Below, in pieces: positions 1-64,000 of a stretch of 64,000 bases of DNA. Under the pieces are notes generated by a model. The model made no database searches. It saw only the letters and a list, made by a program, of their open reading frames with translations, and was not told where the DNA came from. Position 1 is the first letter of the stretch. Every line of letters begins with the position of its first letter. The position numbers were made by a program, and so were the translations under genes. The DNA comes from Streptomyces celluloflavus (GTDB lineage Bacteria; Actinomycetota; Actinomycetes; Streptomycetales; Streptomycetaceae), in contig JOEL01000001.1 of assembly GCA_000720995.1 (NCBI GenBank), positions 62,001-126,000 of the forward strand, read 5' to 3'.

Positions 1-335
1 GTGTACGCGGGCGTGCCGTGACCCTTGAGCACCCAGTGGCCGGGCACCCACAGGTCCTGCCACCGGGAGTCGTCGAAATCCGGCCGCGCGAAGGAGTCGT
101 CCTCGGCGGTGGCGGTCACCGAGAGCCGGAAGCGCCAACTGCCGTGTAACGGGAGCCGGGCGGCGTCCGATCCGGCGTACCAGGCACGCGGCGGCAGCGC
201 CCCGCGGCCCGGGGAACGGTCCTCGTAGTACGGCGGGAGCTCCGGCCGGCGGGGTGTGCCGGCCGCGCCGGGGGCGGTCCGGGGCGGCGGCCCGTACGGC
301 GGATGGTGCGGTGCGTGGGACGAAGTGCCGGACAC
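1..335 (-). CDS. GH2 beta-galactosidase, N-terminal fragment (cut by window edge)
   Basis: The first 111 codons of a glycoside hydrolase family 2 protein are visible; the rest lies left of the window. After a Pro-rich leader of about 45 residues comes the sugar-binding (jelly-roll) start typical of LacZ-type enzymes: LHGSWRFRLS, then FDDSRWQDLWVPGHW, ending near HGTPAYT. The GTG start at 335 has GAGGAGG 6-8 nt upstream. Family members hydrolyse beta-galactosides. The substrate cannot be judged because the catalytic domain is missing. A second GH2 gene on the same strand is cut by the opposite window edge. Confidence 0.85.
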   Translation of the reverse strand, partial: MSGTSSHAPHHPPYGPPPRTAPGAAGTPRRPELPPYYEDRSPGRGALPPRAWYAGSDAARLPLHGSWRFRLSVTATAEDDSFARPDFDDSRWQDLWVPGHWVLKGHGTPAY

Positions 336-693
336 TGGTCCTCCTCGCTGCGGGGCGGTGGCCTGGCCGTGGGGGATCCGATCAGCGAATCATGATCGGG
401 CTCGGGGCGCAGCAGGATGGGCAGGATTGGCCGGGGCGACGGGCCGGGACGTCCGCCGCCGTACCGGGCACCGGCGGCTGTCCAGCTCCCGCACCGGTCC
501 GGAATGCGCCCCTCGTGCCGGCCCGTCCCTTCCCCGTGCCGGCACGTCTCCCCGGCCGATCCGCCGCGTACGGCACGGGGATGCCCACACGGCGTGAACT
601 CCGTGGTACCGGCCGGTGAAGCCGCGGGATCCGCTCCGGCACGTCCGTGTGGCCCGCCCCGGCCACCGCCCACCGGAGCGGTCCCGCCCGGTG
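336..693. other. intergenic stretch, 358 bp
   Basis: This lies between the start of the GH2 gene and the stop of the SWIM protein, both on the minus strand. It must hold the GH2 promoter. I see no gene, hairpin or recognisable box apart from a short AT-richer patch around 385-400. Confidence 0.5.
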
Positions 694-1989
694 TCAGTCC
701 GCCGCCGACAGCCCCGCGAGGGCGCCCGCCGGATCGTCCGTCGCCGGGCCCGCGGGTGCCCACCGGCCGTGCTCCTTGCGATAGGGCCACCAGCGCCCGT
801 CCCGGCCGTACCGCAGCTGGGCGTCGCCGCCGGCCACCGTCCAGCGGTTGCGGTCGGCGCGCAGCCGCGGCCGGGGTTCGTCCTCCTCCCAGGCGGCGGC
901 CAGCCGGCCGGTTGCGCGCGCCAGTGCGGCCGGATCCGGCGTCCACTCCTCCTCCAGGACGGCGAGCCCGGCCGTACCGCCCAGCTCCCAGGCCCGTACG
1001 GCGAGCGCCAGTCCCCGCGCATCGCGCCCCGAACCGGCCGCCAGCCGCTCCGCGACGGCCGCCTCGGGCCCGGTGCCCGCCAGCCGGACCGCGTCCTGCG
1101 CGGGCGTCAGGGCGGGCACCGGCGGCGTGTCCGCGTGCCGGTCGGCGAGCGCGTCCGCCAGCAGCAGCCGGGCGCGTGCCGCCGTGTCCCGGATGAGGAA
1201 CTCCAGGGCGGCCACGTCCACTCCGGGCGCGGGCGGGGTGCCGCCGCCGAGCGCCGGTGCGGCGCCCGGCGCCTCGACCGGCGGTGGCGGCGCGGGCAGC
1301 GGCGGCAGGATGTCGCGCGCCGCGTACGCCTCGACGGCCGGTACGCCCGCGGCCGGTGCCGCCGGCCCCGCTTCCGCGTCGGCCGGCATCCCGGCGCGGG
1401 CGGCGCTGCGTGCCTGGAGATCGTCCAGCAGCTCGTGCTCCCCGCGCCCGCGCAACAGCAGCAGCACGAACGGATCCTGGTCCAGCAGCCGCGCCAACTG
1501 GTAGCAGAGGGCGGCGGAATGCGCGCAGTGGTCCCATGCCTCGCAGCCGCACTCCGACTCCATGTCGCCGATGGACGGCAGGAGGCCGATCCCGGCGGCG
1601 GCCGCGTCCTCGACCAGATGTGGCGGCATATCGCGGTCCAGCAGCGCCGCGATGTGCCCGGCCCGGTCCGCGACCAGGTCCAGCAGACGGTCCCATTCCG
1701 CCGCGCTCAGCTGCTGGAGCAGCACATCGGCGCGGTACCGGGTGTGGTCCGGGTCCTGGACGATCGCGGTGATCCGGCCGGGGCGCACCGACACCGCGCC
1801 GACCGCACCGGCGCGGGCATGCCGGCGGCCCAGCCGCAGCTGCGCACCGTCCAGTGCGGTGTCCTCCAGCGCCTTGAGCCACGCCTGTCCCCACCAGCTC
1901 CGGGCGAAGGGGCCGCTCCGGGCGGCCGGCAGCGCGGCGAAGGTGCGTTCCCGCCCGTCGGGCGCGTTTCTCGTCTCCGGTGTGTTCAT
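694..1989 (-). CDS. SWIM zinc finger protein
   Basis: A 431-residue protein with a SWIM zinc-binding motif (CxCx5CxH) made by C147, C149, C155 and H157, followed by the helix ALCYQLARLLDQDPF that normally trails the motif in actinobacterial members. The N-terminal SWWGQAW segment is also typical. The middle is Ala/Pro-rich and probably flexible. Its ATG overlaps the stop of the SNF2 helicase gene by 4 nt (ATGA), so the two are translationally coupled, and SWIM proteins are regularly paired with SNF2 ATPases in actinobacteria. A DNA- or protein-binding partner role for the helicase is inferred; no biochemical function is established. Confidence 0.88.
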   Translation of the reverse strand: MNTPETRNAPDGRERTFAALPAARSGPFARSWWGQAWLKALEDTALDGAQLRLGRRHARAGAVGAVSVRPGRITAIVQDPDHTRYRADVLLQQLSAAEWDRLLDLVADRAGHIAALLDRDMPPHLVEDAAAAGIGLLPSIGDMESECGCEAWDHCAHSAALCYQLARLLDQDPFVLLLLRGRGEHELLDDLQARSAARAGMPADAEAGPAAPAAGVPAVEAYAARDILPPLPAPPPPVEAPGAAPALGGGTPPAPGVDVAALEFLIRDTAARARLLLADALADRHADTPPVPALTPAQDAVRLAGTGPEAAVAERLAAGSGRDARGLALAVRAWELGGTAGLAVLEEEWTPDPAALARATGRLAAAWEEDEPRPRLRADRNRWTVAGGDAQLRYGRDGRWWPYRKEHGRWAPAGPATDDPAGALAGLSAAD

Positions 1990-4900
1990 CGCTCGCTCCC
2001 TCGCAGTGCGACCAGGTCCGCCAGCTCGGCGTCGGTGAGTTCGGTCGCCGCGGCCTCGCCGGAACCGAGCACCGCGTCCGCCAACCGCTGCTTACGGGAG
2101 AGCATTTCCGCGATGCGGTCCTCGACGGTGCCCTCCGTGATCAGCCGGTGGACCTGCACCGGCCGGGTCTGTCCGATGCGGTACGCGCGGTCGGTGGCCT
2201 GCGCCTCGACGGCCGGATTCCACCAGCGGTCGAAGTGCACGACATGTGCGGCCCGGGTGAGGTTCAGGCCCGTACCGGCCGCCTTCAGCGACAGCAGGAA
2301 CACCGGGACCGCGCCCTCCTGGAAGCGCCGTACCAACTCCTCGCGGCGGGCCACCGGCGTACCGCCGTGCAGGAACAGGGTGGGCACCCCGCGCGCCGCC
2401 AGATGCCCCTCCAGCAGCCGCGCCATCGCCACGTACTGCGTGAACACCAGCACGCTCGCGCCCTCGGCGAGGATGGTGTCGAGCAGCTCGTCCAGCAGCT
2501 CCACCTTCCCCGAACGACCGGCGAACGCCGGCCCGTTCCCCTCCCGTCCGGCTCCGTTCGGGCCGGTCTCCCTCCCGTACTGCGACGGGTGGTTGCAGAT
2601 CTGCTTGAGCGAGGTGAGCAGCTTGAGCACCAGACCGCGGCGCGCGAACCCGTCCGCCCCGGCGATCTCCTCCAGCCCCTCGCGCACCACGGCCTCGTAC
2701 AGCCCGGCCTGTTCCCTGGTCAGCGCCACCGCATGGTCGGTCTCCGTCTTCGGCGGCAGCTCGGGCGCGATCCCCGGATCGGACTTGCGGCGGCGCAGCA
2801 GGAACGGCCGCACCAGCCGGGCCAGCCGCTCGGCCGCCGCGGCCGCCTCGGCGGACGCCACCGCACCGCCTTCGACGGCCCGCGCGTAGCGGGTACGGAA
2901 CCGGCCGAGCGGCCCCAGCAGGCCGGGCGTCGTCCAGTCCAGGATCGCCCACAGCTCCGACAGGTTGTTCTCCACCGGGGTGCCGGTCAGCGCCACCCGC
3001 GCCTTGGCGGGGAGGGTGCGCAGCGCCCTGGCGGTGGCGGAGAACGGGTTCTTGATGTGCTGCGCCTCGTCGGCGACGACCAGCCCCCAGCCGGCTCCGG
3101 CCAGCTTCCCGGCGTCCAGCCGCATGGTGCCGTAGGTGGTGAGCACGAACTCGCCGTCGGCCAGCTCCGCCAGGCTGCGCCGTCCGGCGTGGAAGCGGCG
3201 CACCGGCGTGCCCGGCGCGAACCTCTCGATCTCGCGCTGCCAGTTGCCCATGAGGGACGTGGGGCAGACGACGAGTGTGGGGCCCGCCGAGTCGGGATCG
3301 CTCTGACGGTGCAGGTGCAGGGAGATGAGGGTGATGGTCTTGCCGAGGCCCATATCGTCGGCGAGACAGCCGCCGAGTCCGAGCGAGGTCATCCGGTGCA
3401 GCCAGCCGAGCCCGCGCAGCTGGTAGTCGCGGAGCGTCGCGGCGAGTCGGTCGGGCTGCCGGACGGGCTCGGCACCGCTCCGCTCCGGGTCGGCGAGCCG
3501 GTCGCGCAGCCGCGCCGCCCAGCCGGCGGCCCGCACCTCGACGGACCGGCCGTCGTCGGTCTCGGCCGTCCCGGTGAGCGCCGCGCCGAGCGCGTCGAGC
3601 GGCGTGATCTTACGGTCCTGGCGGTCGCGCGCGGCGCGCAGCTCCTCCGGGTCGATCAGCACCCACCGGTCGCGCAGCCGCACCAGCGGACGACCGGCCT
3701 CGGCGAGCCGGTCCAGCTCCGCCTTGTCGAGCTCCTGGTCACCCACCGCGAACCGCCAGCTGAAGGAGAGCAGCGCATCGGCGGAGAGCAGCGCGGGCAG
3801 TGCGGACTCCGGTCCGCCCACCGGGTCGGGCGTTCCCACCACCGCCCGGGTGGTCAGCGTGCGCGCCAGCCCCCTGGGCCAGTGGACCCGCACTCCGGCG
3901 GCGGCCAGCGCACGGGCGGCCGGCCCGAGCAGTTCGGCGATCTCCTCGTCGGCGAGGTCGAGTGCGCCGGGCACCGCCGCGGACAGCAGCGGGGTGAGCG
4001 GCGCCCAGGCGTCGGCCGCGCGGCGCAGCGTGCGCAGGGTGTCCATCCGCGCCCGCGGACCGAACGCCTGACCCGCGGCGGACGTTCCGGCCCACACCTC
4101 GGCGGCGTCCGCGACCAGCGTCGGGTCGGTGAGGCTGTGCAACTGGAGGACGGCGGTGAAGCCGATCCGGGCGGCGTCCGGATCCGCGGGCCCGTCGTAC
4201 GGCGGCCCTTCCCGCGGCGGCTGTTCCTCCCGGCTCCCGCTCCCTCGTCCGGTCCGGGTCTCTGCTGCTGCCTGCCCGTGCTGCTTTTGGGTGCCGTCTC
4301 CTCCCGGCGGTACATCCGGTTCGACCGGTCCGACCGCGCCGTGCATCTCCACCCGCAGCGAGATCCGTACGCCCGCGTCCTGCCCGGCGGCGACATCCGC
4401 GGCCCAGGCGCGCTGCTCGGGGATGCGCTGCGGGGCGGACGCCGCGAAGGCCGGTGCCCCGGTGGCCAGCGCCGCGGCGGGGGAGCGCGGCAGCCCGTCG
4501 GCCACCGCGTCGAGGAAGGCCCGCAGGTGGCGCTCCGGCTCGGGCAACAGCACCGGGTCGGTGTCCGGGAGCGGGGTGGCGTGCGCGGACGGCGGCATCG
4601 CGGCCGCGAGGTCACGCAGCCGCTCGACGTCGGCCGGGTCCAGTGGACCCAGCCGCCAGGCGTCGTGGTCGGCGGCGCTCAGACCGGGCAGCAGTCGGCC
4701 CCGGGCGGCGAGCTGGAGCGCCAGCATGGCCGCGGCGCCCCAGAACGCGGCGGCCGGATCGGCGCCACGGGCGGTCCGCGCGCGGGTGAGGACGGGCACC
4801 GCGGCGGCGACGGGCAGGACCACGGCCGGGACGGCGCACACCGAGAACCCGCCGTCCGCATCCGGCAGCACGACGGGAATCCCGTCCGCCACCGGCAGGG

Positions 4901-5066
4901 CGTCCACCGTCGGTCCGTCCTCGGCGGCGGGGTCTGCGAGGGGTTCGCCGTCCGGGCGCCAGAAGGCGACCCGGCCGGCCCGCGGCGGGTCCGACGGAAG
5001 GAAAACCGCTGCACAGCGGACCAGCGCGGACAGGCGCGCGGGCGTGACTGCGGGAAGGGAAGTCAC
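1986..5066 (-). CDS. SNF2-family DEAD/DEAH-box helicase
   Basis: A 1026-residue SNF2-type ATPase. The N-terminal ~450 residues are family-specific and include a low-complexity Gly/Gln/Glu-rich insert near residues 245-295. The ATPase core follows: motif I DMGLGKT near residue 570, DEAQ (motif II) near 665, the TGTPVENN motif III region, and the C-terminal helicase lobe ending with QTRPVQVHRLI near 970. Proteins of this class translocate on double-stranded DNA and remodel protein-DNA complexes. The start is GTG at 5066 and the Shine-Dalgarno is weak. It is the first gene of a coupled pair with the SWIM protein, whose ATG overlaps its stop. Confidence 0.93.
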   Translation of the reverse strand: MTSLPAVTPARLSALVRCAAVFLPSDPPRAGRVAFWRPDGEPLADPAAEDGPTVDALPVADGIPVVLPDADGGFSVCAVPAVVLPVAAAVPVLTRARTARGADPAAAFWGAAAMLALQLAARGRLLPGLSAADHDAWRLGPLDPADVERLRDLAAAMPPSAHATPLPDTDPVLLPEPERHLRAFLDAVADGLPRSPAAALATGAPAFAASAPQRIPEQRAWAADVAAGQDAGVRISLRVEMHGAVGPVEPDVPPGGDGTQKQHGQAAAETRTGRGSGSREEQPPREGPPYDGPADPDAARIGFTAVLQLHSLTDPTLVADAAEVWAGTSAAGQAFGPRARMDTLRTLRRAADAWAPLTPLLSAAVPGALDLADEEIAELLGPAARALAAAGVRVHWPRGLARTLTTRAVVGTPDPVGGPESALPALLSADALLSFSWRFAVGDQELDKAELDRLAEAGRPLVRLRDRWVLIDPEELRAARDRQDRKITPLDALGAALTGTAETDDGRSVEVRAAGWAARLRDRLADPERSGAEPVRQPDRLAATLRDYQLRGLGWLHRMTSLGLGGCLADDMGLGKTITLISLHLHRQSDPDSAGPTLVVCPTSLMGNWQREIERFAPGTPVRRFHAGRRSLAELADGEFVLTTYGTMRLDAGKLAGAGWGLVVADEAQHIKNPFSATARALRTLPAKARVALTGTPVENNLSELWAILDWTTPGLLGPLGRFRTRYARAVEGGAVASAEAAAAAERLARLVRPFLLRRRKSDPGIAPELPPKTETDHAVALTREQAGLYEAVVREGLEEIAGADGFARRGLVLKLLTSLKQICNHPSQYGRETGPNGAGREGNGPAFAGRSGKVELLDELLDTILAEGASVLVFTQYVAMARLLEGHLAARGVPTLFLHGGTPVARREELVRRFQEGAVPVFLLSLKAAGTGLNLTRAAHVVHFDRWWNPAVEAQATDRAYRIGQTRPVQVHRLITEGTVEDRIAEMLSRKQRLADAVLGSGEAAATELTDAELADLVALRGSER

Positions 5067-5231
5067 TGGGTGGAGAGCTCCTCAAATTTGACTACTGGCG
5101 CTTGGAGCGCCCGAGAGTACACGACGCCCTGGCCCTCGATGGAACCTGCGGCGCGAAAACGGCGTTCAATGGGATACGGCGTTCACAGGGATGCACGGAG
5201 CGCGGCATGCGCCGCGGAAGGGGCGTGAAGG

Positions 5232-5414
5232 ATGTCCACACAGGCGAAGGTCGCGATCGGCGGCGTTGCGGTGGGAGTGATCCTGCTGTGGCTGCTGCCG
5301 TTCTGGGCGGCCGTACTGGTCATGGTCGGAGTTCCGGCCGTCGCGTATCTGGCGCTCGACCCCTCCCAGCGCCGTCGACTGCGCCGGGCCAGCCGCAAGG
5401 AGATCGGCCGCTGA
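5232..5414 (+). CDS. small membrane protein
   Basis: A 60-residue protein with two close hydrophobic segments (about residues 7-25 and 27-43) and a short basic C-terminal tail (RRRLRRASRKEIGR), so a membrane hairpin with a cytoplasmic tail is likely. GGAAGGGG lies about 8 nt before the ATG. It is divergent from the SNF2 helicase. Similar tiny membrane proteins are common in Streptomyces; none that I recognise has a known function. Confidence 0.7.
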   Translation: MSTQAKVAIGGVAVGVILLWLLPFWAAVLVMVGVPAVAYLALDPSQRRRLRRASRKEIGR

Positions 5415-5938
5415 GCCGCGGGGCCCCCGCACCGCTCCGGGGGCCCGGGGGCCGGCCGCCGGCCGAGGCCGGGCGGGGGCCGCAGCACCGTACGGCCCCG
5501 AACACCGGCTCATGAGGCCAGACGGAGCCCTGCCCGTGACCTGAGTCGCCCGGTCCGGGGTCTGAGTACGGGGTGCGACTGGGACTTGGGTACGGGGCGC
5601 GAGGGCGCGACCGCCGGATCCGCCCGGTCGGCCGGGATCGCCCGTCGCTCGTTCCCTCCTGGTGGATGGTCAGAGGGGCATCGCTTCTCCTGACGGAGGG
5701 CCAGAGCGGGGTTCTCTCCTCCCGCAGACCGCCAGGACCACGGTTCGCAAGGAGCACTGCTCGCCGGGACCACTCCTCGCTGGGTCCACTTCTCGCGGGA
5801 GACGGCCAGGGCTCGAATCCGGTACGGCGGACCCCATTGGAGCCGCCGGCCCTGCTGCCGACGACCGGCCCCGGACCAGGCGCGGTGGAACGGTGGGACG
5901 CGGCCCCGGTGCGATCAATCAGCCTCCGACGCGATCGA
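5415..5938. other. intergenic stretch, 524 bp
   Basis: Between the small membrane protein and the secreted hydrolase stop. A pair of short repeats built on GTACGGGG (about 5566-5600) and GC-rich low-complexity sequence are present. I recognise no gene, RNA or terminator. Confidence 0.4.
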
Positions 5939-7342
5939 TCAGCTTCCGACGCGGCAGGTGTTGACGACATCCCCGACCACCGGTCTGCGGATCGTGTGGT
6001 CCGCGGGCGGGAGGACGCCCCGCTCCACCCAGTCGGTCAGCGCGGTGAACGCCGACCGGTAGCAGGGCAGTATCGGCCGGAGCAGGCCCGGATAGCTGTC
6101 GTAGAGGCCGTCGACATGGGTACCGCCCTGCACGGTGTAGTAGCGGTGCAGCCCGGAACGCCGTTGGTCGGCGACCATCCGGGCGTAGACGTCGGAGTCC
6201 GTCGCGATCGGCAGCAGCGTGTCCAGATCGCCGTGCAGCGTGATCAGCGGCCGCCCGATCCGTCCGGTCAGTGCGATTCGCTCGACCGCCTGCCGCACGG
6301 CCGCGGGACGGGCGGCGAAATCGTATGCGGCGTCGGACGCACAGGGCGCCAGAATCTCGGCGGGCGTCGAACCCGCCGAAGCCCCCGGGCAGGTGCGGTC
6401 GTAGTCCGGATCCAGCGCCGCCCGGTAGGTCTTCTGCGTCACGCCCCAGTAGGCGGCCTGGTGGTACGGCCACAGAAACCACGAACCGGCCGCGAACCCC
6501 GCCGCCACCATCTCCCGCGCACCGGCCTTCCCCTGCCCGTACGCCACGGCCGTCGGCAGCGACGTCAGCGGGTTCGGCCCGTTCGCCGTCCACAGCGTGC
6601 CCTCCCAGTCCACACCGCCGTCGTACAGCTCCGGGTGGTTCTCCAACTGCCAGCGCGTCAGATATCCGCCGTTGGAGATCCCGGTCATGTACGTACGGCG
6701 CGGGGCGCGGCCGTAGAAGCCGGCCACCGTCTGCCGCGCGGCGCGGGTCAGCTCCGTCGTGCGACGGTTCCACTCGGCGAGGGCATCACCGGGCCGCCGC
6801 CCGTCGCGGTAGAAGTCCGGGCCGTTGTTGCCCTTGTCGGTCGCGGCGTACGCATAGCCCGCCGCCAGCACCCGGTCGGATATCAGGACGTCGGTGGCGT
6901 ACTGCTTGCGCGTGCCGGGCGCGCCCGTGACGACGAGCCCGCCGTTCCAGTGCTCCGGGAGCCGGATCACGAACTGGGCGTCGTGCCGCCAGCCGTGCGT
7001 GGTGTTGAAGGTGGAGTCGTCGGGGAAGTAGCCGTCGATCTGGACGCCGGGCACACCGCTGGGTCTCTGCGTGCCCGCGGCCGCGAGACCGGCCTGGTCG
7101 GCGGTGTCCGTGTACTCCGTACCGGCCAGCGCGGTGGTGGTCAGATCGGGCAGACAGACCGCCTGCTGCCGCTCCGCCCCCGGCACACGCGGGGCGGAGA
7201 CGACGGCGGAACCCGGCGCGGGCCCCGCGCAGGAGCGGGCGGCACCGGACGCGGCGCGCGCCGGACCCACCATGGTCAGGGCGAGCAGAACGGCGCCGCA
7301 CAGCGCGGCGGTGCGTCGCGAACGGCCGTACGGCGGGCGCAT
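5939..7342 (-). CDS. secreted alpha/beta hydrolase (tannase / 3-hydroxybutyrate-oligomer hydrolase-like)
   Basis: A 467-residue protein with a Sec signal peptide (basic n-region, hydrophobic core, AxA site near PARAASG around residue 30). The nucleophile elbow is GISNGGY with Ser223. HGDLDTLLP near residue 365 probably supplies the Asp, and a His lies in the GGTHVDGLY stretch near the C-terminus. The fold and motif spacing fit the tannase/feruloyl esterase and 3-hydroxybutyrate-oligomer hydrolase group, so an extracellular esterase is predicted, substrate unknown. I chose the ATG at 7342 because GGAGGC sits 8 nt upstream and the signal peptide starts there; an upstream in-frame ATG would add 101 residues of low-complexity sequence. 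Confidence 0.82.
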   Translation of the reverse strand: MRPPYGRSRRTAALCGAVLLALTMVGPARAASGAARSCAGPAPGSAVVSAPRVPGAERQQAVCLPDLTTTALAGTEYTDTADQAGLAAAGTQRPSGVPGVQIDGYFPDDSTFNTTHGWRHDAQFVIRLPEHWNGGLVVTGAPGTRKQYATDVLISDRVLAAGYAYAATDKGNNGPDFYRDGRRPGDALAEWNRRTTELTRAARQTVAGFYGRAPRRTYMTGISNGGYLTRWQLENHPELYDGGVDWEGTLWTANGPNPLTSLPTAVAYGQGKAGAREMVAAGFAAGSWFLWPYHQAAYWGVTQKTYRAALDPDYDRTCPGASAGSTPAEILAPCASDAAYDFAARPAAVRQAVERIALTGRIGRPLITLHGDLDTLLPIATDSDVYARMVADQRRSGLHRYYTVQGGTHVDGLYDSYPGLLRPILPCYRSAFTALTDWVERGVLPPADHTIRRPVVGDVVNTCRVGS

Positions 7343-7715
7343 GATGAGCCTCCAGAGGCGGGACGGCGGAGAACGGTGGAGCCGGCGGTCCGAGGCGACC
7401 GCGGCGCCCCATGCTGCGCCGCCGCACCACCACGCACCATGGCCCCGCCCCACACCTCCCGGACCGCGACGGTGTGCCCGGCCGCCGACAGCCGCGCCGG
7501 CCCGGAGAATCCGTACACGGACCGCTCCCCGGTGGCGCCCCCGTAAGGCCGGCGAAGGGGCCGCCGGTGCCCGTGCCGAAGCCGTCGGCCCATCCCGTCC
7601 CGCGCCGGTCGCCCGCATGAACGCCTCCCCGTGTGCCCTCCTCATACGTCCGGGAACAGTTCAGCACACGGGTCTGACAACGCCCGTTCCCGGCGACCGC
7701 CGCCTGCCGTGGAGG
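7343..7715. other. intergenic stretch, 373 bp
   Basis: Upstream region of the secreted hydrolase. I see no gene, repeat or confident promoter. Confidence 0.4.
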
Positions 7716-8498
7716 TCAGGCGGGGTGTGCCGCCAGTGCGTCCAACGACGCCAGCAGGCCGGGGAGTTCGGGCCCGCGGCCCACCGGATGCACCGTGCCG
7801 GGCTCCTCGTCCAGCAGCACGAACGCGATGTCGTCGGTGCGGGCGACCATGCTCCAGCCCGGCCCGTCGACCCGTAGTGTGCGGGTCTCACCCGCCGCGA
7901 ACGACGACCGCACCCGGCCGGGCGGCGGGGGCTGCGCCAGGTAGCCGTGCGCCTCGTGCAGCACCCGCCGCACCCCGTGATGCGGGTGGGCGCCCGGAGC
8001 GACGAAGGTGACTTCGCCGTCCACCTGCTCGCGCCATCCCGCCCACCGCAGCGCGATCTCGTCCGCGCCGAGCCGCCGTTGGGCCGGTCCCCACCGCCCG
8101 GCATCCGGCGGGGCGAGCGGGGCCGGATCCCCGTCCCGCGGTGCCGGGTCGTGCGGCCGCGGAACCCCCGGCGCCGATATGGCGAGGGCCAGCGGCCAGC
8201 CCGGCAGCGCGCCGACGATGCGGTCCGCCCCGGGCGAGAGGTCGTACGCCATCCCGCAGTCCCACGCCGCGATGGCACAGGCCACCAGCGGCACATCGTC
8301 CGTCGCCACCGTCCAGCGCGCGCCGCCGCCGTCCTGGCCGAGGACCAGCCCGTAGCCCGTACCGCGGGGATCGAGGCCGAGACCCGCACACGCCTCGGGA
8401 TAGTCGTCACCGAGCACGCTCGGGAACCGCGCGGGCGTCAGCAGCACCGCCGTCAGCACGAACAACTCGTCGCTGTCGGCGCTCTCGGTCCTGGACAC
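7716..8498 (-). CDS. hypothetical protein
   Basis: A 260-residue soluble protein that I do not recognise. It is rich in Pro, Gly and acidic residues, has no signal peptide or membrane segment, and reads like a conserved actinobacterial protein of unknown role. The GTG at 8498 was chosen because GGGGAGG precedes it by about 6 nt; the upstream in-frame ATG at 8540 has no ribosome site. It is transcribed away from the MpaB-type oxygenase gene. Confidence 0.7.
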   Translation of the reverse strand: MSRTESADSDELFVLTAVLLTPARFPSVLGDDYPEACAGLGLDPRGTGYGLVLGQDGGGARWTVATDDVPLVACAIAAWDCGMAYDLSPGADRIVGALPGWPLALAISAPGVPRPHDPAPRDGDPAPLAPPDAGRWGPAQRRLGADEIALRWAGWREQVDGEVTFVAPGAHPHHGVRRVLHEAHGYLAQPPPPGRVRSSFAAGETRTLRVDGPGWSMVARTDDIAFVLLDEEPGTVHPVGRGPELPGLLASLDALAAHPA

Positions 8499-8754
8499 GG
8501 GGGCCTCCCCAGCCGATCCGTCCGGAGTACGTCGGCGCACCCTAATGGGGCCGGCAGGAGCTTGTCACCGGCCTCGGTACGCCCGCCCACAGGCCGCACC
8601 TCTCACGCGGCCGGCCGGCCGAGCGGCTCGCGGCGCCCCGCGGCACCCCGTATGAATCCGGCCACCCTGTCCCCGGCCGCCGTCCGTCTTCGCCGTTCAA
8701 GTGTGCCCGGAGCCCATAAAGTTGGAATTTCGGCAATCGAAGGGATGGCTTCAG

Positions 8755-9651
8755 GTGCGGCGCTACGACTGGCTGAGAGAGATCCGGCGGCTCGATCCCG
8801 AGCGTGACTTCCTGCGGATCTACCGCATCACCGCGACCCATGAATTCCCCTGGGACATGACCAGAGCCCTGGAACTGGCGCTCTACCGCACCTATGCCGT
8901 ACCGAGCATCGGCCGGCTGCTGGCCGAAACCGCGGAGCTGACGGACCGCACGCAAAAGCGCTACGACGACACCGCCCTTCTGCTGGACGCCGTGGTGGAG
9001 CACGGCTTCGACGGGACCGACGGCCGCACGGCGATCCGCCGCATCAACCAGATGCACCGCAGCTACGACATCAGCAACGACGACATGCGGTACGTCCTGT
9101 GCACCTTCGTCGTGGTGCCCAAACGCTGGATCGACAACTACGGCTGGCGGCAACTGACCGAGCACGAACTACGCGCCATCGCCGCCTACTACCACACTCT
9201 CGGCCGCCATATGGGCATCACCGGACTCCCGGAGACCTACCAGGACTTCGAACGCCACCTGGACGACTACGAGCGCGCGCACTTCGGCTGGGACGAGGGC
9301 GCCCGGCGGGTCTCGGACGCGACCCTGGACCTGATGGCGGGCTGGTACGGCCCGCTCGCCCCCGTGGTGCGCGGTGCGAGCATGGCCCTCCTGGACGATG
9401 CGTTGCTGGACGCCTTTCGGTACGAGCGGCCCGGACCGGCGGTCCGGGCGGCGGTACACACCGCCCTGAAGCTGCGTGCCAAGGCCGTGCGGCTGCTTCC
9501 GCCCCGCCGCAGTCCGCACTACGCCCGCCAGAACCCCGAGATCAAGGGCTATCCGAACGGCTTCCGCGTCGCCGACCTCGGCACTTTCCCCACCGCTCGC
9601 CGTATGGGCGGCTGCCCGGCCCCGCACTCCGAAGGCCCGGTGACCCCTTGA
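8755..9651 (+). CDS. MpaB-family (DUF2236) oxygenase
   Basis: A 298-residue member of the MpaB/latex-clearing oxygenase-like family (DUF2236), which are haem b proteins proposed to oxidise unactivated substrates. Visible family features are THEFPWD, YAVPSIGRLL, KRYDDTALLL, the INQMHRSYDIS helix with candidate haem-ligand His residues, VVPKRW, and the YPNGFRVADLGTFP C-terminal block. The GTG at 8755 has AAGGGA 9 nt upstream; a GTG at 8701 would add 18 residues but lacks a ribosome site. It stands alone between a minus-strand hypothetical gene and a convergent methyltransferase. Confidence 0.82.
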   Translation: MRRYDWLREIRRLDPERDFLRIYRITATHEFPWDMTRALELALYRTYAVPSIGRLLAETAELTDRTQKRYDDTALLLDAVVEHGFDGTDGRTAIRRINQMHRSYDISNDDMRYVLCTFVVVPKRWIDNYGWRQLTEHELRAIAAYYHTLGRHMGITGLPETYQDFERHLDDYERAHFGWDEGARRVSDATLDLMAGWYGPLAPVVRGASMALLDDALLDAFRYERPGPAVRAAVHTALKLRAKAVRLLPPRRSPHYARQNPEIKGYPNGFRVADLGTFPTARRMGGCPAPHSEGPVTP

Positions 9652-9676
9652 GGAGCGTGTACCGGCCGCGGAGTCC

Positions 9677-10288
9677 TCACCCCCGCCGGAGAGCCAGCGC
9701 CAGATAGCGGGCGTCCTCGTCCACGTACCGGATGAGGTCCCACCCGGCGGCAGCCAGCAGGGGCCGCAGATTCGGCTCCGCCCGGAGGTCGCCGGGGGTG
9801 AGCGCGCGGCCCTTGCGGGCGGCGAGGGCGGCCCGCCCGACGGGATGGAAGAGCGCCAGCCGGCCGCCGGGCCGCACGACCCTGGCCAGTTCGCCGAGCC
9901 CGCCCGCCGAGTCCGGCAGATGGGAGAGGAGCCCGGCCGCGAAGACGGCGTCCAGGGCGGCGTCCCGCAGCGGCAGTCGGGTCACATCCGCGAGCAGCAG
10001 CCCCGCGTCCCGGCCGCGCCCGGCCCGTACGGCGGCCGCCAGCATCTCGGGCGTGAGGTCCGCACCCAGCACCGTCCCACGCGGTCCCACGGCGTCCCGC
10101 AGCGCGGGCAGCGCCCGCCCGGTGCCGCAGCCGGCGTCCAGCACCCGGTCACCCGCGCGCAGCTCCAGCTCAGCGACGCCCGCGGCATAGGCAGGGCCGT
10201 CGTCGGGGAACCGGGCGTCCCAGTCGGCGGCCCGCGCGGCGAAGAACGTGCGGACGTCGTGCGGCTGGTCGGCGTGGTGGTCGGTCAT
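9677..10288 (-). CDS. class I SAM-dependent methyltransferase
   Basis: A 203-residue Rossmann methyltransferase. Motif I is VLDAGCGTGRALPAL, the acidic SAM ribose-binding turn is LGADLTPEML, motif II LLADVTRLPL and motif III LARVVRPGGRLAL. This is the Methyltransf_11 type, close to UbiE-like small-molecule methyltransferases; the acceptor is unknown. The ATG at 10288 has GGAGGA 7 nt upstream. It converges on the MpaB-type gene with 25 bp between the stops. Confidence 0.88.
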   Translation of the reverse strand: MTDHHADQPHDVRTFFAARAADWDARFPDDGPAYAAGVAELELRAGDRVLDAGCGTGRALPALRDAVGPRGTVLGADLTPEMLAAAVRAGRGRDAGLLLADVTRLPLRDAALDAVFAAGLLSHLPDSAGGLGELARVVRPGGRLALFHPVGRAALAARKGRALTPGDLRAEPNLRPLLAAAGWDLIRYVDEDARYLALALRRG

Positions 10289-11403
10289 CGGGTTCCTCCG
10301 GGGCGGATCGGTCGGCCAGGTGGGCGGTGATGGCGTGCGGGACCCCCGCGACGGGCGGGGTCCACTGTGATGGTCGGGGGCCACCGAGACGGACGGGGCC
10401 ACCGCGATACCGAGACGCATGGTGCCCGTGTGCCGTACGTGGCGCCGTCGGTGAACGGAAACCCCGCGGCCACGGCGGGACGGGGTCGGCGGAGGCGATC
10501 AGCCGGAACCCGACGCCGGTGGCGACGGCGAGCGAGCACACTCCCGCCGCCCGCTCGGGGTGCGGTGCCGCTCCGATGCCGCACGGAGGCCGACGCCGTG
10601 GCTTCGGCGGCACCCGCCGAGGTCTGCGCGGCGGCCCGTACGCCGTGCCACCACCGGGACCGCTGCCGCCTCATGAGCCCATGATCCCGCACGGTTGCCG
10701 GGCCGATGGCGGGCGGGTGAGTCGGGTCCGGCGAACGGAGCGGAGCGCGCGGGTGGCGAACGCGTTACGTCACACGAAGCCGGTTCGCTGCCGACGAGCC
10801 CGGAACCGCCCCGGGACACCGCAACCTTGGCCGACCCCTGCCGCGCCCCGGACACGGCAAACGAGAACGCAGGCCGCACAGGTGGACGGCACCGGAGCGC
10901 GAACCGCAAGCCCACGACGACACCAGCGATCGATTTCGGCCGCATCACCAACTGACGGAGACCCGCGCGCCACCGCTTCGACGCGCCGGGACAGGACCGT
11001 TTCTCCTGCCGGGGGACGATCTGGAGACGGCCCATCGGGCGCCCTGATCCCGGCATCGGCACCCGACGGCTTCCGGCCTGCGCGCCCGGTGGCGGACTGC
11101 CTCGCGTACTCCCCGCCCGGCATCAACTCCCGTATGCAGCAACAGACTTACGGCGCTGGAGACGCGCCCGTGTCCTGGGTGGCGCCTCCCGTGGCACCTC
11201 GGCCCTGCCGCTGTGCCGCCCCGGACCGTGACCCGGGCGAGCAAGAGCTGGTCAGGCGGGGTGAACGCGCCAGGCGGAGGTGTCCCGCCCGGCTGCCGCA
11301 CCGGTGGAAGGACGGGACGGTCAGTCCGTCCGGCGGTCGCGCTCAGCCGGAGGTCCGGACGGTCGGTGGCGGGGGCGCCGCCCGGCGCATCGTGCCGGGG
11401 CCG
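10289..11403. other. gene-poor stretch, 1.1 kb
   Basis: Between the methyltransferase start and the F420-type oxidoreductase stop. Several GC-rich frames stay open by chance, but none has a ribosome site plus a protein I recognise. It may hold decayed coding sequence; nothing can be supported. Confidence 0.4.
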
Positions 11404-11832
11404 TCATTCCGCGAGGCGCGTGACGGCGACGGCCTTGCCGATACGGACCCGCACCAGCAGCTCTCCCGGAACGCCGTTGCGCTCGCCGTACTCCTCCGCG
11501 CGGTCCTCACCCATGTAACGGGCCGCGATCCGAGCCGCCCAGTGCCGGACATCGGCGAGTTCCTCACTGATCTCCACCGACCCCTCCACGACCACGAAGG
11601 CGAAGGGCGGCCGCTCGTCGTCGACGCACAGCGCCACCCTGCCGTCCCGGGCGAGGTTACGGCCCTTGACCGTGTCCTTGCCGGTGTTGAACACCAGCTC
11701 ATCGCCGTCCATGAGGAACCACACCGGTGCGATGTGCGGGCTGCCGTCGGCCCGTACGGTCGCCAGTTTCGCGGTCCGGGTGCCCTCGGAAAGGAAGTTC
11801 TGCCACTCGTCCTTGGTCATTTTTCGTGCCAT
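11404..11832 (-). CDS. PPOX-class F420-dependent oxidoreductase
   Basis: A 142-residue split-barrel protein of the pyridoxamine-phosphate-oxidase-like F420 group. TAKLATVRADGSPHIAPVWF, LVFNTGKDTVKGRNL and VALCVDDERPPFAFV are the cofactor-binding strands typical of F420-binding actinobacterial members (FDOR-B type). These enzymes reduce small unsaturated substrates with F420H2; the substrate is not predictable. The ATG at 11832 is preceded by GGAGAGGA. It diverges from the roadblock gene across 166 bp. Confidence 0.85.
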   Translation of the reverse strand: MARKMTKDEWQNFLSEGTRTAKLATVRADGSPHIAPVWFLMDGDELVFNTGKDTVKGRNLARDGRVALCVDDERPPFAFVVVEGSVEISEELADVRHWAARIAARYMGEDRAEEYGERNGVPGELLVRVRIGKAVAVTRLAE

Positions 11833-11998
11833 GGCGACATCCTCTCCATCCGGCGCGATCGAGCGGGGCGTGGCACGCCGGGGCGCGGGGCCGCTTGCCG
11901 AGACGGCGGAGGTGGGACAGGCTGGCACGGCAGTCGCGGACGGACTGCCGACGGCCGCCCGGCCAGGTGTGCGGACGGGGACACGGGGAGGAAGCGGC

Positions 11999-12406
11999 AT
12001 GGCACTGAGCAGCGCACTCGACTGGCTGCTGAACGACCTGACCAAGCGGATGGAAAAGGTACGGCACGCGTTAGTGCTCTCCAACGACGGGCTGGTGACC
12101 GGCGCGAGCCAGGGGCTGGAGCGCGAGGATGCCGAACATCTGGCGGCGGTCGCCTCGGGGCTGCACAGCCTCGCGAAGGGGTCCGGACTGCACTTCAAAG
12201 CCGGGCGGGTGCGCCAGACGATGATCGAGTTCGACGACGGAGTGCTCTTCGTGACGGCGGCGGGCGACGGCAGCTGCCTGTGCGTGCTGGCCGGCGCCGA
12301 CCCGGACCTGGGGCAGATCGCCTACGAAATGACACTGCTGGTCAATCGCGTCGGGGAGCATCTGGGCGTCGCGACCAGGCAGTCGGAGAGTTATCCACAG
12401 GCTTGA
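11999..12406 (+). CDS. roadblock/LC7-domain protein
   Basis: A 135-residue single roadblock/LC7 domain (about residues 8-105), like the CvnB subunits of Streptomyces conservons and MglB-type GTPase regulators. LTKRMEKVRHALVLSNDGL opens the domain and a conserved Gly-rich strand VLFVTAAGDGSCLCVL follows. The usual conservon partners (sensor kinase, DUF742 protein and small GTPase) are absent on both sides, so this copy is an orphan. GGGGAGGAAG precedes the ATG by 5 nt. The next gene starts 79 bp downstream behind its own promoter-like sequence. Confidence 0.85.
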   Translation: MALSSALDWLLNDLTKRMEKVRHALVLSNDGLVTGASQGLEREDAEHLAAVASGLHSLAKGSGLHFKAGRVRQTMIEFDDGVLFVTAAGDGSCLCVLAGADPDLGQIAYEMTLLVNRVGEHLGVATRQSESYPQA

Positions 12407-12414
12407 GGCGAGGG

Positions 12415-12445
12415 TTGACGCACTGTCACAGCCCGCCGGTAGTGT
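12415..12445 (+). promoter_or_regulatory. candidate sigma-70-type promoter
   Basis: TTGACG (12415-12420) and TAGTGT (12440-12445) match -35 and -10 consensus with a 19-nt spacer, slightly long. It directly precedes a perfect palindrome and the DUF6397-like gene 40 nt downstream. Confidence 0.5.
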
Positions 12446-12446
12446 C

Positions 12447-12461
12447 ATCACTGTCAGTGAT
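12447..12461. promoter_or_regulatory. perfect 15-bp operator-like palindrome
   Basis: ATCACTG-T-CAGTGAT is a perfect inverted repeat with a one-base centre, placed just after the -10 box, over the expected transcription start. A repressor there would block initiation. The downstream gene itself encodes a likely DNA-binding protein, so autoregulation is a reasonable inference. Confidence 0.55.
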
Positions 12462-12485
12462 CGACCGAGCTGTGGGGGAAGCGAC

Positions 12486-13397
12486 ATGACAGTGATGTGT
12501 GACGGACGGCAGGCACTCACGATGGGGCAGGCCGCCCGCGAACTGGAGCTGAGGACCGGCGAGTTCGAACTCGCCACCCAACTCGGAGAAGTGCGTACGA
12601 TCCCCGCCGGGCCGCCCGGCCGGCGTCGGGTCCCCGCGGAAGAGATCGACCGCCTGCGGGCCGAGCCGGGCTTCCCCGACGCGCTCCGCGAACGGGTCCG
12701 CACCGTCGGCACGACGGAGGCCGCCGAGCTGATGGGCATCGGCCCCGGCCGGTTCCTGCGGCTCACCCGGGCCGGCTGCCTCGGCCCCGTCAGGTTCTAT
12801 CCGAACCGCTACGGCGCGGTGGTCTGGCTCTATCTCGCGACCGAGATCACCGGCTTCGCCGACCGCGAGCCAGGACTGATGCGGGGCAGCATCCCCGCCG
12901 CGATGCGCGTCATGCTCGCCGGGGGCCAGGACTGGCGGGGCCGGCAGTGGCGCGGCCGCCGTGTCGCCCAGCTCATGGGACAGGCCGAGGACCGCTGGGA
13001 GTCGGCGGCCGTGATCGCCGCCGTGCTGCCCCCGGAGGAACTGGCCTCGGTCGTCGACGACCCACGGGAGCGATCCCTGCTCCGCGAGCTCCGGCCGCCC
13101 TTCGCCTCCGTGATCACGGCGACGGCCGCCGCCCGGGATTCCTTCGACCGCGTGCTGACGGCCGAGGAGTTCGACGAGGTGATGTGGTACCGCGTCAACC
13201 TCTCCCGGGCACTCGCCACCGCCCGCAGAGACGCCCCGGCGCGCCCGCGGGAAGCGACCTCGGCCCGCCGTCGTCCCCCGGGCTTCGCGAACCGCCCATC
13301 CCGGACCGGGACTTACGGCTCGGTGACCGAGCTGTCGCGCGGACGGAAAAGCCCTTCCTGGACAACCGAGACCAGCAGCCTGCCCTCCCGGTCGTAG
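12486..13397 (+). CDS. DUF6397-like protein with helix-turn-helix features
   Basis: A 303-residue Streptomyces-type protein that I place in the DUF6397 group. Residues ~10-60 (ALTMGQAARELEL, then RRRVPAEEIDRLRAE) and ~78-120 (TTEAAELMGIGPGRFLRLTRAG) look like two MerR/excisionase-type winged helices, so DNA binding is likely. The C-terminal 50 residues are basic and disordered. The ATG has GGGGGAAG about 5 nt upstream. Its last 28 codons overlap the 3' end of tesB on the other strand. The promoter and palindrome just upstream suggest tight control. Confidence 0.7.
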   Translation: MTVMCDGRQALTMGQAARELELRTGEFELATQLGEVRTIPAGPPGRRRVPAEEIDRLRAEPGFPDALRERVRTVGTTEAAELMGIGPGRFLRLTRAGCLGPVRFYPNRYGAVVWLYLATEITGFADREPGLMRGSIPAAMRVMLAGGQDWRGRQWRGRRVAQLMGQAEDRWESAAVIAAVLPPEELASVVDDPRERSLLRELRPPFASVITATAAARDSFDRVLTAEEFDEVMWYRVNLSRALATARRDAPARPREATSARRRPPGFANRPSRTGTYGSVTELSRGRKSPSWTTETSSLPSRS

Positions 13398-14197
13398 ATC
13401 CCTCCGCGGGCCAGACCTCGGCCGCCGATGGCGATCGGCGACTCCTGGTCGTAGAGGAACCACTCGTCCGCGCGGAACGGACGGTGGAACCACATCGCAT
13501 GATCCAGAGAGGCCATGTCGAACCCGCGCCGCCCCCAGAGCGGCTCGATCGGGATCCGGACGGCGTCCAGCAGTGTCATATCGCTGGCGTAGGTCAGCGC
13601 GCAGGTGTGCACGAGCGGATCGTCACCCAACGGCCCGACCGCGCGCATCCACACCGCACTGCGCGGCTCCGCACCCTCGATCTCGTCCGGCGTCCAGCGC
13701 AGCCGGTCGGCATAACGGATGTCGAACGGCTGCCTGCGCGCCATCCGCTCCAGCGCCTCGGGCAGTTCGCCCAGGTGCCCACGGAGCTCCTCCGCGATCG
13801 TCGGCAGCTCCTCCGGGCCGGGCACCGCCCGGCGCATCGGCAACTGATGAGTGAAGCCGGGTTCCGGCTTGTGAAAGGAGGCGGTCAGATTGAAGATCGT
13901 GCGTCCCTGCTGGACGGCGACGACCCGGCGGGTGGTGAAGGACCGGCCGTCGCGTACCCGCTCGACCTGGTACACGATCGGCACCCCGGGCCGCCCCGGC
14001 CGCAGGAAGTACGCGTGCAGCGAGTGGACCGGGCGGTCCCGCTCGGTGGTCCGCCCGGCGGCCACCAGCGCCTGGCCCGCGACCTGCCCGCCGAAGACCC
14101 GCTGGAGGGACTCCTGCGGACTGCGGCCACGGAAGATGTTCACCTCGATCTGCTCCAGATCCAGCAGATCGACCAGTCTCTCGGCAGGGTTGGTCAT
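13313..14197 (-). CDS. tesB: acyl-CoA thioesterase II
   Basis: A 294-residue double hot-dog thioesterase, the normal length for TesB. N-terminal hot-dog: VFGGQVAGQALVAAGRT and HSLHAYFLRPG. C-terminal hot-dog: DMTLLDAVRIP and ASLDHAMWFHRPF, which carries the catalytic Asp region, followed by ARGGIYDREGRLLVSVVQEG. It hydrolyses medium- and long-chain acyl-CoA in the cytoplasm. The ATG at 14197 has GGAGGA 9 nt upstream. The stop lies inside the convergent DUF6397-like gene, giving an 85-bp antisense overlap. Confidence 0.93.
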   Translation of the reverse strand: MTNPAERLVDLLDLEQIEVNIFRGRSPQESLQRVFGGQVAGQALVAAGRTTERDRPVHSLHAYFLRPGRPGVPIVYQVERVRDGRSFTTRRVVAVQQGRTIFNLTASFHKPEPGFTHQLPMRRAVPGPEELPTIAEELRGHLGELPEALERMARRQPFDIRYADRLRWTPDEIEGAEPRSAVWMRAVGPLGDDPLVHTCALTYASDMTLLDAVRIPIEPLWGRRGFDMASLDHAMWFHRPFRADEWFLYDQESPIAIGGRGLARGGIYDREGRLLVSVVQEGLFRPRDSSVTEP

Positions 14198-14249
14198 GAC
14201 CGGCGGTCCTCCGTCACATCCGTCGACGGCCTCGGACGAAGCCGTTCCC

Positions 14250-16763
14250 TCACAGCTGACCCACATCGGTGACGCGCACCACCGCGCGCCCCTCCTCGTC
14301 GGAGGCGGCGAGATCCACCTCGGCGGAGATGCCCCAGTCGTGATCGCCGTTCGGATCGGCGAACGTCTGCCGCACCTTCCACAGGCCGTGCTCGGCGTCC
14401 TCCTCGATCAGCAGCAGCTTCGGGCCGCGCGCGTCCGGACCGGTGCCCAGCTCGTCGTACTCGTCCCAGTAGGCGTCCATTGCGTCGCCCCAGGTATCCG
14501 CGTCCCAGCCGGACTCGGCGTCCATCTCACCGAGCTCCTCGACCTTGTCCAGCGCCGCCAGCTCCACCCGCCGGAACATCGCATTGCGCACCAGCACACG
14601 GAACGCGCGGGCGTTGGCGGTCACCGGCCGGACCTGATCGGCCCGTTCGGCGGCCTGCTCGGCCGTCTCCTCCGCCGGGTTGGCGAGCTGCTCCCACTCG
14701 TCCAGCAGACTGGAGTCGACCTGCCGCACCATCTCGCCCAGCCAGGCGACGATGTCCTGGAAGTCCTCGGACTTCAGATCGTCCGGCACGGTGTGATCCA
14801 GCGCCTTGAACGCACTCGCCAGGTAGCGCAGCACGATCCCCTCGGTGCGCGCCAGCTCGTAGAAGGACGTGAACTCCGTGAAGGTCATGGCGCGTTCGTA
14901 CATATCGCGGATGACCGACTTCGGCGACAGCGGATGGTCGCCGACCCACGGATGGTTCTTGCGGTACAGGTTGTACGCGTGGAAGAGGAGCTCCTCCAGC
15001 GGCTTGGGGTACTCGACGTCCATGAGCCGCTCCATGCGGTCCTCGTACTCGACGCCGTCGGCCTTCATCTGGGCGACCGCCTCGCCCCGGGCCTTGTTCT
15101 GCTGCGCGGCCAGGATCTGCCGCGGATCGTCCAGCGTGGACTCCACGACCGAGACCATGTCCAGGGCGTAGGACGGCGACTCGGGGTCGAGCAGGTCGAA
15201 CGCGGCCAGCGCGAAGGTGGACAGCGGCTGGTTGAGCGCGAAGTCCTGCTGAAGATCGACGGTCAGCCGGACGATCCGCCCCTCCGCGTCCGGCTCCGCC
15301 AGGCGCTCCACGATCCCGCCGTCCAGCAGCGAACGGTAGATCGCGATCGCCCGCCGGATGTGCCTGAGCTGGTTCTTACGCGGCTCGTGATTGTCCTCCA
15401 GCAGACGGCGCATCGCCTCGAAGGCATTGCCCGGCCGGGCGATCACCGACAGCAGCATCGCGTGCGTGACCCGGAACCGCGAGGTCAGCGGCTCGGGATC
15501 GGAGGCGATGAGCTTCTCGAAGGTGTTCTCACCCCAGTTGACGAAGCCCTCCGGTGCCTTCTTGCGCACGACCTTCCGGCGCTTCTTGGGATCGTCACCC
15601 GCCTTGGCCAGCGCCTTCTCGTTCTCCACCACATGCTCGGGGGCCTGCGCGACGACGAACCCCGCCGTGTCGAAGCCGGCCCGCCCCGCGCGCCCCGCGA
15701 TCTGATGGAACTCCCGCGCCCGCAGCGTCCGCACCCGGGTCCCGTCGTACTTCGTCAGCGCGGTGAACAGCACCGTGCGGATCGGGACATTGACGCCCAC
15801 GCCGAGGGTGTCCGTACCGCAGATGACCTTCAGCAGACCCGCCTGCGCCAGCTTCTCGACGAGCCGGCGGTACTTCGGCAGCATGCCCGCGTGGTGCACG
15901 CCGATGCCGTGGCGGACATAACGCGAGAGGTTGCGGCCGAACTTGGTGGTGAACCGGAAGTTCCCGATGAGCTGCGCGATCTGGTCCTTCTCGGCACGCG
16001 TGCACATATTGATGCTCATCAGCGCCTGCGCCCGTTCCACGGCGGCGGCCTGCGTGAAGTGCACGATGTAGACCGGCGACTGGTGGGTCTCCAGCAGCTC
16101 GGTGAGCGTCTCCGTCATCGGTGTCGTGCGGTACTCGTACGACAGCGGTACGGGCCGGGTCACGGAGCGCACGACCGAGGTCGGCTTCCCGGTCCGCCGG
16201 GTCAGATCCCCCTCGAACCGCGACATGTCGCCGAGCGTCGCCGACATCAGGATGAACTGTGCCTGCGGCAGTTCCAGCAACGGAATCTGCCACGCCCAGC
16301 CGCGGTCCGGTTCGGCGTAGAAGTGGAACTCGTCCATCACGACCTGGCCGATGTCGGCGTGCTTCCCGTCGCGCAGCGCTATCGAGGCGAGCACCTCGGC
16401 CGTACAGCAGATGACCGGTGCATCGGCGTTGACGGACGCGTCACCGGTGAGCATCCCGACGTTCTCGGTGCCGAACAGCTTGCACAGATCGAAGAACTTC
16501 TCCGACACCAGGGCCTTGATGGGCGCGGTGTAGAAGGTGACCTGGTCATTGGCGAGGGCGGTGAAGTGCGCACCGGCCGCCACCAGGCTCTTACCGGAGC
16601 CGGTGGGCGTGGACAGGATGACGTTCGCCCCCGAGACCACCTCGATCAGAGCCTCCTCCTGGGCAGGGTAGAGCGTGATCCCCTGCTGCTCGGCCCAGCT
16701 CGAAAAGGCTTCGAAGAGGGCATCGGGGTCGGCGTCTTTCGGCAAATGATCGATGAGGGTCAC
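14250..16763 (-). CDS. DEAD/DEAH-box RNA helicase with DUF3516 domain
   Basis: An 837-residue Ski2-like helicase. Motif I is TPTGSGKS (residues 52-59), motif II is DEFH (144-147), motif III LMSATLGD, motif VI region QIAGRAGRAGFD. The C-terminal ~350 residues match the actinobacterial DUF3516 domain, with conserved blocks such as LPKSVIRDMYERA and AFKALDHTVPDDLKSEDF. A role in RNA turnover or ribosome maintenance is inferred from the Ski2/Mtr4 relationship. The GTG start at 16763 has no clear ribosome site and an ACTATAGG-like box ends only a few bases upstream, so a leaderless transcript is possible. Confidence 0.92.
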   Translation of the reverse strand: MTLIDHLPKDADPDALFEAFSSWAEQQGITLYPAQEEALIEVVSGANVILSTPTGSGKSLVAAGAHFTALANDQVTFYTAPIKALVSEKFFDLCKLFGTENVGMLTGDASVNADAPVICCTAEVLASIALRDGKHADIGQVVMDEFHFYAEPDRGWAWQIPLLELPQAQFILMSATLGDMSRFEGDLTRRTGKPTSVVRSVTRPVPLSYEYRTTPMTETLTELLETHQSPVYIVHFTQAAAVERAQALMSINMCTRAEKDQIAQLIGNFRFTTKFGRNLSRYVRHGIGVHHAGMLPKYRRLVEKLAQAGLLKVICGTDTLGVGVNVPIRTVLFTALTKYDGTRVRTLRAREFHQIAGRAGRAGFDTAGFVVAQAPEHVVENEKALAKAGDDPKKRRKVVRKKAPEGFVNWGENTFEKLIASDPEPLTSRFRVTHAMLLSVIARPGNAFEAMRRLLEDNHEPRKNQLRHIRRAIAIYRSLLDGGIVERLAEPDAEGRIVRLTVDLQQDFALNQPLSTFALAAFDLLDPESPSYALDMVSVVESTLDDPRQILAAQQNKARGEAVAQMKADGVEYEDRMERLMDVEYPKPLEELLFHAYNLYRKNHPWVGDHPLSPKSVIRDMYERAMTFTEFTSFYELARTEGIVLRYLASAFKALDHTVPDDLKSEDFQDIVAWLGEMVRQVDSSLLDEWEQLANPAEETAEQAAERADQVRPVTANARAFRVLVRNAMFRRVELAALDKVEELGEMDAESGWDADTWGDAMDAYWDEYDELGTGPDARGPKLLLIEEDAEHGLWKVRQTFADPNGDHDWGISAEVDLAASDEEGRAVVRVTDVGQL

Positions 16764-17140
16764 ACCCCCTATAGTGCCTGCCTTCGACCCGCATCAGGGA
16801 ACCGGCGGCCCATATCGAGATCATGCGCCCCGGCGACCCGCTGACCTGTGGTAACGGCTACCGCATGGTGTCTGAGCTGCCGCGATGCTGTATCCCGTCG
16901 TACGGGCTCAGGAGCCTCGGACCACCTCAAGGCTCCACCTGACGCAAGGCCCGAGAAGGGGCGCAGGGATCGCCGGACGAGCGGGGCGGCTAGGGGCGCG
17001 GGGATGAGGGTGCTGAGCCACCTTGGATACGTGGGCTGACCTGCGGAAATGTGTCCCATGGGCGTTGGTCGACACGTCTCTGGGACCTATGTGGAATGTG
17101 GGGGAGAAGAGTGAATGGGGCATTTTCATCCCGCCGGATA

Positions 17141-17184
17141 CCAGGGAGCTCAGCGCCGCGGTTCCCCCGTCTCCAGCTCCCTGG
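17141..17184. other. stem-loop, 10-bp perfect inverted repeat
   Basis: CCAGGGAGCT at 17141-17150 pairs exactly with AGCTCCCTGG at 17175-17184 across a 24-nt loop. No gene ends nearby, so a terminator role is not supported. Confidence 0.5.
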
Positions 17185-17360
17185 GGCTATCTGGCTCCTC
17201 CCGGGCAATCCTCGTTCTTCGGCCCTTGCGGCAGGAGGGGCAGGGGACGGCGTCGGGTCGGAGGAGGTTCCGTCGGTCCGCGGGGAGTGGCGGAGATCAC
17301 CGTGGGCGTGGTGGCGCGCGAGCCCTGCCCACCGGAGCTGGACGAGGTGAGTGCGGAGGC

Positions 17361-17388
17361 GCTCCTCGGGATGCGCATCCCGAGGAGC
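17361..17388. repeat. perfect 28-bp palindrome
   Basis: GCTCCTCGGGATGC is followed immediately by its exact reverse complement, with no spacer. Such symmetry suits a dimeric DNA-binding protein or a resolvase-type site better than an ordinary terminator. It sits within the gene desert. Confidence 0.7.
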
Positions 17389-17765
17389 AGACACCCGCCC
17401 TGGCCGGCCCGCAGGCCACCGGCGCTGCCACCGACACCGGATGGAGTCGGTCGGCGTCGATGGGAATGGTTCGCCGGGCGTGGTCGATCACGGAGATCGG
17501 TGCGTCGGCCCGCTGGGAAATGCGTCCAGCCCTCGGTGCAGTCGGTCCTCTGCGAAAGGAGGCGTGATCCACTCGGCTGGTGCCTGCTGTGGGAGAGGCG
17601 TGCCTCGGCGCGGTAGGGGCGGTGGGAGCACACAAGGCGCGGGACGCAGGGGGCGGGAGGGTCAGGATGCGCTCCACGGTGAGGCGTCGCTGTCGTGCGC
17701 ATCAGGCAGCAGCGCGGTAGAGGCGGCGGGCGACGTGCGGGACACATTCTCGTATGGCTATCTGC

Positions 17766-17850
17766 ACTGTGGGCGTGGGGCGTGGGGCGTGGGGGTGGTG
17801 GAGGCGGGGAGGGCGGAGGGGGAGAGAGAAGGGTGGGGGCGCCGGCCGAA
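17766..17850 (+). repeat. G-rich tract with quadruplex potential
   Basis: The plus strand carries many runs of three to five G separated by short spacers, including tandem GGGCGTGGGGCGTGGGG-type units, then a purine run GGAGGGGGAGAGAGAAGGG. This easily satisfies the G3+N1-7 quadruplex pattern. Confidence 0.6.
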
Positions 17851-18427
17851 CTGCGGCCGAGGCGGTGTCGCGCCCCAAACCGTCGATCCTGCCGACGGTC
17901 TATTCCGCCTCGCCCACAGCAGTGCGCATCGAATGCGCATTGAATCGGCGTCGGCCGCTTCCAGCAGGATGGTGCGGACCCGGTCCGGCGTGCGCGTCAT
18001 CAAATCGGCGACGCTGTAGATCCCTCAGAGCGGTGTAGAGCCCTCTGAGCATTGGGGGCCCCTGAGTGCTGGAGAAATCCCGAACGTTGGAGGCGTACCG
18101 AGCGTCGTCCCACTGCCGTATGTGTGAGGCCCGCCCGATCACCATGTGTGACGGCCGCCGGAGTGTGTTTCTGTCCGAGGCCGGAACTGGTCCCGGCCAT
18201 GAGCCCAGTTTCGGCCCCGCCGGGCGCTCGGTCGCACCGCGTGCTCATCGCGCTCATCTTTCCTGTTGCGCGATCCGGGGTCTTCGATCCTGACGGCACC
18301 GGTGTTCAGCCTGCGCGGTCGATGTTGTGCGGTAGTCGACGGCTCGCGGAGGCAGGGGCCTGTGGGCCTTGCCAAGAGCGGCCGGGATTCGGGGTGCGGT
18401 CCGGCGCGCCCGGCTCAGGGTGACGGA

Positions 18428-18949
18428 TCAGGTGGTTGAGATCTTGTCGGTGTACTTGGCGGTGTATTCGGCGAAGGGCGCGATTCCGACCTCCGCCCGC
18501 AACTTGTCCATGTGCTCGGGCTGTTCACAGGGCCACGGAACAGGCGAACCGTCCTTGATGCCGGCGATCTGTGTGCCGTAGACCTGCTTGTGCCCGTCGT
18601 TCACCAGCGTCCGGTCACGCAGGAACGCCAGTTCGCGGGGGCTGGCTGAGCCCGTAGCCACTGCCTGCTCCATGAGCTGGAGTGCCCGCCGCTGTATGCC
18701 GAGCTGCCGGTCGGCGTGCTGTGCGATCAGCCAGGCGCCGCGCGCGGCGTCGTCACCGACCAGTTCCGCAGTCGGCCAGCCGTACTCATCCATGATCTCG
18801 TTGAGTCGGTCGCCGTGCCGGGCGGTGAGCCGCCGCCATGCCAATTGCTCGGCAGGGTCCTCGTCGTTGGCGCGGTATGAGTTCTGCTGGTCCGCCGCAG
18901 CCATGTTGATCAGTTCCGCTGCCAATGCGGTGATGTTTTCGTGAGTCAC
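18428..18949 (-). CDS. DUF6624-domain protein
   Basis: A 173-residue protein of the DUF6624 type: GAWLIAQHADRQLGIQRRAL, ASPRELAFLRDR and KQVYGTQIAG are the diagnostic blocks. Members are common in Streptomyces and have no established function. GTG at 18949 was chosen because AAGGAG lies 6 nt upstream; a TTG two codons earlier would touch the ribosome site. It stands alone between two gene-poor stretches, at the start of the accessory region. Confidence 0.8.
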   Translation of the reverse strand: MTHENITALAAELINMAAADQQNSYRANDEDPAEQLAWRRLTARHGDRLNEIMDEYGWPTAELVGDDAARGAWLIAQHADRQLGIQRRALQLMEQAVATGSASPRELAFLRDRTLVNDGHKQVYGTQIAGIKDGSPVPWPCEQPEHMDKLRAEVGIAPFAEYTAKYTDKISTT

Positions 18950-19740
18950 TGTCAACTCCTTGGTTCAGGTGGGAACTTCATGTCGGTCCACAACATTAGA
19001 GGCGTATTTCGCCGTGAAGATCATTCGGTGGAACGGTGACAGAAGTGCCCGTGCGGAGGGATACTGGATCTACTCCCAGAAGCGACACGGCGTTGTCCGC
19101 AGGCGGCACAGCGATTCCCGTACGTAGGCTCGCGGCCACAGTTGGACGGCGGAGAGAAGACAGTTGTCCCGGGGCAGTGCACGTTCCTTCTTTGGTGGTC
19201 GCCCACACGTCGCATGGCGCAAAAGTGCCTTGGTCGTAGCTGCTGGGGGCGATTGGCGGCGGGCATGCCGCTCAAGTTCCGGGCGGTCGATACTCGATCG
19301 GCGTGGCGTTCGGCGGTACAGCCTTTGTCACCAGGGTGGAGGGGCGTACGGGTGCAGCGGCGGGGCAAGTTGTGGCAAATAATGCTAAATCGCGCCCGTA
19401 CCGGCAAGTGCGCCGGGTCGGTCCGAAGTCGGGCGCTGCGACTTCGCGCTTTCCCCGGGGACTGGTTGCGCGACCACCCGTCCCCGGTCGGGCAGTACCG
19501 CTACTCGTCGCCGCTGACGTCGACTGCGGTGTTCACGGCGCTTCGTAACCAGGCCGCTTCGGTGAAACCCTCGGCATAATCGTCAAGACTTGTGGATCAG
19601 GTGCGAGGTGCGCCGCTCATGCCGTCCAGCCGATCGTGATGTGCGCCAGCGGTGGTCCATTCCATTGGTCCGCGATCCCCGCGATCCCCGCGATCCCCGC
19701 GTCCTGCCGCATGGGAGGGATCGCCCGCCATAATCGACCT
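18950..19740. other. gene-poor stretch, 790 bp, with a short tandem repeat
   Basis: No recognisable gene. A minus-strand fragment ending at about 19509 (EAAWLRSAVNTAVDVSGDE, then stop) reads like the C-terminus of a lost protein but has no start. GCGATCCCC is repeated three times in tandem at 19672-19698, just upstream of the next gene. Confidence 0.4.
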
Positions 19741-20334
19741 ATGGGAAAGAGCTACGAGCGGATCGATGGCAGGCTGCGTGCCTTCATCGAGGCGCAGCAC
19801 ATCTTCTTCACCGCGACGGCGCCGTTGGACGGAGACGGCACCGTCAACCTTTCGCCCAAGGGCCTGAACGGCTCGTTTGCCGTGCTCGACGAACTCACCG
19901 TGGCCTACCTCGATTTCGCCGGCAGCAATGCCGAGACGGTCGCCCATCTACGCGAGAACGGCCGCATCACCCTGATGTGGTGCGCCTTCGACGGTCCGCC
20001 CAACATCGTGCGCGTGCATGGGCACGGAGAGCCGGTCTTCCGCGACGACGCGCGTTGGAACGAGTTGATGGGGTACTTTCCGGACATCGACCCGACCACA
20101 CACGGTCTGCGCGCGATCATCGTCGTGACCGCCGAGAAGATCCGTGACACCTGCGGGTACGCCGTCCCGTTCATGACTTACGACGGAGATCGGCCGTTGC
20201 ACGCGTCGCGCTTCGCGCGCGAGACCGATGAGTCGCTCGATGTGTACTTCCAGAAGAAGGAGGACATCGCGACCAGCATCGACGGCCTCCCGGGGCTGCC
20301 CTTGCCGCTGCCGCCGCTTCCCCGCACGGCCTAA
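19741..20334 (+). CDS. pyridoxamine 5'-phosphate oxidase family protein
   Basis: A 197-residue flavin split-barrel protein of the actinobacterial PNPOx-like group. HIFFTATAPLDGDGTVNLSP, GLNGSFAVLDELTVAYLDF, AHLRENGRITLMWCAFDGPP and VRVHGHGEPVF are the conserved strands. The C-terminus has TCGYAVPFMTYDGDRP and a Leu/Pro-rich tail. It is not a vitamin B6 enzyme by these features; general flavin- or deazaflavin-dependent reduction is the family expectation. The ATG at 19741 follows a triple GCGATCCCC repeat; the ribosome site is weak. Confidence 0.83.
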   Translation: MGKSYERIDGRLRAFIEAQHIFFTATAPLDGDGTVNLSPKGLNGSFAVLDELTVAYLDFAGSNAETVAHLRENGRITLMWCAFDGPPNIVRVHGHGEPVFRDDARWNELMGYFPDIDPTTHGLRAIIVVTAEKIRDTCGYAVPFMTYDGDRPLHASRFARETDESLDVYFQKKEDIATSIDGLPGLPLPLPPLPRTA

Positions 20335-20653
20335 CAGCCGGCCGGTGGAGCGGACACCACGGCGGGCGGGCTCTGTTCGGGAGACTGTCATGCCGCCCGG
20401 AACTCCCCGCGTTCGGTCGGGAGGCCGTGCTCGAAGAGGGTCCCGGCGTCGGCGAGGGCGATGAGGCGGGGGTGCGTTCACGGCTCTTCTGTGGTTCTGG
20501 GCGGACTGGGCCAGTCGAGCACATTGCTGTGGTGTGACGGGCCTTCTGTAGCGCAGGAGGGATGGTCCTGCCTCGACCCTCGGTGAGTCCGGCCTCTTCG
20601 CGGGGATGGCAGGCGGTACGGGGCGCCGGTTGACGGCGACTGTCGCAGTAGGG
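20335..20653. other. left flank of the IS21 insertion, 319 bp
   Basis: No intact gene. On the minus strand a fragment ending at about 20389 (PRLIALADAGTLFEHGLPT, then stop) resembles a protein C-terminus, but a stop codon at 20478-20480 cuts it from anything upstream. Confidence 0.4.
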
Positions 20654-20781
20654 TGACGGCGGTCAGTAGATACTCCCCGTAGGCGGCCACTTAGCGCCCC
20701 ATTCATGGCCAAGGATTTCCCCACGGACGGCTAGATATCTCCCCGGACCTGGACCGATACCGGTCGGCGAAGCTGGCCGGT

Positions 20782-22287
20782 GTGAAGAACAGCAGGGAGA
20801 TCATGGAGATCCTTGAGGCATACGACCTCACGGGGAGTTACCGAGCGGCGGCCGAACTGGCCGGCTGCGACCACCACACGGTGGCCCGGTATGTGCAGGC
20901 TCGGGCCGAGGGCAAGAGCCCAACCGAGCGGCAGCACCGGGCCCGCCCGATCGACGAGTACCTCGCAAAGATCGAGGAGTTGGTGGTGAACTCCCACGGC
21001 CGGATCCGTGCCGATGTCGTGCACCGGCGGATCACGGCGATGGGCTTCACGGGCGGGGAAAGGACCACCCGGCGGGTGGTCGCGGAGGTCAAGGCGAGCC
21101 TGCGGGCCGGATCGCGGCGGGTCTATCGGCCGTGGATCACCGAGCCCGGTTTGTGGCTGCAGTGGGACTGGGGCGAGGGCCCGCGGATCGGTGGACGCCG
21201 TACTTCTTTGTGGTGCGCATGGCTGGCCTGGTCGCGTTTCCGCGTCGTCATTCCAGTGTTCGACAAGACCCTGCCGACGATCGTGGCCTGCCTGGACGCC
21301 ACCCTGCGGCGAATAGGAGGGGTGCCGGCCTATGCGCTGACCGACAACGAGAAGACGGTCACCACGATGCACGTCGCGAACATCGCGGTCCGCAACCCGG
21401 AGATCGTCGAGGTCGCCCGGCACTACGGGCTGACAATCCGTACTTGCCTGCCGGCCGACCCGGAAACCAAGGGCGGATCCGAGGCCACCGTCCGTATTGC
21501 GAAGGCCGACCTGGTGCCCACCGACGCCAATCTGCTCGAGCAGTACGGGTCGTTCGGACACTTGGAGGCGGCCTGCCGCGACTTCTGCGACGAGATCAAC
21601 AACCGGGTTCACCGGGCCAGTCGGCGCAAGCCCGCCGAGGCCCTGGCCGAGGAACGGCAGCGGCTGCATCCGCTGCCGAAGGAGCCGTTCGCCGTCGCGT
21701 TCGGCACCACGAGACGGGTGAACTGGGACGCCACGATCTCCGTTGAAGGAGTGCGGTATTCGGTCCCGCACCAGCTGGTCGACACCCGAGTCTGGGCCCG
21801 CTTCAACGGCGACGAGCTGATCGTCACCGCGGTCGGCGAGGACGGCCCGGCCGAGGTCGCCCGGCACGACCGCTCGACCCCCGGCAGCCCGCAGATCAAG
21901 GACGAGCACTACCCGCCCAGGGAGGACAAGGAGGGCGACCGGACACCGAAGGCGAACTCGGCCGAGGAGGCGGCCTTCCTCGCGCTCGGTCCCGGGGCGG
22001 CGTCCTGGCTGATCGAGGCCGGGGCGGCCGGAGCCCGCAGAATCAAGCCGAAGATGGCCGAGGCGGTCGCGCTGGCCAAGCTGCACTCCGCCGCCGACGT
22101 CGACCGGGCCCTGGGTTCTGCGGCGATCGCCGGACGGTTCGCGGAGAACGACCTGATCCGCATCCTCACCTACCAAGTCGGCCTGGAAACAGTCGAACCC
22201 ACACGGCCTTCCGAAGATCACAGCCTGCAGCCAGGCACCTCCGCCTGGTCCAACTTCGGCCTCGCCAATGAGAAGGAAGAGCACTGA
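20782..22287 (+). CDS. istA: IS21-family transposase IstA
   Basis: A 501-residue DDE transposase. The N-terminus has a helix-turn-helix (GSYRAAAELAGCDHHTVARY, residues 18-37) for binding the end repeats. The catalytic core shows Asp in WLQWDWGEGP, Asp in ALTDNEKTV and Glu in ETKGGSEATVR. The C-terminal beta-barrel region begins around TRRVNWDATISVEGVRYSV. GTG start at 20782. The stop overlaps the istB ATG by one base (TGATG), the usual IS21 coupling. Length and motifs are complete, so the element may be active. Confidence 0.95.
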   Translation: MKNSREIMEILEAYDLTGSYRAAAELAGCDHHTVARYVQARAEGKSPTERQHRARPIDEYLAKIEELVVNSHGRIRADVVHRRITAMGFTGGERTTRRVVAEVKASLRAGSRRVYRPWITEPGLWLQWDWGEGPRIGGRRTSLWCAWLAWSRFRVVIPVFDKTLPTIVACLDATLRRIGGVPAYALTDNEKTVTTMHVANIAVRNPEIVEVARHYGLTIRTCLPADPETKGGSEATVRIAKADLVPTDANLLEQYGSFGHLEAACRDFCDEINNRVHRASRRKPAEALAEERQRLHPLPKEPFAVAFGTTRRVNWDATISVEGVRYSVPHQLVDTRVWARFNGDELIVTAVGEDGPAEVARHDRSTPGSPQIKDEHYPPREDKEGDRTPKANSAEEAAFLALGPGAASWLIEAGAAGARRIKPKMAEAVALAKLHSAADVDRALGSAAIAGRFAENDLIRILTYQVGLETVEPTRPSEDHSLQPGTSAWSNFGLANEKEEH

Positions 22288-23078
22288 TGGCCACCCCGAT
22301 CCGCACCGTCACCGGCACCCACGGCGACCCCCTCACCGAGGCCATCGAGCTGACCAAGCGGCTGAAACTCCCGCACATCCGGCGGGCGTTGACCGACCTG
22401 ATCCCCACCGCGAAGGCCCAACGCTGGGACCCCGCCGAGGTCGTCCGCGTCCTTCTCTCCGAGGAGGCCGCAGGCCGAGACGCCGCGAACCTCCGCACCC
22501 GCCGCAAGCGAGCCGGGTTCCCGGCCGGAAAGACCTTCGGCGACTGGGACGAGACCGCCTCCTCGATTCCACGGCCGACTCAGGACTCGCTGAAGATGCT
22601 CGAGTGGGTCACCCGCAAGGAGAATCTTTGCATCTGCGGGCCCTCCGGCACGGGCAAGAGCCACTTCACCGAGGCCCTGGGCCAGGCTGCCATCGAGGCC
22701 GGCATGACGGTCGCCTGGTTCACCATCGAAGACCTCGGAGCCCTCGTCCGCCGCCACCGGGCCGACGACTCGCTGGCCAGAGCGATGGCCCGGCTGATCC
22801 GAACCGACCTGATCATCGTCGACGACATCGGCCTGCTGCCGGTGTCGCCCGATGCCGCCGAGGGGTTCTACCGGCTGGTCGATGCCGCATATGAACGACG
22901 GGCGCTGGCCGTCTCGAGCAACCTCCACCCGTCAGGCTTCGACGAGATCATGCCCAAGACCCTGGCCACCGCGACCGTCGATCGGCTCCTGCACCACGCT
23001 CACGTCGTGGTCACCCAGGGTGATTCCTTCCGGCTCAACCAAGCCACCAGCGGTCAGGGGGTGATCCCCTTGCGCTGA
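22287..23078 (+). CDS. istB: IS21-family helper ATPase IstB
   Basis: A 263-residue AAA+ ATPase related to DnaC. Walker A is GPSGTGKSHF, Walker B LIIVDDIGLL, and the sensor region SSNLHPSGFDEI follows. IstB forms oligomers on target DNA and delivers it to the IstA-donor complex. Its ATG shares a base with the istA stop, so it is translationally coupled. The gene ends 16 bp before the right-end repeat cluster begins. Confidence 0.95.
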   Translation: MATPIRTVTGTHGDPLTEAIELTKRLKLPHIRRALTDLIPTAKAQRWDPAEVVRVLLSEEAAGRDAANLRTRRKRAGFPAGKTFGDWDETASSIPRPTQDSLKMLEWVTRKENLCICGPSGTGKSHFTEALGQAAIEAGMTVAWFTIEDLGALVRRHRADDSLARAMARLIRTDLIIVDDIGLLPVSPDAAEGFYRLVDAAYERRALAVSSNLHPSGFDEIMPKTLATATVDRLLHHAHVVVTQGDSFRLNQATSGQGVIPLR

Positions 23079-23188
23079 TCCATCCACCAACAGCGGGGAG
23101 ATATCTGGCCGCGGTTGGGGAAGTGCTGCTGGCCGCCAGTGGGGAGAATTACTGGCCGCCTCCGGGGAGAACTGAGTGGCCGTTGACA

Positions 23189-23552
23189 GTAGGGATCCGA
23201 CACGGGCGTGGCGTGGAGGCGAGCGTAGACGTGGAGGTGGACGTCGAGCCGAGGTTGTTGAGGTAGCTGAGGCCGTTGCCAACGGCTCCCGGTGGGCTGA
23301 GGTTCGTCGGCCGGGGGCGGAGTGGCAGGCCCGCAGTTGCCGTCACTCCTGGGCCTCGCGCGTAGCTACCGGCCGGGAGGGCGGCAGCTGGGTCCGGTTC
23401 AGGGCCTCCCTCTGACTCTTCACCGGCCCGAGCCGGTCCCCGATCTCGGCCCGCGCCGGTCCCCCGGCCCCGACACCGCGCCGGGGGACCGGTGGTATCC
23501 CGGACCCCCGGCGTCGGATGACGTAACACAAGCCGCCGGCGGCGCGGAAGGG
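23189..23552. other. right flank of the IS21 insertion, 364 bp
   Basis: It starts with the target duplication GTAGGG. No gene is supported; a minus-strand frame with a Ser-Thr repeat (about 23200-23260) stays open but has no recognisable start. A strong hairpin at 23456-23492 lies near the end of the next gene. Confidence 0.4.
23456..23492 (-). terminator. GC-rich hairpin terminator
   Basis: CCGGTCCCCCGG (23456-23467) pairs perfectly with CCGGGGGACCGG (23481-23492) across a 13-nt loop, 60-100 nt beyond the stop of the minus-strand secreted protein gene. Confidence 0.6.
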
Positions 23553-23852
23553 CTACGCCAGGGTCGGCAGCAGGCCCGTCACTGGGGCCACGAGGTCCGT
23601 CAGTTGATGCAGCTCGCTGAGGTCGTGGAGATGCTGGAGGCCCATGAGCTGGCCGGTGACCGTCGGCAGCTGGCCCCGGTATGCCGCGGGGACGGGGGTG
23701 ACGCCGAGGCTGTCGAGTTCGCCGAGCACGGACACTGAAGGGAGCTTAGGGGCGGGCGCGGCGGCGGAGGCGGCCGAGGCGGACGGCGCCGCCAGGCCGG
23801 ATGCGCCGATGGTCAGGGCGAGCGCTGCGTACATACGTCGAGTTGAGATCAC
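23553..23852 (-). CDS. small secreted protein
   Basis: A 99-residue protein with a Sec signal peptide: RR near the start, a hydrophobic stretch MYAALALTIGASGLA, and an Ala-rich cleavage zone near residues 22-30. The mature part is about 70 residues, Leu/His-rich in the middle (LMGLQHLHDLSELHQLTDL), with no cysteine. Small secreted proteins of this kind are frequent in Streptomyces and lack assigned functions. The GTG start at 23852 has only a weak GAAAG ribosome site. The gene diverges from the SDR gene across 333 bp. Confidence 0.6.
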   Translation of the reverse strand: MISTRRMYAALALTIGASGLAAPSASAASAAAPAPKLPSVSVLGELDSLGVTPVPAAYRGQLPTVTGQLMGLQHLHDLSELHQLTDLVAPVTGLLPTLA

Positions 23853-24185
23853 GCTTTCACAACCGGTCGGGGGCGCCGACGGACACGGGATACCGGTGGC
23901 ATCATCCGGCTGGCCGGTGCCCCGGAGTGAAGGCCGGGGCGCGTGTCGCTGGTGAGACCGCAGACGCTCCGGCACCCCGTCGCCGCACCGCGCAGCGCCG
24001 CCGGAGTCGACGATGAAGCCTCGGCTGGGCGGTGAGCAGAGTCCCATCCTCGGTGGGTGCTGGGTGCTGGGTGCTGCCTGACCGTCCTCGATCGGTCGCC
24101 GTCGGGTGAGGACGCCGCTCCGGCCGTGGCGACATCCCGGTGGACGCGCTGCCGGCGTCGCGGACGCGCTGTCTAGTGTGCAGTC
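23853..24185. other. divergent intergenic stretch, 333 bp
   Basis: Shared upstream region of the small secreted protein and the SDR gene. A short tandem repeat of TGGGTGC occurs near 24054-24075. I see no clear promoter. Confidence 0.35.
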
Positions 24186-24965
24186 ATGACAACGCAGGCA
24201 TATCTCTCCGAAATGTTCTCGCTGGACGGCCGGGTGGCCATGGTGACCGGCGGCAGTTCCGGTATCGGCCGGGCTGTCGCCGAGGCCCTCGCACGTGCGG
24301 GGGCCGGCGTCGTGATCGTGGCACGCAAGGAGGCGGAGCTCGCCGTCGCGGCCGACGAGCTGACGGCCCATGGCTGCCGGGCGGCCTGGGTGAGCGCCGA
24401 CCTGGGCACCCGCGACGGCGTGCGCGCGGCGGCCGAGGGAGTGGTCGACGCGTTCGGTGAGCCCGACATCCTCGTCAACTGCGCCGGAATCAACCTGCGG
24501 CCGCCGATGGGCGAGCTGGGCGAAGACGTGTGGGACACCACGATGGCGGTGAACCTTGAGGCGCCCTACCTGCTGGGGCAGCGGTTCGGTCCCGGCATGG
24601 CCGAACGGGGCTTCGGACGGATCATCCACATCACCTCCCAGCAGGCGCATCGGGCGTTCGTCCAGAGTGGTGCCTACGGCGTGTCCAAGGGAGCGCTGGA
24701 GTCGCTGGCCCGTTCACAAGCCGAGGCATGGTCGCCGCACGGCGTCACCTGCAACACCCTCGTACCGGGTTTCGTCATGACGCCGCTCAACGCGCGCCTC
24801 TCGTCCGACCCCGAGAAGGTCGCGGCGCTGGCCGAGCGCACGATGGTCGGGCGCAACGGGCTGGCGGAGGACTTCGCGGGCGCGGCGGTGTTCCTGGCGA
24901 GCGGTGCCTCCGCATATGTCACCGGGCAGGCGATTTTTGTCGACGGTGGGTTCTCCGTTCACTGA
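24186..24965 (+). CDS. SDR-family oxidoreductase
   Basis: A 259-residue classical short-chain dehydrogenase. The NAD(P) fingerprint is TGGSSGIG (residues ~21-28), NCAG follows near 98, the catalytic Ser is in ITSQQAH and YGVSK supplies Tyr and Lys. The C-terminal VTGQAIFVDGGFS block is standard. Closest in style to gluconate 5-dehydrogenase and 3-oxoacyl-ACP reductase-like enzymes, substrate unknown. The start ATG at 24186 lacks a good ribosome site. It converges on the HxlR relic, which may once have regulated it. Confidence 0.88.
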   Translation: MTTQAYLSEMFSLDGRVAMVTGGSSGIGRAVAEALARAGAGVVIVARKEAELAVAADELTAHGCRAAWVSADLGTRDGVRAAAEGVVDAFGEPDILVNCAGINLRPPMGELGEDVWDTTMAVNLEAPYLLGQRFGPGMAERGFGRIIHITSQQAHRAFVQSGAYGVSKGALESLARSQAEAWSPHGVTCNTLVPGFVMTPLNARLSSDPEKVAALAERTMVGRNGLAEDFAGAAVFLASGASAYVTGQAIFVDGGFSVH

Positions 24966-25155
24966 GTCCGACACGGGAGGCGGGTGTGGCTGGGGCCGTC
25001 CGGGTGTGACGGCCTGTGCCGTCGTGCGGTCAGTCGTCCGCCGGCTGTGCCTCCCCGTCGGTGCGGACGACACACGGGTGCTGCCGGGGCGGGAGGGTTT
25101 CGCCGCAGCGGTCGCAGACCGTGCGTGGCCGGAGCACGGTGCTGCAGTCGTGCTC

Positions 25156-25499
25156 TCACGCTGTCGGGGGGCTCTCCGTTGGTCGCGTAGCGGTCGCCCA
25201 GTCCATGAGGCCGCGCAGTACGGGCTGCAATGCGCGGCCCGCTTCGGTGGGTGCGCCTGTACCGCTCTTTGGCCAGGACACCGGACTCGACGAGTCCTCA
25301 TCAGCCGGCTGGCGAGAATGTCCCGGCCGACACCGGTGTGCGCGGCGATCCGGTCGAACCGGTGCACTCCGAAGAAGACCTTCCCGCAACGCGACGAGAC
25401 TCCGGCGTTCGCCGATGATGCCGAGGGCGATGGCGATCGGGCAGGGCGATATCGGATGCAGAGGTTCGACACCGATCGCCCTCCGTCTGCCGGTGCCAT
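25156..25499 (-). pseudogene. HxlR-family regulator relic, frameshifted
   Basis: The winged-helix HxlR sequence is readable only by switching frames. SPCPIAIALGIIGERRSLVA is in one frame, VFFGVHRFDRIAAHTGVGRD in a second, LVESGVLAKERYRRT in a third, and TEAGRALQPVLRGLMDWATA is back in the first. At least three indels are needed, so the gene is dead. It lies between the SDR gene and the albABC operon, leaving albABC without an adjacent intact regulator. Confidence 0.8.
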
Positions 25500-25698
25500 G
25501 CCGCCAAGGCCCCCGTCCGGCCTCCTATGCCGATGCCGATGCCGACGTGGGCTGTGGGTGGGCGCCAGGTGAGTGACCGGGACGGGTCGGGTCGGGTATG
25601 CGTCGTGTCGGCCTACTTCTGCCGTCCCGGCCTGCTGGGCTGCGCGTGCGGAGTTGCCGGCCGAGGGTGTGTGCAACAGGTCGACCGACGGCGCCGTC

Positions 25699-26424
25699 TC
25701 ATGTGTCGGAGGCGGCCAGCGAGGGGGGTCTGACGACGACGTAAGCCTGTCCCTGCGCGGCGCAGAACCCCGTTGTCTGCTGGGCGAGATGTTGGGAGAC
25801 AGGAGTTCTCGTGTGGTACAGGAGCACCGAGGTGGAGACGCCGAAGATGCTCGGAGAATCCACGAAGAGCGGGGCTTCGGCCTTGAGGTAACTCAGTCCC
25901 GCGTGCACTTGCTCCGCAGTGACGTCGCTGCCGCCGCCCGGCCGGTGCTGGACGATCTCATGCACCATGGTTTCGCAGATCGAGGAGAACTCCTCGTCCT
26001 CTTCGATGGCCCGATCCGTCTGCTTTTCCACGGTTCGGTAGATTGGCAGCTCCATGATTTCGGAGAGGGCCCGGACGCGGAATCGTGCGGCTTCGGGGCC
26101 CAGCCTCTCCAGTGCCCGCCGGATTCTGCGCCGTACGTCCTTCAGTGTGGCTTTCACCGACCGTACGGCGCTTTCCGGGACACGGCCGTCCGCGATGAGC
26201 ATCGAGTCTATATGGGTGTCGACGTATACGACATCGACTTTGGCGAAAGAATCTTCCGCCCACTCCATCAAGGCGGTAAGGCGGTCCTGGTTGAAATAGC
26301 CATTTCCTGCACTTACGCCTATGAGTGCATGCTCGCCGCGCTGCCAGATGAGCCGGCTTCTGTCGCTGAGCGGCTCGACGTACATTTTGCTGTCTGGCGT
26401 CGTTAAGAGCGGATAGGACTGCAT
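25699..26424 (-). CDS. albC: tRNA-dependent cyclodipeptide synthase (AlbC type)
   Basis: A 241-residue cyclodipeptide synthase, the same length as AlbC of Streptomyces noursei. It uses two aminoacyl-tRNAs to make a 2,5-diketopiperazine. The nucleophile Ser38 sits in LIGVSAGNGYF; Tyr179 and Glu183 in LSYLKAEAPLF and Tyr203 in VLLYHT correspond to AlbC Tyr178, Glu182 and Tyr202. L34, G36, L120 and L186 align with the pocket I remember for the first, Phe-preferring site of AlbC, so cyclo(Phe-Leu)-type products are expected. It is third in the albABC operon, 22 bp after albB, with AAGGAAG before the ATG. Codon 7 is the rare TTA (26404-26406), suggesting bldA control. Confidence 0.93.
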   Translation of the reverse strand: MQSYPLLTTPDSKMYVEPLSDRSRLIWQRGEHALIGVSAGNGYFNQDRLTALMEWAEDSFAKVDVVYVDTHIDSMLIADGRVPESAVRSVKATLKDVRRRIRRALERLGPEAARFRVRALSEIMELPIYRTVEKQTDRAIEEDEEFSSICETMVHEIVQHRPGGGSDVTAEQVHAGLSYLKAEAPLFVDSPSIFGVSTSVLLYHTRTPVSQHLAQQTTGFCAAQGQAYVVVRPPSLAASDT

Positions 26425-26446
26425 GGCGGATATTCTTCCTTTCCTT

Positions 26447-27829
<1,383 letters not shown>

Positions 27830-28464
27830 GCTGGTGAGGCCGGAGACCGGCCTGCGCCACGGTGCCACGACACCGATCCCGACGGGCCGAAATTCGGCCT
27901 CCGGCCAGCCCGGCGTACGGCCATCGATCCTGGTGCGCGAATCGGCTCGCCGGCCTGGACGGTCGCCGCGGCGGTCGGGCTCGCGGCGGTACTCCAGCGG
28001 TGGGATGCGGCGTTCACCGTCGTACGGTCGGCCGGTGCGGCCTACCTGCTACCGCTGGACGCGTAGGCGCTCTGGACCCACCAGCGGTCGGGTGCGGTCG
28101 CCGAGTCCGGGGATGTGCCCTCGGCGGCGGAGGCACCGGACCGCTCCGCCACGCGCCTGGGGTCGGTACGCGCCTTCCGGCAGGGGCTGTTGAGCTGCCT
28201 GCTCGAACCCAAAGTCGGCACCCTTTCCGTGGCGGTGGTGCCGCAGTTCCTGCCCGAGGGGTACTCGGTCCCGGGTCGGCGCTCTCCCTGGGGGCGGTCG
28301 ATGCCGTCATCGCGGCGGGCTGGCTGCTGCTGGTCGTCGTCTGCGTCGGTCGACTCCTGGAGCGGCTGCGGGGTCCCCACCTACACCGCGACTTGGAGCG
28401 TACGACGGGCGGGGCGCTCGTCGTGCTCGGGGTGGGGACGGCGACAGAGACAGTCGCGGGCTAG
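27830..28464 (+). pseudogene. LysE/RhtB-family exporter relic
   Basis: Three membrane blocks typical of this exporter family can be read: SPAWTVAAAVGLAAVL and FTVVRSAGAAYLL, then an in-frame TAG at about 28064, then FRQGLLSCLLEPKVGTLSVA in the same frame. After a frameshift near 28275 comes GAVDAVIAAGWLLLVVVCVG to the natural stop. The N-terminal membrane segment is not readable. One nonsense codon plus at least one indel make it non-functional. Confidence 0.75.
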
Positions 28465-28821
28465 CTGGAGCGAGGATCCCGGCGTCCGTCGAGGGATCCA
28501 TGGCCGGAGCCGGACGCGCACGGTTGCAACCTGCAATAGCCACGGTCCCGTGGAAGACGTAGGCGCGCTCGGCAAAGCGTGTGGCCATGGCCCGAAAGCC
28601 CTTGAAAACATTGACCGTTCACTCGACTTCGTCGAGGCGCCTGCACATCGTGCGATCGAAGGCCGCGGGCGGACCGCCCGTACTGCCTCGGCGTTGGTGA
28701 TCGGTCCACCGGTCTCCGCGTTTCGGGGATGGTGTGGTCGATCCATCCGCGTCACAGGAACGCCGATTGCGGTGGGAGCCGCACGCCACTTCACCGGATG
28801 CTGCGAGTTCACCAGGACCGC
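28465..28821. other. stretch holding a transposase relic, 357 bp
   Basis: Between the exporter relic and the HAD phosphatase stop. Apart from the IS5-type fragment described separately (28520-28700) I see nothing. Confidence 0.5.
28520..28700 (-). pseudogene. IS5-family transposase C-terminal relic
   Basis: The minus strand reads GGPPAAFDRTMCRRLDEVE, a TGA stop at 28619-28621, then TVNVFKGFRAMATRFAERAY and VFHGTVAIAG in the same frame. This is the familiar end of IS5-type DDE transposases (catalytic Glu block followed by a FRAxATR helix). Only the last ~60 residues remain and no ends are visible. Confidence 0.65.
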
Positions 28822-29595
28822 TCAGACGACGACCCCGGCCGCCTGGGCCAGCAGGGAGATCTCGGCCGCGACTGCCACCGGGTCGGCCGCGACGGTGACC
28901 TGGGCCACGTCGTCCAGGCTTGAGTGTGCGCCGACGCGCACCGCACGCTCCGCGTTCCGCAGGAGATCGAAGTCGTTGATGTCGTTGCCGAACGCCACGT
29001 ACTCGCGGATCTCCATCGAGGCCAGGGCCTCCCACTTCGTCGTCGAACCCGGGGCGAAATCTATGATCGCCTCGTCGAGGTGGTGGTTGACCGTCAGCCC
29101 GAGCCTGCGGCCGGTCTCGGCGAGTTCCGTCATGTCCGACGCGCCGACGACGAGGAACTTCACCACCTCGGGAAGCTCGGTGAGGTCCACCCTGCGCGCG
29201 AGGTCGCCCTGATCCACACGGCTCCGGATCGGGTGATCGACAGGTCCGGTGTAGGCGTAGTCCCAGGGGCCGTCGGCGAGGTAGGTCGCCTCGTACCGCC
29301 CGGCCGCCTCCAGCAGTGCGCGAAGTCCGGCAGGATCGAATGCGGCCCGAGCCCGCACCTGACCGCCGGCCGAGACGAGGCTCCCGTTCCCGCCGATCAG
29401 GGTGGCGGACGCGAAGGCCCCGTTGAGCACCGGCAGAAGGTCTCGGACGGGGCGGGCGGACGCGAAAACCAGGTGATGGCCGGCGCGTTCGCATTCGCCG
29501 AGCGCCGCGAGAATTCCCTCGTCGATCGTCCGCCCGTCGAAACAGAGCGTGCCATCGATGTCGAAAACCACGGTGCGGGCGCGAAGGCTGAACAT
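28822..29595 (-). CDS. HAD-IIB family phosphatase
   Basis: A 257-residue Cof-like HAD hydrolase. Motif I is VVFDIDGTL (residues 9-17) with the nucleophile Asp, motif II LVFASARP, the conserved Lys lies in EVVKFLVV, and motif III is FGNDINDFDLL. A C2B cap lies between motifs II and III. Members dephosphorylate sugar phosphates or other small phosphoesters in the cytoplasm. Start ATG 29595 has only a weak ribosome site. It is divergent from the VWA gene. Confidence 0.9.
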   Translation of the reverse strand: MFSLRARTVVFDIDGTLCFDGRTIDEGILAALGECERAGHHLVFASARPVRDLLPVLNGAFASATLIGGNGSLVSAGGQVRARAAFDPAGLRALLEAAGRYEATYLADGPWDYAYTGPVDHPIRSRVDQGDLARRVDLTELPEVVKFLVVGASDMTELAETGRRLGLTVNHHLDEAIIDFAPGSTTKWEALASMEIREYVAFGNDINDFDLLRNAERAVRVGAHSSLDDVAQVTVAADPVAVAAEISLLAQAAGVVV

Positions 29596-30000
29596 CACCG
29601 GATGATATCCGGCTGACCGGCGATGCCGAGGTGATGCCGATGTGATGCCCGCAACTGTGCCCGTGCCTCCGACCGCCCGGCCGGGCAGCTCCCTGCCCTG
29701 GCCCCGGCCCCGGGGCACCACATCGTGACCGGTACGGCGCGGGCGTACGACATACGACATGGGAGTACGGCACGGGCGTACGGCGCAGGCGCAGCTCCAT
29801 CCGGCATGTGGGGAGGGCGGCATCCTGGTCCGGACCGGGTGACGTGGTCCGTCGCACCCGCAGGACAATGGTCCACGTGGTGAGCCCGGTGCCGTACCAG
29901 CCGGGTGAGCTGCGGCAGCCGGGGCGCCGATCCCGGAGCCGACCGTACAGCTGCCGGCGCCATGGGCCGGCCGTCCCGCCGGTGTACCAGGAGGCATCAG
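29596..30000. other. divergent intergenic stretch, 405 bp
   Basis: Between the HAD phosphatase and the VWA protein. Two 18-bp near-identical direct repeats of GTACGGCGCGGGCGTACG occur at 29732-29749 and 29765-29782 (one mismatch), within a TACG-rich segment. Otherwise nothing recognisable. Confidence 0.45.
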
Positions 30001-30726
30001 ATGACCAGTCCCGCGATCAGCCTGACCAAGGTGCAGGAGAGGGCCCCCGGCCTGGTCAGCCTCTACAAGAGTGCCGCCGTCAGTCTGCGCAAGCGCTCCC
30101 TCCAGGGCGTGCGCGCGGCCGTCTATCTGGTGCTCGACCGCTCCGGCTCGATGCGCAACTACTACAAGGACGGCACCGTCCAGCACCTCGCCGAACAGGT
30201 TCTGGGCCTGTCGGCGCACCTCGACGACGACGGCACCGTTCCGGTCATCTTCTTCTCCACCGATATAGACGGCACCGCCGAGCTCGACCTCGGCAACTAT
30301 CAGGGCCGCATCGAGGAACTGCACAGTGGTCTCGGCCACATGGGCCGCACGAACTACCACTGGGCCATGGACGAAGTCATCGACCACTACCTGGCCAGCG
30401 GCTCGTCCGCTCCGGCACTGGTCATCTTCCAGACGGACGGCGGGCCCACGAGCAAGTTCGCCGCGGAACGCTATCTCTGCAAGGCGGCCACGCTGCCGAT
30501 CTTCTGGCAGTTCGTCGGCTTCGGCGACCCTGACGAGCAGGAGTTCGCGTTCCTCCACAAGCTCGACGACCTGCCCGTTCCGGCCAAGCGCGTCGTGGAC
30601 AACGCGGGCTTCTTCCACGCCGGACGTGACCCCCGCAGCGTCAGCGACGACGTCCTGTACGACGAGCTGCTGCACGAGTTTCCCAGCTGGCTGACCGCCA
30701 TCGACAGTGCGGGAAGCATGCAGTGA
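30001..30726 (+). CDS. VWA-domain protein (TerF-like)
   Basis: A 241-residue von Willebrand factor A protein. The MIDAS motif DRSGSM (about residues 47-52) is intact, with the Thr in GRTNYHWAMDEVI and the Asp in FQTDGGPTS completing the metal site. The C-terminal half resembles the TerF/TerY group linked to tellurite-resistance and stress modules, but no other ter gene is nearby. AGGAGG lies 6 nt before the ATG. Its stop codon is within the first copy of a 17-bp tandem duplication that separates it from the AraC-type gene. Confidence 0.88.
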   Translation: MTSPAISLTKVQERAPGLVSLYKSAAVSLRKRSLQGVRAAVYLVLDRSGSMRNYYKDGTVQHLAEQVLGLSAHLDDDGTVPVIFFSTDIDGTAELDLGNYQGRIEELHSGLGHMGRTNYHWAMDEVIDHYLASGSSAPALVIFQTDGGPTSKFAAERYLCKAATLPIFWQFVGFGDPDEQEFAFLHKLDDLPVPAKRVVDNAGFFHAGRDPRSVSDDVLYDELLHEFPSWLTAIDSAGSMQ

Positions 30727-30748
30727 CGAGGAGCATGCAGTGACGAGG
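30715..30748. repeat. 17-bp perfect tandem duplication at a gene junction
   Basis: AGCATGCAGTGACGAGG occurs twice head to tail (30715-30731 and 30732-30748). The first copy holds the VWA stop; the second supplies the GTG start of the next gene, while the end of the first copy supplies its GAGGAG ribosome site. Without the duplication the two genes would overlap as GTGA. Confidence 0.85.
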
Positions 30749-31678
30749 GATTCGGCCCCTCGCGTCCGCGGCGGTGACGGCGCGGCGGCCGGGGCCGGCC
30801 CCGCGGGTGGGCTCCGGGTCTACGGGGTGTCGGCTGCCGTGGAAGGCCAGGGGACGGGCCGGAGAGGCGATCCGGGCGCGGGGCACGGCGGGACGGTGCC
30901 CGGATCACCCGATGTGCGGTTGCGTGACTACGTGCACGGCTATGTCGGTTTCGGGCCCACGATGGGGCTGCCCGCCGTACATCGCGTACTGCCGGAGGTG
31001 GCGGTCATGCTGGTGCTGGACTTCGTCGCGCGGCCGTCCCGCCTGGTCACGGCGGAGGGCGGGGCGGCGCGCATGCCGTCGCTGCCCGTCATCGGCCTGC
31101 ACGACCGCCCCGTTCTGGTGGAACACGGCGGCTCTCCCCGCGGTGTGGCGATCGGCCTGACACCACCTGGTGCCCATGCCCTGTTCGGCGTCGCGATGAG
31201 CGAGCTGGCCAACACGTATACGAGCCTGGCCGATTTAGTGGGCGGCCGGGCATGGTGTCTGGTGGAGCAGCTGTCCCAGCTCTCCCACTGGCAGGCCCGC
31301 TTCGCGCTGCTGGACCGGACACTGGCTCAGTGGCTGGCGGGCACGAACGCGCCGGTGGCCACTGTGCTACGGGCCTGGCGGCGGCTCACGGAGTCCGCCG
31401 GGCAGCTGACGATCGCCGGACTGAGCGACGAACTGGGCTGTAGCCGCCGCTACCTGGAGATGCGGTTCGGCGAACAGGTCGGTCTGCCGCCCAAGACCGC
31501 GGCCCGGATCCTGCGTTTCAAGGGTGCGGCGCGCATACTCACCGCAGCCGGCCGCGGATCCTTCTCGGAGATCGCGGGGCGGTGCGGATACAGCGACCAG
31601 GCGCATCTCAACCGCGACTTCCGGGCACTGGCCGGCTGCACACCGACGGAGTTCCTGCTCCGGCGGTCGAGTGGCTGA
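30740..31678 (+). CDS. AraC-family transcriptional regulator
   Basis: A 312-residue regulator with an N-terminal sensor part and a C-terminal AraC double helix-turn-helix (about residues 215-310): LTIAGLSDELGCSRRYLEMR is the first helix-turn-helix and FSEIAGRCGYSDQAHLNRDF the second. The first ~40 residues are Gly-rich and probably disordered. The GTG at 30740 has GAGGAG 6 nt upstream. It is co-directional with the VWA gene, 13 bp after its stop. The effector is unknown. Confidence 0.85.
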   Translation: MTRDSAPRVRGGDGAAAGAGPAGGLRVYGVSAAVEGQGTGRRGDPGAGHGGTVPGSPDVRLRDYVHGYVGFGPTMGLPAVHRVLPEVAVMLVLDFVARPSRLVTAEGGAARMPSLPVIGLHDRPVLVEHGGSPRGVAIGLTPPGAHALFGVAMSELANTYTSLADLVGGRAWCLVEQLSQLSHWQARFALLDRTLAQWLAGTNAPVATVLRAWRRLTESAGQLTIAGLSDELGCSRRYLEMRFGEQVGLPPKTAARILRFKGAARILTAAGRGSFSEIAGRCGYSDQAHLNRDFRALAGCTPTEFLLRRSSG

Positions 31679-31829
31679 CACGGGCGGGCAACCGGTCCGC
31701 CTCGGACCCGTTCGCATTTTTCCAAGAGGCCGTCGCACCCTGCGGCCTACCCTCGGGAGAGTGGGCCTACGGGGGTGGTCCACACACCCACTCAGGAAGG
31801 CCGCACCGTGGGCGGAACCGTCCGCCCGC

Positions 31830-31865
31830 CGGCTCCCGTCACCGCAGCACCGGTGACGGGAGCCG
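31830..31865 (+). terminator. 15-bp perfect hairpin
   Basis: CGGCTCCCGTCACCG (31830-31844) pairs exactly with CGGTGACGGGAGCCG (31851-31865) across a 6-nt loop. It lies about 150 nt downstream of the AraC-type stop. Confidence 0.65.
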
Positions 31866-31985
31866 CAGTGGTGCCGGCCATCGACCCGCAGGGCATGGCG
31901 CGGCCTACCGGGCACATGCCCATCTGCGGCTCCTCGGTGGCGGTAGCGGGCCGGGCCGCGTACAGGTAACGGTGTGCCGCTCACC

Positions 31986-32024
31986 GGTGCCGGGCGGGCG
32001 CGTGGGGCCGGCCCGCCCGGCACC
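31986..32024 (-). terminator. 14-bp perfect hairpin
   Basis: GGTGCCGGGCGGGC (31986-31999) pairs with GCCCGCCCGGCACC (32011-32024) across 11 nt, ending 49 nt from the M64 peptidase stop. Confidence 0.7.
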
Positions 32025-32072
32025 CGGGGCGGCGTTCGAGACAGTGCGCCCCGGCGCGTCGAGGCGGTGTGC

Positions 32073-33440
32073 CTAGCGGGTGACCTGCCAGCTCAGCGAT
32101 GCGGAGAGCGGCTTGCGCAGCGCCGGGTCACGGACCGCGTCCGTACCGTCGACGGCCTTGGCCGTGACCGTGTGGGCGCGGCCGTCGGAGGGAACGCCGA
32201 GGGAACGCGGTACGACCGTCGTCTTGCCGCGCCAGGCTTTGGCCTCGCGGCCGTCGACGTACCACTTGACCTGCGCGGAGGCGGGCAGCGTGACCGGGAT
32301 GCGGTCTCCGCGGGACAGTGTGCGGCCGGCGGCGACCGGGCTGCTCAGCACGCTCGCATGGCGGTAGAAGCCCGCGATCATCGCCTCACGGCCGGGGAGG
32401 TTGAACTCGCGGCCGAGGGTCCGCATGATCGAGTTCTCGGTGGGGCGGTTGAGGCCGAACTGGTAGTAGCCGCCGCCCTCGTACGCGCCGACCGTGCCGC
32501 CGTCCGGCGACTTCTGGCCCATCCAGCGGTACCACTTCTGCTTCCGGGTGGTCATCTGGTCGACGGTGTAGGTGGTGATGTTGGCCGAGCCGGGCTCGGG
32601 GCCGGAGTAGGTGCCGGACTGGCCGTAGTCGTACTCGTCGGCGAGTTTGCCGAGCGAGTGACCGGTTTCGTGAATGGCTATCTGTACGGCGTCGGCGTTG
32701 TGGGCGGAGGCGGTGGCGATACCGTCGTAACCGACCTTCGAGCTGATGTCGTTGTAGCCCGCGCCGCCGTACTTGGTGGAGTTGGCGAGCACCACGACGA
32801 GGTCGGCGGCCGGGGCCTTGGCGGCGTACGACTCGACCTTGCCGGTGTCGACGCAGAGCAGGCGCTCGATGTCGTCGCAGAAGAAGGCGGAGCCGAGGGC
32901 GGTGTCGCGGACCGCGTTCCGGTCCGGGTCGCCGGAGACGCCGGACTGCCGGGAGACGGCATCGACGGCCCAGACGTTGAAGAGGCCGGTGTACGAGGCG
33001 TACGGCTCGACGGCGGTCATCTTGGCCCACTTGGCGCGGACATCGGCGTGGAAGGTCGCCTGCTGGGCGGCGGTGTAGCCGTCGCCGATGAAGACGACGT
33101 CGAGTTTGGTGCCGACGGGGCCGTTCTGCACGATCGGCGTGACCTGGCCGTCGGAGGCGGGCGCGGCCTTGGCGGACCGGGAGAGCGGCTTCGAGGCCGG
33201 GATGGTGGTGTGCCGGGGGTGGCCGCCCGGCCCGGTGAAGTACTCCACCTGCTGGGTGGGTTGACCCTGCGGGTCCGGGGGCGGGGTGGCGCCCTGGGCG
33301 GTGCTGGTCGCGGCGGCGGTCAGGGCGACGGCGGCCAGGCCGACGGCCGCGGCGGTGCGCAGGGAAGTGCGGAGGGAGATGCGTGGGGTGGCGCGTGCGG
33401 AAGTGCGTGTCGAGGCGCATATGGAGGTGCGTCTGAGCAT
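32073..33440 (-). CDS. secreted M64-family metallopeptidase
   Basis: A 455-residue exported zinc protease. A signal peptide (basic start, hydrophobic segment ending around AQGATPPP near residue 50) precedes a propeptide-like region. The catalytic domain begins near LDVVFIGDGYTAAQQ and carries HETGH (His257, Glu258, His261) followed by SLGKLADEY. It resembles the IgA-peptidase M64 family of Streptomyces, which cleave extracellular proteins. The C-terminal ~90 residues form a small beta domain. GGAGG lies 8 nt before the ATG at 33440. Confidence 0.9.
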   Translation of the reverse strand: MLRRTSICASTRTSARATPRISLRTSLRTAAAVGLAAVALTAAATSTAQGATPPPDPQGQPTQQVEYFTGPGGHPRHTTIPASKPLSRSAKAAPASDGQVTPIVQNGPVGTKLDVVFIGDGYTAAQQATFHADVRAKWAKMTAVEPYASYTGLFNVWAVDAVSRQSGVSGDPDRNAVRDTALGSAFFCDDIERLLCVDTGKVESYAAKAPAADLVVVLANSTKYGGAGYNDISSKVGYDGIATASAHNADAVQIAIHETGHSLGKLADEYDYGQSGTYSGPEPGSANITTYTVDQMTTRKQKWYRWMGQKSPDGGTVGAYEGGGYYQFGLNRPTENSIMRTLGREFNLPGREAMIAGFYRHASVLSSPVAAGRTLSRGDRIPVTLPASAQVKWYVDGREAKAWRGKTTVVPRSLGVPSDGRAHTVTAKAVDGTDAVRDPALRKPLSASLSWQVTR

Positions 33441-33765
33441 GGGTGATCCTCCTGGAGCCCACCGCAAGGCGGTGAGTTGAACGGGATGCGGCCGCGGATC
33501 AACGTAGAGGCTGCGGTGGTTCCAGGCAACGGATGATGCCCAAGTGCTGTGAGAGATCAGAGGGACAGGGGAGTAGGGGGTAGCGGGCAGAGGAGCGCGG
33601 GCGGTGGAGCGCGCGGCGGGCGGATTGGGGATGGGCGCGCTCGGGGTGGGCGGGGGCGGCAGGGGCAAGTCGTCCGCGCCGACGGCTGGTTACCTGGTTC
33701 TGGTACCGGATGGGTCCAGGGCGGAGCGACCGCAAGCATCTCTCCGCGAAGGTCATTGCAAAGAG
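33441..33765. other. divergent intergenic stretch, 325 bp
   Basis: Between the M64 peptidase and the truncated MFS gene. A purine-rich segment (about 33545-33675) is the only unusual feature. No gene. Confidence 0.4.
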
Positions 33766-34461
33766 ATGATTGCTCTCTTACGCCACCGCGCCTTCCGGAA
33801 CTACTGGATCGGGCAGAGCATCTCCCTGGTCGACGAGGAGATATCCAGAATCGCCCTTCCACTGGCAGCTGTTCTCATCCTTGACGCGCAGGCCGGCGAA
33901 ATGGGCGGGCTCACCACCACCGCTCTGGTGCCGGCCCTGCTGTTCTCGGTGCCGGCCGGTGCCTGGGCCGATCGCTGGCGAAGTCGGCGCCGCGTCATGC
34001 CCGTCACCGACCTCGGCCGTTTCCTGCTGATGGCATCAATCCCGGCCGCTTACGCGTGGGGTGTGCTCGATTTCGTTCAGCTCTGTCTCACGGCCTTCGC
34101 CATCGGCGCATTGGGGGTGCTCTTCAACGTCTGCGACAGCACCCTGTATGTATCCCTCGTACCGGCGAAGAGCTACTTCCAGAGCAGCTCGTTGATGAAC
34201 GGGAGCCGCTCCCTGGCCTTCACCGCCGGCCCGAGCCTCGGCGGTCTTCTGGTCCAGTTCGCCAGAGCGCCTTTCGCCCTGTTCGTTGACGCGCTCAGCT
34301 ATCTGCTCTCCGCGCTCTTTCTCTTCCGTATCTCGCCCGCGGAGCCGCCGCCGTCGGCCTGGCGGAGAGGTCATTTCACCGCGGGCCTGAAGTGGCTCGT
34401 CCGGGCTCCGCTGATGCGGCCGATGCTCGCCGCCGTCGCGAGGCTCAATTTCAAGCGATAG
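33766..34461 (+). pseudogene. MFS transporter, C-terminal half deleted
   Basis: A 231-residue fragment of a major facilitator (normally about 400-420 residues). The first six transmembrane segments are readable, beginning FRNYWIGQSISLVDEEISR, with the A-like motif GAWADRWRSRRRV. It stops abruptly after MLAAVARLNF, where homologues continue into the second six-helix bundle, and runs into sequence of a truncated ArsR gene on the opposite strand. Codon 5 is TTA. A functional half-transporter is unlikely. Confidence 0.8.
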
Positions 34462-34655
34462 CTCGCGTTGCCGGAGGTGATGCCCAGGCGTGCGGCGAGC
34501 CGGGTGGCCGTCGACGGGCCGTAGGTGCGCAGCAGTTCCACCAGTTGAACGCGTACGGGGTGCGCGAGGGCGCGCAGGCCCTTGGCGTCCAGGGCCACCT
34601 CCGCTTCGGGGTCCTGGCGCTTCGGTCCGCCCATGCGATCGCTCATGTCCGGCAT
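34450..34655 (-). pseudogene. ArsR-type helix-turn-helix regulator, C-terminus deleted
   Basis: The minus strand encodes the N-terminal half of an ArsR-type regulator: LRALAHPVRVQLVELLRTYG and TATRLAARLGITSGNASYRL cover the first helices and the recognition helix. At about 34450-34456 the reading runs directly into antisense MFS sequence, so the wing and dimerisation helix are missing. The two genes were convergent and lost both 3' ends in one event. Confidence 0.75.
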
Positions 34656-35356
34656 GGTAGAACGCGGAAGCCCGCCTGCAAAGATTTCTCCGCGGGAAGC
34701 TGCTTTCAACGGCTTGCTGCGTAAGCCTGTTTTGGCGTCGGGTAGTTATGCGCAGTGAGGCGGAATGCCGATCCCTATGCGGTTGATGTTGGACTCCTTC
34801 AATTTTCGTCGGCTTGGGTTGCCTTCGATTACCTTCGGTCTACGTGAACTGCGATATCCCTCGCCGATAATTGCCGCTGCCTCCGCCGTAACTGTGGGCG
34901 CGACGAACCCCAGGTCTCGTACCCTGACGGAACATCAGGCGGCTGCCCATGAATCGGCCCGACGGCCGGCAGAAGGCCGACAATTAGCCGGCAGGGAAGC
35001 CCCGGCGGCGCAGGCATGCCCGTGAACGTAGCTGCGCACGCCGAGCGAGGTCAAAGCCGTCTCGGCTGGTGGACCTCTGTTGCGGGAGCGGTGGGCGGGG
35101 ATTGCGGAAAGCCGTCGGAGGGGCGAGGCATGCGCGTAACTCGGGTGCGTCGTCGCCGCGTTCAAGGAAGTCCAGATAACTCGTGGATGTCGCAATCGGG
35201 GGGATCCACAAGGAACCGCGAGTAAGTCGGGGCATTGCAAGTGGAATAGCTCACACCGCATGGACCGTATGGTTTTCGGGCTCGTCGTTGTTCAAGACAT
35301 GCCCATCAGAACGCGTACGCCCTGCGTCGCGCAGCCAACAGAAAGGCGGACCTGCG
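34656..35356. other. SARP upstream region, 700 bp
   Basis: Between the ArsR relic and the SARP regulator. Lower GC than the flanks, especially 34740-34900. No recognisable gene. Expected to hold the promoter of the regulator, but I find no confident -35/-10 pair or SARP-type heptamer repeats. Confidence 0.4.
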
Positions 35357-38329
35357 GTGGAGTTTCCGCGCGTCGAGTTCAAGGTATTGGGACCTCTGGA
35401 GGCAGTTTCCGGCGGTCGGGTCCTCCCGCTCGGCGGACCGAAGCAGCGGACGCTGCTCGCCGCACTGCTGCTCCACGTCAACACCACGGTGTCCGGGGAC
35501 CGGCTGTGCGATGCGGTCTGGGGCACGACCCCGCCGGCCTCGGCCCAGGCCAACGTCCGCAGCTATGCCGCCGCGTTGCGCCGGGTGCTCAACCCGGACG
35601 CGGGAGAGGACCGGTTGAGCCTGGGGCACGGCGGCTACCAACTGCGGGCGCGACCGGACGAAGTGGACCTGCACCGGTTCGAGGAGCTGGTCGAGCGCGG
35701 CCGGTCCGCCCTGGCCGGGGGTGCGCACCCGGCGGCGGCCGGCCATTTCCGGGAGGCGCTGGACCTGTGGCGCGGCGGTGCCTTCGAAGGGGTGGCGCAC
35801 CACGACGCCCTGCACATCGAGGTCGCCCGCCTCGACGAGGCGCGGCTCGCGGTGTTCGAGGACTATGCCGAGGCGCGTCTGGCGCTCGGCGACAGCCGCG
35901 AGATGGTGGGCCCACTGCGGGAGCAGGTGGCCCGGTACCCGCTGCGCGAGTCGCTCTGGGGAAAGCTGATGACCGCGCAGTACCGCTGCCACCGCCCGGG
36001 AGACGCGTTGCAGTCCTACGCCCTCGCCCGTACCGCACTCCGGGACGAGCTGGGACTCGAACCGGGCGCCGAACTCCGCCGGTTGCACCGCGCGGTCCTG
36101 GGCGGGGACCCGGCCCTGCTGGGCACCGCCCCCGCACCTGCCACCGTCCCCGCGCCCGTCCCCGTGCCGTCCGACCGGCCCGCGGGCGCCTGGCGGCCGG
36201 TGAGTCAACTCCCCTCGGATCCCGCCGACTTCGTCGGCCGCGACGAGGTGCTGACCCGGGCCGCCGCCTTACTCCGGCCGGCCGCCACCGCGCCGGGCGC
36301 CCCGCCGCCCGTGCCCGGATCGCCCTGCGCCGTACCGGTCGTGATCCTCACCGGGCTCCCCGGCGTCGGCAAGACCACCCTGGCCACCCGGCTCGCTCAC
36401 CTGCTGCGCAAGTCCTTCCCCGACGGCCAGTTGTTCCTGCACCTGGGCGGCGCCCGGCGCGCGCCCGGCGCGGTCCTCGCGGACCTACTGCTCGGGCTGG
36501 GCGTCGCGGGCGCGTCCATACCCGAGTCGACGGTGGACCGCGCCGCGCTGTTCCGTTCGCTGCTGTCCGGCCGCAAGGTGGTGGTGCTGCTCGACGACGC
36601 CCAGGACGAGGCCCAGATCCGCCCGCTGCTGCCCGGGACCCCGGGGTGCGCGGCCCTGGTCACCAGCCGGGCCCGGCTGGCCGGGCTGGCCGCCGCCCAC
36701 CTGATAGACGTCGCCCCGTTCGACGCCGGTGAATCGGAGGCCCTGCTGCGGCGCATCGCCGGCGGCCGGCGGCTCGCGGCGGAACCGGAGGCGACCGAGC
36801 GGGTGCTGGCCGGCTGCGCCGGTCTGCCGCTGGCGCTGCGGGTGATCGGGGCGAGACTCGCGAGCCGCCCGCACTGGCGGGTCGGGCGGCTCGCGGACCG
36901 GCTCGCCGACGAACAGGGCCGGTTGGCGGAGCTCACGGTGGGCGACCTCGCCGTCCGGACCTGTGTCGCCACCAGCTACCGCAGTCTGACCCCCGACGCC
37001 GCCCGCGCCTTCCGGGCCATCGGCACCCTTCCCGCACCGGAGTTCCCGGGCTGGGCCCTGGCCGCCCTGCTGGACTCCGGCGACACCGACGACACGATCG
37101 ACGTCCTGCTCGACGCGAACCTGGTGCAGGTCGTCGGCGTCGACGACCAGGGCCAGCCGCGCTATCGGATGCACGATCTGCTGCACGTCTACGCCACGGA
37201 ACGGGCGTTGGCCGAGGAACCCCGGCCCTGGCGGCGGGCGGCACTGGCCCGGGTCCTGACCGGCTGGCTCTGCCGGGTGCGGGCGGCGGGCGACCAGCTC
37301 GTCCGCGGCGGGACGGACGACCGCGCGGGCGATCTCGTCGGACGGCTGGAGGGCGAGCGGACGAGTCTGGTCACCGCGGTCGAGTTCGCCGCGGGGGCCG
37401 GATACGGCACCCACGCGGCCGACCTCGCCGCCGCCTTGGAGGACATCTGCCACCTGCGCAACTGGTGGGACGAGTGGGACCGGGTGGCGCGCGCCGCACT
37501 CGACTGCGCCAGAGCAGACGGCGACCTCGTCGCCGCCGCGGTCGCCCAGGGCTCCCTGGCCAGGGCCCTGGCCGCCCGCGGCCGGGTGGACGACGCGCTG
37601 ACCCGCTTCACCACGGCCATCGACCAGCTGGACGAGCTGGGCGAGGCACATCACGCCGCCCGGCTGCGGATCCACCGGAGCTTCGCGATCGCCGACCGCG
37701 GTATGGCCGGACTCGCCCACGACGACGCCGCCGCGGCCGCCGCCGTGATGGGCCGGCTCGGTGACGAACACGGCCGGGTCCTCGCCCTGCGCAGCCTCGG
37801 CTTCGCCCTGCTGTGCCAGCAGCGCGCGGCCGAGGCCATCGCCACCCTGGAACCGGCCCTGGAGACGGCGGAGCGACTCGGCCGGCCGCTCGCGCTCGCC
37901 GACGTCCTCCAGGCGCTGGCCGTGGCCGAGATCGGCCACGGCCGGCTGGGCCGGGCCGCCCGCCGCCTGCCGCGGGCGCTGACCCTGTTCCGGACGGTCC
38001 GGCACCGCCCCGGCGAGGCGTACGCACTGCTGACCCTGGGGCGGCTGTACAACGAGCTCGGTCCCGACCGGGCCTCGCGCGCGCTCGGCCCGCTCGGCGA
38101 GGCGGCGGAGATCTTCGCCGAGCTGGGGGAGCACCGCGGCGCGGCCTTCGCCTCCTACTGGCTGGGCAGGACCCACACCGCGCTGGGCGACGCCGACCGA
38201 GGCCGGCGCCACCTCACCGAGGCACTGGCCGGCTTCCGCAGTCTGCGCATGCCGTTCTGGGCCGACCGCGCCGAGCGGGAGACCGGCGGCCCCGCACGGG
38301 TCGGCACCCCGCCCGGACGCCCTTCCTGA
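35357..38329 (+). CDS. AfsR/SARP-family pathway regulator
   Basis: A 990-residue large SARP. Winged helix of the OmpR type at about residues 1-95 (VEFKVLGPLEAVSGGR, then ANVRSYAAALRRVLN), the bacterial transcriptional activation domain to about 245, NB-ARC ATPase with P-loop GLPGVGKTT near 332-341, and C-terminal TPR-like helices from about 680. Such proteins activate antibiotic clusters, and the isonitrile operon starts 135 bp downstream. Codon 305 is TTA (36269-36271), which makes translation depend on the bldA tRNA. I chose GTG 35357, preceded by AAGGCGG, over an upstream ATG because the SARP fold begins there. Confidence 0.9.
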   Translation: MEFPRVEFKVLGPLEAVSGGRVLPLGGPKQRTLLAALLLHVNTTVSGDRLCDAVWGTTPPASAQANVRSYAAALRRVLNPDAGEDRLSLGHGGYQLRARPDEVDLHRFEELVERGRSALAGGAHPAAAGHFREALDLWRGGAFEGVAHHDALHIEVARLDEARLAVFEDYAEARLALGDSREMVGPLREQVARYPLRESLWGKLMTAQYRCHRPGDALQSYALARTALRDELGLEPGAELRRLHRAVLGGDPALLGTAPAPATVPAPVPVPSDRPAGAWRPVSQLPSDPADFVGRDEVLTRAAALLRPAATAPGAPPPVPGSPCAVPVVILTGLPGVGKTTLATRLAHLLRKSFPDGQLFLHLGGARRAPGAVLADLLLGLGVAGASIPESTVDRAALFRSLLSGRKVVVLLDDAQDEAQIRPLLPGTPGCAALVTSRARLAGLAAAHLIDVAPFDAGESEALLRRIAGGRRLAAEPEATERVLAGCAGLPLALRVIGARLASRPHWRVGRLADRLADEQGRLAELTVGDLAVRTCVATSYRSLTPDAARAFRAIGTLPAPEFPGWALAALLDSGDTDDTIDVLLDANLVQVVGVDDQGQPRYRMHDLLHVYATERALAEEPRPWRRAALARVLTGWLCRVRAAGDQLVRGGTDDRAGDLVGRLEGERTSLVTAVEFAAGAGYGTHAADLAAALEDICHLRNWWDEWDRVARAALDCARADGDLVAAAVAQGSLARALAARGRVDDALTRFTTAIDQLDELGEAHHAARLRIHRSFAIADRGMAGLAHDDAAAAAAVMGRLGDEHGRVLALRSLGFALLCQQRAAEAIATLEPALETAERLGRPLALADVLQALAVAEIGHGRLGRAARRLPRALTLFRTVRHRPGEAYALLTLGRLYNELGPDRASRALGPLGEAAEIFAELGEHRGAAFASYWLGRTHTALGDADRGRRHLTEALAGFRSLRMPFWADRAERETGGPARVGTPPGRPS

Positions 38330-38464
38330 CGCCCCTGCCGAGGCTCTTCCCGGGGCTCTTTCCGACGCGCCGCCGACCGCGGGAGCCGGGCAGTTGTGCG
38401 CTCTCTGTGCGTTTCCCATGCGCCCGCGGACCACGGTGGGACCCAGTCAACGAAAGGAGACGCG

Positions 38465-39466
38465 GTGTCCGATCTCGCCGTACCCGATACCGAACTGGCC
38501 GCCGTCGAAGTGCTCCGGGAGGTCCTGGCCCATCAGCGCAGAATGCGCGAGGGCGGGTGCACCGGAGAAGTCTGCCCGCGCTGCGTGGGACACCACCTGG
38601 ACGCGGTGCGCGACGCCATGGCGAGCGGCCGGCGCATCGAGTTCGTCCTGCCGGCGTTCCCGACGAAGTCCCCGAACCCGGCCAAGGTGCTCGGCCCGCT
38701 GCCCGACCTCGCCGAGGAACTCGCACTGCGTTTCCTCAACTCGCTCTGCGAGCGGATCGGCGAAATCTACCCGCCCGGAGCCGCCATCCTGATCTGCTCC
38801 GACGGACGGGTCTTCAACGACCTGCTCGGGGTGAGCGACGAGAACGTCACCGGCTATGTGCGGGCCCTCGACGACATGATCACCAGGATGGGCGCCACCC
38901 ACCTCGAACAGTTCACCCTCGACAAGGTCTACCGGGGCGCCGGACACACGGACATGCGCACCATGCTGTCCACCGGCCACGCCCCGGAGATCGAGGAGCT
39001 GCGCGAGGAGGTACGGGCCGGCGGCGCGCCCCTCGCCATGTACCGGGGCATCACCCGCTTCATGCTGGAGGACCTGTCCGGTCCGCACTACACCGGCACC
39101 CGGTCCGCCCTGCAGCGCGAGTGCCGCCGCCTCGCCTACCGCGTCATCCAGCGGAGCCGGGCCTGGGGCGACCTGCTGGGCCAACTCTTCCCGGCCGCCA
39201 TCCGGCTGTCGATCCACCCCCAGCCGTGCGGGACGGAGAAGATCGGCATCCTGCTCGCGGACACCCCGGACGCCTGGCTGACGCCCTGGCACAGCGTCGC
39301 GGTCGAATCCGGCGGACGTTTCACGCTGATGAAGCGCGCCGACGCCGAGCGTGCCGGAGCCGAACCGGTGCACGTGGCGGGGCGCCCCAGCCACTACGTA
39401 CTGGCGCCGGACGCGGCCCGGCCCGGCCCCGCGCCCCACGAGCCGGGGCACCGGCCCCGCGCGTGA
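38465..39466 (+). CDS. pvcA: isonitrile (isocyanide) synthase, PvcA/DIT1 family
   Basis: A 333-residue member of the DIT1/PvcA family. These enzymes convert the amino group of L-Tyr or L-Trp to an isonitrile, taking the carbon from ribulose 5-phosphate. Diagnostic blocks are FVLPAFPTKSPNPAKVLG, LPDLAEELALRFL, ILICSDGRVFNDLLGVSD, TLDKVY and LSIHPQPCGTEKIGI. Tyr is the more likely substrate because an HpaB-type phenol hydroxylase follows. The GTG at 38465 has AAAGGAG 6 nt upstream. It is the first gene of a seven-gene operon under the adjacent SARP. Confidence 0.93.
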   Translation: MSDLAVPDTELAAVEVLREVLAHQRRMREGGCTGEVCPRCVGHHLDAVRDAMASGRRIEFVLPAFPTKSPNPAKVLGPLPDLAEELALRFLNSLCERIGEIYPPGAAILICSDGRVFNDLLGVSDENVTGYVRALDDMITRMGATHLEQFTLDKVYRGAGHTDMRTMLSTGHAPEIEELREEVRAGGAPLAMYRGITRFMLEDLSGPHYTGTRSALQRECRRLAYRVIQRSRAWGDLLGQLFPAAIRLSIHPQPCGTEKIGILLADTPDAWLTPWHSVAVESGGRFTLMKRADAERAGAEPVHVAGRPSHYVLAPDAARPGPAPHEPGHRPRA

Positions 39467-39574
39467 ACACCGCCGTCCGCCTCGCCGCCGAGACCGTGCC
39501 CGACGGAGCCCGCCGCCCGCCCGGCCGGGCCCGCGTACCGGGCGAACCCACCCTCACCACCCCTGGAGAACACC

Positions 39575-40435
39575 ATGACCGATGACCACGACCACCTCGC
39601 CGGCAGCCGGCTCGACGTCACACGGATCGAACCCTTCGGGGCGGCGGTACGGGCGCCGGAGCCGGGCGCGCACGTCCGCGACGTCCCCGTCGAAACCCTG
39701 CGCGCGCTCGTCCGGGAGCACCGTCTCGTCCTGCTCCGCGGCTTCGACAACTTCGCCGGTCCGCAGGAACTGTCCGCCTACTGCGAGCGCTGGGGCGAGC
39801 TGAGCGTCTGGCCGTTCGGCACGGTGCTCGAACTGGTCGAGCAGGAACGGCCCGCGGACCACATCTTCGACCACAGCTATATGCCGATGCACTGGGACGG
39901 CATGTACCGCGAGCAGGTGCCGGAATTCCAGGTGTTCCAGTGCGTACGGGCACCCGGCGCGGGCAACGGCGGTGAGACGACCTTCTCCCACACCACCGCC
40001 GTGCTCGAACACACCGACCCGGCCACGGTCGCCCAGTGGTCGGCGGTCACCGGTACCTACCACCGCGCGATGGAGTTCTACGACAGCGTCACCGTCTCGC
40101 CGCTCGTGGCCGCCCACCCAGGCCACGGCGCCCAGGTCATCCGCTACAACGAACCCACCGCCGCAGAGGACAGCGGCTTCGTCAACCACCCCGACCTCCA
40201 GTTCTCGGGGCTCCCGGACGACGCGCTCGCCGAGGTGCACCGGAGCCTGCGCGCGGCGCTGTACGATCCCGCGCACCTCTACGCCCACACCTGGCAGACC
40301 GGCGATCTGGTGATCGCCGACAACTACACGCTGCTGCACGGCCGGAACGCGTTCACCAGCGGCGCGCCGCGGCATCTGCGCCGGGTCCAGGTGCTCGGCA
40401 CCCCGCCGCTGGACAACCCGGGGCTGGTGCGATGA
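39575..40435 (+). CDS. pvcB: Fe(II)/2-oxoglutarate-dependent oxygenase, PvcB type
   Basis: A 286-residue TauD/TfdA-fold oxygenase. The iron triad is His106-x-Asp108 (MHWDGMYRE) and His255 (LLHGRNAF); Arg269 or Arg270 near the C-terminus should bind 2-oxoglutarate. PvcB homologues act on tyrosine isonitrile, either desaturating with loss of CO2 to a vinyl isonitrile or desaturating while keeping the carboxylate, as in paerucumarin. The sequence alone does not tell which. GGAG precedes the ATG. The stop overlaps the next start (ATGA), so it is coupled to the hydroxylase. Confidence 0.9.
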   Translation: MTDDHDHLAGSRLDVTRIEPFGAAVRAPEPGAHVRDVPVETLRALVREHRLVLLRGFDNFAGPQELSAYCERWGELSVWPFGTVLELVEQERPADHIFDHSYMPMHWDGMYREQVPEFQVFQCVRAPGAGNGGETTFSHTTAVLEHTDPATVAQWSAVTGTYHRAMEFYDSVTVSPLVAAHPGHGAQVIRYNEPTAAEDSGFVNHPDLQFSGLPDDALAEVHRSLRAALYDPAHLYAHTWQTGDLVIADNYTLLHGRNAFTSGAPRHLRRVQVLGTPPLDNPGLVR

Positions 40436-41979
40436 CCGGCACCGCACCCACGGCCGGCGGCACCACGACCGTGACCGGCAACGCGCTCATGACGGGCGCG
40501 GACTACCTGGAGAGCCTGCGCGACGGCCGGCAGGTGTACGTGGACGGCGAACGGGTGAAGGACGTCACCCGGCACCCCGCCTTCCGCAACTCCGCCCTGT
40601 CGGTGTCCCGGCTCTACGACGCCCTGCACGACCCGGCGACCGCCGAGGTGCTCACCGGGGTCGACGACTCCGGCATCCGTACCCACAAGTTCTTCAAACC
40701 GAGCCGGACCGCCGCGGAACTGGTCGAGGCACGGGAGGCGATCGCCACCTGGGCGCGCATGAGCTACGGCTTCCTGGGGCGCACCCCCGAGTACAAGGCG
40801 TCCTTCATGTCGGGCCTGGGCGTCAACGCCGACTACTACGGCCCGTACGCCGCCAACGCCACCGCCTGGTACCGCGAGTTCGCGAGCCGGGCGCTGTACC
40901 TCAACCACGTCATCATCAACCCGCCGGTCGACCGCAAACGGGCCATCCACGACATGGAGGACGTGTTCGTGCACGCCGTGCGCGAGACGGACGCCGGAGT
41001 GGTGGTCAGCGGGGCGAAGATGCTCGCGACCGGCTCCGCCCTCACCAACGCCGGTTTCGTCGCCCCGGTCGGCTCGGCCGCCCTGGCACCGGGCAAGGCG
41101 GAGGCGTTCGCCCTGGTCTTCTTCGTCCGGATGGACAACCCCGGGGTGAGACTGATCTGCCGCACCCCGTACGCGAACCCCGCCCGCGGCCCCTTCGACG
41201 CACCGCTGAGCAGCCGTTTCGACGAGAACGACAGTGTGCTGCTGCTCGACGAGGCGCTGATCCCCTGGGAGGACGTGCTCGTCCACCGGGACATCGAACG
41301 GGCGACGGGCTTCTACGCCACGTCGGGCTTCCCGAACCTGTACAACTTCCAGTCCGGAACCCGGCTGAGCGTCAAGCTGGAACTCATGGCCGGACTGCTC
41401 GCCCGCGGCACCCGGGCGAACGGCACCGACGGGTTCCGCGGCGTACAGGCCGCCGTCGGCGAGCTCATCACCATGCGGGACATGGTGTGGGCGCTGACCT
41501 CGGCGATGGCGTACGACCCCGAGCCGGGCAGCGGCGGGACCGTCGTGCCCCGCCTGGAGCACGCCTCGGCCATGCGGATGTACAACGCGCAGGTGTGGGA
41601 CCGGGTCCACGAACTGTTCGAGACCACGCTGGGCGGCGCACCCCTCGCGGTGCCCTCCAGCGGCCGGGATCTCACCCATCCCGAACTGCGGCCGCTGATC
41701 GACCGCTTCTACCGCGGCGCGGACACCTCCGCCGCCGACCGGATCAAGCTGCTCAAGCTCGTCTGGGACGCGATCGGCACCGAATTCGGCGGCCGCCACG
41801 AACTGTACGAACGCAACTACTCGGGCAACGGCGAACAGGTCCGGCTCGACGCCCTGAAGTGGGCGACCCGGCGGGGCAGCCTCGCCCGGTACGAAGCGCT
41901 GGTGCAGGAGTGCCTCGACGACTACGACGTCGAGGGCTGGCGCAGAGGCCCGTGGCAGGACCCGGCGCACACCCTCTGA
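40432..41979 (+). CDS. hpaB: 4-hydroxyphenylacetate 3-monooxygenase-type hydroxylase (HpaB/PvcC)
   Basis: A 515-residue oxygenase of the two-component FADH2-using HpaB family, full length. Visible blocks include LTGADYLESLRDGRQVYVDG-like N-terminal sequence, MSYGFLGRTPEYKASFMSGL and ETDAGVVVSGAKMLATGSAL. It should hydroxylate a phenol ortho to the OH, giving a catechol. In the paerucumarin pathway PvcC, of the same family, does this to the isonitrile intermediate. The reduced flavin is probably supplied by the HpaC-type reductase at the operon's end. It overlaps pvcB by 4 nt. Confidence 0.92.
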   Translation: MTGTAPTAGGTTTVTGNALMTGADYLESLRDGRQVYVDGERVKDVTRHPAFRNSALSVSRLYDALHDPATAEVLTGVDDSGIRTHKFFKPSRTAAELVEAREAIATWARMSYGFLGRTPEYKASFMSGLGVNADYYGPYAANATAWYREFASRALYLNHVIINPPVDRKRAIHDMEDVFVHAVRETDAGVVVSGAKMLATGSALTNAGFVAPVGSAALAPGKAEAFALVFFVRMDNPGVRLICRTPYANPARGPFDAPLSSRFDENDSVLLLDEALIPWEDVLVHRDIERATGFYATSGFPNLYNFQSGTRLSVKLELMAGLLARGTRANGTDGFRGVQAAVGELITMRDMVWALTSAMAYDPEPGSGGTVVPRLEHASAMRMYNAQVWDRVHELFETTLGGAPLAVPSSGRDLTHPELRPLIDRFYRGADTSAADRIKLLKLVWDAIGTEFGGRHELYERNYSGNGEQVRLDALKWATRRGSLARYEALVQECLDDYDVEGWRRGPWQDPAHTL

Positions 41980-42009
41980 AACGCCCACCGACCGAGAACG
42001 GAGCACATG

Positions 42010-43896
42010 ATGTGTGGCATCACCGGGTGGGTCGACTTCACCCGAGACCTCACGGACGAGTACCCGCTCGTCCACGCCATGACCGAGACCCTGACCGCCA
42101 GAGGGCCGGACGCCGGCGGTGTCTGGCTGGACGGACACGTCGCGCTGGGACACCGGCGGCTGGCCGTCATCGACGTCGAGCACGGCACACAGCCGATGCG
42201 CACCCCGGAACGCGGCCCGGGGGACCTGCCGCGAGCGGTGATCTCCTACGGCGGGGAAATCTACAACTTCCGTGAACTCCGCGCCGAACTCGCCCTGCTC
42301 GGGCACCGGTTCACCACCCGCAGCGACACCGAGGTGGCCCTCCGCGCCTACCTGGAGTGGGGCGCCGGCTTCGTCCACCGCCTCAACGGCATGTACGCAC
42401 TCGCCATCTGGGACACCGCCCGGGACGAACTGCTGCTGGTGCGGGACCGGCTGGGCGTCAAACCCCTCTACTACCACCCCACGGCCGACGGCGTGCTCTT
42501 CGGCTCGGAGCCCAAGGCCATCCTCGCCCACCCCCTGGCACGGGCCGGCGCGGGAGCGGAGGAACTCTGCGACGCGCTGCTGTTCCTGCGCACCCCGGGG
42601 CGGGTGCCCTTCCGCGGTATGCGCGAGCTGAAACCCGGCCATCTGCTGCGGGTCCGCCGCGACGGGCTCAGCGAGGAGCGCTACTGGGCGCTGGAATCCC
42701 GTCCGCACACCGACGATCTGCCGACCACCGTCGCCACCGTCCGCGACCTGCTCGACGACATCGTCCCGCGGCAGATGGTCGCCGATGTGCCGCTGGTCTC
42801 GCTGCTGTCCGGCGGACTGGACTCCAGCACGGTCACCGCCCTCGCCCAGCGGGCGCGCGCCGCCGACGGCGGGCGCCTCACCACCTTCTCCGTCGACTTC
42901 ACCGGCCACACCGAGAACTTCCGGGCCGATCCCATCCGCCCCACCCCGGACGGCCCGTACGCGCTGGAGGTCGCCCGGCACGTCGGCAGCGACCACCACG
43001 CGATCGTCCTCGACCGCACCCGGCTGCTCGACCCGGCCGTCCGCCGGACCGTCCTCGGCGCCTGGGACCTGCCGTTCAACTTCGCGGACCTCGACGTCTC
43101 CCTGTACCTGCTCTTCGCCGCCGTCCGGGAGCACGCGACCGTGGCGCTCTCCGGGGAGGGCGCCGACGAGATCTTCGGCGGCTACCTGTGGTTCTCCGAC
43201 CCCGATGCGCGGCGCGCCGACACCTTCCCCTGGCTCAAACTCGGCGCCCACCGCGGCCTCGACCCCCGCTCGCTCTTCCACCCCTGGTTCGTCGACGGGA
43301 TCGACCTGGGGGAGTACGAGGCCGACCTCTACCGCACCGCGCTGGCCGAGGTACCGCGCCTCGACGGGGAGAGCGCGCAGGACCGGCGGACCCGGGAGCT
43401 GGGCTATCTGACCCTGACCCGGTGGCTGCCCATCCTGCTGGACAAGAAGGACCGGATGGGCATGGCCAGCGGACTGGAGGGCCGGGTGCCGTTCTGCGAC
43501 CACCGCCTGGTCGAGTACGTCTTCAACGTCCCCTGGGAGATGAAGACCTTCAGCGGCCAGGAAAAGGCACTGCTGCGCGAGGCCGCGACCGGTCTGCTGC
43601 CCGAGTCGGTACGGCGCCGCAAGAAGGCCGCCTACCCCTCGATCCAGGACCCCGCCTACGACCGCGCCCTCATCACCGGCCTCACCACGGCGGCGGGCGA
43701 CGCCGGCGCACCGCTGAGCCACTGCCTCGACGGCGCCGCGGTACGGCGGCTCACCGGCAGGACCACCACCGGCAGCCTCTCCGAGTTCGAACGGATCCTC
43801 GTGGAGTCCACCGTCCGGCTGGACGAGTGGCTGCGCACCTACCAGGTCGAGTTGGACACCGGTGCCCTCGGCGCCGCCTGGCCGCGAACAGCCTGA
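42010..43896 (+). CDS. asnB: class B asparagine synthetase-type amidotransferase
   Basis: A 628-residue glutamine-dependent amidotransferase. Starting at ATG 42010 rather than the adjoining ATG 42007 makes Cys2 the N-terminal nucleophile of the glutaminase domain (MCGITGWVDF), with GGEIYNFREL and SDTEVAL behind it. The synthetase domain has the PP-loop SLLSGGLDSSTV and SGEGADEIFGGY. Both active sites look intact. In biosynthetic clusters such enzymes turn a carboxylate into an amide through an acyl-adenylate. Here the acid could be a ring-cleavage or isonitrile intermediate. CGGAG lies 6 nt upstream; 30 bp separate it from the hydroxylase. Confidence 0.9.
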   Translation: MCGITGWVDFTRDLTDEYPLVHAMTETLTARGPDAGGVWLDGHVALGHRRLAVIDVEHGTQPMRTPERGPGDLPRAVISYGGEIYNFRELRAELALLGHRFTTRSDTEVALRAYLEWGAGFVHRLNGMYALAIWDTARDELLLVRDRLGVKPLYYHPTADGVLFGSEPKAILAHPLARAGAGAEELCDALLFLRTPGRVPFRGMRELKPGHLLRVRRDGLSEERYWALESRPHTDDLPTTVATVRDLLDDIVPRQMVADVPLVSLLSGGLDSSTVTALAQRARAADGGRLTTFSVDFTGHTENFRADPIRPTPDGPYALEVARHVGSDHHAIVLDRTRLLDPAVRRTVLGAWDLPFNFADLDVSLYLLFAAVREHATVALSGEGADEIFGGYLWFSDPDARRADTFPWLKLGAHRGLDPRSLFHPWFVDGIDLGEYEADLYRTALAEVPRLDGESAQDRRTRELGYLTLTRWLPILLDKKDRMGMASGLEGRVPFCDHRLVEYVFNVPWEMKTFSGQEKALLREAATGLLPESVRRRKKAAYPSIQDPAYDRALITGLTTAAGDAGAPLSHCLDGAAVRRLTGRTTTGSLSEFERILVESTVRLDEWLRTYQVELDTGALGAAWPRTA

Positions 43897-43944
43897 AGTG
43901 TCCCTGCCGACGGAACCCACAGCACCGATGAACGGAGACCACTG

Positions 43945-44916
43945 ATGCACGCCATCGAGATCCGCCGGACCGGCGGACCCGAGGTCCAGACGTATGGGGA
44001 GAAGCCCGACCCCGAGCCCGGCGAGGGGCAGATACTCGTCGAACTCGCCGCGGCCGGGGTCAACTTCATCGACCTCTACCGCCGCGAGGGCCGCTATCCC
44101 CTGCCGCTGCCCGCCGTACCGGGCGAGGAGGGATCGGGCGTCGTCCTGGCCACCGGCCCCGGAGTCAGCCGGTTCGCGCCCGGTGACCGCGTCGCCTGGA
44201 CGACCGTCCTCGGCAGCTACGCGAGCCGGGTGGTGGTGCCCGAGGACAAGGCGATCGCCGTACCGGACACGATCGACCTGCGCACGGCCGGCGGGGTGCT
44301 CGTCCAGGGCATGACGGCCCACTACCTGGTCAACGACTCCTACCCGGCGCGCGCCGGCGACACCGTACTGGTCCATGCCGCCGCCGGCGGGGTGGGGCTG
44401 CTGCTCACCCAGTTGCTCAAGCGGCGCGGCGTCCGGGTCATCGGCACGGTGTCCACCGCGGAGAAGGAGAAGCTCGCCCGGGAGCACGGCGCCGACGAGA
44501 TCATCCGCTCCACCGGGACCGGCGACCTGGCCGCCGAGGTACGCCTTCTCACCGGCGGGGAGGGCGTCCATGCGGTCTACGACGGCATCGGCGCCGCCAC
44601 TTTCGACGCCAGTCTCGACGCCCTGCGCACCCGCGGCACGCTGGTCCTCTTCGGCGGCGCCAGCGGCGCGGTGCCGCCCGTCGATGTGATGCGGCTGCTG
44701 TGGGGCGGGTCGCTGACCCTGACGCGCCCCTACCTCGAACACTTCCGGGCCACCACCGAGGAGTTCGAGTGGCGGGCGGGCGAGGTGTTCGCCGGTATCG
44801 CCGACGGCACCCTGCGCGTCACCATCGGCGGCACGTATCCGCTCGCCGAAGCGCACCGCGCGCACGCCGACCTCGCGGCCCGGCGCACCACCGGCAAGCT
44901 CCTGCTCGTCCCGTAG
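43945..44916 (+). CDS. quinone oxidoreductase-type zinc-free alcohol dehydrogenase superfamily enzyme
   Basis: A 323-residue medium-chain reductase of the QOR group. PGEEGSGVV and GMTAHYLVNDSYPARAGDTV are typical, VLVHAAAGGVGLLLTQL is the NADPH-binding fingerprint and GTLVLFGGASGAVPP follows. No structural-zinc cysteines are present, as expected for QOR. These enzymes reduce quinones or conjugated enones with NADPH. In this operon an alpha,beta-unsaturated product of catechol cleavage is the obvious candidate substrate (inference). CGGAG precedes the ATG; spacing to asnB is 48 bp. Confidence 0.88.
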   Translation: MHAIEIRRTGGPEVQTYGEKPDPEPGEGQILVELAAAGVNFIDLYRREGRYPLPLPAVPGEEGSGVVLATGPGVSRFAPGDRVAWTTVLGSYASRVVVPEDKAIAVPDTIDLRTAGGVLVQGMTAHYLVNDSYPARAGDTVLVHAAAGGVGLLLTQLLKRRGVRVIGTVSTAEKEKLAREHGADEIIRSTGTGDLAAEVRLLTGGEGVHAVYDGIGAATFDASLDALRTRGTLVLFGGASGAVPPVDVMRLLWGGSLTLTRPYLEHFRATTEEFEWRAGEVFAGIADGTLRVTIGGTYPLAEAHRAHADLAARRTTGKLLLVP

Positions 44917-44944
44917 CCCCCCCGACCACGAAGGAGGTTCCCCC

Positions 44945-45835
44945 ATGGGTGACATCGTCGGCGCGGGCCTGGTCTCGCACGCACCCGTCATCATGTTCCC
45001 CGAGCCGCGGCGGATCGAGGCGAACGGCGGCCGCGACTTCACCCTCGCGACCGGCCTGACCCGGCTCCGGCACGAGGTGATCGACCCGGCGCAGTACGAC
45101 ACCGTCCTGGTACTCGACAGCCACTGGGCGACGACAACCGAGGTGGTGGTCACCGCCCACTCCCGGCGCACGGGCCGCTTCACCTCGGACGAGATGCCCA
45201 GCGAGATCAGCGGGCTGCCCTACGATCTGCCCGGCGACCCCGAACTGGCCCGCGCCGTCGCGGAATCGGGGGCGGGGCGGTCGCTGTGGATCACCGCGAA
45301 CGACGACCCGTACCTGCCGGTCCACTACGCGACGCTCAACCTCTGGACCTACCTCGGCCGGGCCGGCACCCCGTGGGTCTCCGTCTCGGTCTGCCAGACG
45401 GCGACCACCGAGGACTTCCTGGCCGTCGGCGAGGCCATCGCGGACGCGGTCACCCGGCTCGACCGCAGGGTGCTGCTGCTCGCCTCGGGCGGCCTCTCCC
45501 ACGTCTTCTGGCCGCTGGCCGAACTCCGCGACCACATGGCGGGGGACCCCGGCCATATCGTCACGCCCGAGGCCCGCGCGGCGGACGAGCGGCGGATCGC
45601 CTGGCTGGAGGCGGGCCGCCACGACCGCGTGATCGAGGCCATGCCGGAGTACCTCCGGTTCGCCCCCGAGGCGCGCTTCGGGCACTACCTGATGCTGGCG
45701 GGCGCGGTGGGCGGCGCCCGGTGCGGTGCGCCGGGCCGTCGCTTCGGCGCGTACGAGAACGGGATCGGGACCGGCCAGGTCCACCTCTGGTTCGACCGGC
45801 CCGCAACCGGCTGGCAGGACGGACCGACCCGCTAG
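44945..45835 (+). CDS. LigB-type (class III) extradiol ring-cleaving dioxygenase
   Basis: A 296-residue non-haem Fe(II) dioxygenase of the LigB/HpcB family. Probable iron ligands are His12 (GLVSHAPVIMF), His60 (VLDSHWATT) and Glu242 (APEARFGHY); His186 in ASGGLSHVF would be the acid/base residue. It should open a catechol ring next to, not between, the hydroxyls, giving a hydroxymuconic semialdehyde. The catechol made by the HpaB-type enzyme of the same operon is the expected substrate, as in 3,4-dihydroxyphenylacetate or DOPA cleavage. AGGAGG precedes the ATG; 28 bp follow the reductase gene. Confidence 0.88.
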   Translation: MGDIVGAGLVSHAPVIMFPEPRRIEANGGRDFTLATGLTRLRHEVIDPAQYDTVLVLDSHWATTTEVVVTAHSRRTGRFTSDEMPSEISGLPYDLPGDPELARAVAESGAGRSLWITANDDPYLPVHYATLNLWTYLGRAGTPWVSVSVCQTATTEDFLAVGEAIADAVTRLDRRVLLLASGGLSHVFWPLAELRDHMAGDPGHIVTPEARAADERRIAWLEAGRHDRVIEAMPEYLRFAPEARFGHYLMLAGAVGGARCGAPGRRFGAYENGIGTGQVHLWFDRPATGWQDGPTR

Positions 45836-45904
45836 AGCGCCGATCGAAGGACCCCGGAGGAAGCGCAAAGCACCGGGGAATCAGTGGGAACCAGGAGGAC
45901 CCCC

Positions 45905-46411
45905 GTGGATATCGACCGACGGTCGCTGCGCACCTGCCTCGGCCACTTCGCCACCGGCGTCACGGTCGTCACCTGCGAGGTGGGCGGGGCGCCGCACGGC
46001 GCCACCGTCAACGCCTTCACCGCGGTGTCACTGGACCCGGCGCTGGTGCTGGTCTCGCTCCACCGCGAGAGCACGGCCGGCCGCCACCTCGGTGGCCGGC
46101 CGTTCACGGTGAACGTACTCCGCGAGGATCAGGACGCTCTCGCCCGGCACTTCGCGGGCCACCGGACCACGGCCCCGCCGCCCCGGTGGACGCGCTCGGC
46201 AGCCGGCCTCGCACCGCGGCTCGCCGACGCGCTGGCCACCGTCGAGTGCTCGCCCTGGGCCGAGTACGACGGGGGAGACCATGTGCTCTTCCTCGGCCGG
46301 GTCGAGGCGTTCGACCACCGGGGCGGCGGCCGGCCGCTGGTGTTCTACCGGGGGGAGTTCCCCCGCCTCGCACCGCTGCCCGCCCTCGCCACCGGGGACC
46401 CCACGCACTGA
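45905..46411 (+). CDS. hpaC: flavin reductase (HpaC type)
   Basis: A 168-residue flavin reductase-like split-barrel protein. LGHFATGVTVVTCEVGGAPH, TVNAFTAVSLDPALVLVSL and a Gly-rich GRPFTVNVL segment are the family blocks. It reduces FMN or FAD with NAD(P)H and should feed the HpaB-type oxygenase of the same operon. The GTG at 45905 has AGGAGG about 7 nt upstream. It is the last operon gene; a strong hairpin follows. Confidence 0.9.
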   Translation: MDIDRRSLRTCLGHFATGVTVVTCEVGGAPHGATVNAFTAVSLDPALVLVSLHRESTAGRHLGGRPFTVNVLREDQDALARHFAGHRTTAPPPRWTRSAAGLAPRLADALATVECSPWAEYDGGDHVLFLGRVEAFDHRGGGRPLVFYRGEFPRLAPLPALATGDPTH

Positions 46412-46811
46412 CACCCGACGGGCGACGGGGCGGGCGACCGGAGGGAGGTGCCGCCGGGCGCGGAGCTCCGCCGCGGGGCATGGGTGGGGCGGGGCCGGCA
46501 CCCTCCCCGCCCCACGCGTACGTCCGCACAGCGACCGGGATCCACGCGGCCGTGCCGGGGCGGCGGGTGCGCCCGGTCCCACGGCCGGGCCGTTCAGCCA
46601 CCGGCCGGGCCGCGTGCCCGGCGCGGGGCCGATGACCGTGGCCACGGCGATGCCCATGGCGGGGCCCACGGCACCCACGCACCGCATCGCTCGCGGAGCG
46701 GGCTCGTGGACATGCCGGGCGACAGCCGACAGGTTCCGCTTCAGGTGACCGGGCACGCGCCTACCGGTGACCGCCGCCCGGCTCCGGGCCGCCCGCCTCG
46801 CCCCGGGTGGC
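46412..46811. other. intergenic stretch after the isonitrile operon, 400 bp
   Basis: It holds a hairpin at 46484-46515 and otherwise GC-rich sequence without a supported gene. It separates the plus-strand operon from the convergent Mut7-C gene and probably marks the cluster's right boundary. Confidence 0.5.
46484..46515 (+). terminator. operon-end hairpin
   Basis: GTGGGGCGGGG (46484-46494) pairs with CCCCGCCCCAC (46505-46515) across a 10-nt loop, 73-104 nt after the flavin reductase stop. Confidence 0.6.
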
Positions 46812-47549
46812 TCAGGTGGCGCGCTCGCGCAGCGCATCGTTGACGATCGCCTGCAGACGGGCGTGGTGCGCGCCGCGCCAGTAGACCCGTCCGCACGACG
46901 CGCACTGCGCGAAGACGTCGTAGGTGCGCTGCGTGCCGTGCCGGAGGTGGTCCCGGACCGCGTCCTTGTCGGCCTCCGTCAGCGGCCCGTTGCAGGCGGT
47001 GCAGCGGGTCCACGGGGCGAGCGCGGGGGCGAAGCGGCCCAGCACATCCCGGAGTTGCTCCTCGACCCGGTCGCTGTAGACATACGCACCGGCCCAGATC
47101 TCCCGCCGGCGCAGCAGCCCCCGGTCCCGGGAGAGCAGCACCCGCCGCTCCTGCGCCGAGAGCGCGGCCAGCGCCGGGTCACCCGGGTCCTCGTTCGTAT
47201 AGGCCGCGTCGACGCCGAGCAGCCGCAGCCGCCGCGCCAGACTGCCGAGGTGCACATCGAGCAGGAAGCGCAGCGGAGCGCCGGGGACGTGCTGCGGGCG
47301 CGCGACGGCGGACACCTCGACGTTCTCGCCCGCGCGCGGGACGTGCGAGACGGGGACCGCCCGCCCGTCCACGAAGAGCCGTCCGACCTCGGTGAGCGGG
47401 ACGCCGAGCGATTCGACGACGTGGCCGAGCGACGACGACCCGTCGGTCACCAGGGACGTACGGCCGGCGAGGCGGTCGGCCGAGAGGAAAAGATGCAGTT
47501 CAGGGGGGAAGGTGAGGAAGATTTCGGGTCCGTTCACGCCGGACAGCAT
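46812..47549 (-). CDS. Mut7-C RNase-domain protein with N-terminal ubiquitin-like domain
   Basis: A 245-residue protein with a Mut7-C ubiquitin-like domain (residues ~5-85, with GRLFVDGRAVPVSHVPRAGE) followed by a PIN-like Mut7-C nuclease domain (RFLLDVHLGSLARRLRLLGV, LLSRDRGLLRRR). A zinc ribbon closes it: CTAC and CASC. RNase activity is predicted from the family, with no known target. I chose ATG 47549; a GTG four codons later is equally possible since neither has a clear ribosome site. Convergent with the isonitrile operon. Confidence 0.83.
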   Translation of the reverse strand: MLSGVNGPEIFLTFPPELHLFLSADRLAGRTSLVTDGSSSLGHVVESLGVPLTEVGRLFVDGRAVPVSHVPRAGENVEVSAVARPQHVPGAPLRFLLDVHLGSLARRLRLLGVDAAYTNEDPGDPALAALSAQERRVLLSRDRGLLRRREIWAGAYVYSDRVEEQLRDVLGRFAPALAPWTRCTACNGPLTEADKDAVRDHLRHGTQRTYDVFAQCASCGRVYWRGAHHARLQAIVNDALRERAT

Positions 47550-47810
47550 GCCATCGGGCGGGCCGGGCCAGGTGATCGCGGTGCCGTGCCGCCGGACCGG
47601 AGCACCGCCGCCCGCCGCGAACGGGGGCCGGGAGACCGGGCGTTGGCGCTTCCCCAGACGGCCGTACCGCCCGGTCCGGGGGGCCGGCCGGACACCCCCG
47701 CGGCCCACAGTGATCATCTGAGGTTACGCTGAGTCGCCGACCACGCGGCAGCCGCCGGAAGCGGCAGCGGGCGGCGCGAGAACCGAGAGAACAAGGGGTG
47801 GGGAACAACC

Positions 47811-48602
47811 ATGATGGGACCGGCGCACTCGCTGTCCGGGGCCGCGGCCTGGCTGGGGGTGGGGGCGGCGGCCTATGCCGCCGGACATCCGATGCCCTGG
47901 CCGGTGCTCGTCTGCGGAGCCCTGATCTGCGCCGGAGCGGCGCTCGCCCCCGACCTCGACCACAAGTCCGCCACCATATCGCGCGCCTTCGGACCGCTTT
48001 CGGGGATGCTGTGCGGGGTGGTCGACACCCTCTCGCACGCGGTCTACAAGGCCACCAAGACGCGCGGTGACGCGCACCGTTCGGGCGGGCACCGCACGCT
48101 CACCCACACCTGGGTGTGGGCGGTACTGATCGGCGGCGGGATGTCGCTGCTGGCGACGGAGGGCGGCCGCTGGGCGGTCCTCGGCATCCTCTTCGTCCAT
48201 ATGGTGCTCGCCATCGAGGGGTTGCTGTGGCGGGCGGCGCGGGTCTCCAGCGACGTCCTGGTCTGGCTGCTGGGCGCGGCGACGGCCTGGATCCTGGCCG
48301 GCATCCTCGACCAGCCGGGCAACGGCGCGAACTGGCTCTTCGAAGCGCCGGGACAGGAGTACCTCTGGCTGGGCCTGCCGATCGTGCTCGGCGCGCTGGT
48401 GCACGACCTCGGCGACGCCCTGACGGTCTCGGGCTGCCCGGTCTTGTGGCCCATTCCGATCAAGGGCAAGCGCTGGTACCCGCTCGGTCCGCCCAAGGGG
48501 ATGCGCTTCCGGGCCGGCAGCCGGGTGGAGCTGAAGGTCCTGATGCCGGTCTTCCTGCTGCTGGGCTGCCTGGGCGGACTGGGCGCCCTCGGCTACCTCT
48601 GA
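47811..48602 (+). CDS. YdjM-type metal-dependent hydrolase, membrane protein
   Basis: A 263-residue integral membrane protein of the YdjM/DUF457 family, called metal-dependent hydrolase by homology. About six hydrophobic segments are visible. Conserved polar motifs lie between them: MGPAHSLSG at the start, APDLDHKSATISR near residue 46, and GGHRTLTHT near 95; the His and Asp residues are the presumed metal ligands. GGGG lies 7 nt before the ATG. Function is not established. It converges on the ABC exporter pair across a double terminator. Confidence 0.85.
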   Translation: MMGPAHSLSGAAAWLGVGAAAYAAGHPMPWPVLVCGALICAGAALAPDLDHKSATISRAFGPLSGMLCGVVDTLSHAVYKATKTRGDAHRSGGHRTLTHTWVWAVLIGGGMSLLATEGGRWAVLGILFVHMVLAIEGLLWRAARVSSDVLVWLLGAATAWILAGILDQPGNGANWLFEAPGQEYLWLGLPIVLGALVHDLGDALTVSGCPVLWPIPIKGKRWYPLGPPKGMRFRAGSRVELKVLMPVFLLLGCLGGLGALGYL

Positions 48603-48610
48603 CCGGCACC

Positions 48611-48652
48611 AGCGCGCCCCGGCCACCGGAGTACCGGCGGCCGGGGCGCGCT
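48611..48652. terminator. bidirectional hairpin, 14-bp stem
   Basis: AGCGCGCCCCGGCC (48611-48624) pairs perfectly with GGCCGGGGCGCGCT (48639-48652). It lies between convergent genes, 9 nt after the YdjM-type stop. Confidence 0.75.
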
Positions 48653-48661
48653 CGTGTCCGC

Positions 48662-48689
48662 ACCGGCGCGACGGTGCGGTCGCGCCGGT
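48662..48689. terminator. second hairpin, 10-bp stem
   Basis: ACCGGCGCGA (48662-48671) pairs with TCGCGCCGGT (48680-48689) across 8 nt, 7 nt from the ABC gene stop. Confidence 0.65.
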
Positions 48690-48695
48690 CCGCCG

Positions 48696-50477
48696 TCAGC
48701 CGTGCCAGGAGCGCCAGAGCGCCGCGTAGGCCCCGCCGGCGGTGACCAGTTCCTGATGGCTGCCCAGCTCGCTGATCCGGCCCTCCTCGACCACCGCGAT
48801 CACATCGGCGTCGTGCGCGGTGTGCAGCCGGTGCGCGATCGCCACGACCGTACGGCCGTCCAGCACCTTGCCGAGCGAACGCTCCAGGTGCCGCGCCGCC
48901 CGCGGGTCGAGCAGGGACGTCGCCTCGTCCAGCACCAGGGTGTGCGGATCGGCGAGCACCAGCCGGGCCAGCGCGATCTGCTGGGCCTGTGCCGGCGTCA
49001 GCGCCCGGCCGCCCGAGCCGACCTCGGTGTCCAGCTCCTCGTCCAGCGCCCGCGCCCAGCCGTCGGCGTCCACCGCGCCGAGCGCCGCCCACAGTTCGGC
49101 GTCGGCCGCGTCCGTGCGGGCCAGCAGGAGATTGTCCCGGAGCGAGCCGACGAAGACATGGTGCTCCTGGTTGACCAGCGCCACATGCTGACGGACCCGC
49201 TCGGCGGGCATCTCGGACAGCTCGGCCCCGCCGAGGGTGACCGTGCCCGTCCGCGGCCCGTAGATACCGGCCAGCAGCCGGCCCAGCGTGGACTTGCCGG
49301 CGCCGGACGGCCCGACCAGCGCCAGCCTGCTGCCGGGGCGGACGTGCAGCGAGACCTCGTGCAGCACGTCGACATCCGCGCGGTAGCCGAAGCGCACCTC
49401 GTCGGCGCGCATGTCCCGGCCGTCGGGGGACAGCTTGTCGTCCGCGGCCTGCGGTTCGATCTCCCGGACGCCGACGAGACGGGCGATGGACACCTGGGCC
49501 ACCTGCAGCTCGTCGTACCAGCGCAGGATCATGCCGATCGGCTCGGACATCATCTGCGCGAGCAGCGCCCCCGTCGTCAGCTGGCCCGGGGTGATCCAGC
49601 CGTTGAGCACGAACGCGCCGCCGAGCAGCAGCACCGACCCGAGCAGCAGCACATGCGTCACATTGATGACGGGGAAGAGCACCGAGCGCAGATAGAGGGT
49701 GTACCGCTCCCACTGCGTCCACTCGCGCACCCGGCGCTCCGACTGCGCGATCCGCCGGGCACCGAGCCGGTGGGCCTCGATGGTGTGCCCCGCGTCCACG
49801 GTCTCGGTGAGCGCGGCGGAGACCGCGGCGTACCCGGCGGCCTCCGAGCGGTACGCGCTCGGCGCCCGCTTGAAGTACCAGCGGCAGCCGACGATCAGCA
49901 CCGGCAGCGCGATCAGTACCGACAGGGCGAGCGGCGGCGCGGTGACGGCGAGCCCGCCCAGGAGCAGCGCCACCCACACCACGCCGATGGCCAGCTGCGG
50001 TACGGCCTCGCGCATCGCGTTGGAGAGCCGGTCGATATCGGTGGTGATCCGGGACAGCAGATCGCCGGTACCGGCCCGCTCCAGGACGCCCGGCGGCAGC
50101 GCCACGGACCGGACGAGGAAGTCCTCGCGCAGGTCCGCCAGCATCTGCTCACCGAGCATCGCCCCGCGCAGCCGGACGAGGCGGGTGAAGCCCGTCTGGA
50201 GGGCCAGCGCGAGGGCGAACAGCCCGATGGTGAGGCCGAGGTGGATGTCGCGGGCGCCGGCGGACAGGTCCTCGACCAGTCCGCCGAGGAGATAGGGACC
50301 GACCATCGACGCGATGACCGCGGCGGCGTTCACACTGACCAGCACGGTGAACGCCCGGCGGTGGCGGCGGACCAGGCCGCCGACGTAGGCGCGCACGGTG
50401 GCCGGTGAGCCGACGGGCAGGGTCGTGGCGGTCTGCGGGGCGTCCGGATCGTGCTCCGGCGGCGCCAGGCCGATCAT
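48696..50477 (-). CDS. ABC exporter half-transporter, subunit with intact ATP site
   Basis: A 593-residue fusion of six transmembrane helices and an ATPase domain. Walker A GPSGAGKST (about 388-396), Walker B LVLDEATS (near 515) and the H-loop AHRLHT are intact, but the signature motif is LTPAQ (about 492-496) instead of LSGGQ. Its start overlaps the stop of the partner gene (ATGA). Together they fit a heterodimeric multidrug-type exporter with one normal and one degenerate ATP site. Substrate unknown. Confidence 0.92.
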   Translation of the reverse strand: MIGLAPPEHDPDAPQTATTLPVGSPATVRAYVGGLVRRHRRAFTVLVSVNAAAVIASMVGPYLLGGLVEDLSAGARDIHLGLTIGLFALALALQTGFTRLVRLRGAMLGEQMLADLREDFLVRSVALPPGVLERAGTGDLLSRITTDIDRLSNAMREAVPQLAIGVVWVALLLGGLAVTAPPLALSVLIALPVLIVGCRWYFKRAPSAYRSEAAGYAAVSAALTETVDAGHTIEAHRLGARRIAQSERRVREWTQWERYTLYLRSVLFPVINVTHVLLLGSVLLLGGAFVLNGWITPGQLTTGALLAQMMSEPIGMILRWYDELQVAQVSIARLVGVREIEPQAADDKLSPDGRDMRADEVRFGYRADVDVLHEVSLHVRPGSRLALVGPSGAGKSTLGRLLAGIYGPRTGTVTLGGAELSEMPAERVRQHVALVNQEHHVFVGSLRDNLLLARTDAADAELWAALGAVDADGWARALDEELDTEVGSGGRALTPAQAQQIALARLVLADPHTLVLDEATSLLDPRAARHLERSLGKVLDGRTVVAIAHRLHTAHDADVIAVVEEGRISELGSHQELVTAGGAYAALWRSWHG

Positions 50478-52348
50478 GCGGTCTCCTCGATCTTGTCGTG
50501 CCGGGTGTCGCCGGCCGGTGCGGTGGTGGTGGCCATGGCCGGGTCCGCCGGCGCGTCGGCCGCCGCCTCGGTCTCCGTCTCGCGGGTGACGACGGCGCGG
50601 TAGGCGGGGTGGGTGCGCAGCAGTTCGCGGTGGGGTGCCCGTGCGACGACCTTGCCGTCGTGGAGGAACACCACCTGCTCGGCCCGGTCCAGCAGCAGCG
50701 GGCTGGAGGTGAGCACCACCGTGGTACGGCCCGTCCGGATCTCGCGCAGCCCGTCGGCGATGCGGGCCTCGGTGTGGGAGTCGACGGCGCTGGTCGGTTC
50801 GTCCAGCACCAGGACCTCCGGATCGGTGACCAGCGACCTGGCCAGGGCCAGCCGCTGCCGCTGCCCGCCGGAGAGCGACCGGCCGCGTTCGGTGATCCGG
50901 GTACGCATCGGGTCGCCGGAGTCGTCGACGGACGCCTGCGCCAGCGCGGTCAGCACATCGCCGCACTGGGCCGCCGACAGCGCCCCGGCCGTGTCCACCC
51001 GGCCGGATGCCGGTACGTCGAGGAGTTCGCCGAGCGTGCCCGAGAGCAGCACCGGGTCCTTGTCCTGGACGAGCACGGCGGTGCGGGCCGCCTCGCGCGG
51101 TACGTCGTCCAGCGGGGTGCCGCCGAGGAGGACGGACGGGGTCGCGGCAGCCTTCTGCGCTCCTTCGCCGCCTTCGACACCTTCGTCCTCGGATTCCGCG
51201 GGCTGTCCGCCGAGCCGCGCGGCGAGGCGGCCCGCGGCGTCGGGGTCGCCGCAGACCACGGCGGTCAGCCGGCCGGCCTCGGCGGTCAGGCCGGTGACCG
51301 GGTCGTGCAGATCGCCGTCGAGCGTCCCGTGGTCGGTGAGGCGGCCGCCGGCCGGGCGGCTCAGGGCCAGCAGCCGGGCGGTACGTTTCGCCGACGGCCG
51401 GGAGAAGGAGTAGGCCATCGCGATCTCTTCGAAGTGCCGCAGCGGGTAGAGCAGGAAGGCGACCGCGCTGTAGATGGTGACGAGTTCACCGATGGCGATC
51501 CGGCCGTCCTGGGCGAGCTGGACGCCGTACCACACCACCGCGATGAGCAGCAGCCCCGGCAGCGCGACCTGTACGGCCGAGATCAGCGACCACATGCGGG
51601 CGCTGCGGACGGCGGCCTTGCGCACCTCCTGGGAGGCGCTGCGGTAGCGGCCGAGGAACAGCTCCTCGCCGCCGATACCGCGCAGCACCCGCAGCCCGGC
51701 GACGGTGTCGGAGGCCAGCTCGGTGGCGAGCCCGGCCTTCTCACGCTGCGCGTCGGCGCGGCGGGTGGCGGGCGGCAGCATCGGCAGGACGGCCAGCGCC
51801 AGCACGGGCACGCCGATGGCCACCACGACGCCGAGGGCCGGCTGGTAGACGAGCAGGGCCACACAGACGCCGACCGAGGTCAGCGCGGCCGCCCCGAACC
51901 GGGAGATCGCCTCGACGAACCAGCCGATCTTCTCCAGGTCGCCGGTGCTGACGGCGACGATCTCACCGGCCGCCACCCGCCGGGTCATGGCCGAGCCCAG
52001 TTCCGTGGTCTTGCGGGCGAGCAGTTGCTGGACGCGGGCGACGGAGGTGATCCAGTTGGTGATGGCCGAGCGGTGCAGCATGGTGTCGCCGACCGTGACC
52101 AGGACGCCCAGCAGCGCCATCAGCCCGCCCGCCAGGGCCAGCCGGGAACCGTCGCGGTCCACGACGGCCTGCACGGCGATACCCACCGGAACCGGGAACG
52201 AGGCCACGGCCCCGGTGTGGACCAGCCCCCACAGCAGGGCCTTGGCCTGCCCGCCGAGCTGCTTCTTGTAGAGCCACAGGAGAAAACGGCCGCCCGTACG
52301 GACGTCGGGGACGCCGGGGTCGGGATGCGGCAGGTCGCGAATGTGCAT
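50474..52348 (-). CDS. ABC exporter half-transporter, subunit with degenerate Walker A
   Basis: A 624-residue TMD-NBD protein. The transmembrane part is normal, and signature LSGGQRQRLALARSL (from about 490) and Walker B VLVLDEPTS are intact. The Walker A position (about 363-374) reads CGDPDAAGRL with no Lys, and the H-loop is TSSP instead of His. An acidic Glu/Gly-rich insert follows. This complements the partner, whose signature is degenerate, so one composite ATP site is complete and the other is dead. ATG 52348 has a weak ribosome site. First gene of a coupled pair. Confidence 0.9.
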   Translation of the reverse strand: MHIRDLPHPDPGVPDVRTGGRFLLWLYKKQLGGQAKALLWGLVHTGAVASFPVPVGIAVQAVVDRDGSRLALAGGLMALLGVLVTVGDTMLHRSAITNWITSVARVQQLLARKTTELGSAMTRRVAAGEIVAVSTGDLEKIGWFVEAISRFGAAALTSVGVCVALLVYQPALGVVVAIGVPVLALAVLPMLPPATRRADAQREKAGLATELASDTVAGLRVLRGIGGEELFLGRYRSASQEVRKAAVRSARMWSLISAVQVALPGLLLIAVVWYGVQLAQDGRIAIGELVTIYSAVAFLLYPLRHFEEIAMAYSFSRPSAKRTARLLALSRPAGGRLTDHGTLDGDLHDPVTGLTAEAGRLTAVVCGDPDAAGRLAARLGGQPAESEDEGVEGGEGAQKAAATPSVLLGGTPLDDVPREAARTAVLVQDKDPVLLSGTLGELLDVPASGRVDTAGALSAAQCGDVLTALAQASVDDSGDPMRTRITERGRSLSGGQRQRLALARSLVTDPEVLVLDEPTSAVDSHTEARIADGLREIRTGRTTVVLTSSPLLLDRAEQVVFLHDGKVVARAPHRELLRTHPAYRAVVTRETETEAAADAPADPAMATTTAPAGDTRHDKIEETA

Positions 52349-52742
52349 GATGTCCAAAGGCGTTGTCGTGGCGGGCGGAGAGCGGGGCGGCCGGAGACCG
52401 GGCGCGGCGGGTGGCGGGCGGGTGGGAATGGCAGGGCGGGAACGCGGGTAAGGAAGGGGAGCGCCGAAGGGCGTCCGGGCGTGCGGTGTCGCCCCGTCCC
52501 GGCCTGACGTACCCCGACCGGTACGGCTGCCGCTGCGGCCGCGCTGCCACACCCGACCGTTCCTGTCGGCACCTCCGCCGTCGTCGGCGGAGCATCATGG
52601 AAGGTTGACGCGCACGGCGGCCGATTTCAAACGGTTTTCCGCCGCAGGCGCATATCTCGGGAAAATCGTGTGCGACACGTACACAACGGGCAGGCGCCGG
52701 AACGGCGTCGGTCCGGCGGTGCGGCCTTGGGGAGTCAGACGG
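52349..52742. other. divergent intergenic stretch, 394 bp
   Basis: Between the ABC pair and the lipoprotein gene; both promoters must lie here. No box or operator stands out. Confidence 0.4.
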
Positions 52743-53510
52743 ATGGCGGGTACGGCGGGCAGGGCGATACGGACGGCGGCTGTCGCCGCGGCGGGGCTGG
52801 TGCTACTGGCGGGCTGCGGGGGTGGTGCGGGTGGCGGCACGGGCGGCGCGGGCGGTAGCCGGGACGACGGTGCAGGGAAGGGAGAGAGCCCTGGCGATCC
52901 GGCCCACAGCGCGTCGGCCACCACCCATCTTAAGAACATCCCGGAGGTGGGGGCGAACCTGCGCTCACGGATTCCGGCCGATTCGCGTCAGGTCGTGGCG
53001 GTCTACGGCCGGGGCGCCGAGGCGGCCGACGTCACCGTCGTCCTCTATGACAAGGGCGCAAACGGCTGGGACCGCAAGGGAAGTTGGGCCGCGCACAACG
53101 GCAAGCGGGGCTGGACGACGGACCACCACGAGGACGACAGGCGCAGCCCCGTCGGCGTCTTCCCGCTGACCGACGCGGGCGGTGTTCTCGCGGATCCCGG
53201 CGCCAAACTGCCGTACACGCATTCGGCGGCGTTCACGCCACCCGCGTACTGGTCCCCGAGCACCCGGCACGACTTCGATTATGTCGTCGCGATCAACTAC
53301 AACCGGGTCAAGGGGACCTCCCCGCTGGACGGGACGCGCCCCGAGGGGCAGTCCAAAGGTGGCGGGATCTGGCTGCACCTGGACCACGGAAGCGGCACCT
53401 CCGGCTGCGTGAGCGTCTCCCGGTCCGGGATGGTGGCGCTGCTGCGCGCGCTCGATCCGGCGCGGCATCCTGTGGTGGTCATGGGGGACAAGGCGCACCT
53501 TTTGCGCTGA
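52743..53510 (+). CDS. L,D-transpeptidase-like lipoprotein
   Basis: A 255-residue lipoprotein: hydrophobic segment VAAAGLVLLAGC with a lipobox Cys at about residue 24, then a Gly-rich linker. The catalytic region resembles YkuD-type L,D-transpeptidases: IWLHLDHGSGTSGCVSVS with His in the first half and Cys222. The usual Arg after the Cys is not evident (SGCVSV), so activity on peptidoglycan cross-links is likely but unproven. Acts outside the membrane. GGGGAG lies 8 nt before the ATG. Confidence 0.82.
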   Translation: MAGTAGRAIRTAAVAAAGLVLLAGCGGGAGGGTGGAGGSRDDGAGKGESPGDPAHSASATTHLKNIPEVGANLRSRIPADSRQVVAVYGRGAEAADVTVVLYDKGANGWDRKGSWAAHNGKRGWTTDHHEDDRRSPVGVFPLTDAGGVLADPGAKLPYTHSAAFTPPAYWSPSTRHDFDYVVAINYNRVKGTSPLDGTRPEGQSKGGGIWLHLDHGSGTSGCVSVSRSGMVALLRALDPARHPVVVMGDKAHLLR

Positions 53511-53637
53511 ATGTGCAACCTCTGTGCTGTAGGGGGTTGATGGTCCGGCCGACCCCGTCAAGCCGGTTGATCTGTCCGGTCCGGCCGCCCGTCTTTCCCG
53601 TACCGGCCCGGGAGCCGTGGGTGACCGGTCACGGGTC

Positions 53638-53670
53638 CCGGGTCCCGGCCGACGCGCGGCCGGGACCCGG
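53638..53670 (-). terminator. 13-bp perfect hairpin
   Basis: CCGGGTCCCGGCC (53638-53650) pairs with GGCCGGGACCCGG (53658-53670) across 7 nt, just beyond the stop of the minus-strand Gfo/Idh/MocA gene. Confidence 0.75.
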
Positions 53671-53682
53671 AACGGTCCGTTC

Positions 53683-55134
53683 CTACTCGGCGGGCTTCTC
53701 CGAATCCACCCCCGTCCGGGCCTTCTTCCACAGCCCCCGGGTGAAGTCGGGGATCTCCTGCGGGGCGCCCTTCGCCTTGATCGACGCGTCGCTCAGCGGG
53801 ACCGGCGCGGACCAGGTCGCCGCGTCGTAGATGTCGAAGTCCGGTACGAGGCCGAGCCGCATGCACTGCATCAGCCGGAACACCATCATGTAGTCCATAC
53901 CGCCGTGTCCGCCCGGCGGGTTGGCGTGCTCCTTCCAGAGCCAGTGGTCCCACTCCGCGTACTTCGCGAAGTCGCCCCATTCGTCATCGTGCTGGTCGGG
54001 TTCGAGGTAGATCCGCTCGGGATAGTCCTCGAAGAGGCCCTTGGTGCCGCCGAGACTGTTGATCCGGCTGTAGGGGTGCGGGGTCGAGACATCGTGCTCC
54101 AGCCGGATCACCCGGCCCTTGGCGGTCTGGACGAGGCTGATCGTCCGGTCGCTCTCGATGTACGACTCCTTCCAGCTCGGGTCGTTCGCCGGCTTGTGTT
54201 CCTTGCGGTACTCGGCGAGCCCCAGCGCGGGCGTGCCGACGCTGGAGATCCGTACGACGCGGTCGCCGCGGTTGACGTCCATGTAGTTGGCGACCGGGCC
54301 GAAGCCGTGGGTGGGATACAGATCGCCGCGCAGCCGGGTGTGCCACAGCCGGCGCCACGGTCCCTCGTAGTACGCCGGGTCGAACATCAGGCCCCGCAGA
54401 TCGTGGATGTACGCACCGGCGCCGTGCAGCAGCTCGCCGAACAGGCCCGCGTGCGCCATCCGCAGCACCCGCATCTCGTTCCTGCCGTAGCAGCAGTTCT
54501 CCAGCTGCATGCAGTGCCTGCGGGTGCGTTCGGAGAGGTCGACCAGTTCCCACAGCTGGTCCAGGCGGAGCGCGAGGGGACACTCCACACCGAAGTGCTT
54601 GCCGTTGCGCAGTGCCGTCCTGGCCATCTCGAAATGCCGGTCCCAGGGCGTGGCCGCGTAGACGAAGTCGAGGTCGCCGCGCTTGCACAGGTTCTCGTAG
54701 TCGTGATCGCCCTTGGTGTAGACGGCGGGCGCGGGCTGTCCGGCGTCGGTGACCTTCTTGGCGGCCCGCTCGGTCTTCTCCTTCACCGGGTCGCACAGCG
54801 CGACGACGCGGACGCCCGGCACCGCGAGGAAGAGGTCGATCATGCTGCCGCCGCGGTTGCCGAGACCGATGATGCCGACGCGTACGGTGCTGCGCCGTTC
54901 GAACGGCACCCCGATCATGGTTCTGCCGCGGGCCGCCGGTGCCGCGGCGGTACCGGCCGTCGCGGCGGCCGGTGCTCCGGGGACGGTCTCCCCGGGGGTG
55001 GCCGCCGCGGCGCGGCCGGCCGGGAGTGCGCCGAGCCCGAGTCCGGCGCCCGCCGCACCGGCGGTCCACAGGACCGAGCGCCGGCTGGGACCCGTCTCGT
55101 CGTGGTCGTGGTTCTGCGGATGTGCCTCGTTCAT
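53683..55134 (-). CDS. Tat-exported Gfo/Idh/MocA family protein (GH109-like)
   Basis: A 483-residue protein with a twin-arginine signal (SRRSVLW, residues 17-23, then a hydrophobic stretch and an Ala-rich cleavage zone). The mature part opens with the Rossmann motif [10 protein letters not shown] (87-96); [12 protein letters not shown] replaces the usual EKP block. This variant, with Tat export, fits NAD-dependent glycosidases of family GH109 (alpha-N-acetylgalactosaminidase type) better than a plain dehydrogenase. Substrate is inferred only. GGAGG lies 6 nt before ATG 55134. Confidence 0.85.
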
Positions 55135-55530
55135 CGGTCCTCCTGGGGAACGGATGGTGCGCGGGGCATACGTGAACCTTGGAGAGGACCTTGACGGTTG
55201 GGTGGCCTGGGGCACAAGAGGGCCGATCGGACTCGTGGTGCGGGCGTCCGGTCCCGGACGCGCTCGGACCCGGTCCCGGACGAGGAGGGTGGACGCGCCC
55301 GGCGCCTCGGACGCCCTTGCCCTGCGGTACGGGTGACGGGGCGACAGGGTGGCAAGACGACAGGGCCGCGGGGTCACAGGGTGAACGACGACGGCGCTGC
55401 CGACCGTCACCTGGTCGGCAGCGCCGTCATCCCGCCTCCGGGCGTCAGGGGCCTGCTCACGGGCGTCAGGAGCCCGCCTCGTACTGCCGGTCCGCCCCGG
55501 CCCGGCGTGACGCCCCCGGAGCGGGGAGCG
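55135..55530. other. intergenic stretch, 396 bp
   Basis: Upstream region of the Gfo/Idh/MocA gene and downstream region of the flavoprotein gene. It holds a 16-bp perfect hairpin listed separately; no gene. Confidence 0.5.
55390..55428 (-). terminator. 16-bp perfect hairpin
   Basis: GACGGCGCTGCCGACC (55390-55405) pairs exactly with GGTCGGCAGCGCCGTC (55413-55428) across 7 nt, about 100 nt beyond the flavoprotein stop. Confidence 0.75.
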
Positions 55531-58488
55531 TCAGTGTGCCGCGCGGTCCGGGGCGGGGCGGGTCGCCCGTTCCAGCTCCAGGAGGACCGAGTAGTACCCC
55601 CGCCCGCCCGTCGCATGGTCCATGCCGACCTCGCACATGCGGTTCGCCGACAGATGTGCGTCGAAGTGCCGGGAGGTGACCTCGGCCGCCTCCTTGGCGG
55701 TGGCCGATTCGGTCAACTCCTTGTGCAGCATCCCGCGGTCGCCCGCGAAGGCGCAGCAGCCCGCGTCGTCCGGCACCACGACCTCCCGCGCGCATGCCTC
55801 GGCGACCTCGATCAGCTCCGCCTCGTCCCCCAGGTGCTGCATGGAGCAGGTGGGATGGAGCACCGCGGAGCCGGTCGTCCGCAGGATCTCCAGCTGCGGC
55901 AGCAGCTCCCGCGCGGCCCAGACGATGGAGTCGACGATGGTCAGCTCGGCGTGCAGGGCGCGGTTGTCGGGCGTCAGATGCGCCACCACCTCGTGGGCGA
56001 TGCCGAGGGTGCAGGAGGAGGCGTCGACGACCAGCGGCAGCCGCCCGCCCGCCGTCCAGCCCCAGGCCGCCTCGACGATGCGGTTGGCCATCACCGCGTT
56101 GCCCCGCTCGTAGCCCTTGGAGTGCCAGATGGTGGCGCAGCAGGTCCCGGTCACGTCCGACGGGATCCACACCGGCTTGCCCGCCCGCTGCGACACCGCG
56201 ACCACGGCCTCGGGGAGGGAGGGGCCGTGGAAGCCGGCCGGTTCGCCGAAGATGCGGTTCACACAGGCCGGGTAGTAGACGGCGGCCGCGCCGGTCTTCC
56301 GGGTGGCGGGCAGCCGGCGGGCCGCGGCGCCGGGGATCTGCGGCAGCCACTCGGGCACCAGATCGGGGCGGACGGCCCGGCGCGCGGCGCCGGTCACCGA
56401 CGCCAGCAGCCGGTCGCCGATCCGGTCCGCGGCGGCCACCGCCAGCCGCGCGGACTTCTCGACGGCCGTGAAGTGCCGGGCGGCCTGCGCGGCGGTCCAC
56501 TCCTCGCGCGGCGAGTGCCGCTGATGGCGGAAGTCGCGCATCATGGCGCCGGTGTCGATACCCACCGGGCAGGCCAGTTTGCAGGTCGAGTCGCCGGCGC
56601 AGGTGTCCACCGCGTCGTAGCCGTAGGACGCCAGCAGCTCACCGGTCACCGGGGAGTGCGGCGCCTGGCGCAGCATCTCGCGGCGCAGCACGATCCGTTG
56701 GCGGGGCGTGGTGGTCAGGTCCTCGCTGGGGCAGGTCGGTTCGCAGAAGCCGCACTCGATGCACGGGTCGGCGATCGCCTCGACCCGGGGGATGGTCTTC
56801 AGCCCGCGCAGATGCGCCCGGGGATCGCGGTCGAGGAGGACGCGCGGGGCCAGGATGCCGTGCGGGTCCACGAGCTCCTTGATCCGCCACATCAACTCCG
56901 TCGCCCGCGGCCCCCATTCGAGTTCCAGGAACGGTGCGATGTTCCGGCCGGTCGCGTGCTCGGCCTTGAGGGAGCCGTCGAAGCGCTCGACGGTCAGGGT
57001 GCAGAACTCGTCCATGAAGGCGGCGTAGCGGGCCACATCGTCCGGTCTGGCCGCGTCGAAGGCGAGCAGGAAGTGCAGATTGCCGTGCGCGGCGTGCCCG
57101 GCGACCGCCGCGTCGAAACCGTGCCGGGACTGGAGTTCAAGGAGCGCGACGCAGGCGTCGGCGAGCCGCGACGGCGGTACCGCGAAGTCCTCGGTGATCA
57201 GGGTCGTGCCGGACGGCCGGGAGCCGCCGACCGCCGTCACGAACGCCTTGCGGGCCTTCCAGTAGCCGCCGATGGTCTTGGCGTCCCGGGTGAAGGCGTT
57301 GGTGACGGAGGCGACCGGCGCGACCAGCTCCAGGTCCGCCAGCGCCCGTGCCGCGGCCGCCTCGTACGCCTGCTGGGCGGTCTCGTCCGGCGCCCGGAAC
57401 TCCACCAGCAGCGCGGTGGTCTCCTTCGGCAGCTGCGCCCAGTCGGCCGGCACCCCGGCCACGCTCACCGACGCGCGCAGCGTGTTGCCGTCCATCAGCT
57501 CCACGGCCCGCGCGCCCGCCTCGGTGAAGCGCGGTACGGCGGCGGCCGCGGCGCGCAGCGAGGGGAAGAAGAGCAGCGCGCTGGAGGTGTGCCGGTCCAG
57601 CGGCAGGGTGTCGAACACGGTCTCGGCGACGAAGCCGAGGGTGCCCTCGGAGCCGACCGCCAGCCCGCGCAGGATCTGGGTGGGCGTCGCACCGTCCAGG
57701 AAGGCGTCCAGCCGGTAGCCGTTGGTGTTCTTGATCTCGTACTTGGCGCGGATCCTGGCCACCAGCTCCGGGTCCGCCTCGATCTCGGCCTTCAGCGCGA
57801 GCAGCCCGGCGCACAGGGCGGGTTCGGCCTGCGCCAGCGCGGTGTCCGCGGCCGGGTCCGCGGTGTCCACGACGGTGCCCGAGGGCAGGACGAGGGTGAC
57901 CGAGGCGAGCGTTCGGTAGGAGTTGCGGGTGGTGCCGGCCGTCATCCCCGAGGCGTTGTTGGCGACCACGCCGCCCAGGGTGCAGGCGATGGCGCTGGCC
58001 GGGTCGGGGCCGAGCAGTCGGCCGTACCGGGCGAGCGTGGCGTTGGCCCGCAGGACCGTCGTGCCCGGCCGGATACGGGCGCGGGCGCCGTCGTCGAGCA
58101 CCTCGATACCGGTCCAGTGCCGGCGCACGTCCACGAGGATGTCCTCGCCCTGCGCCTGGCCGTTCAGCGAGGTGCCGGCCGCCCGGAACACGATGTTGCG
58201 GCCCTTGCCGTGGGCGTAGGAGAAGACCGCGGAGATGTCGTCGAGGTCCTCGGCCACCACCACGACCTGCGGGACGAAGCGGTACGGGCTGGCGTCCGAG
58301 GCGTAGCGGACCAGATCGGAGATCGTGTGCAGCACCTTCTCCGGGCCCAGCAGCGCGACGAGGTCGCCGAGCAGCGGCTCGGGGGTGCCGGACGCCTGCC
58401 CGTCGGGGACCCGGTCGGGCGAGGGGCCCGCGGGATGCGCCGTCGCGGCGGGCCGCAGGGCGGCGGGATCCGGCTCCAGCAAGGGCAT
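55531..58488 (-). CDS. FAD/Fe-S oxidoreductase (D-lactate dehydrogenase type)
   Basis: A 985-residue fused protein. An FAD-binding PCMH domain (about 45-280) carries RAAGTSLNGQAQGEDI and VVANNASGMTAGT; an FAD-linked oxidase C-terminal domain follows to about 550. Two 4Fe-4S clusters are near 575-586 (CIECGFCEPTCP) and 626-637 (CAGDSTCKLACP). Cys-rich CCG-type blocks (TGTCCATIWHSKG, HPTCSMQHL) end the protein. It should oxidise D-lactate or a related 2-hydroxyacid and pass electrons on. GGAGGAG precedes ATG 58488. The MarR gene lies 94 bp upstream in the same direction. Confidence 0.9.
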   Translation of the reverse strand: MPLLEPDPAALRPAATAHPAGPSPDRVPDGQASGTPEPLLGDLVALLGPEKVLHTISDLVRYASDASPYRFVPQVVVVAEDLDDISAVFSYAHGKGRNIVFRAAGTSLNGQAQGEDILVDVRRHWTGIEVLDDGARARIRPGTTVLRANATLARYGRLLGPDPASAIACTLGGVVANNASGMTAGTTRNSYRTLASVTLVLPSGTVVDTADPAADTALAQAEPALCAGLLALKAEIEADPELVARIRAKYEIKNTNGYRLDAFLDGATPTQILRGLAVGSEGTLGFVAETVFDTLPLDRHTSSALLFFPSLRAAAAAVPRFTEAGARAVELMDGNTLRASVSVAGVPADWAQLPKETTALLVEFRAPDETAQQAYEAAAARALADLELVAPVASVTNAFTRDAKTIGGYWKARKAFVTAVGGSRPSGTTLITEDFAVPPSRLADACVALLELQSRHGFDAAVAGHAAHGNLHFLLAFDAARPDDVARYAAFMDEFCTLTVERFDGSLKAEHATGRNIAPFLELEWGPRATELMWRIKELVDPHGILAPRVLLDRDPRAHLRGLKTIPRVEAIADPCIECGFCEPTCPSEDLTTTPRQRIVLRREMLRQAPHSPVTGELLASYGYDAVDTCAGDSTCKLACPVGIDTGAMMRDFRHQRHSPREEWTAAQAARHFTAVEKSARLAVAAADRIGDRLLASVTGAARRAVRPDLVPEWLPQIPGAAARRLPATRKTGAAAVYYPACVNRIFGEPAGFHGPSLPEAVVAVSQRAGKPVWIPSDVTGTCCATIWHSKGYERGNAVMANRIVEAAWGWTAGGRLPLVVDASSCTLGIAHEVVAHLTPDNRALHAELTIVDSIVWAARELLPQLEILRTTGSAVLHPTCSMQHLGDEAELIEVAEACAREVVVPDDAGCCAFAGDRGMLHKELTESATAKEAAEVTSRHFDAHLSANRMCEVGMDHATGGRGYYSVLLELERATRPAPDRAAH

Positions 58489-58582
58489 GGCGGCACTCCT
58501 CCGGTCACTCCGGCGCCGGTCGGTCCGGCGCCGTTCACCACGGGCGGTCCACGGCCGGGCGGTACGCCGCCGGCCGTGGGGC

Positions 58583-59041
58583 TCAGTGGTACTTCCCCGG
58601 CCCGTCGACCAGGGTGGACAGCAGACCGCCGAGCTCCGCGCGCTGCGCGGCGGTCAATGGGGCAAGGATGTCCTCCGCGGCGGCCCTGCGCGCGCTGCGC
58701 AGCGCGCGCAGCGTCGACCGGCCGGTGTCGGTCAGCGCGATCCGCACCACCCGGCGGCTGGCCGGGTCGGGCACCCGGCGCACCGCGCCGTTCGCCTCCA
58801 GCGCGTCGACCAGTGTCGTCACCGCCCGCGGCACCACTTCGAGCCGCGCGGCGAGGTCGGTCATCCGCGGCGGGGTGTCACCGCAGTGGTCCACGATCCG
58901 CAGCACGCGGGACTGTGCGGGGGTGACGGCGATGTCCAGGTGTTTCAGATGGTGACGCTGCGCACGCTGCACCCGGCGGGTCAGCCGCACCAGCTGTTCG
59001 GCGAGGTCGGAGGTGCTGGTCGTCGGCTCGGTGGAGGACAT
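58583..59041 (-). CDS. MarR-family regulator
   Basis: A 152-residue winged-helix regulator. TPAQSRVLRIVDHCGDTPPR and MTDLAARLEVVPRAVTTLVD form the helix-turn-helix, and DPASRRVVRIALTDTG the wing. It is divergent from an ABC exporter, the classical arrangement for efflux control, with a 25-bp operator-like inverted repeat between them. It may also be co-transcribed with the flavoprotein gene downstream. ATG 59041 has no clear ribosome site. Confidence 0.9.
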   Translation of the reverse strand: MSSTEPTTSTSDLAEQLVRLTRRVQRAQRHHLKHLDIAVTPAQSRVLRIVDHCGDTPPRMTDLAARLEVVPRAVTTLVDALEANGAVRRVPDPASRRVVRIALTDTGRSTLRALRSARRAAAEDILAPLTAAQRAELGGLLSTLVDGPGKYH

Positions 59042-59065
59042 GCGGGGAGAATAGCAGGACAAAGT

Positions 59066-59090
59066 TCATTGTGAGTATAGGTAACAATGA
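59066..59090. promoter_or_regulatory. MarR operator-like inverted repeat
   Basis: TCATTGT (59066-59072) and ACAATGA (59084-59090) are perfect 7-bp arms separated by 11 bp, placed 25 nt upstream of the marR start in an AT-rich patch. The 18-bp centre-to-centre spacing fits a MarR dimer. Confidence 0.65.
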
Positions 59091-59168
59091 GCTAGGCTCC
59101 ATGAAACCTTCCCGCCCGGCGGCACCGCTCCGTGCCCCTCCCCTCCCGCACCCCTCCGAAGGAGCCCA

Positions 59169-60977
59169 TTGCGCAGCGACGAACCTCAGTGGACCCCGCC
59201 GCCCAAGGACCCGGAACAGCCGGTCCCGTTGCGGCGCATCCTCGCCCTTTTCCGCCCCTACCGCGGCCGGCTGGCCGTCGTCGGCCTGCTGGTCGGCGCC
59301 TCCTCGCTGGTCTCGGTCGCCTCGCCGTTCCTGCTGCGCGAGATCCTCGACGTGGCGATACCCGGCCGCCGCACCGGCCTGCTCACCCTCCTCGCCCTCG
59401 GCATGATCGTCACCGCCGTCACCACCAGCGTCTTCGGCGTGCTGCAGACCCTGCTGTCCACCACCGTCGGCCAGCGCGTCATGCACGATCTGCGCACCGC
59501 CGTCTACGCCAAGCTCCAGCGGATGCCGCTGGCCTTCTTCACCCGCACCCGTACCGGCGAGGTCCAGTCCCGGATCGCCAACGACATCGGCGGTATGCAG
59601 GCGACGGTCACCTCCACCGCGACCTCCCTGGTCTCCAACCTGACCTCCGTCGTGGCCACGGTCGTCGCCATGCTCGCCCTCGACTGGCGGCTGACCCTCG
59701 TCTCGATGCTGCTGCTCCCGCTCTTCGTCTGGATCAGCCGCCGGGTCGGCAACGAACGCAAGAAGATCACCACCCGGCGCCAGAAGCAGATGGCGAGCAT
59801 GTCCGCGATGGTCACCGAATCCCTGTCGGTCAGCGGCATCGTGCTCGGCCGCACCATGGGCCGCGCCGACTCGCTGACCGCGAACTTCGCCACCGAGTCC
59901 GAGCGCCTGGTGGACCTGGAGGTCCGCGCCAATATGGCCGGCCGCTGGCGGATGGCCACCATCGGCATCGTCATGGCCGCCATGCCCGCACTGATCTACT
60001 GGGCGGCCGGCCTGGTCCTCCAGCTCGGCGGCCCCACCTTCTCCCTCGGCACCCTGGTCGCCTTCGTGACCCTCCAGCAGGGCCTGCTGCGGCCCACCGT
60101 CTCGCTGCTGACGACCGGTGTGCAGATGCAGACCTCCCTGGCGCTCTTCCAGCGGATCTTCGAATACCTCGATCTGCCGGTGGACATCACCGAACCCGCC
60201 GAGCCGGTACGCCTCGCCGCCCCGCGCGGCGAGATCCGCTTCGAGGACGTGACGTTCTCCTACGACCCGGAGGCGCCGCCCACCCTGCGCGGTATCGACC
60301 TGACCGTCCCGGCCGGCGGCAGCCTCGCCGTCGTCGGCCCGACCGGCAGCGGCAAGAGCACCCTGAGCCATCTCGTGCCACGGCTGTACGACGTGACCGG
60401 GGGCCGGGTCACCCTGGACGGCTCGGACGTCCGCGACCTCGACTTCGACACCCTCGCGCGCTCGGTCGGCGTGGTCTCCCAGGAGACCTACCTCTTCCAC
60501 GCCTCGGTCGCCGACAACCTCCGCTTCGCCAAACCCGACGCCACCGACGACGAGATCGAACGGGCCGCCAAGGCCGCCCAGATCCACGACCACATCGCCG
60601 CCCTGCCCGACGGCTACGACACCCTCGTCGGCGAGCGCGGCCACCGCTTCTCCGGCGGCGAGAAGCAGCGGCTGGCCATCGCCCGCACCATCCTGCGCGA
60701 TCCGCCCGTACTGGTCCTGGACGAGGCCACCAGCGCCCTGGACACCCGTACCGAACACGCCGTCCAGCAGGCCATCGACGCACTGTCCGAGGGCCGGACG
60801 ACCCTCACCATCGCGCACCGCCTCTCCACGATCCGCGACGCCGACCAGATCGTCGTCCTGGACGGCGGCGAGATCGCCGAGCGCGGCACCCACGACGAAC
60901 TTCTCGCCGCCGACGGCCGCTACGCGGCACTGCTGCGGCGCGACCGGCACGGCAGCGGGGTCGGCGGGCCCGGGTGA
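59169..60977 (+). CDS. ABC exporter half-transporter (homodimer type)
   Basis: A 602-residue TMD-NBD exporter with six transmembrane helices and complete ATPase motifs: Walker A GPTGSGKST, signature FSGGEKQRLAIARTI, Walker B VLVLDEATS and H-loop AHRLSTI. It probably works as a homodimer exporting drugs or lipids, under the divergent MarR regulator. The start is TTG at 59169 with AAGGAG about 5 nt upstream; no other in-frame start has a ribosome site. The first 20 residues are Pro-rich. Confidence 0.93.
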   Translation: MRSDEPQWTPPPKDPEQPVPLRRILALFRPYRGRLAVVGLLVGASSLVSVASPFLLREILDVAIPGRRTGLLTLLALGMIVTAVTTSVFGVLQTLLSTTVGQRVMHDLRTAVYAKLQRMPLAFFTRTRTGEVQSRIANDIGGMQATVTSTATSLVSNLTSVVATVVAMLALDWRLTLVSMLLLPLFVWISRRVGNERKKITTRRQKQMASMSAMVTESLSVSGIVLGRTMGRADSLTANFATESERLVDLEVRANMAGRWRMATIGIVMAAMPALIYWAAGLVLQLGGPTFSLGTLVAFVTLQQGLLRPTVSLLTTGVQMQTSLALFQRIFEYLDLPVDITEPAEPVRLAAPRGEIRFEDVTFSYDPEAPPTLRGIDLTVPAGGSLAVVGPTGSGKSTLSHLVPRLYDVTGGRVTLDGSDVRDLDFDTLARSVGVVSQETYLFHASVADNLRFAKPDATDDEIERAAKAAQIHDHIAALPDGYDTLVGERGHRFSGGEKQRLAIARTILRDPPVLVLDEATSALDTRTEHAVQQAIDALSEGRTTLTIAHRLSTIRDADQIVVLDGGEIAERGTHDELLAADGRYAALLRRDRHGSGVGGPG

Positions 60978-61089
60978 GGAAGCGGCGCGGTCCGTCGGCC
61001 GTCGACCGCCGCACCGTCGCCGGGGAGGAGCGCGCCCGCCGCCTGGCCGCGCCGCCCCGGACGGCCCGCGGCGTGCTGCGGCCGCGGGC

Positions 61090-62295
61090 TCAGAGCCCGG
61101 CGAGGTCGACGGCGTCGGCCATCGCGCGGTAGCCCGCGTCGCCGGGGTGCTTGCGGTCGCCGCTGTCGTAGGCGGGGGCGAGCGCGTCCGGATCGGCCGG
61201 ATCGGCGAGCGCCGCGGCGAAGTCGGCGACCGCGTCGAACTCGCCCGAGGTGCGTATCCAGGCGTTGATCTCCCGGCGCTTCGCCTCGGCGGCCGGTGTG
61301 TGGTACTCCGACCCCTTGAACGGCATGATCGTGCCCCCGGTGACCCGCACGCCCGCCGCATGCGCCGCTCCGATCAACTCCCGGTATCCGGCGATCAGTT
61401 CGGCGACGGAGTTGTCCGGGTTCGGCTTGTACGTCGGCAGGTCGATCTCGCTGAACCCGATGTCGTTGAGCCCCACCAGCACGACCACGGAGCGGATGCC
61501 GGGCCGGTCGAGGACATCCCGCCGGAAGCGGGCGCCGGCCCGGTCGCCGAACCATGCCGAGTCGTTGAGCAGCAGATTCCCGCCGATGCCCGCATTGAGC
61601 ACCGGGCGCGGGGTGCCTAGGTCGGCCAGCCGCTCGGCGAGCGCGTCGGAGTAGCGGCGGTTGCCGTCGATCGTCGAGGCGAACCCGTCGGTGATCGAAT
61701 CGCCGAAGACCACCACCGTGTCCCGGCCCGCCGGGCCGCCGTCCGCCAGCTCGACCTCGGCGAGGTGGTACCAGGACACCGTCGTCTCGCCGAACACCGC
61801 CGGATCCACGGCCCCCAGCTGGTCACCCGCCGCGCGGTAGGCGGTGGCGAACGCCTGCGCGTGGAAGGTGGCCGGTCCGGTCGGCCGGGCGAAGTACAGC
61901 GACACCGTCAGCGACTCGAACGGCGCCACCCGCACCTCCGCGCCGTCGCTGGACACCTCGCCGCCCGCCGGGATACGTACCGACGCGGCGCCGTCGAAGG
62001 TCAGCCGGCGTTCCGTGCCCGGCAGCACCGCCGCCCCGTGGTCCGTCCGGGCGATGGTGGCGCCCGCCACCTCCAGCGGGGCGCTCCCGTAGCGGTGGGA
62101 GAGCCTGATCCGGGCCGAGGTGCCGCCGTTGGTGACCCGGACGACCTGGCGCACCGTCTGGTCCGCGAAGCCCTCCTCGGCCCAGTTCTTGTGGAAGCCG
62201 GTGCTGGGCCGCTGCACGGAAGCGGCCCAACCCGCCTGCCACTGCGGGCCGTTGCCCCGCTCGACCGCCGCCGTGCCGTCCGCGTTCCCGTTCAT
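61090..62295 (-). CDS. SGNH/GDSL-family hydrolase
   Basis: A 401-residue two-domain protein. The N-terminal ~190 residues form a beta-rich accessory domain (WAASVQRPSTGFHKNW is typical). The SGNH domain follows: block I VVFGDSITDGF with the nucleophile Ser, block II Gly in NAGIGGNLLL, block III VGLNDIG with Asn, and block V DRKHPGD with the Asp-His pair. No signal peptide is evident, so it may be cytoplasmic. An esterase or lipase is predicted. The ATG at 62295 has GAGAGG upstream. Confidence 0.9.
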   Translation of the reverse strand: MNGNADGTAAVERGNGPQWQAGWAASVQRPSTGFHKNWAEEGFADQTVRQVVRVTNGGTSARIRLSHRYGSAPLEVAGATIARTDHGAAVLPGTERRLTFDGAASVRIPAGGEVSSDGAEVRVAPFESLTVSLYFARPTGPATFHAQAFATAYRAAGDQLGAVDPAVFGETTVSWYHLAEVELADGGPAGRDTVVVFGDSITDGFASTIDGNRRYSDALAERLADLGTPRPVLNAGIGGNLLLNDSAWFGDRAGARFRRDVLDRPGIRSVVVLVGLNDIGFSEIDLPTYKPNPDNSVAELIAGYRELIGAAHAAGVRVTGGTIMPFKGSEYHTPAAEAKRREINAWIRTSGEFDAVADFAAALADPADPDALAPAYDSGDRKHPGDAGYRAMADAVDLAGL

Positions 62296-62449
62296 GATGC
62301 CGCCTCTCCGTCGGTGCGCTGTGCTGATGACGGAGAGTCTGCCGACCGGCGCGGGGGCTACCCAGCCCCCTGGGCTGCGTACGCCCCGGGTGCCTACCCC
62401 TGCCGGGGTCACCCTCCGCGCCGGCCGCCGCGGGACGCGCCCGGCCCGC

Positions 62450-64000
62450 CTACACCGGCGACAGCCGGTAGGCGTACCGGTACGTCCGGTCCGCGTGCAG
62501 CAGGTACTTCTCCAGCGGCGGCGCGCCCCAGGAGTCGTTGCCGCCGACGCCCGTCTGGCGGTGGTTGACGCCCAGCAGCGTCTCGTCGCGCCGGGTCAGC
62601 TCGTAGGGGTGCCGCAACCCCTCCAGGTCCGTGGGCGCGTGGTGCAGCGCGCTCAGCTCCAGCAGCGGGGCGTCGGCGCCCGGTTCGGCGCGGACGCGCA
62701 GACCGGCGCCGTCCCGGCCGGTGAGCGAGGCGGTACGCACATCGGTGACGCTGCCGGTCTGCTGGGGGCGGACGTACGGGCCGGCCTGCGCGTCCACGGT
62801 GCTGCGGTAGCGGCCGACGAACGCGCCGGTGCGCCGGTCCGGGTAGTTCTCCTGCGGTCCGCGCCCGTACCAGTCGAAGGTGTTCAGCCCGGCCGGGACG
62901 GTGAGCAGCGCGCCGACCACCGGCAGATCGGGCAGTCCGGCGCCCGGCCGGAGGGTGTGGGCGATCCGCACCTCGCCGTCGCCGCGGATCGTGAAGACGG
63001 TGTCCCAGTGGGAGACGGCGGGGGAGGTGGGCAGGGTGGCGGTCACCTCGATGACGACCTCGGAGCGGGACGGCTGGGAGGCCCTGACGCCGGTGACGGT
63101 GCGCCGGGCGCCCGCGTCCCGCCAGGTGCGCAGGGAGCGCTCGGCGCCCCGGCCGATGTCGTTGTCGGTCGGGCCGCGCCAGAAGTTGGGCACCGGACCG
63201 CCGGAGAGCAGCGGCCGGCCGCGGTGGCGGTAGGCGGTCAGCGTGCCGGCGGCCTTGTCCAGGACGAGCTCCAGACCGCGTCCGCCGACCGTCACGCTCC
63301 TGCCGGTCTCGGCGAGCTTCAGCGGCGGCAGGGTGGCCGGATCGGGGTCCTCGGGGGCGGGCGCGTACCAGGGCAGCGCGAACTGCTCGGCGGCGACCCG
63401 GTGTCCGGCGTCCGCCCACCGGGTGGCGCGGCGCAGGACGAAGGCGAGGTTGAGCCAGTACGCGGCGCCGGGCGCGGGGCGCGCCACCGGCTTCACGGGC
63501 AGCCGCACCGTCCGCGCCGCGCCCGGCGCGACCTCGGGCGCGGGCAGCGTGCCGTGCTGGATCCGCTCGCCGTCGCGGGTCACCTCCCAGCGCAGCTCGT
63601 AGGCGGTCAGGTCCGCGAACAGCTGGTGGTTGGCGACCGTGACCGCGGTGCCCGCGGGGTCGTCGGCGGCCGTCATCCGGATGGTCTGGTAGACCTTCTT
63701 GACCTCCTGGAGCGCGGGGTGCGGCACCCGGTCGGCGGAGACCAGCCCGTTGCAGCAGAAGTTGTCGTCGGTGGGGTAGCCGGGCCGCCAGTCGCCGCCG
63801 TAGGACAGATAGGTCTGCCGGGGGTCGCCGGGCACCGGGCGGCGGATGGCCTGGTCGACGAAGTCCCAGATGAAGCCGCCGTGCAGATGGGGGTAGCGCT
63901 CGAAGACGTCCCAGTACTCCTGGAAGTTGCCGGTGCTGTTGCCCATCGAGTGGGCGTACTCGCAGAGGATGAACGGCTTCGGGTCGCCGGACCTGCCGTA
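62450..64000 (-). CDS. GH2 beta-galactosidase, C-terminal part (cut by window edge)
   Basis: The last 517 codons are visible. The first visible segment PFILCEYAHSMGNSTGN carries the family nucleophile Glu. The (beta/alpha)8 domain continues with LHGGFIWDFVDQAIRR and DNFCCNGLVSADR. From about 270 residues before the end it becomes the LacZ C-terminal beta-sandwich (FDWYGRGPQENYPDRRTGAF). It should hydrolyse beta-galactosides. No signal can be seen because the start is outside the window. Confidence 0.92.
   Translation of the reverse strand, partial: YGRSGDPKPFILCEYAHSMGNSTGNFQEYWDVFERYPHLHGGFIWDFVDQAIRRPVPGDPRQTYLSYGGDWRPGYPTDDNFCCNGLVSADRVPHPALQEVKKVYQTIRMTAADDPAGTAVTVANHQLFADLTAYELRWEVTRDGERIQHGTLPAPEVAPGAARTVRLPVKPVARPAPGAAYWLNLAFVLRRATRWADAGHRVAAEQFALPWYAPAPEDPDPATLPPLKLAETGRSVTVGGRGLELVLDKAAGTLTAYRHRGRPLLSGGPVPNFWRGPTDNDIGRGAERSLRTWRDAGARRTVTGVRASQPSRSEVVIEVTATLPTSPAVSHWDTVFTIRGDGEVRIAHTLRPGAGLPDLPVVGALLTVPAGLNTFDWYGRGPQENYPDRRTGAFVGRYRSTVDAQAGPYVRPQQTGSVTDVRTASLTGRDGAGLRVRAEPGADAPLLELSALHHAPTDLEGLRHPYELTRRDETLLGVNHRQTGVGGNDSWGAPPLEKYLLHADRTYRYAYRLSPV

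Follow-up and report, generated by a model that had tools for sequence, protein, structure and literature searches.

A SARP-associated Streptomyces operon predicted to lead to a ring-opened, amidated isonitrile from tyrosine

Overview

We describe a gene cluster of Streptomyces celluloflavus found in a stretch of 64,000 nucleotides (the window, i.e. the whole of the DNA analysed). Judging from its sequence, the cluster is probably (probability about 0.6) a dedicated operon with its own SARP regulator, which would make a tyrosine-derived vinyl isonitrile with a ring-opened, or re-closed, skeleton carrying a carboxamide. The combination suggests a type of natural product that has not been described; the initial annotation had named no product for this gene set, and none was found in the literature searched, which was mainly open-access and mostly judged by title. 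To our knowledge, the known PvcA/PvcB isonitriles keep the aromatic ring, be it bare, hydroxylated or cyclised. Here a ring-destroying enzyme of catabolic kin seems to have been drawn into isonitrile biosynthesis, and the amidotransferase would find an obvious substrate in the acid made by this LigB enzyme. With six enzymes the core is small; it is found in 19 actinobacterial genomes and has a candidate operator, which makes it feasible to express and test the whole unit.

Gene layout and candidate operator

The genes are found in the order SARP, PvcA, PvcB, HpaB, AsnB, QOR, LigB and HpaC, all on the forward strand within positions 35357–46411 of the window. In a Pfam profile search each of them scores over the curated cut-off for its own family, so that the gene identities given by the initial annotation all stand. 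The large SARP which it placed ahead of the operon is also present: it is an AfsR-like regulator (35357..38329; BTAD 152 bits, NB-ARC 44 bits, TPR; Pfam and NCBIfam). From PvcA through HpaC the intergenic distances are 108, -4, 30, 48, 28 and 69 bp, and the SARP gene lies 135 bp from pvcA. Enzyme-gene gaps of at most 108 bp, as claimed earlier, are thus correct, but of the two start/stop overlaps claimed the window has one, that of PvcB and HpaB. This 4-bp overlap is kept in 22/23 loci, and among the relatives AsnB and QOR overlap by 1 base in 16/23 loci.

Concerning the gene starts, that of pvcA is most likely 38465, which has AAAGGAG ahead of it, the GTG at 38396 falling inside the repeat element described below. 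The asnB start at 42010 (ATG TGT) places the catalytic Cys immediately behind Met; the hpaC start was corrected to 45905. In the promoter/terminator scan there was no sigma-70-like site and, inside the operon on the forward strand, no terminator-like site; the two terminator-like sites in the scan are no more than are found in shuffles.

A SARP-box-like element is located ahead of pvcA on the forward strand (38394..38422). It consists of three heptamers at 11-bp pitch, TTGTGCG-N4-CTGTGCG-N4-CCATGCG, a triple which occurs once in the window. A matching heptamer pair is found at most 160 bp before pvcA in 19/22 loci (0.1 expected, based on mononucleotide shuffles); in 17 of those 19 the distance from the beginning of the last pair to the pvcA start is 59–61 bp, and four loci were aligned at the element. 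The SARP, which is present in 18 of the 21 complete clusters and missing in three, would act on these repeats.

Distribution of the cluster

The initial annotation suggested a search for its seven-gene order. Six of these genes (PvcA through LigB) are found in the same order in 21 loci, the window included, whereas HpaC is present in only 14 of the 21 and missing in seven. Nineteen of the loci are actinobacterial and two belong to MAGs titled Gammaproteobacteria and Cyanobacteria, so this recurrence is more than chance; four genomes with the six-gene order were rechecked a second time. The downstream flanking genes are common to at most three other loci. Upstream, most loci begin within 0.6 kb of the SARP, and in the eight loci compared the flanks are shared only by two close relatives, besides weak matches of 32–36%. 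Because the order recurs, the flanks vary and a SARP-box-type repeat precedes pvcA, the cluster is most likely one regulated pathway.

Predicted isonitrile formation by PvcA and PvcB

PvcA (38465..39466) is an isonitrile synthase with a DIT1_PvcA domain (PF05141; 265 bits against a cut-off of 26.4). Its best PDB match, 3e59 (PvcA; 286 bits), is near full-length, with residues 36–343 aligned. Tyrosine is its expected substrate on sequence grounds; the tyrosine-specific NCBIfam model TyIsonSynPvcA gives a score of 308, under its cut-off of 600.

PvcB (39575..40435) is a Fe/2-oxoglutarate enzyme (TauD, 168 bits in Pfam). According to Kim et al. 2022, Lys or Arg at PIsnB position 107 together with Asn or His at position 188 forecast decarboxylation to the vinyl isonitrile, whereas PvcB-type enzymes, which form the isocyanoacrylate, have Leu and Cys at the same two positions (PMC9467999). 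The PvcB of the window has Arg and Asn there, and Arg plus Asn or His are found in all 23 cluster PvcBs. The rule is a correlation, and in one enzyme single mutations did not change which product was formed (PMC9467999). Based on these residues, the cluster PvcB is predicted to make a vinyl isonitrile with loss of CO2 and not an isocyanoacrylate. If so, the tyrosine carboxylate is lost; no coumarin can then form, and the obvious carboxylate remaining for AsnB would be the one made by LigB. The paerucumarin logic of the initial annotation is therefore not borne out, as the carboxylate that a coumarin needs is predicted to be lost, and a paerucumarin-like coumarin product was rejected on the diagnostic residues, Arg/Asn and not Leu/Cys. 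Across the phylum PvcB was found in 2 of 396 genomes, its own included (E 1e-40). Among plasmids it was found in 4 of 72,556 records; the one inspected, from Burkholderia stagnalis, contains PvcA–PvcB without matches to the other cluster genes.

Predicted hydroxylation, ring cleavage and amidation

HpaB (40432..41979) is a flavin-dependent phenol hydroxylase (HpaB_N 285 bits, HpaB 193 bits), the best PDB match of which is 4oo2 (502 bits). The HpaC-type flavin reductase (45905..46411; Flavin_Reduct 125 bits) is presumed to be its partner, so that all the domains of a two-component HpaB/HpaC hydroxylase are present. QOR (43945..44916) is a quinone/enone reductase of the zeta-crystallin type (ADH_zinc_N 88 bits; best PDB match 4rvs, 334 bits).

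LigB (44945..45835) is an HpaD-like class III extradiol ring-cleavage dioxygenase (PF02900; 75 bits against a cut-off of 26.3). Residues H12, H60, H186 and E242, which we take to be the class III active site (two His and one Glu ligand, one catalytic His), are kept in 24/24 cluster LigBs and in 60/60 other relatives. The HpaD equivalog model TIGR02298 gives 109 bits, under its cut-off of 316. The cluster LigBs, with the clade-specific changes D154T and E198M, form their own clade (support 1.0), separate from the relatives that have aldehyde dehydrogenase and FAA hydrolase genes as neighbours.

AsnB (42010..43896) is an AsnB-type glutamine amidotransferase (Asn_synthase 294 bits; TIGR01536 481 bits against a cut-off of 267). 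All 24 AsnBs have the Cys directly after Met and the SGGLDSS ATP motif of glutamine-dependent AsnB-type enzymes. The best PDB match is 7ylz (585 bits, compared with 152 bits for E. coli AsnB). From the entry name and the cited reference, a source available in part, it follows that 7ylz is TsnB9. By sequence, the cluster AsnB is a member of the accessory amidotransferase family which includes this hydroxyamidotransferase. TsnB9, a characterised member of this family, and a homologue act on free acids in the parts of the sources available to us, and ATP-dependent transfer to a free acid is established for the homologue (PMC13418202, available in part). A paralogue in the same genome scores 646 bits against 7ylz, compared with 585 for the cluster AsnB, and its family is patchy and multi-copy (31/61 genomes at E 1e-200 or better). 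The cluster AsnB is thus no closer to TsnB9 than the paralogue is, so kinship does not reveal its acceptor, and a hydroxamate product, which the TsnB9 match had suggested, is weakened. None of the genes conserved in the unit looks like a TsnB6/7-type oxygenase, which makes ammonia a likelier donor than glutamyl hydroxamate.

Proposed pathway and alternative explanations

Starting from tyrosine, PvcA would convert the amino group into an isonitrile, and PvcB would desaturate the product with CO2 loss to 4-(2-isocyanovinyl)phenol. HpaB, with reduced flavin from HpaC, would turn the phenol into a catechol. LigB would open it by extradiol cleavage, probably between C2 and C3 by kinship with HpaD, to a semialdehyde of the 2-hydroxy-6-oxo-2,4-dienoic acid type. 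AsnB would activate the new carboxylate with ATP and transfer glutamine nitrogen to give an amide, and QOR may reduce a double bond or a quinone. The order of the steps is likewise putative, and the final form may be an open chain, a lactam, a pyridine or a cyclopentene. The chances seem about even that the cluster represents a new class, namely vinyl isonitriles from tyrosine in which an extradiol dioxygenase cuts the aromatic ring and the resulting acid is amidated. The six-gene core is found in Streptomyces and in the two MAGs whose titles name other phyla, and such a class might be the bacterial parallel to the ring-contracted Trichoderma isonitriles.

An alternative is that PvcB keeps the carboxylate as an isocyanoacrylate and AsnB amidates this tyrosine carboxylate, ring cleavage coming later or in a side branch. 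AsnB does require a carboxylate, and PvcB is overall closest to Pseudomonas PvcB (278 bits, compared with 244 for PIsnB); however, both diagnostic positions are of the PIsnB type in every cluster locus, and we consider this course unlikely. Still less likely is that two modules are merely adjacent, a PvcA–PvcB–HpaB isonitrile unit and an AsnB–QOR–LigB–HpaC unit with its own product. Locus L113 (genome G018) contains AsnB–QOR–LigB with no pvc genes beside it and a FAD hydroxylase gene upstream, L129 contains a PvcA–PvcB–HpaB unit with an ABC transporter gene, and L160 (G035) has SARP–PvcA–PvcB–HpaB without QOR–LigB. The AsnB of L160, however, is reduced to a stub, which suggests that a formerly complete cluster has decayed, and the HpaB–AsnB gap, where the two halves join, is -13 to 53 bp in 22/23 loci, both MAGs included; the large negative gaps (several of PvcA–PvcB and LigB–HpaC, and HpaB–AsnB in L048) are artefacts of matches running past stops or starting late. 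The repeat element lies before pvcA and the hpaB–asnB gap is too short for another, which also argues against two units. For every one of the 15 gene pairs the distances correlate (r 0.87–0.98, or 0.78–0.92 without the two MAGs; 0/1000 permutations as high), as would also arise from shared host ancestry alone. Of 18 splits, 10 are common to the trees built from the two halves; at support of at least 0.9, six splits are found only in the first-half tree and one only in the second-half tree. Separate units, which the initial annotation named as a refutation of its proposal, are thus largely contradicted by the gene order, the short gaps and the correlation in divergence, with two genomes holding one half only.

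LigB may also cleave the ring in a pathway whose isonitrile mainly binds metal, as a carrier of copper or iron, while AsnB and QOR trim the scaffold. SF2768 is a copper-carrying Streptomyces isonitrile, according to the part of the source available (PMC5974471). However, the genes seen next to the unit include none that is conserved, whether related to metals or not, and the neighbours scanned within the window have no metal-related role, unlike those of a second PvcA locus in this genome; this function is improbable, and a copper carrier as the main reading was rejected on the lack of conserved neighbours. Detoxification or catabolism by the ring-cleavage genes, as an offshoot of homoprotocatechuate breakdown, is very improbable. 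In locus L054 a LigB relative does have an aldehyde dehydrogenase gene on one side and an FAA hydrolase gene on the other, and similar genes are common to 53 and 47 other loci of its group, respectively. Neither partner is found in the cluster, on which ground a catabolic operon was rejected; the FAA hydrolase matches in this genome are 29–39% identical, and the separate LigB clade and the SARP in front also argue against it.

Comparison with known systems

The proposed pathway to a ring-opened vinyl isonitrile shares parts with several known systems. The paerucumarin operon pvcABCD of Pseudomonas aeruginosa likewise unites PvcA, PvcB and an HpaB-family hydroxylase, presumably its pvcC product, which we take to be HpaB-like. 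The present cluster adds AsnB, QOR, LigB and SARP, its PvcB residues differ, and no coumarin is expected. The vinyl isonitrile pathways of rhabduscin and byelyankacin (PIsnB) have in common with it the predicted decarboxylating Fe/2-oxoglutarate step on tyrosine isonitrile; pathways of that type keep the aromatic ring, whereas the cluster should go on to ring hydroxylation and extradiol cleavage. Concerning LigB, homoprotocatechuate 2,3-dioxygenase (HpaD), which cleaves 2,3, shares its family and active-site residues, but the cluster LigBs, 50–65% identical to the other relatives, form their separate clade without the aldehyde dehydrogenase or FAA hydrolase partner. TsnB9 of trichostatin A biosynthesis is of the same family as AsnB, and its trichostatic acid and the proposed LigB product are both 2,4-dienoic acids; in contrast, the unit contains no conserved TsnB6/7-like oxygenase, and paralogues are equally close.

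The cyclopentenyl isonitriles of Trichoderma (dermadin, MR566A, isonitrins) derive from tyrosine by ring opening and re-closure. A compound listed in PMC9696559, 3-(3'-isocyanocyclopent-2'-enylidene)propionic acid, bears its isonitrile on a skeleton of eight carbons. The likeness to these fungal products is one of compounds, and the carbon mapping needs distal (4,5) cleavage, as opposed to the 2,3 cleavage of HpaD. Beside the Trichoderma compounds, the cluster would offer a genetic model for microbial opening of the tyrosine ring in isonitriles.

Organisation and distribution of the cluster

By Pfam domains, all eight genes of the cluster (SARP, PvcA, PvcB, HpaB, AsnB, QOR, LigB and HpaC; 35357–46411) are present on the + strand, as the initial annotation had described. 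The start codons refined from the sequence are located at 38465 (pvcA), 42010 (asnB) and 45905 (hpaC). The SARP gene is separated from pvcA by 135 bp, and the intergenic distances from PvcA to HpaC are, in order, 108, −4, 30, 48, 28 and 69 bp; the maximum of 108 bp reported previously is retained, but these genes show a single overlap (−4) instead of two. The window (G000:C1:62001–126000) belongs to a genome of 8.68 Mb in 193 contigs. The neighbouring genes scanned, upstream (M64 peptidase, a 285-aa MFS-type gene, AraC regulator) and downstream (Mut7-C RNase, YdjM-like membrane protein, ABC transporter), do not look related to the unit. An IS21-type transposase pair (rve/Mu-transpos_C_2 and IstB) is located at 20782–23078, some 12 kb ahead of the SARP gene, and the GC content of 26001–28000 is 0.62, compared with 0.70 in the flanking 2-kb steps.

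We searched genome contigs with LigB and examined the best 80 of 223 relatives. The cluster is found in 20 of these 80 (L033–L051 and L053), two of which (L039 and L043) are cut by contig ends; the other 60 loci are without PvcA, PvcB, HpaB and AsnB in the stretch covered. With the window, L115 and L119 included, PvcA–PvcB–HpaB–AsnB–QOR–LigB are all present in order in 21 loci. The seven-gene order named earlier recurs in its six-gene core; HpaC follows in 14/21, and a SARP gene precedes 18 of the 21. Most of the loci (18/21) are Streptomyces by title or genus; the other three carry the titles Streptosporangium nondiastaticum (L038), Gammaproteobacteria (L050, a MAG) and Cyanobacteria (L051, a MAG). 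Of 392 sampled Streptomyces genomes, 91 contain LigB relatives at E 1e-20 or better, and eight of those, own genome included, at 72–100% identity; the cluster is complete in seven of the eight and partial in G018. Records that coincide pairwise (G258/L035, G060/L042, G241/L053 and G045/L045) were each counted once. Predicted genes of the downstream flank are each common to at most three other loci. In the 12 kb upstream of the SARP gene, compared in eight loci (the window and seven others), two close relatives, G060 and G241, have genes in common with each other only; beyond these there are single matches of 32–36%.

In the two MAG clusters, pvcA is 44–48% and pvcB 56–57% identical to the genes of the window, and neither SARP nor HpaC is matched in the stretch covered. 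Both operons extend into genes for a short-chain dehydrogenase and an ATP-grasp protein (L050:10873–14005 and L051:10843–13978), which suggests more tailoring or ligation of the product; L050 also has an MFS gene. The taxonomy of both rests on their titles; GC alone separates L050 (46–52%), but not L051 (64–70%), from Streptomyces.

Candidate regulatory element

Direct heptamer repeats at an 11-bp pitch are typical of SARP boxes, and three heptamers with this spacing are located at 38394–38422, before pvcA. The pair NNNTGCG-N4-NNNTGCG is found within 160 bp before pvcA in 19/22 loci (0.1 expected from mononucleotide shuffles), and the final pair begins 59–61 bp ahead of the start codon in 17 of these 19. 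The pair is absent from L046, where SARP is present, and from the MAGs L050 and L051, which have no SARP match; L048 has the pair and no SARP match. In the whole window the pair occurs five times on the + strand (two being this element) and four times on the − strand, and the triple pattern once. The element is a candidate SARP box, typical in its arrangement.

Predicted pathway

The best solved-structure matches of PvcA and PvcB are Pseudomonas enzymes (286 and 278 bits). Kim et al. (2022; PMC9467999) report K/R at PIsnB position 107 and N/H at position 188 for decarboxylating enzymes that form vinyl isonitriles, and L and C for those that form isocyanoacrylate; in one enzyme, single mutations left the type of product unchanged, so the residue rule serves as a forecast only. 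In our alignment of 32 PvcB sequences, every one of the 23 cluster-locus sequences, that of L160 included, contains R, with N in 20 and H in three; the expected intermediate would therefore be 4-(2-isocyanovinyl)phenol, without a carboxylate. R and N are also found in PvcB of L129, L161 and L162, which are not full clusters. L163–L165 have V and L, which is neither reported type, and A occupies both positions in L131, L166 and L167. L163–L165 also show LLHTR instead of LLHGR. The PvcA–PvcB pairs of L161, L162, L163–L165 and L179 have no adjoining HpaB or AsnB matches, and a LysR regulator gene lies near that of L161.

HpaB (best PDB match 4oo2, 502 bits) together with HpaC would convert this phenol to a catechol. 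The LigB residues H12, H60, H186 and E242 are intact in 24/24 cluster sequences and 60/60 others. The cluster LigB proteins form their own clade (support 1.0), with 50–65% identity to other relatives and fixed changes that include D154T, A183G, E198M and E257G. Neighbours of non-cluster LigB were scanned in two of the 60 loci: L054 has flanking aldehyde dehydrogenase and FAA hydrolase genes, with glutamine synthetase and acetoacetate decarboxylase nearby, and L059 a permease, glutamine synthetase, peptidase C26 and a reductase. Homologues of the L054 aldehyde dehydrogenase and FAA hydrolase are common to 53 and 47 other loci of that group, respectively.

AsnB requires a carboxylate, and ring opening by LigB would make the obvious one left in the pathway; we infer that this carboxylate feeds AsnB, which is the logical core of the proposal. 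AsnB belongs to an accessory family (58% and 55% identity to its paralogues in the own genome); the solved structure from this family, 7ylz, carries the name hydroxyamidotransferase. TsnB9 and a homologue are described in PMC13418202, the homologue activating free benzoic acid with ATP. Judging from its relatives, QOR could reduce an enone, enal or quinone.

One pathway or two

The spacing of the genes is consistent with one unit: with starts estimated by alignment, the HpaB–AsnB distance is −13 to 53 bp in 22/23 measured loci (that of L048 is a measuring artefact), the 4-base PvcB/HpaB overlap is found in 22/23 and a 1-base AsnB/QOR overlap in 16/23. Protein distances correlate at 0.87–0.98 for all 15 gene pairs over 21 loci, and at 0.78–0.92 over 19 loci without the MAGs, with 0/1000 permutations as high for any pair; the shared descent of the hosts contributes to these values. 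Trees of the first and second halves have 10/18 splits in common, and of the splits with at least 0.9 support found in one tree only, six belong to the first-half tree and one to the second. Two genomes count against unity. In G018, L113 contains AsnB–QOR–LigB, preceded by a FAD hydroxylase gene and without pvc genes at that locus, and PvcA–PvcB–HpaB (54, 62 and 79% identity) are found elsewhere (L129) with an ABC transporter gene. In G035, L160 contains SARP–PvcA–PvcB–HpaB, then residues 541–623 only of AsnB. We read L160 as a product of decay, and L113 as decay or a portable ring-opening module. L113 and L160 are complementary half clusters, natural controls for a metabolite comparison.

Comparison with known isonitrile systems

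The own genome has a second isonitrile synthase locus, L120 (G000:C3:123501–143400), with PvcA at 9284–10456 on the − strand, accompanied by a P450, a Cucumopine_C domain protein and a FAD oxidoreductase. Genes for a heavy-metal P-type ATPase, a PCuAC copper chaperone and periplasmic-binding/FecCD transport lie on its flanks, and the locus looks like a copper-linked isonitrile cluster. In relatives, L130 and L132–L137 contain PvcA at 46–52% identity without a PvcB match.

No paper in our literature search joins isonitrile biosynthesis from tyrosine, or PvcA in Streptomyces, to an extradiol dioxygenase; the one paper that mentions isonitrile, Streptomyces, meta-cleavage and tyrosine together is unrelated. 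The earlier claim that no product of this gene set is described agrees with this search, and within the literature searched we take the gene set as undescribed. The product may be an open-chain amide, a seven-membered lactam, a pyridine carboxamide (ring-opened semialdehydes close to picolinates with ammonia) or, as known from Trichoderma, a cyclopentenyl isonitrile. A compound of this last type is named in PMC9696559.
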